Of a stretch of DNA of 64,000 nucleotides, positions 1 to 64,000 are shown in pieces. Positions within the stretch are counted from its first letter, which is position 1, and the number at the start of each line of letters is the position of its first letter. The notes beneath the pieces were generated by a model that saw only the letters and a program-made list of their open reading frames with translations, did no database searches and had not been told where the DNA came from. The stretch comes from Paraburkholderia sabiae (GTDB taxonomy: Bacteria > Pseudomonadota > Gammaproteobacteria > Burkholderiales > Burkholderiaceae). The translations under genes and the position numbers were made by a program. Location: assembly GCF_030412785.1 (NCBI RefSeq), contig NZ_CP125298.1, forward strand, positions 1-64,000, written 5' to 3'.

Positions 1-608
1 GCGAAGGCCGGGACTCGAGAGCCCGCCCACGTGAAGCACGTTTTCGTCAAGGCGGCTGCACGCGTGAATAACCGCGCCGGGAACAGCCACCAGCGGACCC
101 GCAGACGCGAACGCCAGATGCCTGCCTTTCGCGATGCGCGTCGCGCTCAGGCGTTTCTCTCACGGTTCGGCCCGGCAGCACTTTGCTTTGCCCAGACATC
201 GAATGAAAGCGGCAAGTCATCGTGCCGCACTCTAGGAACGCTTCGCCACATGGTACGGTTGGACCGGAACTGCCTCAATCGTTATGGCTATGCAATAAGG
301 ATAGCTACCATTGCTGGTGCGCCTACAGTCTACGTTGGTCAACTTGACAAAGCCGTATAAACAGAGGCGACCTCATTCGAGTCTGGAAGACAGCGCGCCG
401 GATGAGGCATACTTCGCGACGCTGCCTGCGATTACATGGGCAGCATGATTGCCCCGGTGGTTCCACTTTAAAATCCCGGGATCCTGTCCGAACAAGCCGT
501 ACGACCTCTTGAAGCCGACGCGGCTTTTGTTTTCGAAGGGCATCCCGCGCGGTGATGAGGTGTATCTCAACGGTCTGCAAAGCGTACGAATGTCACCCGG
601 AGTGTTAA
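1..608. other. No supported gene; upstream region of the HrpB-like regulator
   Basis: Short open frames occur on both strands but none has a convincing start, ribosome site or recognisable domain. The stretch probably holds the promoter of the regulator that begins at 609. I looked for a hrp-type TTCG-N16-TTCG box and did not find a match. Confidence 0.4.
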
Positions 609-2078
609 ATGTTCCTCACATTGTATTTTCCTCTGATAGGATCGCTATCGTTGCAGAGTCTTCCCGAGAGTTTCCTTACTGCCATGAGCGAGGGAAATCT
701 GCGGCACGCAGCGGCTCAAATTGGTCGCTCGGCGAGCATCCGCCGCACGCCGCAACTGCTGCGGATGCATGCCGACATGCAGTTGATGCTTGGCATTTGC
801 GATGAGCCAGAAGACCAGTATCGCGCCGTCGAGAAGGCGATGTGCGCGCCGCGCCGAGTGATTAATGCCGCGTCGTGCCGCAACGCCGGATGGCAAGCGG
901 TATTCCGTTATCGGCTGGCGACCGCGTTGTCGTGCTTCGCTCGGGCTATAGAGGAGGCCGAAAACGACCCCAATCTGAACGTCGAACTGCGGTTGGCTAT
1001 TGCGGGCATCCTGCACCTCCTCGGTTACCCGAACAATTGCGCACGTGAGCTGGCCGAACTTGAAGCTGCAACTACGGAACTACCATCGAGCCTGTGGCGG
1101 CAGATTCTCGCCACGTTGCACTTCGACGTCGCCGTGCAACGCGAACTGCGTGGTTCGCCGCTCCTGGACAATCACGCGTACTGGCAATCTGGATTGGATG
1201 ACATGACGCCGCGCAGCATCGGAGTCAAGGCTGACGTGCGCTCCCTTCGTGACGAAACGGATATGCGCGAATGCAAGGTGCTTGATGTCCGTACGCCGCT
1301 GCTGCGTCAACGTATCGATTATCTGCGCAGTTTGCGGACGCTTGCAAAGGGCGCGCGAGTTGAATTAGACGGTATCGAGACGCACCTCAACTGGGCCCGG
1401 CACCAAGGCCTCGTCGACTATCTGAGCACGACGCGGGTAGAAGCGGCACTGGCCTCGCTGGCAGCCGACGCGCCTGAACTCGCGGAAAGAGTACTTGAAC
1501 CGCTCCGTAGAATTAACTACGCGGGTTCAACGGGACATCGTCAGCTTGAATATCTGTATTCGCTCGCTCGGACGCAGCAGGCACTCGGACGCCACCGCGA
1601 GGCCGTGGATTTGCTCGGACGCTACGCGCTGACTGCGGCGAAATGTCTCCGCGACGACTCGCAGATACACGTCTCGTATCGTGCTATCGCCAGCAGTCGT
1701 GACCGATATCTGGACGACGTCGCTGTGCGTTTGCCGGCACGCTATCGCCGCGCATATCGCTATATGCAGCAAAACATCAACCGATCCCACCTCTCGGTGC
1801 GCGAACTCGCCGCCGAGATTGGGGTAACGGAACGCGCATTGCAACTGGCATTCAAGAAATCGCTTGGCCTCTCGCCGAAGCAGCTAATCAGACGTTTGCG
1901 AATGGAAGGTGTCCGTGAAGACTTGCGGAACGACTCGATCGGTGGTCGTCGTGAAATCCTCTCTACGGCAAATAAGTGGGGGGTGCGAACTTACACGGCG
2001 CTCGTTCGCAGCTATCACAAGCAGTTTGACGAATCCCCTTCGGACGCCTTGAGCCGGAGGCGCACACCGAACACCTAA
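609..2078 (+). CDS. HrpB-like AraC-family transcriptional activator with TPR-like N-terminus
   Basis: 489 residues, the size expected for the HrpB branch of AraC activators, which switch on hrp/type III secretion genes in Ralstonia and Burkholderia. Residues about 385-480 form the paired helix-turn-helix DNA-binding domain (LSVRELAAEIGVTERALQLAF, then LGLSPKQLIRRLRME and a second helix pair ending SYHKQFDESPSDAL). The first 350 residues are alpha-helical and repeat-like (for example RMHADMQLMLGICDEPEDQY), as in TPR-type HrpB proteins rather than sugar-binding AraC proteins. The ATG is preceded by GGAG with about 6 bases of spacing. No type III structural gene lies in the window, so its targets must be elsewhere. 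A TPR-AraC regulator of something other than hrp genes remains possible. Confidence 0.8.
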   Translation: MFLTLYFPLIGSLSLQSLPESFLTAMSEGNLRHAAAQIGRSASIRRTPQLLRMHADMQLMLGICDEPEDQYRAVEKAMCAPRRVINAASCRNAGWQAVFRYRLATALSCFARAIEEAENDPNLNVELRLAIAGILHLLGYPNNCARELAELEAATTELPSSLWRQILATLHFDVAVQRELRGSPLLDNHAYWQSGLDDMTPRSIGVKADVRSLRDETDMRECKVLDVRTPLLRQRIDYLRSLRTLAKGARVELDGIETHLNWARHQGLVDYLSTTRVEAALASLAADAPELAERVLEPLRRINYAGSTGHRQLEYLYSLARTQQALGRHREAVDLLGRYALTAAKCLRDDSQIHVSYRAIASSRDRYLDDVAVRLPARYRRAYRYMQQNINRSHLSVRELAAEIGVTERALQLAFKKSLGLSPKQLIRRLRMEGVREDLRNDSIGGRREILSTANKWGVRTYTALVRSYHKQFDESPSDALSRRRTPNT

Positions 2079-2121
2079 AAGCTCTTCCCGGTCCAACCTG
2101 TAAGCCATCGTACAATTCGTT

Positions 2122-2146
2122 GTTTGCGCCCCTCGATGGCGCAAAC
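2122..2146 (+). terminator. Hairpin downstream of the HrpB-like gene
   Basis: GTTTGCGCC and GGCGCAAAC form a perfect 9-bp stem around a 7-base loop, 43 bases after the stop codon. No T-run follows, so an intrinsic terminator is only likely. The hairpin abuts the left end of an IS6 remnant. Confidence 0.4.
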
Positions 2147-2785
2147 GGCTCTGGTTCAAATAGCGGGGGGCGAATCGGTTAAGGTGTCGGGCTGAACGAG
2201 TTGAGAACCGACGATGAGCAAGCTGAAGAGCTTGGACGAACTGTTTGCAGGCCGTCACTTTGACCGCGATGTGATCATTCTGTGTGTTCGCTGGTACCTG
2301 CGCTACAAGCTTAGCTTGCGCGATCTGGTCGAAATGATGGCGGAACGGGGTCTCCGTTGGCCCACACGACGATCCTGCGCTGGGTGCGGCGCTTTTCGCC
2401 GGAGTTCGTCAAACGGTGGAATCGCGTCGGCAGGCCCACCGGCCAGTCCTAGCGTGTTGACGAGACTTGTCTCAAGCTGCGTGGCAAGTGGGTCTATCTT
2501 TATCGGGCGGTGGATCCCGGGGGGCAGACGGTGGACGTCACGCTCCGTGCAAAGCGCGACGTGGAGGCGGCAAAAGCCTTTTTCAGGAAGGCAATCAGAC
2601 ATCAGGGCCAGCCACCGAAGAGCATCACGCTTGACGGCCATGCGGTCGCACCGCGCCGTGCGCGAGATGAAGGTCGATGGCTTGCTGGCTGAGGACACGA
2701 AGATCCGATCCTCGAAATATCTCAATAATCTGGTAGAGCAGGACCACCGCAACATCAAGTCCCGGACGAAAGTGATGCTTGGCTG
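2147..2785 (+). pseudogene. Decayed IS6-family transposase remnant
   Basis: Translation from 2214 starts like an IS6/IS26-type transposase (FAGRHFDRDVIILCVRWYL, then LSLRDLVEMMAERGL). It then loses frame at about 2355 and continues in other frames with [14 protein letters not shown] near 2560 and SSKYLNNLVEQDHRNIKSR near 2715. These correspond in order to the N-terminus, the DDE-core linker and the VEQDHR segment of the family. The last family segment is missing. There are at least two frameshifts, so it is not functional. The element's left tip may be the GGCTCTGGTTCAAA sequence at 2147. Confidence 0.75.
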
Positions 2786-3976
2786 CTGCGTTAATCTGAC
2801 AGAGCCGTTCATTCGCCTCCGCAATGATCGTTTCGCTATTGCTTTGGACGACTCTTGCAGCAATGGGGCACCATGTTCTTCGGTAATCCAGTTATCACCG
2901 GCGCTGCATTCTAGTAGTCGTTGTGGGCGCCCGCCATAAAGGCAGAACGGATTTGATCCGAAGACCTTAAACCGTAAGCGCGAACTAAGAGCCGCTAACA
3001 CAAGTCATCAAGTGCGACGCGTGTCGCCGTCCGCTGGACGTAAATCGGCAATGTAGTGGATGGCAAGCTCTTCTCTGCCTTGTGACATTCAAGAACCTGA
3101 ATATGGGAATTTGAAGCCGTGACCTGCTGTACGACCAGCAGTTGCCTACCCGGACGCGCGCGATCGGTAACGGTCGGGTGCGCAGCTCCGGGGACAACGT
3201 ACCCTCCGTTAAGGCGGGGTTCACCCGGGCAACCGGGAAGGAATCGACACTGCCAGCCGCCGTGCGGTGTGGGGGCCAGGCAAGCTCCGCGTGCACAACG
3301 TACGTGAGCTGCTGTGCTGACAGAATCTTCGTTATTGTGAAAGAGCCCAAGCTGCTGTTGGCTCTGACCAAAAGGTATATGGCTGGTTGCGCCTTTTTGA
3401 TGTGGGCGCACGTCGTCAAAACGCCATCGGGGAAGAGGCAGGCGCTAAACAGAGAGGCCCAGAAGTGCTCGGGACGGTGGAGATGGGAACGCGGGAACGC
3501 CGATTTCCGGCCATCGTTTCGCGTCAAGGAAACGGCGGCGGGTAAACCGCGAGGAATACTGTTGGGAAAGCGGGAGTGAGAACGCGCAAGAAGCGAAGGG
3601 TTGCCTGTAACGGGCAATATTGGGGTTCAAGATTGGCCTCGACTTGAAAGGGTGCTGAGGTGCGTGTGGTGCGGCTGTCGTGAGTCCGCATCTGGGGTTC
3701 ACCGAAGGGAAGCTTGTGAGAGGCCGGTCGGTCTACGGCGTGCTGGAGCGGCGCGAGCTGGAAAGTTGAATGGGGTGCCGGAATGTGGCGCCGCGTGAGG
3801 ATCGTTTGGCGGTTGCGAATAGTTTGTGAGAAGGCAGGAAATACGTGGCGCGCTGCGCGCAATACGAGAAAACCAAATGTCGCATTTGACAAAAGCTTTT
3901 TTGACGCCGCAGGACGCGCACATTGACTATTCCATGCACCGTGTTGACCGCAGCACCGGCACAGGAGATCGGGCCG
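2786..3976. other. No recognisable gene; degraded sequence
   Basis: Open frames on both strands (such as minus 2985-3617 and plus 3142-3579) overlap one another and show no family motif, ribosome site or consistent codon pattern. This looks like decayed insertion-element or phage sequence between the IS6 remnant and the phage-like cassette. Confidence 0.4.
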
Positions 3977-4396
3977 ATGTCGGATTTTTGGAACGACGGC
4001 GTGAAGTTGATCGCGACTGCCCTCGGTGGGATCGGCACGTTTTGGGTCGGTGGCCGAATGTGGCGGCAGATCGACCGGCGTCGCCAAGCGGAAAGCGAAG
4101 GAGGCGCGGAGATCGTCAAGGCCGACGCGGCCGGCCAGGTCGAAGCGATCGCCTGCTTCGAGCGTCTGGCGACGCTGGCAGAGGAGAGGGCTGGGCGGGC
4201 TGAGACGCGCGAGCTTCTGGCTGTGAAGCGCGCCGATCGCGCCGAAGAGCTTATGCGCGCCGCCGAGCGCTCCGCTGAGGAGGCGGAATTGCGAGCGCGC
4301 AGCGCCGAGGCGGAGGTCGAAGATTTGAAGCGCCCTATCACCCGACTGGACGTGGTGATCGGCGATCGGGGAGCGACTGATGAGGCAAATTTGTGA
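3977..4396 (+). CDS. Small membrane-anchored coiled-coil protein, phage-like
   Basis: The start chosen is the ATG at 3977 (MSDFWNDGVKLIATALGG), which has AGGAG upstream; the longer frame from 3923 lacks a site. About 139 residues. Residues 8-25 form one hydrophobic segment (VKLIATALGGIGTFWVGG), followed by a basic stop-transfer stretch and then a long charged helix rich in Ala, Glu and Arg that should form a coiled coil. This layout (one N-terminal membrane anchor plus a cytoplasmic or periplasmic helix) is common in small phage lysis or tail-accessory proteins. No family is recognised. It is the first gene of a tightly packed set running to the patatin gene. Confidence 0.55.
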   Translation: MSDFWNDGVKLIATALGGIGTFWVGGRMWRQIDRRRQAESEGGAEIVKADAAGQVEAIACFERLATLAEERAGRAETRELLAVKRADRAEELMRAAERSAEEAELRARSAEAEVEDLKRPITRLDVVIGDRGATDEANL

Positions 4397-4544
4397 CTGG
4401 ACTTGGCGGATCTTCATTGCCCGCTTGCTCCGCGGCTCCAGTCGCGTGCGGGCCATCGGCTATCCGATTGCATCGCGCAGCCGGACATGGCAGCGTTCGC
4501 GGCCGCGCAATTCTGGGGCTGAACGCACTTTCGCTTCGCCGTGA
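4380..4544 (+). CDS. Possible 54-residue overlapping small protein
   Basis: An ATG at 4380 overlaps the end of the preceding gene in another frame and has GGAG about 8 bases upstream. The product begins MRQICDWTWRIFIARLL, a short amphipathic or hydrophobic start, and becomes Arg/Ser-rich. Overlapping tiny genes are frequent in phage lysis cassettes, but nothing else supports it; it may be chance. Confidence 0.25.
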   Translation: MRQICDWTWRIFIARLLRGSSRVRAIGYPIASRSRTWQRSRPRNSGAERTFASP

Positions 4545-4570
4545 TCGCGGCATCACCTTAGGAGAGCAAC

Positions 4571-4993
4571 TTGAACTCGACCCAGTTATTGAAATTCGTC
4601 GCCTGCGTGCTGGCATTCGGCGCGTGGGTGGCGCTGGTGATGATGGGCAAAGCCAACCCCGATCAGCTGGTTGCGGCGTTAGCGCTGACCATCACGGGCC
4701 TCGGTGTCCACGGGGCCAGTACGTCTACACCCGGCGCCGCAGCCACCGCGCCCCTGTCGGCCCTGGAACTGCCACCCGAGCCTCCGTCATATCCGGCGGC
4801 CTCCGCCGTCGCGCCCACGACGTCCGCGCCCGGCGCCGCAGCGACCACGTTGCTGTCGCCGGCAGACCTGCAATCCGAGCCGCGGATATATCCGGAGGTG
4901 TCCGCCGTCGCAGCGCCAACCGCGGCACAAGTTCCGCTGGTTGCACCAACGACCTTTCTAGCCGCTGCGGCTGCTCAGCCGACGTTCCAGTGA
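4571..4993 (+). CDS. Two-helix membrane protein with Pro/Ala-rich tail, holin-like
   Basis: The start is a TTG at 4571 with a strong AGGAGA 5 bases upstream. Two hydrophobic segments follow (residues 6-26 LLKFVACVLAFGAWVALVMMG and about 32-49 LVAALALTITGLGVHGA) separated by a short polar turn, the size and topology of a class II holin. The remaining 90 residues are low-complexity Ala/Pro/Thr with an imperfect repeat (TPGAAATAPLSALELPPEP; APGAAATTLLSPADLQSEP). Its stop overlaps a GTG that probably began the next gene. A holin role is inferred from topology and neighbours only. Confidence 0.55.
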   Translation: MNSTQLLKFVACVLAFGAWVALVMMGKANPDQLVAALALTITGLGVHGASTSTPGAAATAPLSALELPPEPPSYPAASAVAPTTSAPGAAATTLLSPADLQSEPRIYPEVSAVAAPTAAQVPLVAPTTFLAAAAAQPTFQ

Positions 4994-5302
4994 TCCTTCG
5001 CTCGCGCTGCTCGCGTCCAGTGCAATGTCCGGATGCGCGTCGCACCGGTATGCCGGGATGGCTTGCTATGAAATCGAACCGATCACCCAAAGCGGCGGCA
5101 TCGCGACCAGTCGCTGCATGTCAGGGTTGTGGAAAAGCAAAACCATGGTGACCGTTGACGCGAGCTTCGCGCGCGCTCGGCAAGCGGCGATTACAGCATC
5201 TCGCTCCGGGAGACCGACGTTCAGGTTTTTCAGGGGCAAGGGGCAGCCGCCAGCGCAGTCGTGACGGCAATGAAAAACCCTCAGGTAAAAAATCCCTCAT
5301 GA
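4990..5302 (+). pseudogene. Frameshifted small lipoprotein gene
   Basis: A GTG at 4990 overlaps the preceding stop (GTGA). The coding signal then moves to another frame that reads LALLASSAMSGCASHRYAG, a lipoprotein-type signal ending in Ser-Gly-Cys, and continues to about 5165. After a GC-dinucleotide run near 5170 the signal shifts again to GDYSISLRETDVQVFQGQG and ends at a stop that overlaps the next ATG (ATGA at 5299-5302). Intact 4-base overlaps at both ends argue that this was a real operon member that has taken two small indels. Sequencing error in the GCGCGCGC run is an alternative. Confidence 0.5.
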
Positions 5303-5595
5303 AACGCAATTCTATGCTGCTCGCGGCAGGGCTTCTTGCGGCTGTCGCTCTCGTCGGTTGCAAGTCGCTTCCGACGCAAACACCCGCGCAGATCGCGGCG
5401 AATGTCTGCCTAGGCGTCCAGCCCGAGATTAACGTGCTCACGAAGTCGGGCGTCTTTACTCACGGCACACAGGCCACGCTGACCAAGCAGGTGCAGCCGA
5501 CCGTGCCTGTAGTGGTGATTGTCACCGGCATTGATACCGTATTGTCATTGCAACCCGCGACGACGGCGCCGACGACGGCGAGCGCGGAATCATGA
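5299..5595 (+). CDS. Small secreted lipoprotein
   Basis: 98 residues starting at ATG 5299 (MKRNSMLLAAGLLAAVALVGC). There is a basic N-terminus, a hydrophobic core and a clear lipobox L-V-G-C with Cys21 as the predicted lipidated residue. The mature part is short and polar, with a hydrophobic stretch (PVVVIVTGIDTVLSL) and a Thr/Ala-rich end. The start overlaps the preceding stop and its own stop overlaps the patatin start (both ATGA), so translation is probably coupled. The function is unknown. Position between a holin-like gene and a phospholipase suggests an Rz1-like or immunity-type envelope protein, but no motif proves it. Confidence 0.65.
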   Translation: MKRNSMLLAAGLLAAVALVGCKSLPTQTPAQIAANVCLGVQPEINVLTKSGVFTHGTQATLTKQVQPTVPVVVIVTGIDTVLSLQPATTAPTTASAES

Positions 5596-6455
5596 CCAAA
5601 CGAATTCGCGTCGCATTGAGCGGATCCGGCTTTCGCCTAGGCGCGCATCTCGGCGCGCTGCAGGCGATCGTCGATGCCGGGTATGAAATCGTCGAGCTGG
5701 CGGGCACATCGGGAGGCTCGATAGTCGCGGCGATGTTCGCCGGAGGTATGAAGCTGACGGACATGCGTGAGCTCTGCATGAGACTCGACTGGTCGTCAAT
5801 AATGCGGTTCTCGCCGTGGGCCGTGTTGCGCCACCAGGCACTCTGCGGGGGGAAAGCGCTGGAGGCGTTCCTTGAGCGCGGAACGGGCGGCCGGACGTTC
5901 ATCAACTCACCGCTCGATCTGAAGATCATCGCGGCGGATCTGCTGACGGAGCGCGAGTTCCTGTTCAGCCGCGCGACGACGCCTACGGTCCCGATCGCCG
6001 TCGCAGCGCGCGCGAGCGCGTCGATTCCTGTGGTCTTTCCGCCAGTTGCGTGCTCCGGCGCGTTGCTTGTTGACGGCGGCACCTGCGACAACGTGCCAGC
6101 CAGCGACCTGACGGTCGACGACGTGCCGCGCGTGGGCATTTACCTGGTGTCCGACGACACTGCACTGCGCCCGGGCAATCACGGCCTGTGCACCCTTGCC
6201 CCGCGGATCATCGACCTGATGCTTGCGGCAAACGAGGCGGCGCACGTCGAGCTGGACGTGAAGAACGGAGTGACCATCGTGCGAGTGCAAACGGGCTATG
6301 CAAGTTCGTTCGACAGAAACATGGCGCCAGCGGTGCGCAGGCGGCTATACAACGACGGCTATGCCGCAACGAAGGCTGCAATCGGCGCGATGCCCGTCGC
6401 TCAAACGACTCCCTCAGGTACTATCTTTTCAACCAGCCGGCCGATGTCGCCCTAG
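5592..6455 (+). CDS. Patatin-like phospholipase
   Basis: 287 residues. The patatin Ser-Asp dyad is visible: nucleophile motif G-T-S-G-G (AGTSGGSIVAAMF, residues about 38-50) and the D-G-G motif (LLVDGGTCDNVPAS, about 158-171). The oxyanion region lies at the N-terminus (VALSGSGFRLGAHLGAL). The family hydrolyses acyl esters of phospholipids. There is no signal peptide, so it acts inside the cell or is exported by a dedicated route. Its start overlaps the lipoprotein stop. The last about 15 residues (SGTIFSTSRPMSP) are probably not native, because the left end of an insertion element (CAGGCTGTTGAAA) starts at the stop codon. It could be a phage lysis or superinfection enzyme, or an effector; the context does not decide. 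Confidence 0.8.
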   Translation: MTKRIRVALSGSGFRLGAHLGALQAIVDAGYEIVELAGTSGGSIVAAMFAGGMKLTDMRELCMRLDWSSIMRFSPWAVLRHQALCGGKALEAFLERGTGGRTFINSPLDLKIIAADLLTEREFLFSRATTPTVPIAVAARASASIPVVFPPVACSGALLVDGGTCDNVPASDLTVDDVPRVGIYLVSDDTALRPGNHGLCTLAPRIIDLMLAANEAAHVELDVKNGVTIVRVQTGYASSFDRNMAPAVRRRLYNDGYAATKAAIGAMPVAQTTPSGTIFSTSRPMSP

Positions 6456-6470
6456 CAGGCTGTTGAAATA

Positions 6471-6499
6471 CCTCCCGCGCACGTCATCCGCGCGGGAGG
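6471..6499. repeat. Perfect 10-bp inverted repeat near the IS5/IS1182-type left end
   Basis: CCTCCCGCGC and GCGCGGGAGG flank a 9-base loop. It lies between the element tip (from about 6456) and the transposase start, where it may block read-through into the transposase. No T-run follows. Confidence 0.5.
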
Positions 6500-6544
6500 G
6501 GTAAACGTTGAAATGAAGAATCGAACAACACTGAGACTGAAGCG

Positions 6545-6846
6545 ATGCGCGGAGCGGACGGCTATACAGAATCGATGTTCACGATGTCCAGGCTCGACGA
6601 CTTCGTTCCGGCCAATCACCCGTTGCGACCGATTCGGCTGTGGTTGAACGAAGCGCTCACTCGCATGGATTCGGTCTTTTCACGCATGTACGAGAGCGAC
6701 GCGAAGGGCGGACGCCCAAGTATCGCGCCGGAGAAGCTGATTCGCGCACTGCTGTTGCAAGTGCTGTATTCGATTCGCAGCGAACGCATGCTGATGGAGA
6801 AAATCTCCTACACCATGCTGTTCCGCTGGTTCGTCGGTCTGGCGAT
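6545..6846 (+). pseudogene. N-terminal fragment of an IS5/IS1182-type DDE transposase
   Basis: About 100 residues beginning MRGADGYTESMFTMSRLDDF and including PANHPLRPIRLWLNEAL and RSERMLMEKISYTMLFRWFVGLAI. These match the conserved N-terminal DNA-binding part of IS5/IS1182-type transposases. The frame is cut at 6847 by the inverted repeat of an IS3 element, and the rest of the gene is not found on the other side. The catalytic core is therefore absent. Confidence 0.75.
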
Positions 6847-6880
6847 TGAACCGCCCCGGGAATCGTGGAGGCTGGTTGGT

Positions 6881-7831
6881 TTAAGTTGATGCGGGTTCAA
6901 CGGCAGCTGTTTCAAGTTGCCGATAGTAGTTTGCCTCAGCTTCAGCGGGCGGGATATAGCCGAGGAGTTCCATCAGTCGATGATGATTGAACCAGGCCAC
7001 CCATTCCAGCGTTGCCAGTTCAACGGATTCTCGCGTTTTCCAGGTGCGGCGATGAATCAGTTCAGCCTTATACAAGCCGTTGATCGTTTCGGCCAAGGCG
7101 TTGTCATAGCTGTCGCCCCGGCTGCCGACCGACGGTTCGATGCCCGCTTCGGCCAGCCGTTCGCTATAACGAATGCTGACGTATTGGGACCCTCTGTCCG
7201 AATGGTGTATCAAGGTCCCGTCGTCGCCCGGGCGTCGCGCGTAAAGCGCCTGTTCAAGTGCATCCAGAACGAAGTCCGTGGTCATCGAGGTACTGACGCG
7301 CCAGCCGACAATACGGCGAGCGAACACGTCGATCCCGAAGGCCACGTACAGCCAGCCCTGCCACGTCGAAACGTAGGTGAAATCCGAAACCCAGAGCTGG
7401 TTCGGCCGTGCCGCCTTGAACTGGCGATTGACCCGATCCAGTGGACGCGGGGCTATGGCATCAGGAACAGTCGTGCGAACACGCTTACCTCGCATCACGC
7501 CGCGCAAACCCAGTTGCTTCATCAACCGTTCGACCGTGCAGCGCGCCACCGCGATACGCTCCCGGTTCATCTGCTTCCAGACTTTATCGGCGCCGTAGAC
7601 CTGCATGTTGGCCCGCCACACGCGCTCGATCTCCGGCCGCAGACGTTCGTCTCGGATTGCGCGAACAGAGCGCCGCGACGGATCCCGAAGCTGTGCGGCA
7701 TGGCGTCGGTAGCCCGACGGGGCAATCCGCAAGACCTTGCAGATCGGCTCGACCCCGAAGGTGTCGCGATGCTGATCGATAAAGGCCTTCAGGACTTGAA
7801 ACGGCGGTCGAGCTCCGCCTGGGCGAAAAAT
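6881..7831 (-). CDS. IS3-family transposase OrfB (DDE integrase)
   Basis: The frame contains the rve integrase core: [32 protein letters not shown] and [20 protein letters not shown], giving the DD(35)E triad. The independent ATG lies at 7732, but the open frame and family similarity begin further upstream ([20 protein letters not shown]). This indicates that the active product is an OrfAB fusion made by -1 frameshifting. The A-run at 7826-7830 (GCA TTT TTC on the coding strand) is the likely slip site. It appears intact. Confidence 0.88.
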
Positions 7832-8115
7832 GCGCTCGCGACCTTGAGAATCTCGTTGGCACGACGCAACTCCTTGACTTCGCGCTCCAGGGCCTTGAGG
7901 CGCTCGCGCTCGTCTGAGGTCACGCCATCGCGCTCACCGTGGTCGACCTGGTCGCGCTTGACCCACTCGTGCAGTGTCTGCCGTGTGCAGCCGATCATCG
8001 GAGCAATCGATTCGACCGCCGCCCACATCGACGGATGTTCGCTACGCTGCTCGCGCACCAGGCGCACTGCGCGCTCTCGGACTTCCGGGGAAAACTTCGT
8101 TACCTTCTTGTTCAT
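7789..8115 (-). CDS. IS3-family OrfA (helix-turn-helix, leucine-zipper)
   Basis: 108 residues. The N-terminal helix-turn-helix ([31 protein letters not shown]) binds the element ends. The C-terminal heptad region ([20 protein letters not shown]) is the OrfA leucine zipper used for multimerisation. It ends [13 protein letters not shown], overlapping orfB in the -1 frame. Confidence 0.9.
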
Positions 8116-8165
8116 GGCTCCATTCTCTCAAGAGTTGGAGCCTCCACAAAATCCGGGGCGGTTCA

Positions 8166-8836
8166 CCTTGTGGGTAGTGCTGTACCGCTTTCCAACGGCC
8201 GTTCAATGGGTGGCAATGCCCTGTTATGCGCCTCTCAAAAGAATCTATTATGGTCAAAATGACGAAGAACCAGCTAATTGACGCGATTGCTGAAGGAACG
8301 CAGATTCGTCGCCTTGTCCGGGGTGTTATTGTTTGAGCTGCGTCTGGTTCAGGACATCGATGTCTCAAGTCGAACAGTAAAACTCATCTATGGCGGCTAT
8401 AGGCGCGTTGTTCTTTGAGGAACTCTCGCGCAATATCGTTGGCACGTCGGTTGCTTAAGATGCGTAGAACTCTGTGACGAGCATCTCGCTTCGCGAGGCG
8501 CTGCCAAAAAGTTCGGATTAGACGTTCTCCACCAGTCCAAATAGCATCGGATGCGGAGCGAACGCCATCAGAACTTGAGGGGCCTATGTTTGCATCGCGA
8601 TGGGAAAATAGCCGATCCACCACCGTTGGCGATTCCAGAAAAAATGCGAAATGCGAAGAGCGCAAAACAGAGCTCGTCCGTGCTTAAGCGGATGTGGCCC
8701 AGGAATAACGCTGACTTGTTGGAGTAGATGATTCCGAAGAACCTGGTCGCTGCTACGGACTAAACTGCTGAAGGTGTATCTGCCGCTCGCGGGGCGACGT
8801 TGATTTGATCTGGTTATCCATTGTGAAGAGGGTGCT
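8166..8836. other. No complete gene; possible short HU-like remnant
   Basis: At 8250-8336 a short frame reads MTKNQLIDAIAEGTQ, resembling the first helix of HU/IHF-type DNA-binding proteins, but it stops after about 28 codons; this is a weak call. The rest shows no supported gene and presumably includes the promoter of the VOC/NRPS operon. Confidence 0.35.
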
Positions 8837-9385
8837 ATGCAGGAGACCGTCGACAGCAAGATCGGACTAGATGCTACTTCGGGCGACAATCGGAAAGCCG
8901 AGAGTTCGTTTTTGAAGTTCCGCGGGATAGATCATATTGCCATTGCAGTACTCGATCTTGAGGCGTCAATTCTGTTCTTTCAGGACGTGCTGGGCTTTGA
9001 ATTGAAGGGCCGTTCTCACGTTAAGGGACGGTCGACAGGGATGCTCTATGCTAACCTCGAGAGCGGCGGCATCAGGTTTGTTCTGTGTCAGGGTACTGAG
9101 CCAACCTCTCAGGTCTCAGAGCTGGTGCGGCGTAACGGTGTCGGAGTTGCTCACATTGCTCTTGAGGTCGACAATGTAGATGCTGCCGTGCAGACCCTAA
9201 AGTCTCGTGGTCTGGGATTTGATACGACCGTCGTTCGTTGTCCTGGACTGGCGCAGGCCTTCTCGAGTCGCTCCATTGAAACGGGCCTTAGCTTCGAATT
9301 CATTCACCGAGATGGAGAAAGTGGCCTCCTCGAATCGAACGTTCAGCAGCTCTTTGGTCAGCTTGAACAGTCGGGCAAATATTGA
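8837..9385 (+). CDS. VOC-superfamily protein, HPPD/hydroxymandelate-synthase-like
   Basis: 182 residues made of two beta-alpha-beta modules (FRGIDHIAIAVLDLEASILF and GVAHIALEVDNVDAAVQTL). Candidate metal ligands His33, His106 and Glu154 (in LSFEFIHRDG) form the usual two-His-one-Glu set. The pattern GLSFEFIHRDG...NVQQLFGQLEQSGKY resembles the end of a domain of 4-hydroxyphenylpyruvate dioxygenase and hydroxymandelate synthase. Those proteins are about twice as long, so this is a half-size relative and could be an epimerase or dioxygenase. A good AGAGG lies upstream. Its stop overlaps the start of the formyltransferase remnant, so it was probably the first gene of the NRPS operon and may make or tailor a building block. 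Confidence 0.7.
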   Translation: MQETVDSKIGLDATSGDNRKAESSFLKFRGIDHIAIAVLDLEASILFFQDVLGFELKGRSHVKGRSTGMLYANLESGGIRFVLCQGTEPTSQVSELVRRNGVGVAHIALEVDNVDAAVQTLKSRGLGFDTTVVRCPGLAQAFSSRSIETGLSFEFIHRDGESGLLESNVQQLFGQLEQSGKY

Positions 9386-10264
9386 CGGAAGAGGTGGGAC
9401 CTCCAGTTGTGCGCGTGCTCCAACATCTTCATCGCCCAGCCGCGCTTGTTGCCGGTGGGAGGCTAGCCGCAAGGTGCGCCCAGGTAGCGAGCGATATGGG
9501 CGACGTTATTCGCGCGGCCTTGTGTGCAGATCCCATTTTGGGGGATTGGGCTCGTCGCGGTAAGATCCGGCGTGTCGCAAGTGTTGAAGAGCTATCGACC
9601 TTGCTGAATGCTCAAGTGGTGGACTGGATATTTTCGGGTTGTAATCCATTCGCATTGGCCGCGGATGTGTTGGGGCGAGTTCGTCAAGGCGCGTCCAAGT
9701 GTCGCGAAGGCCCGTTAGCGCGGTGTGCGGGAACTGCGGCAACTTCTTCGGTGCTGTTGGTCCAAGATGCCGAATGTGCCGTCAGGTGGCATCGCATCTA
9801 TGGTGGTGCGGACACCGGTCACCGGGTTGTTCAATCCCACGTGTTGATCACGCCAACCGATACCGCGTCAACTCTTGACCTCAAATGCTGCGAGGGTGGA
9901 GTCAAGGTATTCCGCGAACGTCTGACCGTTTTGGCGAGTGGAGAGGAGCTCAGTGCCTGTCCGCAGGCGCTAGATACGCCGACGCGAGTTTCCCGAACGT
10001 CGACGTCCGGATGTGGCGGGCTGCACTGCGAGGGGATCGACCCGCGCCAGATCTCTCGGGGACAACGACCGCCTGGACTTTAGGTCGTATCATTCCAATC
10101 GTTCTATGTGTGAAGGCTGTTGTCGCGATCAGGTGCTTGGAGGTGTCGTCTAACCGCTCGGGCTTATCGGCGGGCTCTCACTCCTTAAAATCACCCGGCA
10201 ATTGGCATGTGGCGACAGGTACGAGGATGTTGATGCTTGGTTCGACGGCTAAAATGGTCGGCCA
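9382..10264 (+). pseudogene. Broken formyltransferase (F) domain, former 5' end of the NRPS gene
   Basis: The first frame gives a methionyl-tRNA-formyltransferase-like fold: NAQVVDWIFSGCNPF, EGPLARCAGTAATSS, WHRIYGGADTGHRVVQSHV and ITPTDTASTLDLKC. After about 10000 the similarity continues in other frames (GDRPAPDLSG, then AIRCLEVSSNRSGLSAGS) and finally joins the NRPS frame as [11 protein letters not shown]. There are thus at least two frameshifts, plus a stop (TAA at 10250) just before the NRPS frame opens. By hand alignment, the catalytic Asn and His expected in the N-x-H-(D)-x-P-L-P motif are replaced (SKCREGPLA), although the Asp of GGADTG remains. The domain would have formylated the first amino acid but should now be inactive. 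Confidence 0.65.
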
Positions 10265-13200
10265 GTGGATGCGCGGCCACTGGCGAGGAATTCCGGCATG
10301 GATATAGGCAACCGCTTACCGATCTTAAGCAAAGCTGAGGCGCGGAGCACAACAGTTGCCCATGAATTGTTGGCATCTCGTGAAGAGTTCTGGCGACAGC
10401 GACTAGAGCAGTTCAAGATAGTTCAGCTTCCGTTTTCGTCGTCAGAAGGCAACGCTCCGGCGACATGGCAATCGACCGCTTGGCTCATGCCGGGTGCGTT
10501 GGCTGAGCTATCTCCCAGTGATCGCGCGGAATTCTTGCTAACTGCTTGGGTGGTCTATCTCGCCCGCATCACCGGGGAAGCAGAGCTTCAACTGGGATGG
10601 ACTCCCGTGCCGAATGGATCGCGAGCCGGCGTGAATGCGCTCGAGGTGCTTGTCGCGTCTGTCGTGCCGATGGCAATTACCATCGACCTCGATAACAATT
10701 TCGCAGAGGCGCGCACGGCGGTCGCGGCCGAATTCGCTCAGCTGAACGCGCAGGATACCTTTGCGCGGGATCTTATTGCGCGATGCCCGACGTTGAGCGG
10801 TGTGGAGGCGCTACGATTGCGCCGTCCCTGGCCGGTTGGCGTTACGCTTACGGGAGAGAGCTGTTCTGCTGCTGAAGAGTCGGTTTCGAGCTCCAGTTCT
10901 GAGATAGCTCGCTCCGGTGAGTTGGTAACGCTCGAGATTTGCGCTCTGGATGGGAGCTTCCGATGGCACTTTGATGCAAGTCGCCTCGAGCCTAATCAGT
11001 TCGAGCGTATGACACAGCATTTGCAGAATTTGTTGTGTGCTGTGATGACCGATGCGCAGCAGTCGTTGGGGTGCATCGGGCTGCTGTCGTCCGATGAGCG
11101 CACCTGCCTCTTGGAGGATCTGAACCGGACGGCGACGCCTTATCCTTCGGACCGGTGTATCCATGAGCTGTTCGAGGCGCAGGTGCGTAAGACGCCGGAT
11201 GCGGTAGCCGTGGTCCATGCTGACGCGCGCTTAAAATATGGCGAGCTCAATACCCGGGCGAACAGGCTCGCATATCATCTCATCGCGCTTGGGGTGAAGC
11301 CGGGCGAGCGCGTTGCGATAGTGCTTGATCGAGGCATTGCTCTTGTTGTCGCACAACTGGCAGTTCTGAAGGCGGGTGGGGTCTATGTACCGATTGATCG
11401 GGGCGGTCCAGTTGGGCGACGAAGCTGGATTATGACCGACTGTGCTGTGCGCCTCATCCTTGTAGGTGACGAGAATGAGGGCGGGCTTGAGATTCCGATT
11501 CCTATTCTGGCCATTGATCCGATCATGGCTGGAACAGGGTGTAGTACCGATCCTGGCCTGGCATTGACCGCCGAGGCTCCGGCCTACGTGATGTACACCT
11601 CCGGGTCGACCGGCCTTCCGAAGGCCGTGGTTGTTCCTCATCGTGCTGTCAACCGTCTCGTCATCAACAACGGCTATGCGGAGCTCACCTCGAGTGATCG
11701 CGTGGCCTGGGTAGGCAGTCCCGCCTTTAGCATCAGTACGCTGGAAGTTTGGGCACCACTGCTGCACGGTTCCAGCCTAATTGTGATTCCACACACAGCT
11801 GTACTGCAGCCCGAGGTGCTGCGCACTCTGGTTCGGCGGCACCGCATCACCATGCTGCATTTGACTGCCGGGTTGTTCAGCCGGAGCGTTGATGAGTTAG
11901 GCCCGGTGCTGGCGAGTTTGCGATTTCTACTAGTTGGTGGTGGCGCGGTTGATGCGGCGGCCGTGGCCCGGGTTTTGAGCCAAAGCCGACCGCAACATCT
12001 CTTGCACTGCTACGGTTCAACTGAGACGTCGACCTTTGCGACGGTCTGCGAGATCACCGCCATTGATCAGACAGTCCGACGACTCCCCATCGGCCGTCCG
12101 ATTGCGAACACGCGGGTGTATCTGCTTGACGGACACGGTGCGCCGGTTCCGTTTGGCGCGGTCGGGGAGCTCTACGTCGGCGGGGCGGGGGTGGCGCGCG
12201 GTTATCTGAACCGGCCCGAGCTGACCGCGGAGCGGTTCATCGCCAGTCCCTTTGTCGAGGGCGACCGGCTGTACCGCACAGGCGATCTGGCGCGGTATCT
12301 GCCGGACGGCAATCTTGAGTTTTTGGGCCGCAACGACGATCAGGTGAAGATCCGCGGCTTCCGCATCGAGCCGGGGGAGATTGCGGCGCGGCTCATCGAG
12401 CACGCCTGGGTGCGCGATGCGGTGGTGGTGGCGCAGCAGGACGGTGCCGGCGAGAAGCGGCTGGTGGCCTATGTGGTGTGTGCGCCCGAGGCCGGCTCGG
12501 ACGAGGGTGATGGAGGCGGGCTTGCGGGCGTCTTGCAGGCGCACTTAAGTGCGCGGCTGCCGGACTACATGGTGCCGAGCGCGTTTGTGCGGCTGGCGGC
12601 GCTGCCGCTGACGGTGAATGGCAAGCTCGATCGCAAGGCGCTGCCGGCGCCGGACGATGAGGCGTATGCGCATCGCGCCTATGAGGCGCCGCAAGGCGAG
12701 GTCGAGATCACGCTGGCACAGATCTGGGCCGAGCTTCTCGGTGTGGAGCGGGTCGGACGCCACGACCACTTCTTTGCGCTCGGCGGGCACTCGCTATTGG
12801 CGGTGCAGCTGATGGAGCGGCTGCGGCGGCGGTCACTGCGCATCGAGGTGCGCACCTTGCTCGTCAAGCCGGTGCTGGCGGACCTGGCTGCAAGCCTCAG
12901 TAGCCATCACGAGATGGCGGTCCCGGCCAACCTGATCAGCGAACAGAGTCCGGCGATCACGCCAGAGATGCTGCCGCTGATTGAGCTGAAGCAGGGCGAG
13001 ATCGACCGGATCGTCGCCACAGTGCCCGGCGGCGTCGGCAACATCCAGGACATTTATGACTTGTCGCCACTGCAGGACGGCATCCTGTTCCATCATCTGT
13101 TGGCGACAAAGGGCGATCCGTACCTGCTGGTCTCGCAGATGGCGTTTGCGGACCGTGACCTGCTCGAGCGCTATCTTGCCGCGGTTCAGCGGGTGGTGGA

Positions 13201-16200
13201 TCGGCACGATATCCTGCGGACGTCGTTTGTCTGGGAAGGGCTGTCGCGCCCGGCCCAGGTGGTGTGGCGGAACGCGCTGCTGGAGGTGAGCGAGGTCGAG
13301 CTGGACGGGTCTTGTGGTCCGGGCGACGCGCAGCTGAAGCATCGGTTTGATCCGCGCCAGCACCGCATCGAGCTTGGCCGGGCGCCCTTGTTGCGGTTTG
13401 TGATTGCGCGCGAGCCCGGCAGCGCGCGCTGGCTGCTGCTGGAGCTGCAGCATCATCTGATCGGGGATCACACCACGCTGGAGCTGATGCATGCCGAGGT
13501 CCGGGCCGTGCTGGAGGGACGCGAGCATGAGCTGGCCGAGCCGCAGCCATTCCGCAACCTGATAGCGCAGGCGCGGCTGGGTGTGGGAGAGCCGGCGCAT
13601 GAGCAGTTCTTCCGGGAGATGCTCTCGGAGATTGACGGGCCGACGCTGCCGTTCGGGCTGGGCGAGGTGCGCGGCGACGGCAGCGGGGTGGACGAGGCGC
13701 GGCGGCAGTTGCCGCAGGCGCTTAACGACCGGCTGCGGGTGCAGGCGCGGCGGCTGGGGGTGAGCCTGGCGAGCCTGTGCCATCTGGCCTGGGGCCAGGT
13801 GGTGGCGCGCAGCAGCGACCGCGAGCAGGTGGTGTTCGGCACGGTGCTGTTCGGGCGCATGCATGGTGGCAGCGGCGCGGACCGCGCGATGGGGCTGTTC
13901 ATCAACACGCTGCCGCTGCGGCTTGACCTGGACGGGACCGGGGTCGAGGCGAGCGTGCGGACCACCCACGCGCGGCTGGCCGAGCTGCTCGTACATGAGC
14001 ATGCCTCGCTGGCGCTGGCGCAACGCTGCAGCGGCGTTGCGGCGCCGGCGCCACTGTTCAGCGCGCTGTTGAACTACCGCCACAATACGCCGGCGGCGGT
14101 CTCCGCCTCTGCAGCCGATGTGCTGTCCGGCATGGAATGGCTGGGTGCGCAGGAGCGCACCAACTATCCGCTGAGCCTGTCGGTGGAGGACTGCGAAGAA
14201 GCACTGGGCCTGACGGCGCAGGTGAGCGGGCCGGTTTCTGCGGATCGGGTCTGCGGCTACATGCAGCACACGCTCGCGCAGCTGGCGGAGGCGCTGGAGC
14301 GGGCGCCGAACACGCCGGTGCGGGAGCTGGGGATCCTGCCGGGGCAGGAGCGCCGGTATCTGCTGGAGGAGCTGAACCGCACGGAGGCGGTGTATCCGTC
14401 GGAGCGGTGCATCCACGAGCTGTTCGAGGCGCAGGTGCGCCGCTCGCCGGAGGCGGTGGCGCTGGTGCATGAGAACGAGAGACTGAGCTATGGCGAGCTC
14501 AACGCGCGGGCCAACCAGCTGGCGCACCATCTGGTCGGGCTTGGGGTGACGCCGGACCAGCCGGTGGCGATCTGCGTTGCGCGCAGCGTGGCGATGGTGG
14601 TCGGGCTGTTGGCGATCCTCAAGGCGGGTGGCGCCTATCTGCCGCTGGATCCGGCCTATCCGTCGGCGCGGTTGCGCCAGATGCTCGAGGATGCGGCGCC
14701 GCCGCTGCTGCTGGCCGATGCGGCCGGCCGTGCCGCGCTGGGGGCCGACGCGCTGCTCGATCTGACGGTGGTCGATCTAGAGACGGCGACGCCGGAGTGG
14801 GCGAACCTGCCGGTCTCCGATCCGGACCCGCGCGAGCTCGGCCTGACCTCGCGCCATCTCGCTTATGTGATCTACACCTCCGGATCCACCGGCGCGCCCA
14901 AGGGCGTCATGATTGAGCATGCGAGCACGGTGAACCTGCTGCATTGGAGCAGCGACGTGTTTACGGCATCAGAGATCAGCCGCACGCTGTTTGCCACCTC
15001 GATCAGTTTCGATCTGTCCGTCTATGAGTGCTTCGTTCCGCTTTCGCAAGGAAGCACGTTTTACCTTGTCGAGAATGCGCTGGCGCTGGCCGGGAGGTCT
15101 TTGGATATCTCTTTGATCAACACAGTGCCCTCGGCGATCGCCGCTCTGGTCGACAGGAAAGCAGTGCCGCCTTCGACCAGCGTCGTCAATTTGGCGGGCG
15201 AGTGGCTGACGGCGGAATTGATTGAGAAGATCTTTGCGAGCAGTCGGGTCCAGAAGATTTGTAATCTGTATGCGCCTTCTGAAACCACCACGTACTCAAC
15301 CTTGATCTGCGTGCGAAGGGGGGACGTTGTCGTTGAGACGATTGGCCGTCCGATTGCGAACACGCGGGTGTATCTGCTTGACGGACACGGTGCGCCGGTT
15401 CCGTTTGGCGCGGTCGGGGAGCTCTACGTCGGCGGGGCGGGGGTGGTGCGCGGTTATCTGAACCGGCCCGAGCTGACCGCGGAGCGGTTCATCGCCAGTC
15501 CCTTTGTCGAGGGCGACCGGCTGTACCGCACAGGCGATCTGGCGCGGTATCTGCCGGACGGCAATCTTGAGTTTTTGGGCCGCAACGATGACCAGGTGAA
15601 GATCCGCGGCTTCCGCATCGAGCCGGGGGAGATTGCGGCGCGGCTCATCGAGCATGCCTGGGTGCGCGATGCGGTGGTGGTGGCGCAGCAGGACGGTGCC
15701 GGCGAGAAGCGGCTGGTGGCCTATGTGGTGTGTGCGCCCGAGGCCGGCTCGGACGAGGGTGATGGAGGCGGGCTTGCGGGCGTCTTGCAGGCGCACTTAA
15801 GTGCGCGGCTGCCGGACTACATGGTGCCGAGCGCGTTTGTGCGGCTGGCGGCGCTGCCGCTGACGGTGAATGGCAAGCTCGATCGCAAGGCGCTGCCGGC
15901 GCCGGACGATGAGGCGTATGCGCATCGCGCCTATGAGGCGCCGCAAGGCGAGGTCGAGATCACGCTGGCACAGATCTGGGCCGAGCTTCTCGGTGTGGAG
16001 CGGGTCGGACGCCACGACCACTTCTTTGCGCTCGGCGGGCACTCGCTATTGGCGGTGCAGCTGTTGAGCCGGGTCTCGCTGGCCATTGGCTTCACACTGC
16101 CGTTGACCACGCTGTTTGCCAAACCGGTGCTGGCCGATCTGGCCGCGAGTATCATGGATGGGTTGAGCCGCTCCGGCGCGCAAGACCTGCCAGCCATTGT

Positions 16201-19200
16201 GGCGGTATCGCGTGAAGCGCCGCTTGTGCTGTCGTTTGCGCAGCAGCGGCTGTGGTTTTTGGCGCAGCTGGATCAGAGCAGTACGAACTATCACATTCTG
16301 CTCGGGTGGCGGCTCAAGGGTGGGCTCGACCGCAGCGCCTGGCAGCGCAGCCTTGACCGTGTGTTGGCGCGTCATGAGGCGCTGCGCAGCGTGTTTGTCG
16401 CGCCGGAGGGCAAGCCCTGGGTGGAGGTTCTGCCGGAGGATGCGGGGCTGCCGGTTGTGGAGCACGATCTGCGGGAGAGATCGGATGCCGAAGCGGCACT
16501 TTTGGACCTGTGTGACGAAGAGGGGCGCACGCCATTCGATCTTGCGCGCGGTCCGCTGATCCGCGGACGATTGGTGCGGATGTCGGACGAGGAACACGTC
16601 TTCCTGCTGACCCAGCATCACATCGTCTCGGACGGCTGGTCGATGGGCGTGCTGCTGCGTGAACTTAGCCAGCTCTACCGGGCATTCGAGGCTGGGCACG
16701 ACGATCCTCTGCCGCCGCTTGCGATCCAGTATCTGGATTACGCCGCCTGGCAACGCCAATGGCTGTCGGGGGAACGGCTGCAGAAGCAGGCGCAATATTG
16801 GCGCAACAATCTATCTGGCGCACCGGCCCGTCTGGCCTTGCCGACAGATCGGCCTCGGCCGGCAGAGCAGTTGTTTGCCGGGGCCAGTGTGACGGTCGTG
16901 ATCGATGCGGATCTGACGCGGGAACTGAAGCGGCTGAGCCTGCAGCATGGCACGACGTTGTTCATGACGATACTGGCGGCCTGGGCGGCGGTGCTGTCTC
17001 GTCTGTCGGGGCAGGACGATCTTGTGATTGGCGTGCCGAGCGCCAATCGGGGGCACCGCGAGATCGAAGGGCTGATCGGGTTCTTCGTCAACACGCTGGC
17101 GCTTCGGCTGGACCTGTCGGGTAGGCCGCGCGTGTCGGAGCTTCTGGAGCGGACACGGCGCACGGTGCTGGCTGCGCAGGAGCATCAGGACCTGCCGTTC
17201 GAGCAGGTGGTGGAGATCGTGCGGCCGCCCCGGGCTCTTGATCATACGCCATTATTCCAGGTGATGCTGGCCTGGGAGAACAATGCGGTTACGTCATTGG
17301 ACCTGCCGGGGCTGAGCGTCGAAACTACCGGGGAGGCGTTCGATCAGGTCAAGTTCGATCTGGAGCTGAGCCTTGGCGAGCATGGCGAGGAGATCGCCGG
17401 AACGTTGGGTTATGCCACGGCGCTGTTTGATCAGGCGACCATCGAGCGGCAACGAGGCTATCTGCTGGCGCTGCTGCGGGCGATGGCTGCCGATGCTCAG
17501 CAAACGGTCCACCGGATTGAGCTGCTGTCGACTGCCGAGCGCACGTATCTGCTGGAGGAGCTGAACCGGACGGCGGTGACGTATCCTGAGCAGCAGTGCA
17601 TCCATGAGCTGTTTGAGGCCCAGGTGCGCCAGGCGCCGGATGCGGTGGCGGTGGTCTATCAGGACCAGCGCGTAAGCTATGGCGAGCTCAATGCGCGGGC
17701 CAACCAGCTGGCGAATCATCTGATCGGGCTTGGGGTGACGCCGGACCAGCCGGTGGCGATCTGCGTTGCGCGCAGTGTGGCGATGGTGGTCGGGCTGTTG
17801 GCGATCCTCAAGGCGGGTGGCGCCTATCTGCCGCTGGATCCGGCCTATCCGTCGGCGCGGTTGCGCCAGATGCTCGAGGATGCGGCGCCGCCGCTGCTGC
17901 TGGCCGATGCGGCCGGCCGTGCCGCGCTGGGGGCCGATGCGCTGCTCGATCTGACGGTGGTCGATCTAGAGACGGCGACGCCGGAGTGGGCGAACCTGCC
18001 GGTCTCCGATCCGGACCCGCGTGAGCTCGGCCTGACCTCGCGCCATCTCGCCTATGTGATCTACACCTCCGGATCCACCGGCGCGCCCAAGGGGGCACAG
18101 AATGAGCATCGGGCTATCGTTAATCGCCTGATCTGGATGCAAAACGCCTATGGTCTCAAGGCAACTGATGTCGTGTTGCAGAAGACGCCATTTGGCTTCG
18201 ATGTCTCGGCCTGGGAGTTCTTCTGGACGTTGCTTGAAGGGGCGACCCTGGTGCTGGCGCCTCCGGATGCGCACAGAGATCCCGCTGCATTGGTTGACTT
18301 GATCATCGGCGAGCGCATCACGACGGTTCACTTCGTGCCATCCATACTGGTCAGTTTTATGGATGCGAAGAGTGTTGACCGCTGCACGTCGCTGCGGCGT
18401 GTTTTATGCAGCGGCGAGGCGCTTCCTGCCGCCAGTGTGCATAAGGTTCGGCGCCTCTTGCCTTGGACAGGCCTGCACAATCTGTACGGTCCGACCGAAG
18501 CTGCGATCGACGTGACAGCGTGGAGTTGTCCGGATGAGTTTGATGGCGCCATTGTCCCGATCGGCCATCCGATTGCGAACACGCGGGTGTATCTGCTTGA
18601 CGGGCACGGTGCGCCGGTTCCGTTTGGCGCGGTCGGGGAGCTCTATGTCGGCGGGGCGGGGGTAGCACGGGGGTATCTGAACCGGCCCGAGCTGACCGCG
18701 GGGCGGTTCATCGCCAGTCCCTTTGTCGAGGGCGACCGGCTGTACCGCACTGGCGATCTGGCGCGGTATCTGCCGGACGGCAATCTTGAGTTTTTGGGCC
18801 GCAACGACGATCAGGTGAAGATCCGCGGCTTCCGCATCGAGCCGGGGGAGATTGCGGCGCGGCTCATCGAGCACGCCTGGGTGCGCGATGCGGTGGTGGC
18901 GCAGCAGGACGGTGCCGGCGAGAAGCGGCTGGTGGCCTATGTGGTGTGTGCGCCCGAGGCCGGCTCGGACGAGGGTGATGGAGGCGGGCTTGCGGGCGTC
19001 TTGCAGGCGCACTTAAGTGCGCGGCTGCCGGACTACATGGTGCCGAGCGCGTTTGTGCGGCTGGCGGCGCTGCCGCTGACAGTGAATGGCAAGCTCGATC
19101 GCAAGGCGCTGCCGGCGCCGGACGATGAGGCGTATGCGCATCGCGCCTATGAGGCGCCGCAAGGCGAGGTCGAGATCACGCTGGCACAGATCTGGGCCGA

Positions 19201-20290
19201 GCTTCTCGGTGTGGAGCGGGTCGGACGCCACGACCACTTCTTTGCGCTCGGCGGGCACTCGCTATTGGCGGTGCAGCTGATCAGTCGAGCACAAAAAGCA
19301 GGGCTGACGTTTAGCGCTGCCGACCTCTTCCAAGCCCCTGTTCTGAGGGAGCTCGCATCGAAGATTCATTTGAAGCGACAGCCCAGCAGTCCGCAAGTGA
19401 TTCCCGTTCTGGAAACGGGATCACAGCCACCTCTCTTCTTTGTTCCCACAGGATTGGGCGATTGTTCCTATGTCCCCGCCCTTGTGAAGGAAATGGACGT
19501 CGACTGTCCGGTCTATGCTTTGCCATGGCCGCATTTCGACGACGAACGTCCACTAACTCTTGAGGCACTAGCGGCGGAAGTAATGCTAGCAGTTAGAGAG
19601 ATCCAGCCACATGGACCGTATCGCTTTGCTGGATACTCATCAGGGGCAATCTTGGCTTACGCGATTGCGCAGCACTTAGTGAATCTGAATGAAGCTGTGT
19701 CATTCATGGCCTTCATGGATGCTGCGTTACCTGCAAATCGACGAAGCTTATCGCCGACCCAAATGGCACGGGAAGTGCTGCTGGATTCTGTGGAATTCTT
19801 GGAAGATGACAGCTTCCAGGTCTTAGAACGATTTGCTGCAAACAGCTCGATTGGTCAACTGATTCAAAAGGCACAGCAAATTGGGGCGATACCCCAGGAC
19901 CGTGATCTAGAAAGCCTTCTTCTGACGTATGAAAAGGCCGCGCAGTTCCAAAGGGCACTGGACTTGTATGAAGCTCCATCTCTTGGAATCGAGATCAACC
20001 AGTTTTATGTCAACGGACCTGTCCGCAGCCGTCGTGCACGAGGTTCAATAGGTCAGGACGCAAGTTCGCCGTTGCGGGGGTGGGGCAGGGTTTTACGTGC
20101 TGAAGCCATTCACGCCGTGTCCGTTCCGGGTGACCACACGACGATGATGAACACCCCAGAAAACCGCCGAGTTCTGGCTCGATGCCTTTCGATAGCCTTG
20201 AACAATTCACCAGACCGTCGGCGGCAATCGCAGGCGCCGCCGAGGGTTGTGGTGCAAATAGGGTTCTGTCGCGCCAAGGTGCCGGGTTAA
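10265..20290 (+). CDS. Three-module non-ribosomal peptide synthetase with thioesterase
   Basis: 3,341 residues. Order: partial condensation lobe (about 30-290), A1 (300-800), T1 (GGHSLL about 839), dual E/C domain (895-1350), A2, T2 (about 1923), LCL-type C with intact HHIVSDG (about 2118), A3, T3 (about 2996), thioesterase (3045-3330; GYSSG nucleophile, His in PGDHTTMM). The E/C domain carries HHLLATKGD, the extra His motif of dual domains, so residue 1 is probably epimerised. Hand-read pocket codes: A3 DVWHLSLIDK, serine; A2 near DLYNNALTYK, small residue such as Ala, uncertain; A1 S-I-L-H-L-G-C-T-F-K, lacking the Asp that binds the alpha-amino group. ATG 10298 with GAGGAA upstream is the likelier start than GTG 10265. 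The product would be a tripeptide ending in Ser. The last about ten codons lie in an IS6 end. Confidence 0.9.
12095..12808 (+). repeat. Near-identical A-domain C-lobe plus T-domain cassette, copy 1 of 3
   Basis: About 715 bp from ATTGCGAACACGCGG to the end of the carrier motif region recur almost unchanged at about 15346-16060 and 18569-19276. Copy 3 lacks one codon (AVVAQQ instead of AVVVAQQ). The specificity-determining cores just upstream differ completely, so this is intragenic recombination or conversion around swapped substrate pockets. Confidence 0.85.
14545..14905 (+). repeat. Near-identical A-domain N-lobe cassette, copy 1 of 2
   Basis: About 360 bp encoding [18 protein letters not shown] through [11 protein letters not shown] recur at about 17730-18090. 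Together with the C-lobe repeats, these bracket the unlike A2 and A3 pocket cores. Confidence 0.85.
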
Positions 20291-20309
20291 AATTTGCGTT
20301 CGATCCTGA

Positions 20310-20418
20310 ATGACGAACAGCATGGGCCAGACGAAGAAGACACCACGCGCGACGTTGCCTCCGGGCATCGGCAAAGTTCTCAAGCGACTGCACTATCCGT
20401 TGGACGTGATCGTGCTGT
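20310..20418 (+). pseudogene. 5' part of the IS6 transposase (split gene)
   Basis: Encodes MTNSMGQTKKTPR to LDVIVL and then meets the IS21-A end. Joined to 29074-29699 after removing one CTGT copy, it gives an uninterrupted 245-codon frame (109 + 626 = 735 nt) across the ...VIVLCVRWYVAY... motif. Confidence 0.85.
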
Positions 20419-20438
20419 TGTCAAACGCAATCTCATGC

Positions 20439-20717
20439 ATGGACGCCCCCGGTTTGCCAAGCTTTCATGATGCGATGTATCGAAGGTCATGATTGCAGCC
20501 ATGCATCCGGACTTTGTTGCCGTGCGCAGGCCGGCTGTCCCTGATGGAATATGCTGACGGGGTCCCGATCAAGTTGGCGAGCTTGGCGCTCCTTGAGATT
20601 TGTCGGGTTTGACCCGTCACGGTCTGACCTGTGTTGCCATCACGTCATGATTGCCCAGGCAATCGGTGGAAGTGTCCTTCTTTTGTGGCGAGATTGTTGC
20701 CGTCGGGGATTACACGT
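20439..20717 (-). ncRNA. Candidate bridge-RNA region of the IS1111-type element, copy 1
   Basis: Non-coding sequence between the transposase stop and the element tip. It is clearly related to the same region of the second copy (54426-54717), although neither encodes a protein. In IS110-family elements a structured RNA from the non-coding end guides target choice; for IS1111-type members it is in the 3' end. The RNA itself is inferred. Confidence 0.35.
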
Positions 20718-21743
20718 TCAGCCGGCAGCTTGATAACCGAGCTGGTATGACCGCCCGTGAGCCAGCAACGCCCATACGATCCGGGCGTTCTTGTTGGCCA
20801 GCGCGACTGCTACCACATTGGGATTGCGACGCTGTAGCAGGCGAGGCAGCCAACCTTCTTGATCGTTCCTGCGTTGAACAGCCCGGATGACGGCACGCGC
20901 CCCGTGGATCAACAAGGTTCGCAAATAAGTGTCGCCCCTCTTACTGATGCCGAGCAGAATATTTTTTCCGCCGCTTGAATTCTGTTTGGGTACCAGGCCG
21001 AGCCATGCAGCGAGCTGGCGCCCGCTGGTGAAGCCTTTGGCATCACCGACCGAAGCTACTAATGCAGTTGCCGTAATCGGCCCAATGCCGGGCACCTGCG
21101 CGAGCTTGAGACTCGCGTCATTGTCGCGATGCCATCTTTGGATCTGTGCCTCCAGATCCCGGACCTGTCGATCGAGCTCCTTCAGATGTTCCATCAAACG
21201 TTGAATCAGCAACCGGAACGATCCGGTCAGGTCGTTAGCCGCATCTTCAACTAAAGCTGGCACGCGACGGGCGATGTGAGCAATGCCCTGTGGAACGACG
21301 AGCCCAAATTCGCTAAGCAGTCCGCGGATCTGGTTCGCCTGTGCCGTACGGGCTTTTACGAAGCCCTGACGTACGCGATGTAGCGACAACACTGATTGCT
21401 GCTCGACATTCTTGATCGGCACAAATCGCATGTTGGGCCGCGCGACTGCCTCGCAAATGGCTTCGGCGTCGGCCGCGTCGTTCTTGTTCGTCTTGACGTA
21501 CGGTTTCACGAACTGTGGTGCGATTAGGCGAACGGTGTGTCCCATGCCCTGAAGCTTTCGGGCCCAGTAGTGAGCGCTCCCGCAGGCTTCTATCCCGATC
21601 ACACAGGCTGGCAGGTTCGCGAAGAACGGCAGCATCTGATCCCGCTTGAGCACCTTCTTCAAGACCGCTCTGCCATGCTCATTTACGCCATGCACAGCAA
21701 ACACAGATTTAGCCAGATCGATGCCAATTGTCGTAATCTTCAT
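20718..21743 (-). CDS. IS110-family (IS1111-type) transposase
   Basis: The start MKITTIGIDLAKSVFAVHGV is preferred over an upstream ATG (21788) because GGGGAGCG lies just before it. 341 residues. The N-terminal RuvC-like DEDD domain is present (IGIDLAKS; ACVIGIEACGSAHYW; KTNKNDAADAEAICEA), as is the C-terminal Transposase_20 domain with the serine motif region (VPGIGPITATALVASVGD; GLVPKQNSSGGKNILLGISKRGDTYLRTLLIHGARA). It appears intact. Confidence 0.93.
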   Translation of the reverse strand: MKITTIGIDLAKSVFAVHGVNEHGRAVLKKVLKRDQMLPFFANLPACVIGIEACGSAHYWARKLQGMGHTVRLIAPQFVKPYVKTNKNDAADAEAICEAVARPNMRFVPIKNVEQQSVLSLHRVRQGFVKARTAQANQIRGLLSEFGLVVPQGIAHIARRVPALVEDAANDLTGSFRLLIQRLMEHLKELDRQVRDLEAQIQRWHRDNDASLKLAQVPGIGPITATALVASVGDAKGFTSGRQLAAWLGLVPKQNSSGGKNILLGISKRGDTYLRTLLIHGARAVIRAVQRRNDQEGWLPRLLQRRNPNVVAVALANKNARIVWALLAHGRSYQLGYQAAG

Positions 21744-21890
21744 GATGGGCGCTCCCCTCGGGTTAGGTGGTTGCTTCGACACTTCCACTCTGGCACATTG
21801 ATGCCGTATCGGGTGGGGGCGTCCATCCCATTAAGTTGATACAGCTTCGGACGCAAACGCAATCGTAATTTGATACACCCGCTCATGCGG

Positions 21891-23723
<1,833 letters not shown>

Positions 23724-23732
23724 TGTCACCGT

Positions 23733-23849
23733 GCGGCACTATGGAGCCATTTCGAGGGCGGCATAAAGGCGCCACCTGAGGGGCGGCGTAATGGCGCCAC
23801 CTCACGTGCGGCGTAAAGGAGCCACCCGAAAGGCGGCGCATAGGCGCCA
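23733..23849 (+). repeat. Five 17-bp terminal repeats with a 25-bp period (IS21-C left end)
   Basis: The core GCGGCRTAAWGGMGCCA begins at 23733, 23758, 23783, 23808 and 23833, exactly 25 bp apart. Two inverted copies (near 26292 and 26317, again 25 bp apart) lie at the right end. IS21-family ends carry such multiple transposase-binding sites. The second IS21-C copy has the same array from 49812. Confidence 0.9.
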
Positions 23850-23921
23850 GCAGCACCAGGGCTAGAGCGCGATTCGAACTTTTCAAGTCGGTACGCTCCG
23901 TTCTATTTGAACGGAGCGTCC

Positions 23922-25463
23922 ATGGCCAACAGGAGGTTCGAATTGTTCGAGTACCGCCAAGTCCTTGTCCGCATGCGGCAAGGCGATTCCGACCGCGACA
24001 TCGCTCGCGGCGGCTTGATGGGACGCAAGAAGCTGACGACTGTGCGGCGCCAGGCCGAGGCACGGGGATGGCTCGATCCCGCCCAGCCGCTGCCGGATGA
24101 CGCAGTGATCGCTGGCGTTTTTGGTCGCTCGCCGCACTTGCCGCACACCTGCGTGTCGACGGCAGAGCCGTTTCGTGAACAGATCCGAAGCTGGGCGGCC
24201 GCCGGCGTGCAGGGCACCACGATCCATGCCGCCCTTCAGCGCAATCACGGCTACACCGGCAGCTATGACGCCGTGAAGCGCATGCTGCGTCGCCTGGCCG
24301 CCGAGCGTCATCCGGTCGGCACGACGACGATCCTCGAATTTGCGCCAGCGGACGCCGCCCAGGTTGACTTTGGCGCCGGGCCGGTGCTCAGGCACGAGTC
24401 AGGCCTTCCGCTCAAGACGTGGATCTTTGTGATGACGCTCTGCTGGTCGCGTCACCAGTACGCGGAGATCGTCCTGGACCAGACGGTCGAGACGTGGTTG
24501 GCCTGCCACCGGCGGGCGTTTGAATGGTTCGGCGGTTGCCCTGGCCGGGTCATCATAGACAACGCGAAGTGCGCGATCATCAAGGCCTGCCGTTATGAAC
24601 CCGCAGTCCAGCGCTCCTATGCCGCGCTAGCCGAGGGATATGGATTCCGGATCGACGCATGTCCACCGCACGACCCGGCCAAGAAGGGAATCGTTGAATC
24701 CGGAGTCAAATACGTCAAGAAGTCCTTCGTACCACTACGCGAGTTCCGGGATCTGACCGACGCCAACCGGCAATTGCGCGAGTGGGTCTCCCAGCAGGCG
24801 GGCACCCGCGAGCACGGCACGACCCGCGACCAGCCACTCGCGCGCTTTGCGATCGAACGCCCGCTGCTCACGCGGCTGCCTGACGTGCCGCCGGTGCTGG
24901 CAGTGTGGAGCGAGGTGAAGGTGCATACCGACGGCCACGTCGTCTACAAGAACGTGCTCTATTCAGTGCCCTTCACGCTGGTGGGCAAGCAGTTGTGGCT
25001 GAAGGCCACCGACACGGTCGTGCAGGCGTTCCACCGCCACGAGCTCGTCGCGACCCATCCGCGACTACGCAAGCCTGGCGACCGCCATACGGTGCGTGAT
25101 CATCAGCCGCCAGAGGCGCAGGCATGGCTTGAACATGACCCGCAGTGGTGTCTGGCGCGTGCAAAGGACATCGGGCCTGCCTGCCACGCAGTGATCCTCG
25201 CAATGTTCAACGACAAGGTGCTCGTCAACCTGAGGGGCGCGCAGGGCCTTGTGCGTTTGCGCGAGAAGTACGGTGATGTGCGCCTGAACGCCGCCTGCGA
25301 GCGCGCACTCGCGTTCGCGAACCCGAAGTATCGCACCGTCAAGACCATTCTCGACAAGGGACTCGATAGCGAGCAGGCAGCCACACAAACACCGGCACCA
25401 TCCGACACGTACCTGAACGGCGGTCGCTTCGGCCGTGATCTCCAGTCCATCCTTCTGCACTGA
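23922..25463 (+). CDS. istA: IS21-C transposase IstA, copy 1
   Basis: 513 residues from ATG 23922 (MANRRFELFEYRQVLVRMRQ), with GGAG 5 bases upstream; a TTG at 23907 is less likely. Helix-turn-helix N-terminus, then the DDE core (EFAPADAAQVDFGAGPV; GGCPGRVIIDNAKCAI; CPPHDPAKKGIVESGVKYVKK) and a C-terminal beta region (VYKNVLYSVPFTLVGKQ). It cuts and joins the element ends together with IstB. No damage seen. Confidence 0.95.
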   Translation: MANRRFELFEYRQVLVRMRQGDSDRDIARGGLMGRKKLTTVRRQAEARGWLDPAQPLPDDAVIAGVFGRSPHLPHTCVSTAEPFREQIRSWAAAGVQGTTIHAALQRNHGYTGSYDAVKRMLRRLAAERHPVGTTTILEFAPADAAQVDFGAGPVLRHESGLPLKTWIFVMTLCWSRHQYAEIVLDQTVETWLACHRRAFEWFGGCPGRVIIDNAKCAIIKACRYEPAVQRSYAALAEGYGFRIDACPPHDPAKKGIVESGVKYVKKSFVPLREFRDLTDANRQLREWVSQQAGTREHGTTRDQPLARFAIERPLLTRLPDVPPVLAVWSEVKVHTDGHVVYKNVLYSVPFTLVGKQLWLKATDTVVQAFHRHELVATHPRLRKPGDRHTVRDHQPPEAQAWLEHDPQWCLARAKDIGPACHAVILAMFNDKVLVNLRGAQGLVRLREKYGDVRLNAACERALAFANPKYRTVKTILDKGLDSEQAATQTPAPSDTYLNGGRFGRDLQSILLH

Positions 25464-25468
25464 GTGTC

Positions 25469-26257
25469 ATGAATCCAAGTCCCGAACTGAACACCATCCT
25501 CAAGCAGTTGCGCCTGTCCGGGGTCCTCGACTCGCTTGAGCAGCGCAACCGGCAGGCAATCGAGGGGCAACTCGCTTACACCGAGTTCCTTGCCATGCTT
25601 CTGCATGACGAGGTCGCACGACGCGACCAGAAGAAGTTCGGCGCGCGGATCACCCGCGCCGGCTTCGCGCTAGGCAAGACGCTCGAGACCTTCGACTTCG
25701 ACCGGCTGCCAAAGCTAAACCGGGCGCACGTTCACGACCTCGCCACCGGCCGCTACATCGACGAGAAGGTCTGCGTCCTGATGGTCGGCCAGACAGGCGT
25801 CGGCAAATCGCATCTGGCGCAGGCGCTCGGGCATTGCGCCGTACGCCAGGGTTGCGACGTACTGTTCATCACGCAGACGGATCTGCTCAAGAAGCTGCAC
25901 GCAGCGCGCGCCACGGATCTCTATGAACGCAAGTTCCAGCAGTTCGTGCGTGTGCCGCTGCTTATCGTTGACGACTTCGCGCTCAAGCCACTTCGCGCAC
26001 CTCATGACGAAGACTTCCATGACCTGATTGCCGCCAGGTATGAGCGGGCAGCCTCGATCCTGACTTCAAACCTGGACTTCAGTGAATGGGGTGAGGCTTT
26101 CCCTGACAACCGCATTCTCGGAGCCGCCACGCTCGACCGCCTTCGTCATGGTGCCTATCGTGTCGTCATAGAAGGCGAGAGCTTCCGCAAGCCAAAGCCG
26201 ATGCCTGAAAGCAGCGAAAATGCGGTTGCTAAAAACGGTAAAAGACCGCAATCTTGA
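25469..26257 (+). CDS. istB: IS21-C helper ATPase IstB, copy 1
   Basis: 262 residues, 5 bases after istA. AAA+ signatures: Walker A GQTGVGKSH, Walker B LLIVDDFALKP, and LTSNLDFSEWGEAF. IstB assembles on target DNA and licenses IstA. It appears intact. Confidence 0.95.
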   Translation: MNPSPELNTILKQLRLSGVLDSLEQRNRQAIEGQLAYTEFLAMLLHDEVARRDQKKFGARITRAGFALGKTLETFDFDRLPKLNRAHVHDLATGRYIDEKVCVLMVGQTGVGKSHLAQALGHCAVRQGCDVLFITQTDLLKKLHAARATDLYERKFQQFVRVPLLIVDDFALKPLRAPHDEDFHDLIAARYERAASILTSNLDFSEWGEAFPDNRILGAATLDRLRHGAYRVVIEGESFRKPKPMPESSENAVAKNGKRPQS

Positions 26258-26346
26258 AACTGTTCGAATCCGCGTTTTACCCCGTTTCTGCTGGCGCCAT
26301 TACGCCGCCCATCCCCGGCTCCATTACGCCGCCCCGTGACAGCTAC

Positions 26347-27011
26347 TGAAGAACTTGAACGAGCGCCCGTTTCAGAAGCTGCCTGGATGCCGCGCCAGCG
26401 CGTTCACCGAATTAGACGCGCCGGCCCTACAGCCACTGCCGGTGCAGCCGTATGAGCTCGCGCGGTTCAAGGCAGTGACGGTCCACATCGACTACCACAT
26501 CGAGATCGATAAACATCGCTACAGCGTCCCGCACGCGCTTGTCGGACTCAAGCTCGATGCGCGCATCACTGCGGGTGCTGTCGAGTTGTTGCATCGCGGT
26601 CGCCGTGTGGCCAGCCATGCTCGCAATGATCGCGTAGGAGGCTACACCACCGCCGTCGAGCACATGCCGGCGGCACACCGCGCCCATCTCGAATGGACTC
26701 CGCAGCGGCTTATCCACTGGGGTCAGCAGATTGGCGGCGCCACCGGCGCGCTCGTCGCGCGGCTTCTGCAGGAACAGCGCCATCCCGAGCACGGCTATCG
26801 GGCGTGCCTCGGCTTACTCTCACTCTCACGTCGCTATGGTCGCGACCGCCTCGAAGCGGCGTGTGCGTTGGCGCTCGAATTGGGTGTGCATCGTTACCGC
26901 CACGTGCGCGACATCCTTATCAACAACCGCGACCGCGCGGCAGCGACCACGCCTGTCGAATGGGTCAGTCCGAGTCACGCGCATGTACGCGGCTCCAGCT
27001 ACTACCAATAA
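26347..27011 (+). pseudogene. istA: istA of IS21-B, 3' part
   Basis: Continues the interrupted istA as LKNLNERPFQKLPGCRASAF and runs to the normal C-terminus HAHVRGSSYYQ. It has no start of its own. The frame is restored exactly when IS21-C plus one GCTAC copy is removed. Confidence 0.9.
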
Positions 27012-27023
27012 AGAGAACCCGCC

Positions 27024-27790
27024 ATGATGATGCATCAAACCTTGACGCAACTACGCACCCTGAAGTTGGATGGGTTCGCTGACGGATTGGAAGAGCAGCT
27101 GACGCAGCCCGGCACGGCGGCTCTGAGCTTCGAGGAACGCCTGTCGTTGCTGGTCGACCGGGAAGCAAGTTGGCGCGATGATCGTCGCCGCACCCGACTG
27201 CTCAAGCAAGCGCGCCTGAAGTATCCGCAGGCCGCCATCGAAGATCTCGACACCCGCGCTGGTCGAGGCGTGGACCCGCGTTCGCTCACAAGCCTGGCTC
27301 TCGGCGACTGGGTCGAATCTGGATACAGCCTGCTCATTAGCGGCCCAACCGGCGCAGGTAAATCATGGCTCGCTTGCGCCCTCGCGCAGTATGCCTGCCG
27401 ACGCGGGCACTCCGCGTTGTACCTACGTGTGCCGCGCCTCGGCGAGGAACTGCGCGTCCTCCACGGCAACGGCGGCTTCACCAAATGGCTGCTGCAGGTT
27501 GCTCGCGTTGATGTTCTTCTGCTGGACGATTGGGGAATGGCTCCGCTCGACGCGATGGTCCGAAACGATTTGCTCGAGATGATTGACGACCGATCTGCCG
27601 GCAAAGCCACGATCGTGACCAGCCAGCTACCAATCGAACACTGGCATGGCTGGATAGGCACGAGACGATCGCCGACGCAATGCTCGATCGCCTTATGCAG
27701 CGACATCACCGCATCAAACTGACGGGCGAATCTCTTAGAAAACCATCTCCGAAACCAAGCGTGCTCGAACCAGAACTCGACCAGAACTAG
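27024..27790 (+). pseudogene. istB: istB of IS21-B, frameshifted near its 3' end
   Basis: Starts MMMHQTLTQLRTLKLDGFAD. Walker A GPTGAGKSW, Walker B VLLLDDWGMAP, then TIVTSQLPIEHWHGWIG. After about 27661 the family sequence continues in another frame (HETIADAMLDRLMQRHHRIKL) to a stop at 27790, which fits loss of one base. The unshifted frame ends early at 27722. The ATPase core is present, but the C-terminal lid segment is lost. Confidence 0.85.
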
Positions 27791-27917
27791 CGAGGAAATC
27801 TACAATCGAAACCGCGCAACGCCCGACCTTGCCGAATCGGTCACGTTCCCGAAATCGGCGGTCACGTTCGCCGAAATACGCACTTGCACAACACCGTCAG
27901 TCGTTCGAGTTGTGGCG

Positions 27918-28985
27918 TCATGCGCTTACCTCCTGTGCGCGGCTGAACGCGTCGTAGACCGACAATGGGTGCTGCAGCGGTTTGTTCCACTCCGAGGTCG
28001 CGTACCGTGATGCTGGTTTCGGCTGCTGATGTGGCGTCGCACCGGTTCTAACCGATCGTCCCACGTAGGGTGCCGGTAGTGGCAGAAGATGCGGCCGCTC
28101 CTCAAGCAACACTTCGGCCGGAATCCGTTTGGTCGTGCCGTGCACACGGACGTTGGCGACGTCGCGCAACCACAGTCTGACGCGCTCATTGCACAGGCCG
28201 CAGTCGGCTGTGAGCCCTGCCTGTTTGAGCATTGAAACCAACGGGACCCAGAAGCTGTAGCGCAGATATCCGTTCATACGCTCGACCTTGCCCTTCGTCT
28301 TCGCGCGGTATGGCTTGCACACGCGAGGTACGAACCCATGGTGTTTGGCGAAGTCAGCGAATCCCGGATGATATCGGTGCTGCTTCTTGCCATAGGCATC
28401 ACGTTTCAGAATCACCGTCTTCATATTGTCGTACACGATCTCTCTGGCGACGCCGCCAAATGCCTCGAATGCCCGCACGTGGCAAGCCAGCAGCGTTTCG
28501 ATACGCATGTCAGTGACAAACTCCGCGTAGCTGACGCGGCTGTAGCCCAACGTCGCAACGAACGCCGCGAGCATGCCGAGTTTGTGCCCCGGCTTACGAA
28601 ACTCAATCCAGTCCATCTGCATCTGATGTCCCGGCTCTGTTTCGAATCTGACTACCGGGTCGGGACGTGCAGCGGGTCGAAGCTTCTGCAGGTACTCCTG
28701 CACCCGGCGTAAGCCGCCCGTGTATCCGCGCTCCTCAATCTCCCGCTTGAGTACCGTCGCTGGAATCCAGTCCGGTTTCGCTGCTTCAACGCGGTCCTGC
28801 AGATATCCCTTGAACGGCGCAAGCTTGCCGGCGACTGGCTGGCGGGCCTTGCGTTGTGGCGGCCCCGATTCCAGATACTTCCTGATTGTGTTGACTGCCA
28901 TACCGGTCTCGACAGCGATGTCCCGGAGGCTGTTTCCCTGGCGACGCAGAATCTCGATTTCCATGTACTCCTCGTAGCTGATCAC
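27918..28985 (-). CDS. istA: IS21-A transposase IstA
   Basis: 355 residues beginning MISYEEYMEIEILRRQGNSL. HTH (SLRDIAVETGMAVNTIRKYL) and DDE core (GHQMQMDWIEFRKPGH; GGVAREIVYDNMKTV; KPYRAKTKGKVERMNGYL). Its stop overlaps the original istB start (ATGA at 27918-27921). It appears intact, although its istB partner is broken. Confidence 0.93.
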   Translation of the reverse strand: MISYEEYMEIEILRRQGNSLRDIAVETGMAVNTIRKYLESGPPQRKARQPVAGKLAPFKGYLQDRVEAAKPDWIPATVLKREIEERGYTGGLRRVQEYLQKLRPAARPDPVVRFETEPGHQMQMDWIEFRKPGHKLGMLAAFVATLGYSRVSYAEFVTDMRIETLLACHVRAFEAFGGVAREIVYDNMKTVILKRDAYGKKQHRYHPGFADFAKHHGFVPRVCKPYRAKTKGKVERMNGYLRYSFWVPLVSMLKQAGLTADCGLCNERVRLWLRDVANVRVHGTTKRIPAEVLLEERPHLLPLPAPYVGRSVRTGATPHQQPKPASRYATSEWNKPLQHPLSVYDAFSRAQEVSA

Positions 28986-29069
28986 GGGCCGCTCAAAGGG
29001 AGCAACCCTACAACGAGGCGTATCAATTCCTAACTGCGTTGCTGTATCAATTTACAACTGCGCGCGACA

Positions 29070-29699
29070 CTGTGCGTACGCTGGTATGTGGCTTACTCGT
29101 TGAGCCTGCGAAATCTCGAGGAGATGATGGCAGAGCGAGGCATCGAGGTCGACCATTCGAGCGTGCACCGCTGGGTTATGAAGCTCGTACCGCTGTTTGA
29201 GAAGGCGTTTCGCCGCCACAAGCTCCCGGTGGGCAAGAGCTGGAGGATGGACGAGACGTACGTCAAGGTCAAAGGCCAATGGAAGTATTTGTACCGCGCT
29301 GTCGACAAGCAGGGCAACACAGTCGATTTCCTGCTGCGTGCCCATCGGGACAAGGCCGCTGCGCGCCGCTACTTTGAGAAGTCGACTGACCAGAACGGCG
29401 AGCCCGAGACAATTACCGTGGACAAGAGCGGTGCGAATCTGGCTGCGCTCGAAGCTCTCAACGCCGGGCGCGACACGCCGATCAAGATCCGCCAGAACAA
29501 GTATCTGAACAACATCATCGAGCAGGACCACCGAGCGATCAAACGCATCATCAAACCGATGAGGGGATTCAAGGACTTTCGCTGTGCCCGCATCATTCTG
29601 TCTGGCATCGAAGTGATGCATATGATCCGCAAGGGACAGATGCAAGACGATCGCGTCGACCGAACGGTTGCCGAGCAGTTCTACTTGCTGGCTATGTAA
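29070..29699 (+). pseudogene. 3' part of the IS6 transposase (split gene)
   Basis: Reads CVRWYVAYSLSLRNLEEMM through the DDE core (SWRMDETYVKVKGQWKYLYR; LLRAHRDKAAARRYFEK; NNIIEQDHRAIKRI) to EQFYLLAM. The catalytic domain is complete but the N-terminal helix-turn-helix part lies at 20310-20418, beyond the IS21-A insertion. Confidence 0.88.
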
Positions 29700-29907
29700 G
29701 CAATCCTATGTACATTCACTCATTTGATCTGCCATCGTTATCGCGACAGAACCATTTAACCTTGCGTCAGCCCGCTGATGGCGTGTGCTATTATCTGTGA
29801 TACAGCGGCGCCCGTGAGGGCGACCGTTGATCACTCGCCCGCGCGAGGGCCGGTAATACTCGCGCAACCACAGCACGAACTGGCAGTCGGGGAAGACCGG
29901 CACAGAC

Positions 29908-29928
29908 GCCGACTTTGCAAAGGTCGGC
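29908..29928 (+). repeat. Stem-loop upstream of the small coiled-coil gene
   Basis: GCCGAC...GTCGGC arms with an AT-rich centre (TTTGCAAAG), followed by GTTCGTGTTT. It could be a terminator of transcription entering from the left or an operator for the gene at 29996. Confidence 0.4.
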
Positions 29929-29995
29929 GTTCGTGTTTCTGGAGTCTGAGTAAACGTTAGAATCGCCGCACCCCAATCGCCCCGGATGCAACGCC

Positions 29996-30253
29996 ATGAC
30001 CCTTCTGAAAAAGCGCCTCGCGGCAACGGACAAGAAACTCGATGAGCTGAAGGAAGCCCGCAAAGCCGCCCAGAAGGCAAGCCAACAGGCGTACAGGCAG
30101 ACGAAGGCGGATCGTGAGCGCAAGACCCAACTCGCCGGCGAAGCGATCCTGCGACGTGTCGATCGCGGCGAGTTCGACGAAGCCGAATTCCGGCAGATGA
30201 TGGACGAGTATTTGTCCCGGGAGGCAGATCGCGCACTGTTCGATCTGGAATGA
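29996..30253 (+). CDS. Small charged coiled-coil protein, unknown function
   Basis: 85 residues. The N-terminal half is a Lys/Ala-rich helix (LLKKRLAATDKKLDELKEARK) expected to form a coiled coil. The C-terminal half is acidic (GEFDEAEFRQMMDEYL) and ends READRALFDLE. There is no membrane or signal segment. The size and layout resemble small plasmid mobilisation accessory proteins, but no diagnostic motif is seen. Coding character is good and the gene sits alone between element ends. Confidence 0.55.
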   Translation: MTLLKKRLAATDKKLDELKEARKAAQKASQQAYRQTKADRERKTQLAGEAILRRVDRGEFDEAEFRQMMDEYLSREADRALFDLE

Positions 30254-30289
30254 CGGGATGTGGGCATACGGGAATCTCGACGGCTAGTA

Positions 30290-30640
30290 CTCACGGGTAC
30301 ACGCATGACTCGGGGACAATGTGGTTCGCCAGACCTTCGTTGCAAGAGACTTGCATGCGTAATTCGTGGAAGCTGGACACGCGTTTCGCGTGAAGGTGGA
30401 CGGCTGATTCGCGCGAAGCTGGACAGTTGGAGCGCAGCGACGCGGGGTTTTCGATTTTTACTCTGATCGGGGTTTGTCGGTCAAACTCTTTTTGTGTTTG
30501 CGCATCGACTCGCCGCTGAGATTGACGCGATAGGTGTTGTGCACGAGTCGATCGAGAATGGCGTCGGCGAGCGTCGGATCCCCGAGTACCGCGTGCCAGT
30601 TCTCAATTGGAATCTGTAATGCGCTGAACAATCTTATGCG
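30290..30640 (-). pseudogene. IS21 end with istB 3' fragment
   Basis: Minus-strand codons from about 30640 to the stop at 30458 read [20 protein letters not shown] to [14 protein letters not shown], closely matching the C-terminus of istB in IS21-E. Downstream (30370-30440) are terminal repeats of the form TTCGCGTGAAGGTGGAC. Walker motifs and the rest of the gene are missing. Confidence 0.8.
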
Positions 30641-30668
30641 GAGTCCGCTGGCACGAACCCCGCTACCG

Positions 30669-31365
30669 TCAGCGTCCAACGGTCTTCCGTCGATGCGTAA
30701 TATGCGCCGTGTTCAACGACGCAATTAACCTGTCTGTCGCCTTGAACCGACCAGAGCGTAGCTTCGGCGCCACGACAGATTCGAGTGCCTCCAGTTTCAC
30801 GGTCTGATCGATCCGTGTGTACATTTCAGTCGTCTGCATGCTCGCATGACCGAGCCATAGGGAGACTTTTCGCAGGTCTTTTGTCGCCTGCAGGACCGTA
30901 AGCGCTGAGGTATGCCGCAGCACATGCGGTGATACACGTTTTCGTGAGATGGATGGGCAAGCCTTCGACGCGACGGCGGCATGCTTTCGTAACACATGCT
31001 GGAAGCCGGATCGGGTCATAGCTTCTCCCCGAGCATTGATGAACACTTCCGGTGTACTGACGGTGCCTCTTACGGATAACCACGCCTTTAATGCAGAAGC
31101 CGTCTCTTTCCACAGAGGAAGGCATCGTTGTCTCCGACCCTTTCCGTGAACGACAACACTCGCATATGGCTGCATGGCCAAGTCACTAAGGCGCAATCCA
31201 ACGAGTTCGGATGCGCGCAAGGCCCCGGCGAAGCAAACGTGAAGCATGGCACGGTCTCGAACCCCGAACCAGCCGGACGGAATTGGGGCATCCAATATTG
31301 CCTGCATTTCCTGCTGAGTCAGATGGCTCACCAGACGGCTCTCAGTCCGCTTCAGCGGAAGCGCC
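30669..31365 (-). pseudogene. Tyrosine recombinase, N-terminally truncated
   Basis: The catalytic domain is complete: Arg in GALRASELVGL, HVLRHTSALTVL (HxxR), WLGHASMQTTEMYTRID (His and nucleophile Tyr). The frame is open upstream of the first ATG (31331) to the IS66 tip at 31366, so the core-binding domain has been cut away. It resembles the third recombinase of RIT trios (compare 59699-60700). Confidence 0.7.
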
Positions 31366-31433
31366 GTAAGGGTCCGATGAAGTCAGGTTGAGGTTCGCGG
31401 CCTGCGCATAGGAGCATCGTGTCCATCATAAAG
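31366..31433 (+). mobile_element. Left-end fragment of an IS66 element
   Basis: GTAAGGGTCCGATGAAGTCA and the following 50 bases match the left end of the IS66 at 46956. The element is cut after 68 bp by an IS3 tip and no gene remains. Confidence 0.75.
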
Positions 31434-31558
31434 TGAACTGAACCCCAGAAGTTGGACGGTGGGTGAACGAATTTCAAGCGAATCGAATCCTGTACTCGAC
31501 GGGACTGAGGCCCTTGAGCTTCAGCTTGATACGATCATGATTGTAGTACCGGATGTAG
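31434..31558 (-). mobile_element. IS3-family right-end fragment (orfB C-terminus)
   Basis: The tip TGAACTGAACCCCAGAAGTT is followed, on the minus strand, by codons YIRYYNHDRIKLKLKGLSPV, the conserved C-terminus of IS3-family OrfB. Only about 125 bp survive. Confidence 0.75.
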
Positions 31559-31805
31559 GTAAGCGCCCGGTGAAGGCACGGGAGCGAGCTGGCTAGCTGT
31601 GATCGGGCAAGGCGGGAGCCCAGCAGTGAGGAAGCAACTGCTCGATGTCAGAAGCGCGATGTGTTGGCAGGCGCGTGAGCACGCCCTTCAGATAGGTGAG
31701 CGGATCGTGCCAGTTCAACTGTGCCGAGCGGATCAGGCTCATGATGGCAGCGGCACGTTCGCCGGCGCGAAGCGAGCCCGCGAACAACCAGTTCCGGCGA
31801 TTGTA
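31559..31805 (-). pseudogene. IS66 right end with tnpC 3' fragment
   Basis: Inverted tip GTAAGCGCCCGG, then minus-strand codons NWLFAGSLRAGERAAAIMSL to ALPDHS, the C-terminus of an IS66 transposase. An inverted near-copy lies at 38046-38295. Confidence 0.8.
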
Positions 31806-31807
31806 CT

Positions 31808-32672
31808 AGACCGTGTTATGAACTTCGAAGTACTGGCACTGCATGCACGAGCATAAGCATGGCAAAGACAACGAAATGAAGCCCAGCCAATGTTTCAGGT
31901 AATCGCTCATAGTCGCGCGCGAGGCGGCGAAAACGGTTGAGCCAGCCGAAGCTGCGCTCGACCACCCAGCGCCGGGGCAGCAGCACGAAGCCTTTTTTCG
32001 CTTCCTGCAGTTTGATGACCTGCAGCTCAATGCCCTCATTGCGTGCAGCGTGAGCAGCATCTTCACCTGTGTAGCCCTGATCTGCGAAGGCCACCTTGAC
32101 CGTCTCTCCCGTAACGTCCTGCACCTGACGCGCGAGTTCGCCTACCTGCGCGCGCTCCTGTTCATTCGCCGGTGTCACATGTACCGCAAGCAAATGTCCC
32201 AGCGTGTCGACCGCGATATGGACTTTGCTGCCACGCTTGCGTTTGTAGCCGTCATAGCCCGCACGTGGACCACTCTCGCAAGTGGATTGCATCGTCCGCC
32301 CATCCAGAATCACGGCGCTGGGCTGGCCCTGCCGACCTTGCGCAACACGGATGATCGAGCGTAAATCGCAGACCATGTTCTCAAAACAACCTGCCTGCAG
32401 CCACCGCTGGGTCTGCTGGTACACCATCTCCCACGCAGGAAAGTTGTTGGGCATCATTCTCCACGGCGCACCGGCACGCACGATCCAGCGTAACGCGTTG
32501 AACATTTCGCGCAGTTCGTATTTGCGCTGCGGGGCCGCTTCATTCATCAATGTCAGATACGGCGCCACGAAACTCCACTCTTCGTCGGACACGTCTGTTG
32601 GGTAAGGCCTGCGCATTTCTTTTGTCATGCGCCCAGGATACCAGGTTATACAAAAAGTTCATAACACCGTCT
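31808..32672 (-). mobile_element. Complete IS5-family element
   Basis: Terminal repeats of about 18 bp (one mismatch) beginning AGACCGTGTTATGAACTT on the left, flanked by a TA duplication. Removing it leaves TTGTACTAAACCGCTGACG, the left tip of the IS91-type unit found intact at 60805. Confidence 0.85.
31816..32628 (-). CDS. IS5-family DDE transposase
   Basis: 270 residues: N-terminal DUF4096-type domain (YPTDVSDEEWSFVAPYL; LRWIVRAGAPWRMMPNNFP), then the catalytic DDE domain (AVILDGRTMQSTCESG; VKVAFADQGYTGED; RRWVVERSFGWLNRFRRLARDYE). It appears intact. Confidence 0.93.
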   Translation of the reverse strand: MTKEMRRPYPTDVSDEEWSFVAPYLTLMNEAAPQRKYELREMFNALRWIVRAGAPWRMMPNNFPAWEMVYQQTQRWLQAGCFENMVCDLRSIIRVAQGRQGQPSAVILDGRTMQSTCESGPRAGYDGYKRKRGSKVHIAVDTLGHLLAVHVTPANEQERAQVGELARQVQDVTGETVKVAFADQGYTGEDAAHAARNEGIELQVIKLQEAKKGFVLLPRRWVVERSFGWLNRFRRLARDYERLPETLAGLHFVVFAMLMLVHAVPVLRSS

Positions 32673-32831
32673 AAACCGCTGACGCGGTAGGGGGAGGAGT
32701 GCGAGAGCCGATGGCTGACGTTCATTGTGGCGGTGAACTGACGCAGGATCCCAACGAGGGGACGCAGATACCTCCAGGAGCAGTATGTGGATGCCCAACC
32801 GGGCTCCACCACTGCTCTCAGGAGGTCAGTC

Positions 32832-33710
32832 ATGACGCCGCTGTGCCAACGCATGTTGCACGACATGGAGATCCGCAATCTCGCCGATAACACACAGAAG
32901 TCCTATCTGATTCAGGTATCCAGTTTCGCCCGTCATTTTCGCCGTTCGCCCGAACTGCTGGGTCCCGAGGAGATGCGAGCCTGGCTCATCTACCTCCGCG
33001 AAGAACGCAAGCTCGCACCCGCCAGTCTCAGCCCGGCGATTGGCGCACTGCGCTTCCTCTACCGCGTGACGCTCAAACGTGACTGGAGTGACGAGGATTT
33101 CCCATTGCCGAGGAAGCCGGTCCGCTTGCCGGTTGTCCTCAGCCTGGAGGAGATCACCACCTTCTTCGACTCGATCCCCAGCCTGAAGCATCGGACCATC
33201 CTGATGGTTGCCTACGCAGCCGGTCTGCGCGTGTCGGAAGTCGTCCACCTGAAGGTCACGGACATCGACAGCAAGCGCATGGTCATTCGTGTGAACCAGG
33301 GGAAGAACCGTAAGGACCGCTACATAATGCTCTCGCCGAGGCCGCTCGAGATCCTGAGACTGTACTGGCAGGACGCCCACCCGAGGGAGTGGCTGTTCCC
33401 GGGCGACATACCTGGACACCCCATCACGCGAGGCGCCGTCTCGCGAATCTGCGCTCTCGCACGCCAACGATGTGGCATCCAGAAGCCGATAACACCGCAT
33501 TCCTTGAGGCATGCGTTCGCAACTCATCTGCTAGAGAACGGCACCGACGTGCGCAGGATCCAGCTGCTCATGGGCCACAGGTCCCTTGCGACCACTTCGC
33601 GCTACTTGAGAATCGCGACCAGCACCGTGTGTGCCACGGCGAGTCCCTTCGATCTGCTGCCGCACCCTGCACCGATTCCATCGCCGCCGCCCGCGCCCGA
33701 GTACTTCTGA
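32832..33710 (+). CDS. Tyrosine recombinase of the IS91-type element, copy 1
   Basis: The start MTPLCQRMLHDMEIRNLADN is chosen because AGGAGG lies just upstream; a longer frame starts at 32787. About 292 residues with a SAM-like core-binding domain (NTQKSYLIQVSSFARHF) and catalytic residues in GLRVSEVVHL, HSLRHAFATHLL and LMGHRSLATTSRYLRI. It resembles the XerC-like integrases that accompany IS91-type transposases. It appears intact. Confidence 0.9.
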   Translation: MTPLCQRMLHDMEIRNLADNTQKSYLIQVSSFARHFRRSPELLGPEEMRAWLIYLREERKLAPASLSPAIGALRFLYRVTLKRDWSDEDFPLPRKPVRLPVVLSLEEITTFFDSIPSLKHRTILMVAYAAGLRVSEVVHLKVTDIDSKRMVIRVNQGKNRKDRYIMLSPRPLEILRLYWQDAHPREWLFPGDIPGHPITRGAVSRICALARQRCGIQKPITPHSLRHAFATHLLENGTDVRRIQLLMGHRSLATTSRYLRIATSTVCATASPFDLLPHPAPIPSPPPAPEYF

Positions 33711-33718
33711 AGCCGGCG

Positions 33719-33968
33719 ATGCGTCCGGCGCTCGAGGTGGCGGACGTCTTTCGCCGCTGTGGCCCGCAGTACCGGCAGACGCATGCCGACGGGCTCAGTC
33801 TTGTCCAGCGGCGGGTAATGAGTGCGATCGAGCTGTGTCGTACTGCCGCGCTCGGCGGCCATGTCGAGCAGTGCGACGCGTGCGGCCATCAGCGCATCGC
33901 CTACGACTCCTGCCGCAATCGGCACTGTCCGAAGTGCCAGTCGCTCGCACGTGCACAATGGCTCGAAC
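33719..33968 (+). pseudogene. IS91-type transposase, 5' part
   Basis: Encodes MRPALEVADVFRRCGPQYRQ and the zinc-binding N-terminus (CDACGHQRIAYDSCRNRHCP), then is interrupted after QWLE by IS66. It joins 36721-37676 after removal of IS66 and one GCTCGAAC copy to give 1,206 nt, the same length as the intact copy at 61862-63067. Confidence 0.9.
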
Positions 33969-34003
33969 GTAAGCGGTAGTTCCGACTCATCTGGAGCCGG
34001 TGT

Positions 34004-34546
34004 ATGAGAAGGAACAAGATTGCGTCCGCAGCCACCACATTGCGGACGCAGCTTATGACTGACCTACAAAGTGACTTTGACTTCCTGCCATTGCGGGTGA
34101 TCGGTAAATCGGCCGACGGCAAGAACCGGTACGACCGTGATGGCAAGCGCAAGCTGATCGAAGCGTGCCAGAAGCCGGGAGCCTCCGTTGCCGGGCTGGC
34201 ACTGAAGGCTGGCGTGAACGCCAACCAGCTTCGCAAGTGGATTGGCCTCGAGCGTAAAAAGACACGCTCGCGAACTGAACGGCAGCCGACACCAGCCAGT
34301 GCGCCGGCATTTGTTCCTGTTCTGGAAGCGGTTGATGCCGAACCTGTGCACTTGCCTCACATGCCGTCCCTGCCCGACGCCCAGCCGGCTGCTGCGCGGC
34401 GTGAACCGATGCGTCCGTCGCAACGCCCGCCGTTGCCGTCACGCCTGATGGCGCAGTTGCCCAACGGGGTGAGTCTTGAACTTGAATGTATGCAACAGGA
34501 CGCGGCGCTGCTCACAGCGATGATCGACGCATTGAGGAGCCGGTGA
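34004..34546 (+). CDS. tnpA: IS66 TnpA
   Basis: 180 residues, GGAG 7 bases before the ATG; an internal ATG at 34055 is possible. It contains a helix-turn-helix (EACQKPGASVAGLALKAGVN, ANQLRKWIGLE), then a Pro-rich linker and a short beta end (LPNGVSLELECMQQDAALL). Its stop overlaps the tnpB start (TGATG). Confidence 0.88.
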   Translation: MRRNKIASAATTLRTQLMTDLQSDFDFLPLRVIGKSADGKNRYDRDGKRKLIEACQKPGASVAGLALKAGVNANQLRKWIGLERKKTRSRTERQPTPASAPAFVPVLEAVDAEPVHLPHMPSLPDAQPAAARREPMRPSQRPPLPSRLMAQLPNGVSLELECMQQDAALLTAMIDALRSR

Positions 34547-34899
34547 TGCTGCGCTTCGCTGACGACCTGCGGGTCTATCTGCATCGCGAGCCGGTCGACT
34601 TCCGGTGCGGTATCAATACCCTTGCCGCTCTGGTTGAGAATTCGATGCGACTGGATCTGCTCGCTCGCGCCGTGTACGCGTTTCGCAACCGTAAATGCAA
34701 CCGGATCAAGCTCCTGCTGTACGAGCGCACCGGCTTCTGGCTGTTGTTGCGCCGCCTCGAGCAGGACCGTTTCGTGTGGCCGCGACGCGATCAGGAAGTG
34801 ATCGAGCTGACGACGCAGCAGCTCCACTGGCTGCTCGACGGCATCGACATCGACGCGCTTCGCCGTCATCCTGCACGCCATTACGAGCACGCCAGCTAG
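34546..34899 (+). CDS. tnpB: IS66 TnpB
   Basis: 117 residues, with the family signature YLHREPVDFRCGINTLAALV, then YAFRNRKCNRIKLLLYERTG, FWLLLRRLEQDRFVWPR and TTQQLHWLLDGIDI. Needed for IS66 transposition; exact role unclear. GAGGAG lies upstream. Confidence 0.93.
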   Translation: MLRFADDLRVYLHREPVDFRCGINTLAALVENSMRLDLLARAVYAFRNRKCNRIKLLLYERTGFWLLLRRLEQDRFVWPRRDQEVIELTTQQLHWLLDGIDIDALRRHPARHYEHAS

Positions 34900-34987
34900 C
34901 CCGGTACGTTGCACGTAAACAACGGCGGGCGCCTTTTACAAATTGACGTAAACCCACGGCGCACCGCGCTTCGCTATCCTGGAGCGC

Positions 34988-36628
34988 ATGAAGAATGCAC
35001 CTGACCTCAAGTGCGTACCCCGGGCTGTCCAGGGCTATATCCACGCCCTCGAAGCGCGCGTAGCCGGCGACGCGAAACACATCGACGAACTGAACCAGCG
35101 CGTCGGGCAGCTCGAGGAACAGGTCCGCCTGCTTACGGCCGAGCGTTACGCGCCGAAAAGCGAAAAACGCAAGGATCGCGTGTTCGACGAAGCCGAGCAG
35201 ATCGCCCGAAGCGAACCATGCGACGAGGAAGACGAAGGTATCCAGCCGGCGCTGCCTGACACCGGTTTGCCACCGGCCGGCAAGCCTGAGCGGCGCAAGG
35301 TGGGACGCAAGCCGTTGCCAGCGTATCTGAAGCGCGAACGCATCGAGTACGATCTGCCGGAAGACCAGCGGGGTTGCCCGTGTTGTGGCAATCCGATGCA
35401 TCGTATCGGCGAGGACATCAGCGAACAGCTGCATGTCGAGGTCAAATGGACGGTTAACCAGAACGTGCGTGCAAAGTACGCGTGCCGGCACTGCGAGCGT
35501 CACGCCGAACACACGCCGGTCGTGCTCGCACCGATGCCGGTACAGCCACTTCCGGGCAGCCATGCGGATGCGTCGGTGATCGCGACGGTCGCGACCGCGA
35601 AATACGTCGACGGCATGCCGTTGTACCGGATGCAGGCCGCCATGGCCCGCTGGCAGATTCCGGTGAGCCGGGGCACGCTGGCACACTGGGTCATCCGCCC
35701 AAGCGAATTGCACTACACCCGCCTGTACGACGCGCTGTACAGGACATTGCTGTCGCAGCCGCTGATCCACGGCGACGAGACCACGCTTCAGGTGCTCAAG
35801 GAACCCGGCCGGTCTGCGCAGAGTAAAAGCTATGCGTGGGTCTATCGCAGCGCCGAAGACTGTCCCGAACCCGTGGTGCTGTTCGAGTACCAGCCGGGGC
35901 GAGGCCAGGAGCATCCGAAGAAATTCCTCGGCGACTACAGCGGCATGTTGGTAAGCGACGGATACAGTGCGTGGCGCACGCTGAAAAAGGCAACGCACTT
36001 CGGCTGCATGGCGCACGCGCGCAGGCTGTTCGTCAAGGCGGACAAGGCGGCGCAGAAGAAAGGGGATGACGCAAAGCCGAAGCCGGCGAACGCTCGTGTG
36101 GCAAAGGCGCTTGAATACTTCCAGGCCCTGTACCGTGTCGAGGCGCTGGCCAAAGGCGATCTGCCTGCCGGCCAGACACGTGCCGACTACACATACGACC
36201 TGCGGCAGAAACACAGCGTGCCGGTGCTCGAGGCGTTCATGGCGTGGCTTGACGAACTGGCGCCGAAGGTGACGCCGCAGAGCCTGCTCGGTAAGGCGAT
36301 CGCCTATACGCGTAACCAGTGGGAATATCTGAGCCGCTACGTCACTGAAGGGCGAGCCGCAATAGACAACAACGTCTGCGAACGAGACGTCAGGCCGTTT
36401 GCCACGTCGAGGAAAAGCTGGCTGTTCAGCGACACAGTTGACGGTGCAAAAGCCAGTGCCACGATCTACAGTCTCGTGCTGACGTGCCGTGCCTGCGGTG
36501 TCGAACCGTACGACTACCTGTTGCACGTACTCAAGGAGCTGCCGCAGCGTCCACCGGACGCCGACGTGACGGACCTCTTGCCATTCAACTATGCGCGGCA
36601 TCAAGAGGCCAGGGCACAGGACGGCTGA
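34988..36628 (+). CDS. tnpC: IS66 transposase TnpC
   Basis: 546 residues. A coiled-coil start ([20 protein letters not shown]) with KSEKRK linker, zinc-ribbon region (CPCCGNPMHRIGEDISEQL; CRHCERHAE), DDE catalytic domain (LIHGDETTLQVLKEPG; GMLVSDGYSAWRTL; AIDNNVCERDVRPF) and C-terminal YDYLLHVLKELPQRPP. It appears intact and is the only complete IS66 transposase in the window. Confidence 0.95.
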   Translation: MKNAPDLKCVPRAVQGYIHALEARVAGDAKHIDELNQRVGQLEEQVRLLTAERYAPKSEKRKDRVFDEAEQIARSEPCDEEDEGIQPALPDTGLPPAGKPERRKVGRKPLPAYLKRERIEYDLPEDQRGCPCCGNPMHRIGEDISEQLHVEVKWTVNQNVRAKYACRHCERHAEHTPVVLAPMPVQPLPGSHADASVIATVATAKYVDGMPLYRMQAAMARWQIPVSRGTLAHWVIRPSELHYTRLYDALYRTLLSQPLIHGDETTLQVLKEPGRSAQSKSYAWVYRSAEDCPEPVVLFEYQPGRGQEHPKKFLGDYSGMLVSDGYSAWRTLKKATHFGCMAHARRLFVKADKAAQKKGDDAKPKPANARVAKALEYFQALYRVEALAKGDLPAGQTRADYTYDLRQKHSVPVLEAFMAWLDELAPKVTPQSLLGKAIAYTRNQWEYLSRYVTEGRAAIDNNVCERDVRPFATSRKSWLFSDTVDGAKASATIYSLVLTCRACGVEPYDYLLHVLKELPQRPPDADVTDLLPFNYARHQEARAQDG

Positions 36629-36712
36629 CACACCCGGCGCTCCTCGGCGGTGCCCTTACGCACGCCCTCAGTTGCACGACTCTCCGTTCGGTGTGCTAAA
36701 GCTGTCGCTTAC

Positions 36713-37676
36713 GCTCGAACGCCGGCACGCGGAACTGCTTCCACAGGCGGAGTACTTCCATGTCGTCTTCACACTTCCCGAACCCATCGCGGCGCTCGCG
36801 TACCAGAACAAACGCGTGCTTTACGACATGCTGTTTCGCGCCAGCGCCGGAACGCTGCGCACGATCGCCGCCGATCCGAAGCACCTGGGCGCCGAGATCG
36901 GCTTCATCACCATCCTGCACACGTGGGGGCAGAATCTGCAGCACCACCCGCACGTGCATTGTGTCGTGCCCGGTGGTGGCATCTCGCCGGACGGCGAGCG
37001 CTGGATCGCCTGCCGCCCCGGCTTCTTCCTGCCCGTTAGGGTCCTCTCACGCCTGTTTCGCCGCCTGTTCCTCGAGCAGCTGCGCCGCGCGTTCGACGCC
37101 GGCGGACTGCGTTTCCATGGCCAGCTCGAACCCCTGCACGATCCTCAGGCGTTCGCCGCGTGGCTTGCGCCCACTGCCCGGTCGGAGTGGGTCGTCTACG
37201 CCAAGCCACCCTTTGGCGGCGCTGAACACGTGCTCGACTACCTAGGCCGTTATACCCATCGCGTCGCCATTTCTAATAACCGGCTGCTGGGCTTCGACGG
37301 ACACGCCGTGCTGTTCCGCTGGAAGGACTATCGGCACGACGCCCGGCACAGCACCATGACGCTCACGGCCGACGAGTTCATCCGCCGTTTCCTTCTGCAC
37401 GTGCTGCCCGATGGCTTCAAGCGCATCCGCAGCTACGGCTGGCTCGCCAACTGCCACCGTGCCGCCAAGCTCGCCACCTGTAGGCAGCTGCTCGGTGTCG
37501 AGGCTCCCGCCGCTGCTGCAGCTGAGCCCAGGGAAGACTACCGTGACCGCTTCCAGCGACTCACCGGCAGGTCACTGCGCGACTGCCCCATGTGTGGCAA
37601 GGGACACATGCTCCGCATCGAAGACATGCCCGGCAGCCTTCCACGAGCCCCGCCAGGTCCCAACCATGCGCGCTAG
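36713..37676 (+). pseudogene. IS91-type transposase, 3' part
   Basis: Continues as ERRHAELLPQAEYFHVVFTL and carries the HUH motif (HHPHVHCVVPGGG) and the tyrosine region (LDYLGRYTHRVAISNNRL). It ends GSLPRAPPGPNHAR. No own start. The open frame reaching back into IS66 (from 36591) is an artefact of the junction. Confidence 0.9.
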
Positions 37677-38045
37677 TTGCCACCGCACCTGTTTCCGGAC
37701 ACGTTCGCCTTTCCTGACGAGGCCAACGCGGCTGCACCCGTGCCTTCGATCTGCTGGCGCACCAGCGTACTCCAGAATGGCGCGTGATTTGCCGGTTCAC
37801 GCGCACATTCCCACTTCCTTTACACGTGATGCTTCCCACTCTCGCCGGAAGTCCATCTGTGATCGCCCCTGCAAGACATCACAAATTACCGCGGCGGTCA
37901 TTCAATGCCCATAGCGGCCACCGCCTGTGGAGCGGTTTAGCACAAACATTTTTTTGATTACCGGTCGCGGATCAGGTCCGACGACATGGCGATGCGCTCG
38001 TTGCCGCGACCGCCAACCAAAAAAATCTCTGCATTATGCAGATCT

Positions 38046-38295
38046 CGACATAAGAGGAAAAACTGGTTGTTCGCGGGCTCGCTTCGCGCCGGCGAACGTG
38101 CCGCTGCCATCATGAGCCTGATCCGCTCGGCACAGTTGAACGGGCACGATCCGCTCACCTATCTGAAGGACGTGCTCACGCGCCTGCCAACACATCGCGC
38201 TTCTGACATCGAACAGTTGCTTCCTCACTGCTGGGCTCCCGCCTTGCCCGATCACAGCTAGCCAGCTCGCTCCCGTGCCTTCACCGGGCGCTTAC
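38046..38295 (+). pseudogene. IS66 tnpC 3' fragment and right tip
   Basis: Codons KNWLFAGSLRAGERAAAIMS to ALPDHS followed by the tip CCGGGCGCTTAC (ending 38295). It is an inverted near-copy of 31559-31805. It abuts the right end of the IS91-type unit on one side and a broken IS6 transposase on the other. Confidence 0.8.
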
Positions 38296-38580
38296 TCTCG
38301 AACAGCGGCACCAGCTTGATCACCCAGCGGTGCACCGTCGAATGATCAACCTCGATGCCGTGTTCCGCCATCATCTCTTCTAGATTGCGCAGGCTCAGCG
38401 AATAGGCCACGTACCACCGAACGCACAGCAGTATCACGTCCACTGGAAAATGCAGTCGCGTCAGAACCTTCGCGACGCCCGGCGACAACGTCTTTCGGGA
38501 AATACTTTCCTTCTTCGCTGGCACTTCGGACAAATTTGTCATGCCCCGATTTTACAGTACCCCCTTAGCGCGACAGAACC
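38296..38580 (-). pseudogene. IS6-family left end with N-terminal transposase fragment
   Basis: The inverted repeat CGCGACAGAACC at 38569-38580 matches the IS6 at 20262. The minus-strand frame from 38542 reads MTNLSEVPAKKESISRK to VHRWVIKLVPLFE and is then cut by the IS66 tip. The catalytic triad is missing. Confidence 0.85.
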
Positions 38581-38826
38581 CTCGAGGCCGAGATCAGCCG
38601 GCTGAAAACCGAAGCGGCGGCGCGTGAGCGGGAACTGGAGAAGGTGAGAGAGGGGTTTTCGCGGGATCTGGACAAGCTGCGCGAGACGGCTGAACGGGCC
38701 GACGAGCGCCTGCGCGCCACGGAGAAACGCGCACTGCTCGAGATCGACCGCGAGCGGGGCGCCGTCGCGAAGCGGAAACGGTACTATCGGTACAAGTCAG
38801 ATTCGAAGTACGGTGAATCGGGATAG
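38581..38826 (+). pseudogene. KfrA-like coiled-coil fragment
   Basis: The frame open from the IS6 tip reads LEAEISRLKTEAAARERELE, then RETAERADERLRATEKRALL and EIDRERGAVAKRK, a continuous charged coiled coil with the ADERLRATEKRALLEIDRER segment typical of plasmid KfrA proteins. The N-terminal DNA-binding domain is missing (cut by IS6) and the C-terminus runs into non-homologous sequence. It suggests that plasmid backbone once lay here. Confidence 0.6.
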
Positions 38827-39416
38827 AAGGTCGTCCCGTCGGATCGGGAAGGGTATCGGATGTGGCTGGAAAAAACCGGCCGAACCGGAATGTCATGCCA
38901 TAGGACGAGACGACGCCGAGACGATCGGATTTGTGGGTTGTCTCCGGCGTACGGAGACAGGTGTGACGAGTGGTCGCGCCCTGTTCGGACTATCCGCAAT
39001 GGGCCTTCCGGCCAGCGTTCCGATCCAGATCACCCGCGGGCCCCGACGCCGGAAAACCCTAGTCCGAGAGCTAGCGGCGATGCTGACCGCGACAAGTTGA
39101 CTTGTGGCCGCTACACAGGGAGTGCCACCAAGTTTCGACTACATCGTTGACGACGCGCGAGACTGCGCCTTCCCCGACTTGTATGCAGCTTCAACAATGC
39201 AAGCATGGACCAGCTTTAGGTTGCTCATCCACTTACGTCGCGCTGGTTCAAGTTTGCGCTTCATAGCGCAATTCTGGCCGCTCGCCGTCGAAAGCTCTTG
39301 GGGAGCGCAGTTTGTGTGCTGATGGTTGCCTGATGTGAAAAGGGACTGCATTCACCTCCATCATGTACCGTCGCAGGCGTGGTACTGAGCGATGGCAGGC
39401 GTACACTCGGCGTGGC
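38827..39416. other. No supported gene
   Basis: Several short frames (for example 39104-39322 on plus) lack ribosome sites and family motifs. The stretch separates the KfrA-like remnant from the promoter of the STAND/HEPN pair. Confidence 0.4.
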
Positions 39417-39446
39417 TTGAAAGGTTCCTGATCGAACCGCTACAAT
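39417..39446 (+). promoter_or_regulatory. Sigma-70-type promoter of the STAND/HEPN operon
   Basis: TTGAAA (39417-39422), 18-base spacer, TACAAT (39441-39446). Transcription would start near 39453, giving a leader of about 24 bases with GAGAGGG before the ATG at 39477. Confidence 0.6.
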
Positions 39447-39476
39447 TTGCAAAGCAACGAAAAATGAGAGGGTTGC

Positions 39477-42400
39477 ATGTCCGGGGCGTGGCAGGTGCAT
39501 CGAACGAATGAAGGTAGAGTGGCGGCGGAAGCGGTCCAACGACTGTGGCAATTGCTTCCTGGTCCAGAAAAGCTTGATTTTTGGAGTTCAGCCGTTGAAT
39601 ACGCCCGTGGCATTGACCACGGGAGCTTGATGTACAAGCGACTATGCGTTGCTGTTAAAGCAGCCGAGTCCGGAAGAGCCGCGCCTCGCGCGGGGGTTGC
39701 GCTGCTGCGCTCGGCCCGAGATCTTTCGACACCCGATCTTTGTCGGGCGATCAACAAATGTAGAGATCAACTCTTCTCCTTCGCGGACGCCACGCCGTTT
39801 TTGACAGCTTCGCTGTGTCGATGGGTTCAAGCGATTTGGAAGAAACCATTGATTGCACTTCTGGACGCGGTGCGGTGTCCGCATGATCAGCATGGCAGTC
39901 TCAGAGGCGATATGCCCGACGTCGATCCGGAGGACGCGACTGAAAAGGTACGTCAACTCGCGGCGACATATCCCCCAAATGACATCGCAATCGTTTGCGC
40001 AGCGCTTATGCTGTCCAATTCCCGATGGAACTGTCTGGAAGTGGCGTTTGCAACTCTCCAAGATCTCCCGCAGCGCCCGGAAGTTGCCTCTCCTCCTGCC
40101 AATCCCGATGCCAAAGTCGATGAGCCTGCCACTATGTCGATCAACGATGGAACAATGAACCCGCCTGTCGGACAAGATCTGGTCAACGCCATACGAGACG
40201 GTCTTGTCGAGTTGAAAGCTGGCCTGCTCTCAACGGCGAAAGAAATTGATACTGGCGTTATTCCAGATCTAGCAGATGTTATCCAATTGCGGTCTGGACT
40301 GCATGAACTCCACGCCAGGGCGGCTAAGGAGCTGCGGGTATCAGGTTCGCGTATTGCAGACTTGGAAGCGGCACTCAAACAGCGCGACAGGCATGCACGA
40401 GCTTTGGCGAACGTCGAGAGATGTCGGTCGATTGTGCATCGGACTGAGCCGTCATATCCGGGCCGAGCAGAGATTTGGCGCAAATGTGACGAACTCGAGA
40501 GCGGCATTCTGGCGAGCGGTGGAGCGCTCCCGGCAGATCAGCCGGTCGCAGCGCTCCTTCGACTTGTTGACGAAGGGGAGTCATTAGGCGACGAGGATGC
40601 TGCGCAACTTCAGTGGGAGATTGAAGCCTTCTTTGGGCGTGCGGTCGCGGCCGCTGCGGTTCGAGGCAACTTGATATTCGGCCGACCTTCGTATTCCGCG
40701 GCTCAGCCGGCGGGCAGCGCGGCAGAACCAATCGTGGAACAGTCATCGCCAGATACCGATCGCGGTGATCTAGCGCAAGGCGGTGACGGGCCGGCCGGTT
40801 GCCGCAGCGAAACGGAGCAGATACTGGAGCCGCGGAGGTATGACGCGGCGAGTGACGGGCCGTTGGCAGAGGCGATGCCGACTGGACGAATCGAAGGCTG
40901 CCCCGAAGTCGAGACTTTGGAAGGCGGCGAGCAAGACGCAGCTGACGAGGGGGCTCCAGGCGAATCCGAGGTGATTGCGCCGGCGCCCGACGGCGATGCA
41001 TCGAGCATCGAGCAGAATCCCCCGCAACATTCCTCCGAGGGACCCAGACTTGTCGCCCCGTCATTCGTTTCATTCGGAGAGTTTTGCCAGACTCGCTGGG
41101 TGGACGCTGGCGGGCACATTGCCCCGGCGCCGTGGATTCAGTCTGATCTTCAATTCGAACTCGCCACACACTGCGTGGAGGCTTGGGCGCGAGGAGAGAT
41201 GAGTGTTGCGTACCTCTTTTGCCGCGCGTGCGATTCCCTCGGGATGTCCGCGCCGGTTTCTCTGGAGGATCTCGCAAGCGCGGATGAATTGCTGTCCGCT
41301 CCAGACTCGACGCGCTCAGGTCAGGATCTGTTACGGGCAGATCGACTGCGACGCATGCTTGCAGCCGCACCTGCGGCATCGGATCAGATGTCAGCAGGTG
41401 TAGGACTGATGCTGGAAGCCCTTCGTCCAACCATGTCCGGTACCTTGGCCCAGGCTGAAGTGGAGCTTTTGCTGCAACGCGCTGCCTACGGCGATCCCGC
41501 GTTTGGCGAGGTCGTCCGGTTTCTATTTGCCGGATGGGCCGCGCAGTTGAATCCGCTCGACTCGCTTCGAGCGCGACTTCTGAACAGCCCCCAGGAATCG
41601 ATGGAGGAGCTTAAAGTCGCGCTGCGGCATGCCCAGACGGCGCTGAAAACCGAGGTCGCAACGCTCTGGAGTGCCGCAGGCGGGAAAATCAAGCACACAC
41701 ACAGCCGCTCGGCATGGACTAAGTTTGTCGAAGAGCAGGTCGCACCGCTCAAGGATGAACTCGTGCCTGCCAGCCTGAAGGCAAGTATCCAGTCTAAGTG
41801 GACGCGGGCACGAATCAGCGCTCGTGTTGTTGACGTGTCACGTGCATTCAAACGCATCATGGACGCCGGCAATGTAAGGCATCAGGACAGGTCGGTGGCT
41901 GAGAGTGCTGCACAGCAGATCGTTGAGGCAATCGATCGACTTGCCGGCATACTGGAACGGCTTGCGGCCCATCAGCAACAGGCCCATGCATCCTATGATG
42001 GTATTCCCCGCGAAGCGGCTCTGCGCCTGCTTGGCGGTGCATCGTCCAACACGACAGACCGGCTGTCTGCCGAGCTATTTTCAGCGGTGGTCCGGGAGCA
42101 GACGGCGGTTCATCCGCTGAGGCTGCCCGCCGGCTACCTGATCAATCACGTCGACATCGTCAAGTATCTGAATTCGGACGCACTGACGCGTCCTGAGATC
42201 GGAGACGGCGGAATCGATGTAACCGGTTTCGAGAATTCCATCCCGGTGGCGGTACTACTGATCGGCTGGCATATGCAGCCGCCCGCCCCGGTCGAGGATG
42301 ACAACGCATTGCTATCCGCATTGAGAGACATTGCGGCAGCAAGCGAGCGACGGGACATTCTTACGGCTCTTTCCAGCACCGACGTGCTGCAATCTCACGA

Positions 42401-45400
42401 GCGGACGCTTCTGCATCGGTACGCGCTCGAACTGCAGGACGAAGCATTCGAAGCAGCGAAGAAACTGGAGAGCGTGTGGGGTGCGTGCAACGAGTTGATG
42501 TCACCCGTCGAGGCGAAGCTCGCGGCGCTTGTCCGGGAAGCGTTGGCCCTGACTGGGGTCGGGGCTGCAGCAAATGCGTCCATCACAAAAACCCTGCTTC
42601 TGCTCGCGTGGCTGCGTGATGCTGTCACGGTAGCGGAAGAGCATCAGACCGTTGCCGCGAACGCGATTTTGGCGGCGGCGCGCGACAAGTCGGAAGATCT
42701 GGCACAACGTATTCAATCCTATCTTGAAGTAGACGACTACCGGTCCGCAGTCGCACTTTTCCATACCGGCGATGTCCCCAAAGCCACCGCGGATCGTCTG
42801 GCAGGCAGACGAACGCTTTGGAGGGACGACGCAATCAAAAAGTGGCCAGAACCACGAGCGAAGCTTCGCAATGGTTTCCGTGGATCCACAGAGGACCTCA
42901 CACGGTTGACTGATGCATGGATGGCAGATTCGATAGACGCGAGCCAGCACGATGGACTGCCAAAGCTGTTCTACGCGGTGATCAGTGGAGAAGCCGGGCG
43001 TTCCACTAACGAGAACCAGAAGCGTTTTCCGGTACGGCTCGCTGACCTGCGGGAACATAAAGATCGAAAAACCAGCATAAGCTGCGAGACGGTCCGACGC
43101 TACTTCCAGAAATCAAGGCTGAATCCTACGTTTCTGCCTCAACTGGATGAGTTCAGCCAGATAGTCATAATGGCTGCTCCGCATCGTGGCGGCTACGGGG
43201 CGAGCGTGCTGGATGACTGGAGCAAAGCAGTTACTAGCGAGGCAGCCGAATCGCTCGTTGTTTTTCTGGCGCCAGGTATTCCTTCAACACGTCGTGATGA
43301 CCTTAGCAGTGGACTTCGCAAGCGTGGCATCACCGCCGCCATTGTCGACGATGTCGACCTCTGCCGACTGTATGCGGCGTCGGACGTGGCGGCCGGGCAC
43401 GATTTCATTCCGTTCCTCGAAATACTGCTTGAGCAGCTTGATCTGGATCGGGCCTCGCCGTTTTCAAGTCTCGATGGCCAGCATGTGAGGCTTGAAACCT
43501 ATACGGGGAGAACGGAGGAGGCGCGCAGACTTGCCCTCGGCGGTACGTACACACGCATTTTCTCCGGGAGAAAACTGGGCAAGAGCGCGTTGCTCAAATG
43601 CGTTGCAAACACCTATGACGGGTTCCAACTCGCGTCCGGTAACGAACTGAGCGTCATCTTCATTACGATTGCCGGAGGTGAGTCGGAGCGGTGGGTTGTT
43701 GATTGCATACTGGAGGAGATGGCCAACCGTTTCAATCTGCAAGAGACGGCAGATCTTCGGGATCAATCGCCGGCAGTACGATTTTCTGCCTACATGAAGC
43801 GCTTTTTGGCGGAGAGACCGAGTCACAGTGTATTGCTGATTTTGGACGAGGCGGATGCCTTTGTCGAAGGACAACTGGCGCGATACGACACGGACCGCGA
43901 GGGCTCTCTCAGTTTTCGGATGATGAAGGAGGTTACTTCGACAGTTGACGCGAAACAGCTGCCCCGTATCCGAACGGTTTTTTCCGGTTATCGTATTACA
44001 GACACTCGTGGTGGCGTATGGGCGAACGCAGGCGATGTGCTGATACTGCGACCCCTCGCCGAAGAAGATGCTGTTCAGTTTCTCCAAGGGATGCTCGCGC
44101 GAATTGGCGTTGCGCTTGGGAGCCATGCTCCTTTCGTCGCCATGCGGTGCGGATTCCAACCAGCGGTCCTGATCAGATTTGGAGAAAATCTTGTCAAACG
44201 CCTTAAGCGTTCGAGTCGTTCCGCGAACAGGGAGACGTTGATTGTTGGTCATGATGAGGTACTTGCGACACTGGGTGAACCTGGCGTCCTCGACGAGATC
44301 AAGACTGTCGTCAACAACAACTTCCAGGGGAACCGCATTGGCGCAGTCATCTTTGGCGCGACCTTGCTTGCGCTGAAAGATCTCGAGCCCGGGCTCGCGT
44401 TGACCGACGGACCTGTCCAAGTCCTTGCCAAGCTTCGCGAGATTGATCCGAATCTCGACTGGCTTCAGCAGTTTGACGCATCGGCGTTGGGCCTGATCGA
44501 ACGGAATTTGCGCGATTTTATCAATCGCGAGCTCTTGACGGTGTCGGATGGCCCTCAATTTGGCGTTAGAGAGTATAAGCTTCGCTTTCCTCACTTCCTA
44601 CCGGTGCTCACACAACAATCAGAAATCGCTCTAGAAGTCAGGCAACAGATCCAGGCTATTCGGGGCGGCGCGTTTCAAAGACGGCTTTCTGAATGTGTGC
44701 TGTCGGAAAGCTCTCTGGAAACCGTTCGCTACTGGTACCATCAGGAACAAAGCGAACTGTGCAAACTGGTGGTGGTGGGTGGACATTGGGTGTCCGCTTT
44801 GACCGACACCAAATGCGGCCTGCCTGATCGTCTCGGTAGTGAGTGCAGGACTCTGGACGACATGTCGCCAGATAGTCTGGCTGCCGACGGGTGCCGGGTG
44901 TTCTGTTCTGCTACGATTTCCCAGTGGCCCTCGTTTCTTTCCGGCAATGCCGAACGACCGCTTGTGCTGATCGGCGGAACTGACCTGCAACGTACGGCGA
45001 GACGATACGCGCTCGCGGGAGGGGATGCTCCGGTAGAGACGGTCACGCTGGGCCGTTTGACCGAGGCCACGCTCGGCTGGTGGTTTGAAGATGCGAGGGC
45101 ACTGCACTTCAAGAGCGGGGATGCTATCAGCAGGATAGCATCGGCAACGGAGCGGGTACCTTACTTGGCTGAAGCGTTTGACCGGTTGCTCGACCATGCA
45201 CCGGGTTCAGACGTGACACAAGACGAACTGGAGGCTGCGCTCTCTGCGTTGGAGATGGATCTGCCGAATCTGGGCCGCAAGCTGAGAGACATGTCTTCCG
45301 TTGACGGCCTGACCCCTCGCGAAATCTCTTTGCTGAGAATGGCTGTTCAAGTTGCGGAAGAGGACATCGATGAATTCGATCTCGAACGCGAGTTTCCTGA

Positions 45401-45623
45401 GCTCTGGGAGGCGTCGGGACTCTCGCGAGCTGGCGAAGAGCCGCCATTGAGTATCGCAGATGACTGGTCCTCGCTGAAGCTGTTGATCGATCTCGGACTG
45501 ATGCCGCAGACAGCTGAAGCAGGCACTACCCGAGACTCACGATCGCTGGGAAGAGTCCGCTTTAACAAAGGCGGCACCTTAGTTCGGCTGATCAAGGCGC
45601 TGGAGTCTTCAGATGCAGCTTGA
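39477..45623 (+). CDS. Giant 2,048-residue STAND-like P-loop NTPase, putative defence protein
   Basis: GAGAGGG precedes ATG 39477. Residues 1-400 are alpha-helical with a coiled coil near 255-325; 405-530 is an acidic low-complexity linker; 540-1200 is helical and unlike any family I recognise. Residues about 1225-1305 form a Rossmann-like block (SQIVIMAAPHRGGYG; SLVVFLAPGIPSTRRDDL; ITAAIVDDVDLCRL) often seen ahead of NTPase modules in large conflict proteins. The NTPase follows: LETYTGRTEEARRL, Walker A GRKLGKS (1364-1370), Walker B LLILDEAD (Asp1457, Glu1458), sensor-like TVFSGYRITDTRGG. A winged-helix-like part lies near 1640-1710, then a second NTPase-like region (KLVVVGGHWV; LVLIGGTD) and helical end. 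Architecture fits a sensor/switch ATPase of an immune system. Not matched to a named system; function is inference. Confidence 0.75.
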   Translation: MSGAWQVHRTNEGRVAAEAVQRLWQLLPGPEKLDFWSSAVEYARGIDHGSLMYKRLCVAVKAAESGRAAPRAGVALLRSARDLSTPDLCRAINKCRDQLFSFADATPFLTASLCRWVQAIWKKPLIALLDAVRCPHDQHGSLRGDMPDVDPEDATEKVRQLAATYPPNDIAIVCAALMLSNSRWNCLEVAFATLQDLPQRPEVASPPANPDAKVDEPATMSINDGTMNPPVGQDLVNAIRDGLVELKAGLLSTAKEIDTGVIPDLADVIQLRSGLHELHARAAKELRVSGSRIADLEAALKQRDRHARALANVERCRSIVHRTEPSYPGRAEIWRKCDELESGILASGGALPADQPVAALLRLVDEGESLGDEDAAQLQWEIEAFFGRAVAAAAVRGNLIFGRPSYSAAQPAGSAAEPIVEQSSPDTDRGDLAQGGDGPAGCRSETEQILEPRRYDAASDGPLAEAMPTGRIEGCPEVETLEGGEQDAADEGAPGESEVIAPAPDGDASSIEQNPPQHSSEGPRLVAPSFVSFGEFCQTRWVDAGGHIAPAPWIQSDLQFELATHCVEAWARGEMSVAYLFCRACDSLGMSAPVSLEDLASADELLSAPDSTRSGQDLLRADRLRRMLAAAPAASDQMSAGVGLMLEALRPTMSGTLAQAEVELLLQRAAYGDPAFGEVVRFLFAGWAAQLNPLDSLRARLLNSPQESMEELKVALRHAQTALKTEVATLWSAAGGKIKHTHSRSAWTKFVEEQVAPLKDELVPASLKASIQSKWTRARISARVVDVSRAFKRIMDAGNVRHQDRSVAESAAQQIVEAIDRLAGILERLAAHQQQAHASYDGIPREAALRLLGGASSNTTDRLSAELFSAVVREQTAVHPLRLPAGYLINHVDIVKYLNSDALTRPEIGDGGIDVTGFENSIPVAVLLIGWHMQPPAPVEDDNALLSALRDIAAASERRDILTALSSTDVLQSHERTLLHRYALELQDEAFEAAKKLESVWGACNELMSPVEAKLAALVREALALTGVGAAANASITKTLLLLAWLRDAVTVAEEHQTVAANAILAAARDKSEDLAQRIQSYLEVDDYRSAVALFHTGDVPKATADRLAGRRTLWRDDAIKKWPEPRAKLRNGFRGSTEDLTRLTDAWMADSIDASQHDGLPKLFYAVISGEAGRSTNENQKRFPVRLADLREHKDRKTSISCETVRRYFQKSRLNPTFLPQLDEFSQIVIMAAPHRGGYGASVLDDWSKAVTSEAAESLVVFLAPGIPSTRRDDLSSGLRKRGITAAIVDDVDLCRLYAASDVAAGHDFIPFLEILLEQLDLDRASPFSSLDGQHVRLETYTGRTEEARRLALGGTYTRIFSGRKLGKSALLKCVANTYDGFQLASGNELSVIFITIAGGESERWVVDCILEEMANRFNLQETADLRDQSPAVRFSAYMKRFLAERPSHSVLLILDEADAFVEGQLARYDTDREGSLSFRMMKEVTSTVDAKQLPRIRTVFSGYRITDTRGGVWANAGDVLILRPLAEEDAVQFLQGMLARIGVALGSHAPFVAMRCGFQPAVLIRFGENLVKRLKRSSRSANRETLIVGHDEVLATLGEPGVLDEIKTVVNNNFQGNRIGAVIFGATLLALKDLEPGLALTDGPVQVLAKLREIDPNLDWLQQFDASALGLIERNLRDFINRELLTVSDGPQFGVREYKLRFPHFLPVLTQQSEIALEVRQQIQAIRGGAFQRRLSECVLSESSLETVRYWYHQEQSELCKLVVVGGHWVSALTDTKCGLPDRLGSECRTLDDMSPDSLAADGCRVFCSATISQWPSFLSGNAERPLVLIGGTDLQRTARRYALAGGDAPVETVTLGRLTEATLGWWFEDARALHFKSGDAISRIASATERVPYLAEAFDRLLDHAPGSDVTQDELEAALSALEMDLPNLGRKLRDMSSVDGLTPREISLLRMAVQVAEEDIDEFDLEREFPELWEASGLSRAGEEPPLSIADDWSSLKLLIDLGLMPQTAEAGTTRDSRSLGRVRFNKGGTLVRLIKALESSDAA

Positions 45624-46935
45624 GGTTTCTCTGGCGGGATTCTCTTCGAGCTGGTTGTACCGCGGTTCACGGAACTTTACGGCGTGGGCTGAGGCCAAAC
45701 CTTGGCTTCTCGAAGGTGGAGTGTGTGTTATTCGTGCCGAACCTGGCCACGCCAATGGCTTGGTGTTTTCGAGCGTTACTCGTTTCCTTCACGGCATCAA
45801 CAGTGGAGAGCGCCCGCTGGATGTCAAGAATATAGAGTGCGGCGGCACAAAGGGCTCACCCATCGAAGCGCTGCTGTGCGAATTCGAACTGGGCTCGGAC
45901 ATCAGTCCGTTTCAGGCACGTGATCGCATTGCCAATCGTCTCCTCGACCGCTCCCTCGTTCTGGTCTTCACCGAGCGGGCTGCCGTTGATCCCAATGACT
46001 GGGAACACCTTGTCAACCTGCTTGAGCACTTTCGGAAAGCTTCAAAGCCCGTGCGTCTGTGCGCGATAATCATTGACGTAAGGGGCGTCGTCCATTCAGA
46101 GCCGGTCTGCGATTACGCGAGCGGTCGCCCGTCGCATACTGTTTTCTCGGATGCTTCATCTATCAGCGCTACGAGAGCACTTTGGTCTTCTTATCTCCAT
46201 CATCGAGTCGCCTGGGAGGCGGGTGGAAGTCTATCGTATGCACTATCGCTTTCGAGGGAGGTAGAGAAGTGCGTACCGGGCGACGACGACGAACTGGAGC
46301 GCCATCTTCAAGCACACGCAGAAGCAGCACTGCTGGCGCATCGGGGGCGTGAGAACCTGTTTGGGTGGACTGGCGTCGGAAGCGGGGGCACTCGGGTGGA
46401 CGCCGCGCGGCGGCAGTCAACGACGACCGGGCTTTTCGCGATGGGGTTGCTCTGGCGGCCGCCTGCCATGAACGGCTTTCATGTCGTACCGTGGGCGTCG
46501 AGAGTGCTTCTGCGCTTGCCGGACTTACCCAAAACGCAGGTCTGGACGTTGCGTCATCAACTGGTTTGTGCCCCGCTTGCTGCTGAGATCCTCTCGCTCT
46601 GCCTGAAGTTTGAAAGCCAGATCCAGACGCGGCTCCACGGCAGGCAAAAGCCGGATCACATTTCGCAGAAGATGATCGATTCGCATACCAGGTTCAAGGA
46701 TGGAAACGATGCCTATGTGGTCTATCCGGACGCATTCCCACTGCGACCGGAGCGCGAAGAAGACGTGTGGGCATTCGCGTCACTTGGCGAGGTTCTTAAA
46801 AGCTGCCCGCCTGGCGCAGTTTCAGATCCCTATTGGTGGACATTGCAGTTGCGCAATGCGATCGCTCATGGCCACTACGTTGGCTGGAGTCATGTGGAAT
46901 CCGCGCTTCGGATGCGCAATATCTTTGACACGTAA
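45613..46935 (+). CDS. AAA-like protein with C-terminal HEPN-type RNxxxH motif, partner of the giant NTPase
   Basis: 440 residues. The start overlaps the upstream gene by 11 nt, with GGAG 7 bases before, so the two are translationally linked. Residues 36-50 (GVCVIRAEPGHANGL) sit where a Walker A would be but lack the Lys-Ser/Thr. A Walker-B-like strand (SLVLVFTE, about 112-119) and a sensor-like strand (LCAIIIDVRG) follow, so it looks like an inactive P-loop domain. The C-terminal 120 residues are helical and contain LRNAIAHGHYVGW, with Arg414 and His419 in the Rx4H spacing of HEPN ribonucleases. A plausible model is an RNase or toxin effector controlled by the giant NTPase. The HEPN call rests on one motif and helix content. 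Confidence 0.65.
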   Translation: MQLEVSLAGFSSSWLYRGSRNFTAWAEAKPWLLEGGVCVIRAEPGHANGLVFSSVTRFLHGINSGERPLDVKNIECGGTKGSPIEALLCEFELGSDISPFQARDRIANRLLDRSLVLVFTERAAVDPNDWEHLVNLLEHFRKASKPVRLCAIIIDVRGVVHSEPVCDYASGRPSHTVFSDASSISATRALWSSYLHHRVAWEAGGSLSYALSLSREVEKCVPGDDDELERHLQAHAEAALLAHRGRENLFGWTGVGSGGTRVDAARRQSTTTGLFAMGLLWRPPAMNGFHVVPWASRVLLRLPDLPKTQVWTLRHQLVCAPLAAEILSLCLKFESQIQTRLHGRQKPDHISQKMIDSHTRFKDGNDAYVVYPDAFPLRPEREEDVWAFASLGEVLKSCPPGAVSDPYWWTLQLRNAIAHGHYVGWSHVESALRMRNIFDT

Positions 46936-47044
46936 CGATAGGTCGCGAATGTTTCGTAAGGGGCCGGTGAAGTCAGGTTGAGATTCGTGGCCTGCGCATA
47001 GGAGCATCGTGTCCATCATAAAGCGTGATGGAGACGTGTACACG

Positions 47045-47437
47045 ATGGCTGATGACGATCGGATTGATGATGGAGTGGTGCCGGCAATAGAGCGTCGCAA
47101 ACACAGCAGGGAATTCAAGGAGATGGTGGTGCGCGCGGCGATGCAACCGCACGTGTCGATTGCGGCGGTGGCGCTGCATTACCGCCTGAACGCAAACCTG
47201 CTGCGCCGATGGGTAGTGGCAGCGCGACAGCATGCGGGTGCCCATCCGGCGCCGGACGAAGCGCAGCCGCCACCGACGACGGCATTCGTGCCACTACAAC
47301 TACAAGCGCCAGTTGCTGCAACTGATCGGGGCGAGATCCGCATCGAGATTCGCCGCAGTGCTGCCACGATTACGCTCTACTGGCCGGTGTCGGCGGCCGA
47401 TGATTGCGCGGCCTGGCTACAGGGGTGGTTGCGATGA
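47045..47437 (+). CDS. tnpA: IS66-2 TnpA
   Basis: About 130 residues from ATG 47045 (MADDDRIDDGVVPAIERRKH); a GTG at 47009 is less likely. Helix-turn-helix (FKEMVVRAAMQPHVSIAAVA, NANLLRRWVVAAR), Pro-rich middle, beta end (GEIRIEIRRSAATITLYWP). The stop overlaps the tnpB start. Confidence 0.88.
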   Translation: MADDDRIDDGVVPAIERRKHSREFKEMVVRAAMQPHVSIAAVALHYRLNANLLRRWVVAARQHAGAHPAPDEAQPPPTTAFVPLQLQAPVAATDRGEIRIEIRRSAATITLYWPVSAADDCAAWLQGWLR

Positions 47438-47769
47438 TCCGCATCGACGCGATCTGGCTGGCAACTGAGCCCGTGGACATGCGTGCGGGCGCCGATACGC
47501 TGCTCGCACGCGTGGTCAAGGTATTCGGCGCGGCGCGCCCGCACCATGCTTACCTGTTTGCCAACCGGCATTCGACGCGAATGAAGGTACTGGTCTACGA
47601 CGGCCTGGGGATCTGGCTGGCCACGCGGCGCCTGAATCGCGGGCGGTTTATATGGAGCAACGGCGAGCAGGCCGTTGCACTGCCGCTGAACCAGGAACAG
47701 TTACGGGCACTGGTCACGGGACTGCCGTGGCGCACGCTGGCCAGCGATCACGCCATTACCGTGGTGTGA
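47434..47769 (+). CDS. tnpB: IS66-2 TnpB
   Basis: 111 residues from ATG 47434 (ATGA overlap with tnpA). Family segments: IDAIWLATEPVDMRAGADTL, AYLFANRHSTRMKVLVYDGL, GIWLATRRLNRGRFIWSNGE and LNQEQLRALVTGLPW. Intact. Confidence 0.93.
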   Translation: MIRIDAIWLATEPVDMRAGADTLLARVVKVFGAARPHHAYLFANRHSTRMKVLVYDGLGIWLATRRLNRGRFIWSNGEQAVALPLNQEQLRALVTGLPWRTLASDHAITVV

Positions 47770-47832
47770 AGGCGACGCGCACGTAAACAGTTTCGCTTCC
47801 TGATGCGTGGTGTGTCTGGCAGACTCGATGTC

Positions 47833-47912
47833 ATGGACCTGCCCGTCGATCTCACCACGCTCAGCCCCGACCAGCTTCGCGCACTGGCCGCACAGCTGGC
47901 CGTCCAGCTTGC
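47833..47912 (+). pseudogene. tnpC: IS66-2 tnpC, piece 1 (N-terminus)
   Basis: ATG 47833 starts MDLPVDLTTLSPDQLRALAA; the frame meets the IS21-D tip after 80 nt. The three pieces, joined with single copies of the target repeats, total 1,512 nt (504 codons). Confidence 0.85.
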
Positions 47913-47993
47913 TGTTAGCGCCGATGTGAAACTGACCCACCCGCCGAGGTAAACCTGACCCGCCTGGGAGAGGATGGCGGCTTTTTGCCGCCG

Positions 47994-49795
<1,802 letters not shown>

Positions 49796-50000
49796 CACAG
49801 GGTGTCACCGTGCGGCACTATGGAGCCATTTCGAGGGCGGCATAAAGGCGCCACCTGAGGGGCGGCGTAATGGCGCCACCTCACGTGCGGCGTAAAGGAG
49901 CCACCCGAAAGGCGGCGCATAGGCGCCAGCAGCACCAGGGCTAGAGCGCGATTCGAACTTTTCAAGTCGGTACGCTCCGTTCTATTTGAACGGAGCGTCC

Positions 50001-51542
50001 ATGGCCAACAGGAGGTTCGAATTGTTCGAGTACCGCCAAGTCCTTGTCCGCATGCGGCAAGGCGATTCCGACCGCGACATCGCTCGCGGCGGCTTGATGG
50101 GACGCAAGAAGCTGACGACTGTGCGGCGCCAGGCCGAGGCACGGGGATGGCTCGATCCCGCCCAGCCGCTGCCGGATGACGCAGTGATCGCTGGCGTTTT
50201 TGGTCGCTCGCCGCACTTGCCGCACACCTGCGTGTCGACGGCAGAGCCGTTTCGTGAACAGATCCGAAGCTGGGCGGCCGCCGGCGTGCAGGGCACCACG
50301 ATCCATGCCGCCCTTCAGCGCAATCACGGCTACACCGGCAGCTATGACGCCGTGAAGCGCATGCTGCGTCGCCTGGCCGCCGAGCGTCATCCGGTCGGCA
50401 CGACGACGATCCTCGAATTTGCGCCAGCGGACGCCGCCCAGGTTGACTTTGGCGCCGGGCCGGTGCTCAGGCACGAGTCAGGCCTTCCGCTCAAGACGTG
50501 GATCTTTGTGATGACGCTCTGCTGGTCGCGTCACCAGTACGCGGAGATCGTCCTGGACCAGACGGTCGAGACGTGGTTGGCCTGCCACCGGCGGGCGTTT
50601 GAATGGTTCGGCGGTTGCCCTGGCCGGGTCATCATAGACAACGCGAAGTGCGCGATCATCAAGGCCTGCCGTTATGAACCCGCAGTCCAGCGCTCCTATG
50701 CCGCGCTAGCCGAGGGATATGGATTCCGGATCGACGCATGTCCACCGCACGACCCGGCCAAGAAGGGAATCGTTGAATCCGGAGTCAAATACGTCAAGAA
50801 GTCCTTCGTACCACTACGCGAGTTCCGGGATCTGACCGACGCCAACCGGCAATTGCGCGAGTGGGTCTCCCAGCAGGCGGGCACCCGCGAGCACGGCACG
50901 ACCCGCGACCAGCCACTCGCGCGCTTTGCGATCGAACGCCCGCTGCTCACGCGGCTGCCTGACGTGCCGCCGGTGCTGGCAGTGTGGAGCGAGGTGAAGG
51001 TGCATACCGACGGCCACGTCGTCTACAAGAACGTGCTCTATTCAGTGCCCTTCACGCTGGTGGGCAAGCAGTTGTGGCTGAAGGCCACCGACACGGTCGT
51101 GCAGGCGTTCCACCGCCACGAGCTCGTCGCGACCCATCCGCGACTACGCAAGCCTGGCGACCGCCATACGGTGCGTGATCATCAGCCGCCAGAGGCGCAG
51201 GCATGGCTTGAACATGACCCGCAGTGGTGTCTGGCGCGTGCAAAGGACATCGGGCCTGCCTGCCACGCAGTGATCCTCGCAATGTTCAACGACAAGGTGC
51301 TCGTCAACCTGAGGGGCGCGCAGGGCCTTGTGCGTTTGCGCGAGAAGTACGGTGATGTGCGCCTGAACGCCGCCTGCGAGCGCGCACTCGCGTTCGCGAA
51401 CCCGAAGTATCGCACCGTCAAGACCATTCTCGACAAGGGACTCGATAGCGAGCAGGCAGCCACACAAACACCGGCACCATCCGACACGTACCTGAACGGC
51501 GGTCGCTTCGGCCGTGATCTCCAGTCCATCCTTCTGCACTGA
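50001..51542 (+). CDS. istA: IS21-C transposase IstA, copy 2
   Basis: The 513-residue product is identical to copy 1, including the HTH and DDE regions. Intact. Confidence 0.95.
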   Translation: MANRRFELFEYRQVLVRMRQGDSDRDIARGGLMGRKKLTTVRRQAEARGWLDPAQPLPDDAVIAGVFGRSPHLPHTCVSTAEPFREQIRSWAAAGVQGTTIHAALQRNHGYTGSYDAVKRMLRRLAAERHPVGTTTILEFAPADAAQVDFGAGPVLRHESGLPLKTWIFVMTLCWSRHQYAEIVLDQTVETWLACHRRAFEWFGGCPGRVIIDNAKCAIIKACRYEPAVQRSYAALAEGYGFRIDACPPHDPAKKGIVESGVKYVKKSFVPLREFRDLTDANRQLREWVSQQAGTREHGTTRDQPLARFAIERPLLTRLPDVPPVLAVWSEVKVHTDGHVVYKNVLYSVPFTLVGKQLWLKATDTVVQAFHRHELVATHPRLRKPGDRHTVRDHQPPEAQAWLEHDPQWCLARAKDIGPACHAVILAMFNDKVLVNLRGAQGLVRLREKYGDVRLNAACERALAFANPKYRTVKTILDKGLDSEQAATQTPAPSDTYLNGGRFGRDLQSILLH

Positions 51543-51547
51543 GTGTC

Positions 51548-52336
51548 ATGAATCCAAGTCCCGAACTGAACACCATCCTCAAGCAGTTGCGCCTGTCCGG
51601 GGTCCTCGACTCGCTTGAGCAGCGCAACCGGCAGGCAATCGAGGGGCAACTCGCTTACACCGAGTTCCTTGCCATGCTTCTGCATGACGAGGTCGCACGA
51701 CGCGACCAGAAGAAGTTCGGCGCGCGGATCACCCGCGCCGGCTTCGCGCTAGGCAAGACGCTCGAGACCTTCGACTTCGACCGGCTGCCAAAGCTAAACC
51801 GGGCGCACGTTCACGACCTCGCCACCGGCCGCTACATCGACGAGAAGGTCTGCGTCCTGATGGTCGGCCAGACAGGCGTCGGCAAATCGCATCTGGCGCA
51901 GGCGCTCGGGCATTGCGCCGTACGCCAGGGTTGCGACGTACTGTTCATCACGCAGACGGATCTGCTCAAGAAGCTGCACGCAGCGCGCGCCACGGATCTC
52001 TATGAACGCAAGTTCCAGCAGTTCGTGCGTGTGCCGCTGCTTATCGTTGACGACTTCGCGCTCAAGCCACTTCGCGCACCTCATGACGAAGACTTCCATG
52101 ACCTGATTGCCGCCAGGTATGAGCGGGCAGCCTCGATCCTGACTTCAAACCTGGACTTCAGTGAATGGGGTGAGGCTTTCCCTGACAACCGCATTCTCGG
52201 AGCCGCCACGCTCGACCGCCTTCGTCATGGTGCCTATCGTGTCGTCATAGAAGGCGAGAGCTTCCGCAAGCCAAAGCCGATGCCTGAAAGCAGCGAAAAT
52301 GCGGTTGCTAAAAACGGTAAAAGACCGCAATCTTGA
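51548..52336 (+). CDS. istB: IS21-C helper ATPase IstB, copy 2
   Basis: The 262-residue product is identical to copy 1 (Walker A GQTGVGKSH). Intact. Confidence 0.95.
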   Translation: MNPSPELNTILKQLRLSGVLDSLEQRNRQAIEGQLAYTEFLAMLLHDEVARRDQKKFGARITRAGFALGKTLETFDFDRLPKLNRAHVHDLATGRYIDEKVCVLMVGQTGVGKSHLAQALGHCAVRQGCDVLFITQTDLLKKLHAARATDLYERKFQQFVRVPLLIVDDFALKPLRAPHDEDFHDLIAARYERAASILTSNLDFSEWGEAFPDNRILGAATLDRLRHGAYRVVIEGESFRKPKPMPESSENAVAKNGKRPQS

Positions 52337-52527
52337 AACTGTTCGAATCCGCGTTTTACCCCGTTTCTGCTGGCGCCATTACGCCGCCCATCCCCGGCTC
52401 CATTACGCCGCCCCGTGACACAGGGTGCGTATTCCGCGCAAATCGAACGGCGATTCCACGCGAAGGCAAACACTCGTTCCACGCGAAGGCGAACACATGG
52501 AATGTGGCGACGCGGGGTTGAGCGTTT

Positions 52528-53286
52528 TTACTCCGACTCCTCTTTGTTGGTCAAACCATTTCGGCGTTTGCGCATCGATTCACCCGAGAGCGTGAGCCGA
52601 TGCGCGTTGTGGACGAGCCGGTCGAGAATGGCGTCGGCAAGCGTCGGATCGCCTATCGCGGCATGCCAGCTCTCGACAGGAATCTGACTCGTGATGATTG
52701 TCGAGCGCAGTCCGTGGCGATCATCGAGGACTTCGAGCAGATCCCGTCGCGCCGCATCGGCCAGCGGCGCCATCGCCAGATCGTCCATCAGGAGGACATC
52801 GGTCTTCGCCCACTGTGCGAGTAGCTTCGCGTAGCCGCCGCTGCCGTGGGCGATGGCCATCTCCTCGTTGAATTTCGGCATACGCAGGTAATACGCCGAG
52901 AACCCTTGCCGGCAAGCCTGATTGACCAGCGCGCACGCAAGCCAGCTTTTCCCGAGTCCGGTCGGCGCCACGAGAATCACGTTTTGCCGCTCCCGGAGCC
53001 ATTCACCCGTGAGCAGGCGCGCAAGCAGCGCGCGATCCAGGCCGCGTGCGGTGCGATAGTCGATGTCCTCGGCAACTGCGTCGGGGAAACGCAGCTTGGC
53101 ACGGCGCAGCCTGGCGGAGATCTGGCGTGACTGGCGCTCGCTGGCTTCGCGTTCGACCAGCAGGCCGAGGCGCTCCTCGAAGCCAAGCTGGTCAATACTG
53201 CTCTGGGATTGCTGGTCGGCGAGTGCCGCCGCCATGCCGAACAGCCGCAGTTCGTGCAGCCGCTCGACAGTGGGATGATGCAGCAT
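52528..53286 (-). CDS. istB: IS21-E helper ATPase IstB
   Basis: 252 residues from MLHHPTVERLHELRLFGMAA, with AAAGGAGG directly upstream (start preferred over 53337, which lies in IS110 sequence). Walker A APTGLGKSW, Walker B VLLMDDLAMAP, TIITSQIPVESWHAAIG. Intact, but separated from istA by the IS1111-type element. Confidence 0.93.
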   Translation of the reverse strand: MLHHPTVERLHELRLFGMAAALADQQSQSSIDQLGFEERLGLLVEREASERQSRQISARLRRAKLRFPDAVAEDIDYRTARGLDRALLARLLTGEWLRERQNVILVAPTGLGKSWLACALVNQACRQGFSAYYLRMPKFNEEMAIAHGSGGYAKLLAQWAKTDVLLMDDLAMAPLADAARRDLLEVLDDRHGLRSTIITSQIPVESWHAAIGDPTLADAILDRLVHNAHRLTLSGESMRKRRNGLTNKEESE

Positions 53287-53387
53287 ATGACCTCCTTTCA
53301 GTAATGGAATGGACGCCCCCACCTGACTGCCTGGCACACGATGTCTGTCAAGATGGCTACGTCATCACCTGACTGAGAGGAGCGACC

Positions 53388-54425
53388 ATGAAGATTGCGA
53401 CCGTTGGAATCGATCTGGCGAAAAACGTGTTTCAGGTCCACGGTGTAAATGAACACGGCAGATGCGTCCTGAAGAAGCAGCTCAAGCGCGGCCAGATGAT
53501 CGAGTTCTTCGCGAACATGCAGCCAAGCCTCGTTGGGATGGAAGCATGCGGCGGCGCTCATTATTGGGCTCGCCGGCTGCAGGCGCTTGGCCACATGGTA
53601 AGACTGATGGCACCGCAATTTGTGAAGCCATATGTAAAGACGAACAAGAACGACGCCGCAGATGCGGAGGCCATCTGCGAAGCCGTCGCCAGACCGAACA
53701 TGCGATTTGTACCCCTCAAGAACGTTGAGCAACAAGCAATGCTGGCTATACACCGTGCCCGTCAGGGCTTCGTTATCGCGCGCACTGCGCAGGCCAACCA
53801 GATCCGCGGACTGCTGGCCGAATTCGGGATAGTCTTCCCTCAAGGTCTGGCGAATGTCCGCAGTAGCACACGTGAGGCGATTGAAGACGGGAGCAACGAA
53901 CTGCCCAGTAACTTCCGGCTTCTGATCGCACGACTGCTCGATCACCTCGCTGAGCTCGACAAGCAGGTCGAAGAGCTCGAGGTTCAGATCCGGAGCGCCC
54001 ACCGTACGAATGAAATGAGCCGAAAGCTCGAGAAAATACCTGGCATTGGACCAATTACGGCGAGTGCGCTTGTGGCGACGATTGGCGATGCCCGTGACTT
54101 CACCAATGGGCGACAACTTGCCGCCTGGATGGGATTAGTGCCGGGTCAATCATCGAGCGGCGGAAAGACGATGCTCCTCGGTATCAGCAAACGAGGTGAC
54201 GTTTATTTGCGAACCTTGCTCATTCACGGTGCGCGTGCAGCGTTAAGAGCGTTCCAGAACAAGGCCGACCAAGGCGGCGACAACTGGCTCCGTAAGCTCC
54301 TCGAACGACGCCACTTCAATATAGCCGCGGTTGCGCTTGCGAATAAAAACGCGCGTGTCATCTGGGCTCTACTTGCTCGCAACCAACAGTATCAGGCGAA
54401 CGGTAAGATGAGCCCAGCAGTTTAG
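53388..54425 (+). CDS. IS110-family (IS1111-type) transposase, copy 2
   Basis: 345 residues from MKIATVGIDLAKNVFQVHGV, GAGAGGAG upstream. RuvC-like DEDD domain (IDLAKN; PSLVGMEACGGAHYWARRL; NKNDAADAEAICEA) and C-terminal domain (IPGIGPITASALVATIGD; GLVPGQSSSGGKTMLLGISK). Related to but clearly distinct from copy 1. Intact. Confidence 0.94.
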   Translation: MKIATVGIDLAKNVFQVHGVNEHGRCVLKKQLKRGQMIEFFANMQPSLVGMEACGGAHYWARRLQALGHMVRLMAPQFVKPYVKTNKNDAADAEAICEAVARPNMRFVPLKNVEQQAMLAIHRARQGFVIARTAQANQIRGLLAEFGIVFPQGLANVRSSTREAIEDGSNELPSNFRLLIARLLDHLAELDKQVEELEVQIRSAHRTNEMSRKLEKIPGIGPITASALVATIGDARDFTNGRQLAAWMGLVPGQSSSGGKTMLLGISKRGDVYLRTLLIHGARAALRAFQNKADQGGDNWLRKLLERRHFNIAAVALANKNARVIWALLARNQQYQANGKMSPAV

Positions 54426-54717
54426 GCGAGTAGCGCTCAGGTTTCGAACTGGCGTTGCAGCAACAGAGGAGAATTTGTACACCCCATAGATTGCTCAGGC
54501 GTTCACGCAGTGATGGCAAAACAGGTTGGACCGTGATCGGAGAAGCCCGCTACTACCAAAGCGCCAACTGAGCGCGATTCAGTGTTGGGGAGCCGATCAG
54601 CGTATTCCATCAGGGACGGTTCGGGCCATGGGCCTAACGAAAAGTCCGGATACATGGCTGCAATCTTCTTCCTGTGCCCATCATCGAAAGACCGCTTGGC
54701 AAACCGGGGGCGTCCAT
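54426..54717 (+). ncRNA. Candidate bridge-RNA region of the IS1111-type element, copy 2
   Basis: 292 bp of non-coding sequence after the transposase. Blocks such as GATTGCAGCCATG, TCCCTGATGGAATA and TTGCCATCAC (as read on the minus strand) are shared with the same region of copy 1. The RNA is inferred from family knowledge. Confidence 0.35.
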
Positions 54718-56258
54718 ACATGGTAGTAGGAAGGCCCACGCACATTGGCATGCATGAGCGGCAATTCGGTCTGGGCAGCAGCCGTATCAGTCTTGCTTTC
54801 AAGACCATTCTTCAGTGTCGAGGCGATGAACCGGTAGCTCGGCGCCTTGAGATCGATGGCTCGCCGGCAGGCGGCTTCCAGCCTGGCATGCCCGTAGTCC
54901 TTGCCCATGCGCAGCACGCCCAGGCAGGCTCGGTAAGCCTGCTGTGGATGCTGGCGGCCGCCCAGCAGGTGCTCGATGACGGCGGCGGTATGCGGGCCGA
55001 TGTCCGTCGCCCACCTGATCAGGCGCTGGGGATTCCATTCGGTGGTCGCAGCACGATGATTCGGCGGCATGTGCGCGCGGATCGTGCTGTGGTGTCCACG
55101 GCGATCGCTTCGCGCGTGTGCGGCAATACGCTGGCCGCGCAGGAAGATCTCGACGGTTGAGGCGGTGTAACGCACCTCGACCTGCGCGCGTGCATGGGTG
55201 TACGACACGGAGTAGTAGTGCTCGTCGACTTCGACGTGATAGTCGATGCCGACACGGGCAACCTTCCATTGCGCGTACTGGTAAGGACGTTCCGGTAGCG
55301 GCCTGAGTGCAGGACGATCGAGCGCCTCGAACGCACTGCGGCGGCATCCGGGCAGCTTCCTGAAGGGCTTGTTGTTCAGCGGCACGAGCAACGCGGCGAT
55401 CGCGCGATTGGCCTCCTCGAGACTGAACAGTCGCTGGTTGCGCAGACGCGCGAGAATCCAGCGCTGCGCCAGCAACACCGCCTGTTCTACTTTCGCCTTG
55501 TCGCGGGGCCGACCCGAACGTGCTGGGATGATGGCCACCGAGTAATGCGCCGCCATCTCGCCATAGGTGCGGTTGACGACAGGATCATAGAAGCTCGCCT
55601 TGTGAACGCCCGACTTCAGATTGTCGGGCACCAGGATCTCGACACAGCCGCCGAAGAAGGTGAATGCGCGTACGTGCGAACCGATCCAGTCAGGCAACTG
55701 CTGCGTCCATGTCACTTCCGCGTACGTGTAGTTGGACGCGCCGAGCGTGGCGACGAACAGTTCGGCCTCGCGAATCTCGCCGGTATGTGGATCGACGATG
55801 CCGAGCCTGTTACCAGAGTAGTCGATGAACAGCTTTTCGCCGGGCACGTGGGTCTGACGAAGCGTCACCGGTAACTACGCCGCCCAGCGTTCGTAGTGCT
55901 TGCAGAACCAGCTATAGCCGTAACCGTCGGGCTCCTGGGCTTTGTACTCGTTCCACAGCAGGTCGAGCGTCACACCTTTCCTGCCCAGCTCTCGATGTAT
56001 CCGCGACCAGTCTGGCAGCGGACGCGGGCACCGCGAGGCAGGCACCGGCGGGAACAGGCGTGCATCAAGTGCCTGCTCGTCAAGCTGCATGAGCTGTTCG
56101 TAGCCCAGTTGCGTTCGCCTGGCCCGCTGGAGGTACTCCCATACCGTCGATACCGAGGCGCCGATGGTGCTGGCGATCTCGCGCTGGCTGCGCTGGCAGC
56201 CGTAGTGCAGTCGCAGGACTTCCTTGATTTGCCGCATGGATAACCTTTTATTCGGCAT
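54681..56258 (-). pseudogene. istA: istA of IS21-E with an internal amber codon
   Basis: Minus-strand frame: MPNKRLSMRQIKEVLRLHYG, HTH (SQREIASTIGASVSTVWEYL), then ERWAA followed by TAG (55875-55877), then the same frame continues [20 protein letters not shown] through the DDE core ([31 protein letters not shown]) to [11 protein letters not shown], where IS110 begins. The last codons ([12 protein letters not shown]) are IS110 sequence. A single nonsense substitution inactivates it unless suppressed; GTG 55868 could restart the catalytic part. Confidence 0.88.
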
Positions 56259-56519
56259 TCGCACCCTCGACAAAAAGGTCGAGCGTGCCATGGTTATCCG
56301 CGTCGCTACTTCATCGCCTCAGTGTTCGCCCGAGCGTCGAAAGTGCGTTCGGGCGGCTGTGGAATCTGTGTTCGGTTTGCCGTGGAATTCGTGTTCGGCT
56401 TGCCGTGGAATCAGCGTTCGATTACGCGTGGAATACGCACACAGGGCCCGGGTGGGTCAGATTTACTTCGACGAATCGCCGAAAGGCGGGTCAGAATTCA
56501 ATCGGCGTTGACAGCTTGC

Positions 56520-57407
56520 AGACAGGGAGCGCGAAGTCGGTGAGAAGGAACGGGAGCTGCAATATCGGCAAACCCGTATCGACCAGCTCACGCATGAACT
56601 CTCGGTCATCAAACGGCAACAGTTCGGCAAGCGCAGCGAGCAGCTCAATACGGAACAGATGAGCCTGCTCGACGAAGCGGTCGATACGGATCTGGCCGCG
56701 ATCGAGGCCGAGCTCGAGCAGCTTCAGCCAGATACGCCCGAACGCAAATCACGACAGCAACGTGCGCGACGCGCACCATTGCCGGCGCATCTGCCGCGCA
56801 CCGACATTCATCACGACCCGGATACCACGACATGTCACTGCGGCTGCGAGCTCGAGCGCATTGGCGAAGACATCAGCGAGAAGCTTGACTACACGCCAGG
56901 CGTGTTCACAGTCGAGCGACATATCCGCGGCAAGTGGGTGTGCCGTCAATGCGAGACGCTGACACAGGAACCCGTGCCCGCGCACATCATCGACAAGGGC
57001 ATCCCGACGGCCGCGCTGTTGGCCTGGGTGCTGGTATCGAAGTTCGCCGATCATCTGCCGCTGTACCGGCTTGAACGCATCTGCGCCCGCGGAGGGCTGG
57101 CGATCCCTCAGTCGACACTGGGCGACTGGGTGGGCGTGTGCGGCGTGCGACTGCAGCCGCTGGTCGATGCACTGCGCGAACAGATCCTGCGTCAGGGTGT
57201 ACTGCATGCGGATGAAACGCCTGTGCAGATGCTCAGTCCGGGCAAAGGCAAGACACATCGTGCGTATCTGTGGGCGTATGCCACGACCCAATACGCGTCG
57301 CTTAAGGCGGTCGTGTATGACTTCGCCGACAGCCGCGCTGGCGAGCATGCGCGCGCCTTCCTGGGCGACTGGCAGGGCAAGCTGGTGTGCGACGACTATA
57401 GCGGCTA
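56520..57407 (+). pseudogene. tnpC: IS66-2 tnpC, piece 2 (zinc ribbon and catalytic N-half)
   Basis: Resumes as DREREVGEKERELQYRQ (coiled coil), KRQQFGKRSEQL, zinc-ribbon CHCGCELERIGEDISEKL, and the first two catalytic Asp regions (VLHADETPVQML; KLVCDDYSGY). It is cut at SGY by the RIT element. The apparent C-terminus to 57477 is RIT sequence. Confidence 0.9.
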
Positions 57408-57532
57408 TGTTGCGGCCCGAGTTATGTGGCCGCAGTTTGAGATGAACTGGAGCGGGCACCGGTTTATCATCGGTTGACACAACATAAATAGTAGCGCCTG
57501 CTGGTAGTCCTTCTGCAGTCCGGAGGTCTACC

Positions 57533-58756
57533 ATGTTCGAAACGATCTTCAATACCGATTGTGCGGTGACGCGCCACCGCACTGGTCCGCTGGCCCGCGA
57601 GCGCGCTAGGTATCTGTACCGTTGCGCGTCTCAAGGGGCGACCGCTAAGTCACTACGCCTGAAGGCGCGCTCGACCGTGTGGGTTGCTGCACGGATGTCG
57701 ATACAGGACTTTGGTTGGGTGAGCGCCGAGCGGTTGCGCGAGATTGTCTGCGGATGCACGGAACCGGTGGTGGCACCATCGACGGCTTCGACATTAGTTC
57801 GATCGGCACGCGCATGGCTAAAGTTTCTAGGGTGGTGGCATGAGCCGCAAGAGCCGGTCCCCTTCAAAGAAGATCTCGAGCGCTTCGTCAGTTGGATGCG
57901 TGACGAACGCGAGTTGACAGCGTGCACTGTTGATCAATGGCGTTACCGAGCGATCAGGTTCCTGTGCTGGTGTGCTGACACCGGACTCAACCTCGCAACG
58001 CTGCAGCCCAGGGATATCGACTCCTACTTTGCTACCTATGGTGTGCAACACTGGTCACGGGTCTCAAGCAGACACATGGCGAACTTTCTCCGCATATTCC
58101 TCCGCCACGCGGCCAGTATCGGTGCATGTAGGCCGGGGCTCTCCGATTCAATCCAGTGCGGTCCGCGATATGCCCTTGAATCACTACCCTATGCGCTGGA
58201 CTGGGAAGATGTGCGACGTGTGATCGCCGGTGCATACGGTGACGATGAGCGCAGCGTTCGCGACCGTGCAATTCTCCTGCTGTTGGCCGTATATGGATTG
58301 CGCAGAGGAGAGGTGGCCGCGCTCCGGATCGACCAGGTCGACCGTGCGAATGGTCGACTGCAAATATGGCGACTAAAGCGCCGCCAACCTCAGATTTACC
58401 CACTTGTTTCGCCTGTTGCAGAAGCGCTGGGACGCTACATTGACGAGGCACGGCCCGCAGTAGGATCTGCGGAAATATTTATCCGGGTACGTGCGCCGCG
58501 TGTGCCCATCACGGCACCAGCAATCTATAACATCGTTAATCGGCGGTTACTCGCGCTCGGGCTTCAGGCCGCCCATCTCGGCCCCCATGCCCTGCGGCAT
58601 TCATGTGCAGCACGGTTGCTGGCGAAAGGCCTGACCATCAAGGAGATCGGCGATCATCTCGGGCATCGAACCTCCATGCCGACGATGACCTACACGAAGG
58701 TTGATCTGGCGTCACTGCGTCAGGTGGCCGAACTTGACCTGGGAGGCCTGCAATGA
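57533..58756 (+). CDS. RIT recombinase A (tyrosine recombinase)
   Basis: 407 residues. N-terminal core-binding domain (STLVRSARAWLKFLGWWHE; LTACTVDQWRYRAIRFLCWC) and catalytic domain with Arg in YGLRRGEVAALR, HALRHSCAARLL, LGHRTSMPTMTYTKVD. GGAGG upstream. The stop overlaps the next ATG (ATGA). Confidence 0.93.
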   Translation: MFETIFNTDCAVTRHRTGPLARERARYLYRCASQGATAKSLRLKARSTVWVAARMSIQDFGWVSAERLREIVCGCTEPVVAPSTASTLVRSARAWLKFLGWWHEPQEPVPFKEDLERFVSWMRDERELTACTVDQWRYRAIRFLCWCADTGLNLATLQPRDIDSYFATYGVQHWSRVSSRHMANFLRIFLRHAASIGACRPGLSDSIQCGPRYALESLPYALDWEDVRRVIAGAYGDDERSVRDRAILLLLAVYGLRRGEVAALRIDQVDRANGRLQIWRLKRRQPQIYPLVSPVAEALGRYIDEARPAVGSAEIFIRVRAPRVPITAPAIYNIVNRRLLALGLQAAHLGPHALRHSCAARLLAKGLTIKEIGDHLGHRTSMPTMTYTKVDLASLRQVAELDLGGLQ

Positions 58757-59709
58757 CATCTAGCGAAATCGTCGCTGCATACCTCACCGCGCGACGGGCC
58801 CAAGGAGTGCAGCTCAAAAGCGCTGCGAGAACACTTCGGCAGTTTGTACGTGTCATCGACAACCGGTCGCTGGACGCCCTAACGTCTCAGGACATAGCGG
58901 CATTCCTCCAAGGGCGTGGCGCTTTGAGTGGCACCTGGAGGACCAGGCGAAGCTTGTTGACTGGCCTGTACCGGTTTGCCGTCGCGCGCGGTTACGCATT
59001 CTCATCGCCGTTGCCGGAGCTTCTCCCAAAGTTGCCGCCATCGTTGACGCCATATGTCTACTCGCGAGAGGAGCTGCAGCGGCTGTTCAGCGCTACCGCG
59101 ATACTCGATTCGCCATGGAGCCGTCTGCAGGCAGACACGTACCGAACCCTGTTGCTGTTGCTATATGGCGCAGGGCTCCGAGTCAGTGAGGCAATCGGAC
59201 TCAAATTGAGGGACGTCGATCTTAGCGGGCACGTGCTAACCGTTCGCAATTCGAAGTTTTACAAGAGCCGGTTGGTTCCGGTGGGCCCGCAACTGGTAAC
59301 GGCGCTGAACGACTACCTCGATCGGCGCAGCAACTTGCCCTTCCCAGAAGGCCCGGACTCGTCATTCCTGTGTTCGCGCTCTGGCTGTCGTCTTTACTAC
59401 CAGCGAGTGGTCACGCTGTTCCAGCGCGTCCGCGCAGCGGCAAACATCCCAATCCCCGCTGGTGAGCGACGACCACCACGACTTCACGACCTTCGCCACA
59501 CTGCAGCTGTACATAGGGTACTGCATTGGTACCGCACCGGCAAAAATGTGCAGGCTCTTCTTCCACATCTGGCCACGTATCTCGGGCATGTTGATATCAG
59601 GGCGACGCAGCGGTACCTTCAGATGACACCCGAGTTGCTTCAGGAGGCCAGCTACCGTTTCGCCATCTATGCGAGACAGACATCCGTATCGGAGGCTGAT
59701 GATGCATGA
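58753..59709 (+). CDS. RIT recombinase B (tyrosine recombinase)
   Basis: 318 residues, overlapping the first gene by 4 nt. Catalytic residues in YGAGLRVSEAIGL, HDLRHTAAVHRVL and LGHVDIRATQRYLQM; an insertion (HWYRTGKNVQALLP) lies between the HxxR and GH motifs. All three trio members are needed together in known RIT elements. Confidence 0.93.
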   Translation: MTSSEIVAAYLTARRAQGVQLKSAARTLRQFVRVIDNRSLDALTSQDIAAFLQGRGALSGTWRTRRSLLTGLYRFAVARGYAFSSPLPELLPKLPPSLTPYVYSREELQRLFSATAILDSPWSRLQADTYRTLLLLLYGAGLRVSEAIGLKLRDVDLSGHVLTVRNSKFYKSRLVPVGPQLVTALNDYLDRRSNLPFPEGPDSSFLCSRSGCRLYYQRVVTLFQRVRAAANIPIPAGERRPPRLHDLRHTAAVHRVLHWYRTGKNVQALLPHLATYLGHVDIRATQRYLQMTPELLQEASYRFAIYARQTSVSEADDA

Positions 59710-60700
59710 TCACGACCTTCTCGGGCCTTGGGTTCGACGATTCCTGCTTGAACATCTTGTTGCCGAGCGTAACCTGTCACACAACACGCAGGTCAGCTAC
59801 CGCGATACGTTAACCTTGCTGCTGCCGTTCATCAGTCGTGAGGCGAAGGTGCCGGTCGACCGGTTGTCCGTGAAAGACGTCTCGGCAGTGCTGGTTCGTG
59901 TTTTTATGGATTACCTCGAACGTAATCGAGGTTGCAGAACAGTCACGCGCAACCAGCGACTTGCAGCGATTCACTCGCTCGCCCGTTTCATCGGAATGCG
60001 TTCGCCGGAGCACTTGGACTGGTGCGCGCAGGTTCGTTCAATACCGTTCAAGAAGACCACGAAAACGGTGGTCGGCTATCTCGACAGGCATGAAATAGAT
60101 GCGATCCTGCGCGTCCCAGACTGCCACACTGAGCTCGGTATGCGTGATTACGCGCTGCTTCTGTTTCTCTACAACAGTGGTGCGCGTGCCAACGAAGCGG
60201 CATCGTTGCAAATCGGTAACCTTGGACTTGGCACATCAGCATCGGTGCGCATCCTGGGCAAAGGCAACAAGTGGCGAATATGTCCGTTATGGCCGACAAC
60301 GGCTGCGACTTTGCGACCACTCGTCGCGAGCAGCAACTCTGAGGCCCCGGTGTTTCGGGGACGGACTGGCGACCGCATGACCAGGTTCGGAGTTCACCGG
60401 ATCGTGGCAGCGTGTGCGGCGAAAGCGGCTGACCAGGTCGACTCGATGCGAGGCAAACGGATCAGCCCGCATACCATTCGGCATACAACCGCGGTCCACC
60501 TGCTCAGAGCTGGAGTTGACATCAACACGATACGAGCTTGGCTCGGCCATGTCTCGGTGGATACAACGAACGTCTACGCGGAGGTCGATCTGGAAATGAA
60601 GGCGCGGGCATTGGCGTGTCTGGACGTCACGGGTTTGCCTCGACCCAGAAGCGCTCGCGCATCCAAGCCGTCCATCATGGAGTTCCTGCAGCGACTATAA
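59699..60700 (+). CDS. RIT recombinase C (tyrosine recombinase)
   Basis: 333 residues from ATG 59699 or 59702 (MMHDHDLLGPWVRRFLLEHL), overlapping the second gene. Core-binding domain (RNLSHNTQVSYRDTLTLLL), catalytic YNSGARANEAASL, HTIRHTTAVHLL, WLGHVSVDTTNVYAEVD. It resembles the truncated recombinase at 30669-31365. Confidence 0.92.
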   Translation: MMHDHDLLGPWVRRFLLEHLVAERNLSHNTQVSYRDTLTLLLPFISREAKVPVDRLSVKDVSAVLVRVFMDYLERNRGCRTVTRNQRLAAIHSLARFIGMRSPEHLDWCAQVRSIPFKKTTKTVVGYLDRHEIDAILRVPDCHTELGMRDYALLLFLYNSGARANEAASLQIGNLGLGTSASVRILGKGNKWRICPLWPTTAATLRPLVASSNSEAPVFRGRTGDRMTRFGVHRIVAACAAKAADQVDSMRGKRISPHTIRHTTAVHLLRAGVDINTIRAWLGHVSVDTTNVYAEVDLEMKARALACLDVTGLPRPRSARASKPSIMEFLQRL

Positions 60701-60974
60701 ACTTCATCCCGTTGCTTATGTGCGCGCGAAGCCGCTGAAACGTCGCGAACGGCGGCTTCGATTCACCGTCCGCAACATATCTCGGGCCGCAACATAGCCG
60801 CCGTTGTACTAAACCGCTGACGCGGTAGTGGGAGGTGGGCACAGGTCTATGACTGACGTTTCATGAAGTGGGTCGTCTGGCGCTGAACCCCAGCGAAGCG
60901 GTGACCGGTATCACCAGGAGCAGTATGTGAACGCCCGGTTGGGCATTCCACCCACTGCTTCCAGGAGGCTCGCC

Positions 60975-61853
60975 ATGACGCCACTGCGCCAACGCATGCT
61001 GCATGACATGCAGATCCGCAACCTTGCAGATAATACCCAGAAGTCCTATCTGATTCAGGTATCCAGTTTCGCCCGACACTTCCGCCGTTCTCCCGAACTG
61101 CTGGGTCCCGAAGAGATCCGGGCCTGGCTCATCTATCTCCGCGAAGAACGCAAGCTGGCACCCGCCAGTCTCAGCCCGGCGATCGGTGCACTGCGCTTTC
61201 TCTATCGCGTGACGCTCAAACGTGACTGGAGTGACGAGGATTTCCCATTGCCCAGGAAGCCGGTCCGCCTGCCCGTTATCCTCAGCCTGGAGGAGATCAC
61301 CACCTTCTTCGACTCGATCCCCAGCCTGAAGCATCGGACCATCCTGATGGTTGCCTACGCAGCCGGCCTGCGCGCGTCGGAAGTCGCCCACCTGAAGGTC
61401 ACGGACATCGACAGCAAGCGCATGGTCATCCGTGTGAACCAGGGCAAGAACCGCAAGGATCGCTACGTCATGCTCTCGCCGCGTCTGCTCGAGATCCTCA
61501 GAACGTACTGGCAGGACGCTCACCCCCGCGGCTGGCTGTTTCCCGGTGATATTCCTGGACACCCCATCACGCGGGGCGCCGTCTCGCGAATCTGCGCTCT
61601 CGCACGCCAACGATGTGGCATCCAGAAGCCGATAACACCGCATTCCCTAAGGCATGCGTTCGCCACGCATCTGCTGGAAGCCGGTACCGATGTGCGCAGG
61701 ATCCAGCTGCTCATGGGCCATAGGTCCCTCGCGACTACTTCGCGCTACCTGAGAATCGCGACCAGCACCGTGTGTGCCACAGCGAGTCCCTTCGATCTGC
61801 TGCCGCACCCCGCACCGATTCCATCGCCGCCACCTGCGCCCGAGTACTTCTGA
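60975..61853 (+). CDS. Tyrosine recombinase of the IS91-type element, copy 2
   Basis: About 292 residues from MTPLRQRMLHDMQIRNLADN, AGGAGG just upstream; a longer frame starts at 60927. Catalytic motifs GLRASEVAHL, HSLRHAFATHLL, LMGHRSLATTSRYLRI. Nearly the same protein as at 32832. Intact. Confidence 0.92.
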   Translation: MTPLRQRMLHDMQIRNLADNTQKSYLIQVSSFARHFRRSPELLGPEEIRAWLIYLREERKLAPASLSPAIGALRFLYRVTLKRDWSDEDFPLPRKPVRLPVILSLEEITTFFDSIPSLKHRTILMVAYAAGLRASEVAHLKVTDIDSKRMVIRVNQGKNRKDRYVMLSPRLLEILRTYWQDAHPRGWLFPGDIPGHPITRGAVSRICALARQRCGIQKPITPHSLRHAFATHLLEAGTDVRRIQLLMGHRSLATTSRYLRIATSTVCATASPFDLLPHPAPIPSPPPAPEYF

Positions 61854-61861
61854 AGCCGGCG

Positions 61862-63067
61862 ATGCGCCCGGCGCTCGAAGTGGCGGACATCCTTCGCCGC
61901 TGTGGTCCGCAGTATCGGCAAACCCATGCCGAGGGGCTCACTCGTGTCCAGCGGCGGGTGATGAGTGCGATCGAGCTTTGTCGTACCGCCGCGCTTGGCG
62001 GGCATGTCGAGCGGTGCGACGCGTGCGGCCATCAGCGCATCGCCTACGACTCGTGCCGCAATAGACATTGCCCGAAGTGCCAGTCGCTCGCCCGCGCGCA
62101 ATGGCTTGAACGCCGGCAGGCCGAGCTGCTTCCCGAGACCGAGTACTTCCATGTCGTCTTCACGCTTCCCGAACCCATCGCGGCTCTCGCGTACCAGAAC
62201 AAACGCGTGCTCTACGACATGCTGTTTCGCGCCAGCGCCGAGACGCTGCGCACGATCGCCGCCGACCCCAGACATCTCGGTGCCGAAATCGGCTTCATCA
62301 CGATCCTGCACACGTGGGGGCAGAATCTGCTGCATCATCCGCACGTGCATTGCGTTGTGCCGGGCGGCGGCATCGCCCCGGATGGCGAGCACTGGATCGC
62401 CTGCCGTCCCGGCTTCTTCCTGCCGGTACGGGTCCTGTCACGGCTCTTCCGACGGCTCTTTACACAGCAGCTGCGCCGCGCATTCGACGCCGGCACGTTG
62501 CGCTTCCATGGCCAGCTCGAGCCGCTGCGTGATGCCCGGGCGTTCGCGGCCTGGCTTGCACCCGCGGCACGGGCGGAGTGGGTGGTCTACGCCAAGCCAC
62601 CCTTTGGCGGTGCCGAACACGTGCTCGATTACCTGGGCCGCTACACCCACCGCGTCGCCATCTCCAACAACCGGCTGCTCGCCTTCGACGGGCACACCGT
62701 GCAGTTCCGCTGGAAGGACTACCGGTACGAGTCCAGACAAAGAACCATGACGCTCACGGCCGACGAGTTCATCCGTCGCTTCCTGCTGCATGTGCTGCCT
62801 GACGGCTTCAAGCGCATTCGCAGCTACGGGTGGCTCGCCAACTGCCACCGTGCCGACAGGCTCGCCACCTGCAGGCAGCTGCTCGGTGTCGAGGCTCCCG
62901 CCGCTGCCGCAGCCGAGCCCGGGGAAGACTACCGTGACCGCTACCAGCGACTCACCGGCAGGTCACTGCGCGACTGCCCCGTCTGTGGCAAGGGACACAT
63001 GCTCCGCATCGAAGACATGCCCGGCAGCCTTCCACGAGCCCCGCCAGGTCCCACCCATGCGCGCTAG
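61862..63067 (+). CDS. IS91-type HUH transposase, copy 2
   Basis: 401 residues from MRPALEVADILRRCGPQYRQ, 8 bases after the recombinase stop. N-terminal zinc-binding domain (CDACGHQRIAYDSCRNRHCP, KCQSLA), HUH nuclease motif HHPHVHCVVPGGG, tyrosine region LDYLGRYTHRVAISNNRL, C-terminal CPVCGKGHML. It nicks one strand for rolling-circle transposition. Intact and the same length as the reconstructed copy 1. Confidence 0.93.
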   Translation: MRPALEVADILRRCGPQYRQTHAEGLTRVQRRVMSAIELCRTAALGGHVERCDACGHQRIAYDSCRNRHCPKCQSLARAQWLERRQAELLPETEYFHVVFTLPEPIAALAYQNKRVLYDMLFRASAETLRTIAADPRHLGAEIGFITILHTWGQNLLHHPHVHCVVPGGGIAPDGEHWIACRPGFFLPVRVLSRLFRRLFTQQLRRAFDAGTLRFHGQLEPLRDARAFAAWLAPAARAEWVVYAKPPFGGAEHVLDYLGRYTHRVAISNNRLLAFDGHTVQFRWKDYRYESRQRTMTLTADEFIRRFLLHVLPDGFKRIRSYGWLANCHRADRLATCRQLLGVEAPAAAAAEPGEDYRDRYQRLTGRSLRDCPVCGKGHMLRIEDMPGSLPRAPPGPTHAR

Positions 63068-63423
63068 TTGCCACCGCACCTGTTTCCGCACACGTTCGCC
63101 TTTCCTGAAGAGGTCAACGCGGCTGCACTCGTGCCTTCGATCTGCTGGCGCACCTGCGTACTCCAGAACGGCGGGTGATTTGCCGGTTCACCCGCACATT
63201 CCCGCTTCCTTTACACGTGATGCTTCCCACTCCCGTCAGAAGTACCGGTCTGATCGCCCCTGCAAGACATCACAAATTACCGCGGCGGTCATTCAATACC
63301 CATAGCGGCCACCGCCTGTGGAGCGGTTCAGCACAAACATTTTTTTGATTACCGGTCGCGGATCCGGTCCGACGACATGGTGATGCGCTGGTTGCCGCGA
63401 CCGCCAACCAAAAAAATCTCTGC

Positions 63424-63445
63424 AAAATGTTGCGCGCAACATTTT
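63424..63445. repeat. Perfect 22-bp palindrome at the IS91/IS66 junction
   Basis: Half-site AAAATGTTGCG followed by its exact complement. It contains the ATGTTGCG of the RIT tips, so it is probably two fused RIT-end half-sites left by insertion of the IS91-type unit. Confidence 0.6.
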
Positions 63446-63453
63446 AGCGGCTA

Positions 63454-63997
63454 CAAGAACAGCTTTACCCGAGGCATCACGGAGATCGGCTGTGCTGCAC
63501 ATGCGCGACGCAAGTTCTTCGAGCTGCATGCAAACCATCAGAGCGAGATCGCCGGGCGGGCATTGAAATACTTCGGCACGCTATACGAAATCGAACGGGA
63601 AGCCGCGGTGCTTGATCCCGATGCACGGCGTGCGCTGCGCCAGAGCCGTTCGAGACCGGTGATGGATGCTTTGCATGCGTGGATGAGCGCGCAGCGGTGC
63701 CTGGTTCCAGAGGCCTCAGGAATTGCGAAAGCCCTGGACTACAACCTCAATCGCTGGGCGGCGCTCACGCGCTATCTCGACGATGGGCACGTGCCCATTG
63801 ATAACAACTGGGTTGAGAACCAGATCCGTCCCTGGGCGATCGGCAGGGCCAACTGGATGTTCGCAGGCTCTCTGCGCGCGGGGCAGCGTGCCGCAGCGAT
63901 CATGAGCCTGATCCGCTCGACTCAACTCAATGGGCATGACCCGTATGCGTATCTCAAGGCTTGCAATTACCCACTTCTTTTTAGCGCGAGTTCATAG
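63454..63997 (+). pseudogene. tnpC: IS66-2 tnpC, piece 3 (C-terminal half)
   Basis: Resumes after SGY as KNSFTRGITEIGCAAHARRK, FFELHANHQSEIAGRAL, then the catalytic Glu region (VPIDNNWVENQIRPWAIGR) and FAGSLRAGQRAAAIMSLIRS. The normal end is lost: after AYLKA it reads CNYPLLFSASS, so a further junction occurs near 63957. Confidence 0.88.
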
Positions 63998-64000
63998 CCG

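Follow-up and report, generated by a model that had tools for sequence, protein, structure and literature searches.

Effector, NTPase and C-terminal sensor lie within one chain in the Avs proteins. The described system closest in design to the locus analysed here is a mobile two-gene operon predicted by Kaur et al. 2021 (PMC8195603), for which the excerpt of that paper used here states that both products are STAND proteins (nSTAND2), which share a conserved arginine finger, and that one of them, with eroded NTP motifs, most often carries a GT4 or HEPN effector as a fusion. A literature search by the name nSTAND2 returned no further study beyond that paper. Inactive STAND proteins are also part of BREX, whose BrxB is described in the excerpted portion of PMC12839542 as lacking Walker motifs, and the same portion reports DUF499 ATPases with a fused HEPN domain in a subset. 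HEPN RNases are characterised, in the relevant section of Anantharaman et al. 2013 (PMC3710099), by an R-N-x3-H motif that ends helix 3, an acidic residue in helix 2 and an insert between helices 2 and 3, and the excerpt of PMC13092281 adds four HEPN-containing systems that have recently been validated.

The locus that we compare with these systems lies in a 64,000-nt stretch of DNA (the window) and consists of two genes, which we consider moderately likely, from their sequences and structure models, to form a two-component STAND-switched anti-invader system, most likely anti-phage and abortive. Its features are as follows.

39417..39446, + strand: promoter-like site TTGAAA-N18-TACAAT, 10/12 consensus, identified by consensus match alone
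39466..39472, + strand: possible ribosome-binding site GAGAGGG, 4 nt 5' of the ATG, read from the sequence
39477..45623, + strand: gene 1, predicted 2048-aa STAND NTPase protein
39477..40676, + strand: gene 1 residues 1-400, N-terminal region, occupancy 0.63 across the other loci, partly through cut contigs
40677..41066, + strand: gene 1 residues 401-530, variable linker with the lowest conservation in the alignment
41067..43046, + strand: gene 1 residues 531-1190, candidate sensor by inferred role, residues 849-1188 helical in the model
43047..43406, + strand: gene 1 residues 1191-1310, small alpha/beta block in the structure model
43425..44696, + strand: gene 1 residues 1317-1740, STAND/ORC-type NTPase and winged helix, from the model, fold comparison and profile comparison
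43566..43586, + strand: Walker A motif GRKLGKS, gene 1 residues 1364-1370, from the alignment
43833..43850, + strand: Walker B motif LLILDE, gene 1 residues 1453-1458, from the alignment
44697..45620, + strand: gene 1 residues 1741-2048, second alpha/beta and helical region, a possible degenerate NTPase, from the model and a weak profile match
45613..46935, + strand: gene 2, predicted 440-aa inactive AAA+/STAND protein with a HEPN-like C-terminus
45616..46545, + strand: gene 2 residues 2-311, AAA+/STAND fold without Walker A, from the model, fold comparison and alignment
46531..46932, + strand: gene 2 residues 307-440, HEPN-like helical domain, from model helices and motif
46852..46869, + strand: RNAIAH (R-x4-H), gene 2 residues 414-419, from the alignment

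The original prediction, made from the DNA letters and a list of open reading frames, had described two genes with an 11-nt overlap, and this layout is borne out by the open reading frames, both on the + strand. Gene 1 and gene 2 are real genes: protein searches identified 133 and 116 homologous clusters for them, respectively, at E ≤ 1e-3 (the window's own protein counted in each). The nearest full-length homologue of gene 1 among the matches listed (best 120 of 133) has 78% identity over 100% of the length, and a common start column is shared by 95 of the 120 aligned rows (best 120 of 133 clusters, the window's row counted). A promoter belonging to the pair had also been claimed; the proposed site is the sole exact match to TTGAAA-N18-TACAAT in the window, but promoter-like sites showed no clear enrichment around the pair (4 observed versus 2.5 expected, sd 1.5). 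The flanking elements at 34004-37676 and 47009-52336, which we take to be IS66-, IS91- and IS21-like, were recognised from their translations, and because their identity was read in that way we grade the description of the pair as the only non-mobile cargo between insertion sequences as plausible.

The structure model of gene 1 covers residues 849-2048, and its core (about 1317-1727) matches the nucleotide-binding and winged-helix modules of ORC/Cdc6, Avs3 and NLR proteins. Model and motifs together show a P-loop NTPase that has both a helical lid and a winged helix, as is typical of STAND proteins, in support of the STAND-like NTPase proposed for gene 1, and the alpha/beta block, the NTPase with its winged helix and the second alpha/beta region that had been proposed are all visible in the model. 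For the supposedly helical N-terminus of about 1,200 residues, the helical character was found in residues 849-1188, the part that the model covers. The P-loop GRKxGK[ST] is present in 55/55 aligned gene 1 proteins (the window's row counted), an invariance that points to a nucleotide switch, and many further positions in residues 1315-1570 are invariant in the alignment. The motif assignments and the numbering of K1369 and D1457, as well as of R414 and H419 in gene 2, had been given correctly. Comparison of gene 1 with Pfam yielded AAA_22 alone, at a sub-threshold score (E 0.0016, 19.2 bits versus a cut-off of 27), and a PDB sequence search with gene 1 returned chance-level rows only.

The N-terminal part of gene 2 is supported by model and alignment as a predicted inactive AAA+/STAND domain, in agreement with the inactive P-loop domain originally proposed for the partner. 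Matches in a fold comparison with the whole gene 2 model were mostly confined to residues 2-311, and Walker A was found in 0/38 aligned gene 2 proteins, an alignment that counts the window's row and whose most divergent member shares 26% identity with the protein of the window. The C-terminus, from its motif and order of helices, is probably a HEPN-type RNase domain. Seven residues (E334, R414, N415, H419, G420, H421 and W425) are invariant in 38/38 gene 2 proteins, and the modelled C-terminal helices span residues 307-316, 320-341, 405-419 and 425-439, with an insert. Helix 405-419 ends at H419, which places R414 and H419, spaced as in the HEPN motif Rx4-6H and with the polar N415 directly after R414, at the end of the expected third helix. 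E334 lies inside helix 320-341 as the acidic residue of helix 2 in all 38 proteins; the more specific Ex3[KR] that is typical of HEPN domains is seen in 20/38, where residue 338 is R or K. Gene 2 therefore has the R-N-x3-H motif, the helix-2 acidic residue and the helix 2-3 insert of HEPN RNases, and the Rx4H C-terminus that had been read from the sequence is upheld by both motif and helix order.

Unlike those HEPN RNases, the gene 2 domain is fused to an inactive STAND domain, and no Pfam family, HEPN included, was detected in the 38 gene 2 members. A PDB sequence search with gene 2 gave no match, and the fold matches listed for either model included no HEPN or BrxB structure, which is not evidence of absence. 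The gene 2 C-terminal profile ranked first among 31 windows in comparison with DUF4145, at a weak level (E 0.0057, probability 6%). Abi_C was considered as the nearest HEPN family and rejected, its profile comparison with the gene 2 domain not rising above controls. HEPN_Apea, for which one member was found across 120 genomes, was left out of the comparisons. A search with the C-terminal domain recovered the same family together with P0233, in which a metallo-beta-lactamase-like part and HEPN are joined within 316 aa; this chimera, from a contig of 4.5 kb, may reflect an assembly error.

Co-occurrence of the two genes across genomes, put forward at the outset as a check on the pairing, was found in a survey in which one genome per species was scanned and which yielded 18 further loci with gene 1. 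Gene 2 lies immediately 3' of gene 1 in 14 of these, three are cut by contig ends (L006, L011 from an alphaproteobacterial MAG and L019 from a Dehalococcoidia MAG) and one is without it. In that one (L016), no recognisable gene 2 was present within 3.5 kb behind gene 1; the best tblastn match of 38 gene 2 queries, 37 residues on the other strand at E 0.003, was taken as chance. The 14 intact loci are from Burkholderiales, Ectothiorhodospira, Myxococcota (and a MAG named Deltaproteobacteria) and Planctomycetes, so that the pair is found in Pseudomonadota, Myxococcota and Planctomycetes. The gene 1 frame of L004 matches residues 894-2047 only. In 16 pairs (those of the window, of L023 and of the 14 loci), the genes are spaced by -62 to +4 nt. 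They also co-diverge, with a correlation of r = 0.94 between their distance matrices that was reached in 0/2000 permutations. The pair is rare and patchily distributed, gene 2 being present in at least 1/399 genomes of the order (its own genome) and at least 3/144 of the genus, both lower bounds with up to 4 and 12 candidates, respectively, scored per genome. Searches of plasmid and phage records, among which records near its own genome may be absent, gave no match to gene 2, and none to gene 1 was obtained in viral contigs.

These properties bring the locus close to nSTAND2. In the portion of Kaur et al. 2021 (PMC8195603) used here, the predicted operon has two genes that encode an active STAND protein and a motif-eroded one, as does our pair, and its inactive STAND carries a GT4 or HEPN effector, to which the HEPN-like C-terminus of gene 2, recognised by its residues and helix order, would correspond. 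Traits found in our pair were a two-gene operon kept across genomes (14/18 loci, with three cut and one without), STAND modules in the predicted folds of both proteins, and motifs eroded in one partner (Walker A in 0/38 gene 2 proteins versus 55/55 for gene 1). Gene 1 departs from nSTAND2 in its very large size, in an NTPase that lies in the C-terminal half and in having another NTPase-like region. By hmmscan, Pfam nSTAND2 (PF20702) matched neither gene 1 nor any of the 38 gene 2 members; it had no match in the locus's own genome, and it matched 0/200 genomes of the order and 4/299 of the phylum (23.7-40.7 bits). From three of these four regions we assembled a set of six nSTAND2-like modules chosen by Walker A and a length >250, two of which are the Pfam-matched genes and four their neighbours. 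The gene 1 NTPase profile matched this set with a probability of 96.3% (E 1.5e-9, 235 columns), versus 1.2-59% for the same six modules taken singly; the sets for DUF499 and BrxB, and TniB and IstB as individual proteins, stayed at <1%. A weak match to the six-module set was given by the second region of gene 1 (19%, E 0.0012; single members ≤1.1%), and gene 2 gave no alignment with this set (0.15%). Because the architecture agrees but the sequence tests are mixed, we regard the pair as apparently a close relative of nSTAND2 in design and not as a filed member. The statement that the locus does not match a named system accordingly has to give way, at least as regards the operon outlined in the cited portion of PMC8195603; the original prediction is thus partly supported, its interpretation being largely right and its claim of an undescribed design too strong.

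Neither protein was recognised by PADLOC, NCBIfam or Pfam above its cut-offs: the PADLOC models, Avs included, gave no family match at E ≤ 1 for either, and NCBIfam matched neither gene. In contrast to Avs, the pair would have its effector on a chain of its own, and the NTPase of gene 1 is C-terminal. With CED-4, Apaf-1 and plant NLR resistosomes it shares the fold of both NTPase modules, winged helix included, a likeness at fold level only (~10% identity), and the effector and sensor parts differ.

The setting of the pair is in keeping with a role in defence. Recognised or candidate defence genes were found near it in 8/19 loci (the 18 and L023, flanks scanned in part). In L002 the pair is immediately preceded by type I restriction-modification and GmrSD genes; L003, L004 and L007 have E2-E1-JAB proteins close by; and a defence-type reverse transcriptase with a DUF2201 protein (L006), Wadjet JetC and JetD (L008), a candidate PDC-M48B (L010) and a helicase with a type IIG-like methylase (L017) are nearby elsewhere. 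A related WYL regulator lies ≤9 kb from the pair in five loci (L002, L004, L007, L010 and L023), and WYL regulators have been described for both CBASS and BREX. PADLOC matches at ≤ 1e-8 were obtained for 15/30 flank proteins versus 1/10 control proteins, the 15 including two Tn7-like transposon genes and one generic kinase; because the 30 were hand-picked and not sampled, this enrichment is support and not a test. For ten of the 30, this kinase was the sole match. No defence gene was seen among the few flank proteins tried in L005, L009, L013, L014 and L018. Homologues of the pair are not invariably set among housekeeping genes, although around L005 and L018 the neighbouring genes look ordinary.

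Under the anti-invader reading that we favour, gene 1 would be at rest until an invader signal is sensed via its variable N-terminal ~1,200 residues, whereupon nucleotide exchange at its P-loop would let it assemble by way of its NTPase modules. Gene 2, similar in fold but devoid of the usual ATP-binding motifs, would join the assembly as effector subunit, and its HEPN domains, brought into pairs, would cut RNA and stop growth. The binding between the proteins, the trigger, the RNase activity and the phage defence are what we infer here. If this reading is right, the pair offers an experimental entry to a defence class predicted in 2021, with sensing split from killing and the dead ATPase as adaptor. 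It would then show how an inactive STAND subunit can act, as has been asked for BrxB, and would add a HEPN-type effector family missed by the PADLOC models. More tentatively, and with less than even confidence, the pair may be a bipartite NLR-like machine in which an ATP-switched sensor recruits a dead STAND that delivers a HEPN RNase, that is, a hetero-oligomeric bacterial 'apoptosome' outside Pfam nSTAND2 and present in at least three phyla.

Other explanations were weighed against this one. The two-gene order, the tight coupling, the HEPN toxin motif and the setting among insertion sequences, as read by eye, would also suit a toxin-antitoxin-like unit, with gene 2 as HEPN toxin, gene 1 as its regulator or inhibitor and addiction as the selected role. 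We find this unlikely: a STAND antitoxin of 2,048 residues would be unprecedented to our knowledge, the P-loop invariant in 55/55 argues for a nucleotide switch, and the neighbours include defence genes.

The same architecture could instead work with gene 2 as sensor, its HEPN domain being a non-catalytic nucleic-acid binder, and the excerpt of PMC8195603 does propose that inactive STAND domains keep nucleic-acid binding and act as receptors. However, R, N, H and the helix-2 acidic residue are invariant in 38/38, which is unexpected for a pure binder, and we hold this version to be distinctly unlikely.

Possibly, the pair is an accessory of BREX or restriction-modification, with gene 1 as BrxC/DUF499-type ATPase and gene 2 as an inactive STAND of BrxB type, both acting for a methylase system nearby, although we judge this quite improbable. 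In the cited portion of PMC12839542, BREX (BrxB with DUF499/BrxC) resembles the pair in having a large STAND ATPase together with an inactive STAND protein, and both the Walker-less BrxB and the HEPN carried by some DUF499 ATPases fit such a role. In addition, L002 and L017 have restriction-modification or methyltransferase genes next to the pair, and the same contig of its own genome has BrxB (C4:139606) and PglZ (C4:148668). The pair itself, however, is without methylase or PglZ, the BREX genes of its own genome are ~93 kb away, and a methyltransferase was recognised beside it in only 2/19 loci (flanks scanned in part). Kinship with BrxB (n=4) and DUF499 (n=12) was rejected, as profile comparison was at noise for both proteins.

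A mobile-element accessory, in which gene 1 would be a target-choice or transposition AAA+ protein (MuB/TnsC/IstB-like) travelling with insertion sequences, is highly improbable, as it leaves the HEPN residues without explanation, the gene 1 NTPase compared with one TniB and two IstB proteins was at noise in profile comparison, and transposase genes were among the family-identified neighbours in L023 only (flanks scanned in part). At that locus, tnsAB, tniB and tniQ-like genes precede the pair.

Homologues of gene 1, which encodes the 2048-aa STAND NTPase protein of the pair, were found at loci in other genomes. At locus L016, the gene-1 homologue (8981-14455) is followed by no recognisable gene 2, the gene for the protein with a HEPN-like C-terminus, and could be paired with a different effector. 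The gene-1 reading frame at locus L004 (10064-13468) lacks the N-terminal part, its match being limited to residues 894-2047, although gene 2 there is full length. An E2-E1-JAB protein recurs near the pair at L003, L004 and L007, adjoined at each by a protein of ~350-420 aa, whose L003 copy is weakly metallo-beta-lactamase-like. The C-terminal domain of gene 2 also occurs in P0233, a protein of 316 aa with a metallo-beta-lactamase-like start that is encoded on a contig of 4.5 kb; the joint is either a fusion or an assembly error.

Between transposase-like fragments and the gene pair, the window has an open stretch (38585-38800), read by eye as coiled coil, that had no match in a Pfam search and is possibly what is left of a gene from a plasmid or an integrative element. 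Farther upstream are genes for an AraC-type regulator (609-2078), which matched a type III secretion chaperone model weakly and below cut-off, a patatin-like phospholipase (5592-6455) and a nonribosomal peptide synthetase of 3341 aa (10265-20290) that has three domains each of the condensation, adenylation and carrier types, plus a thioesterase domain. A BREX locus probably lies on the same contig as the pair, about 93 kb away, since genes for BrxB (139606-139971) and PglZ (148668-149195) were found there.
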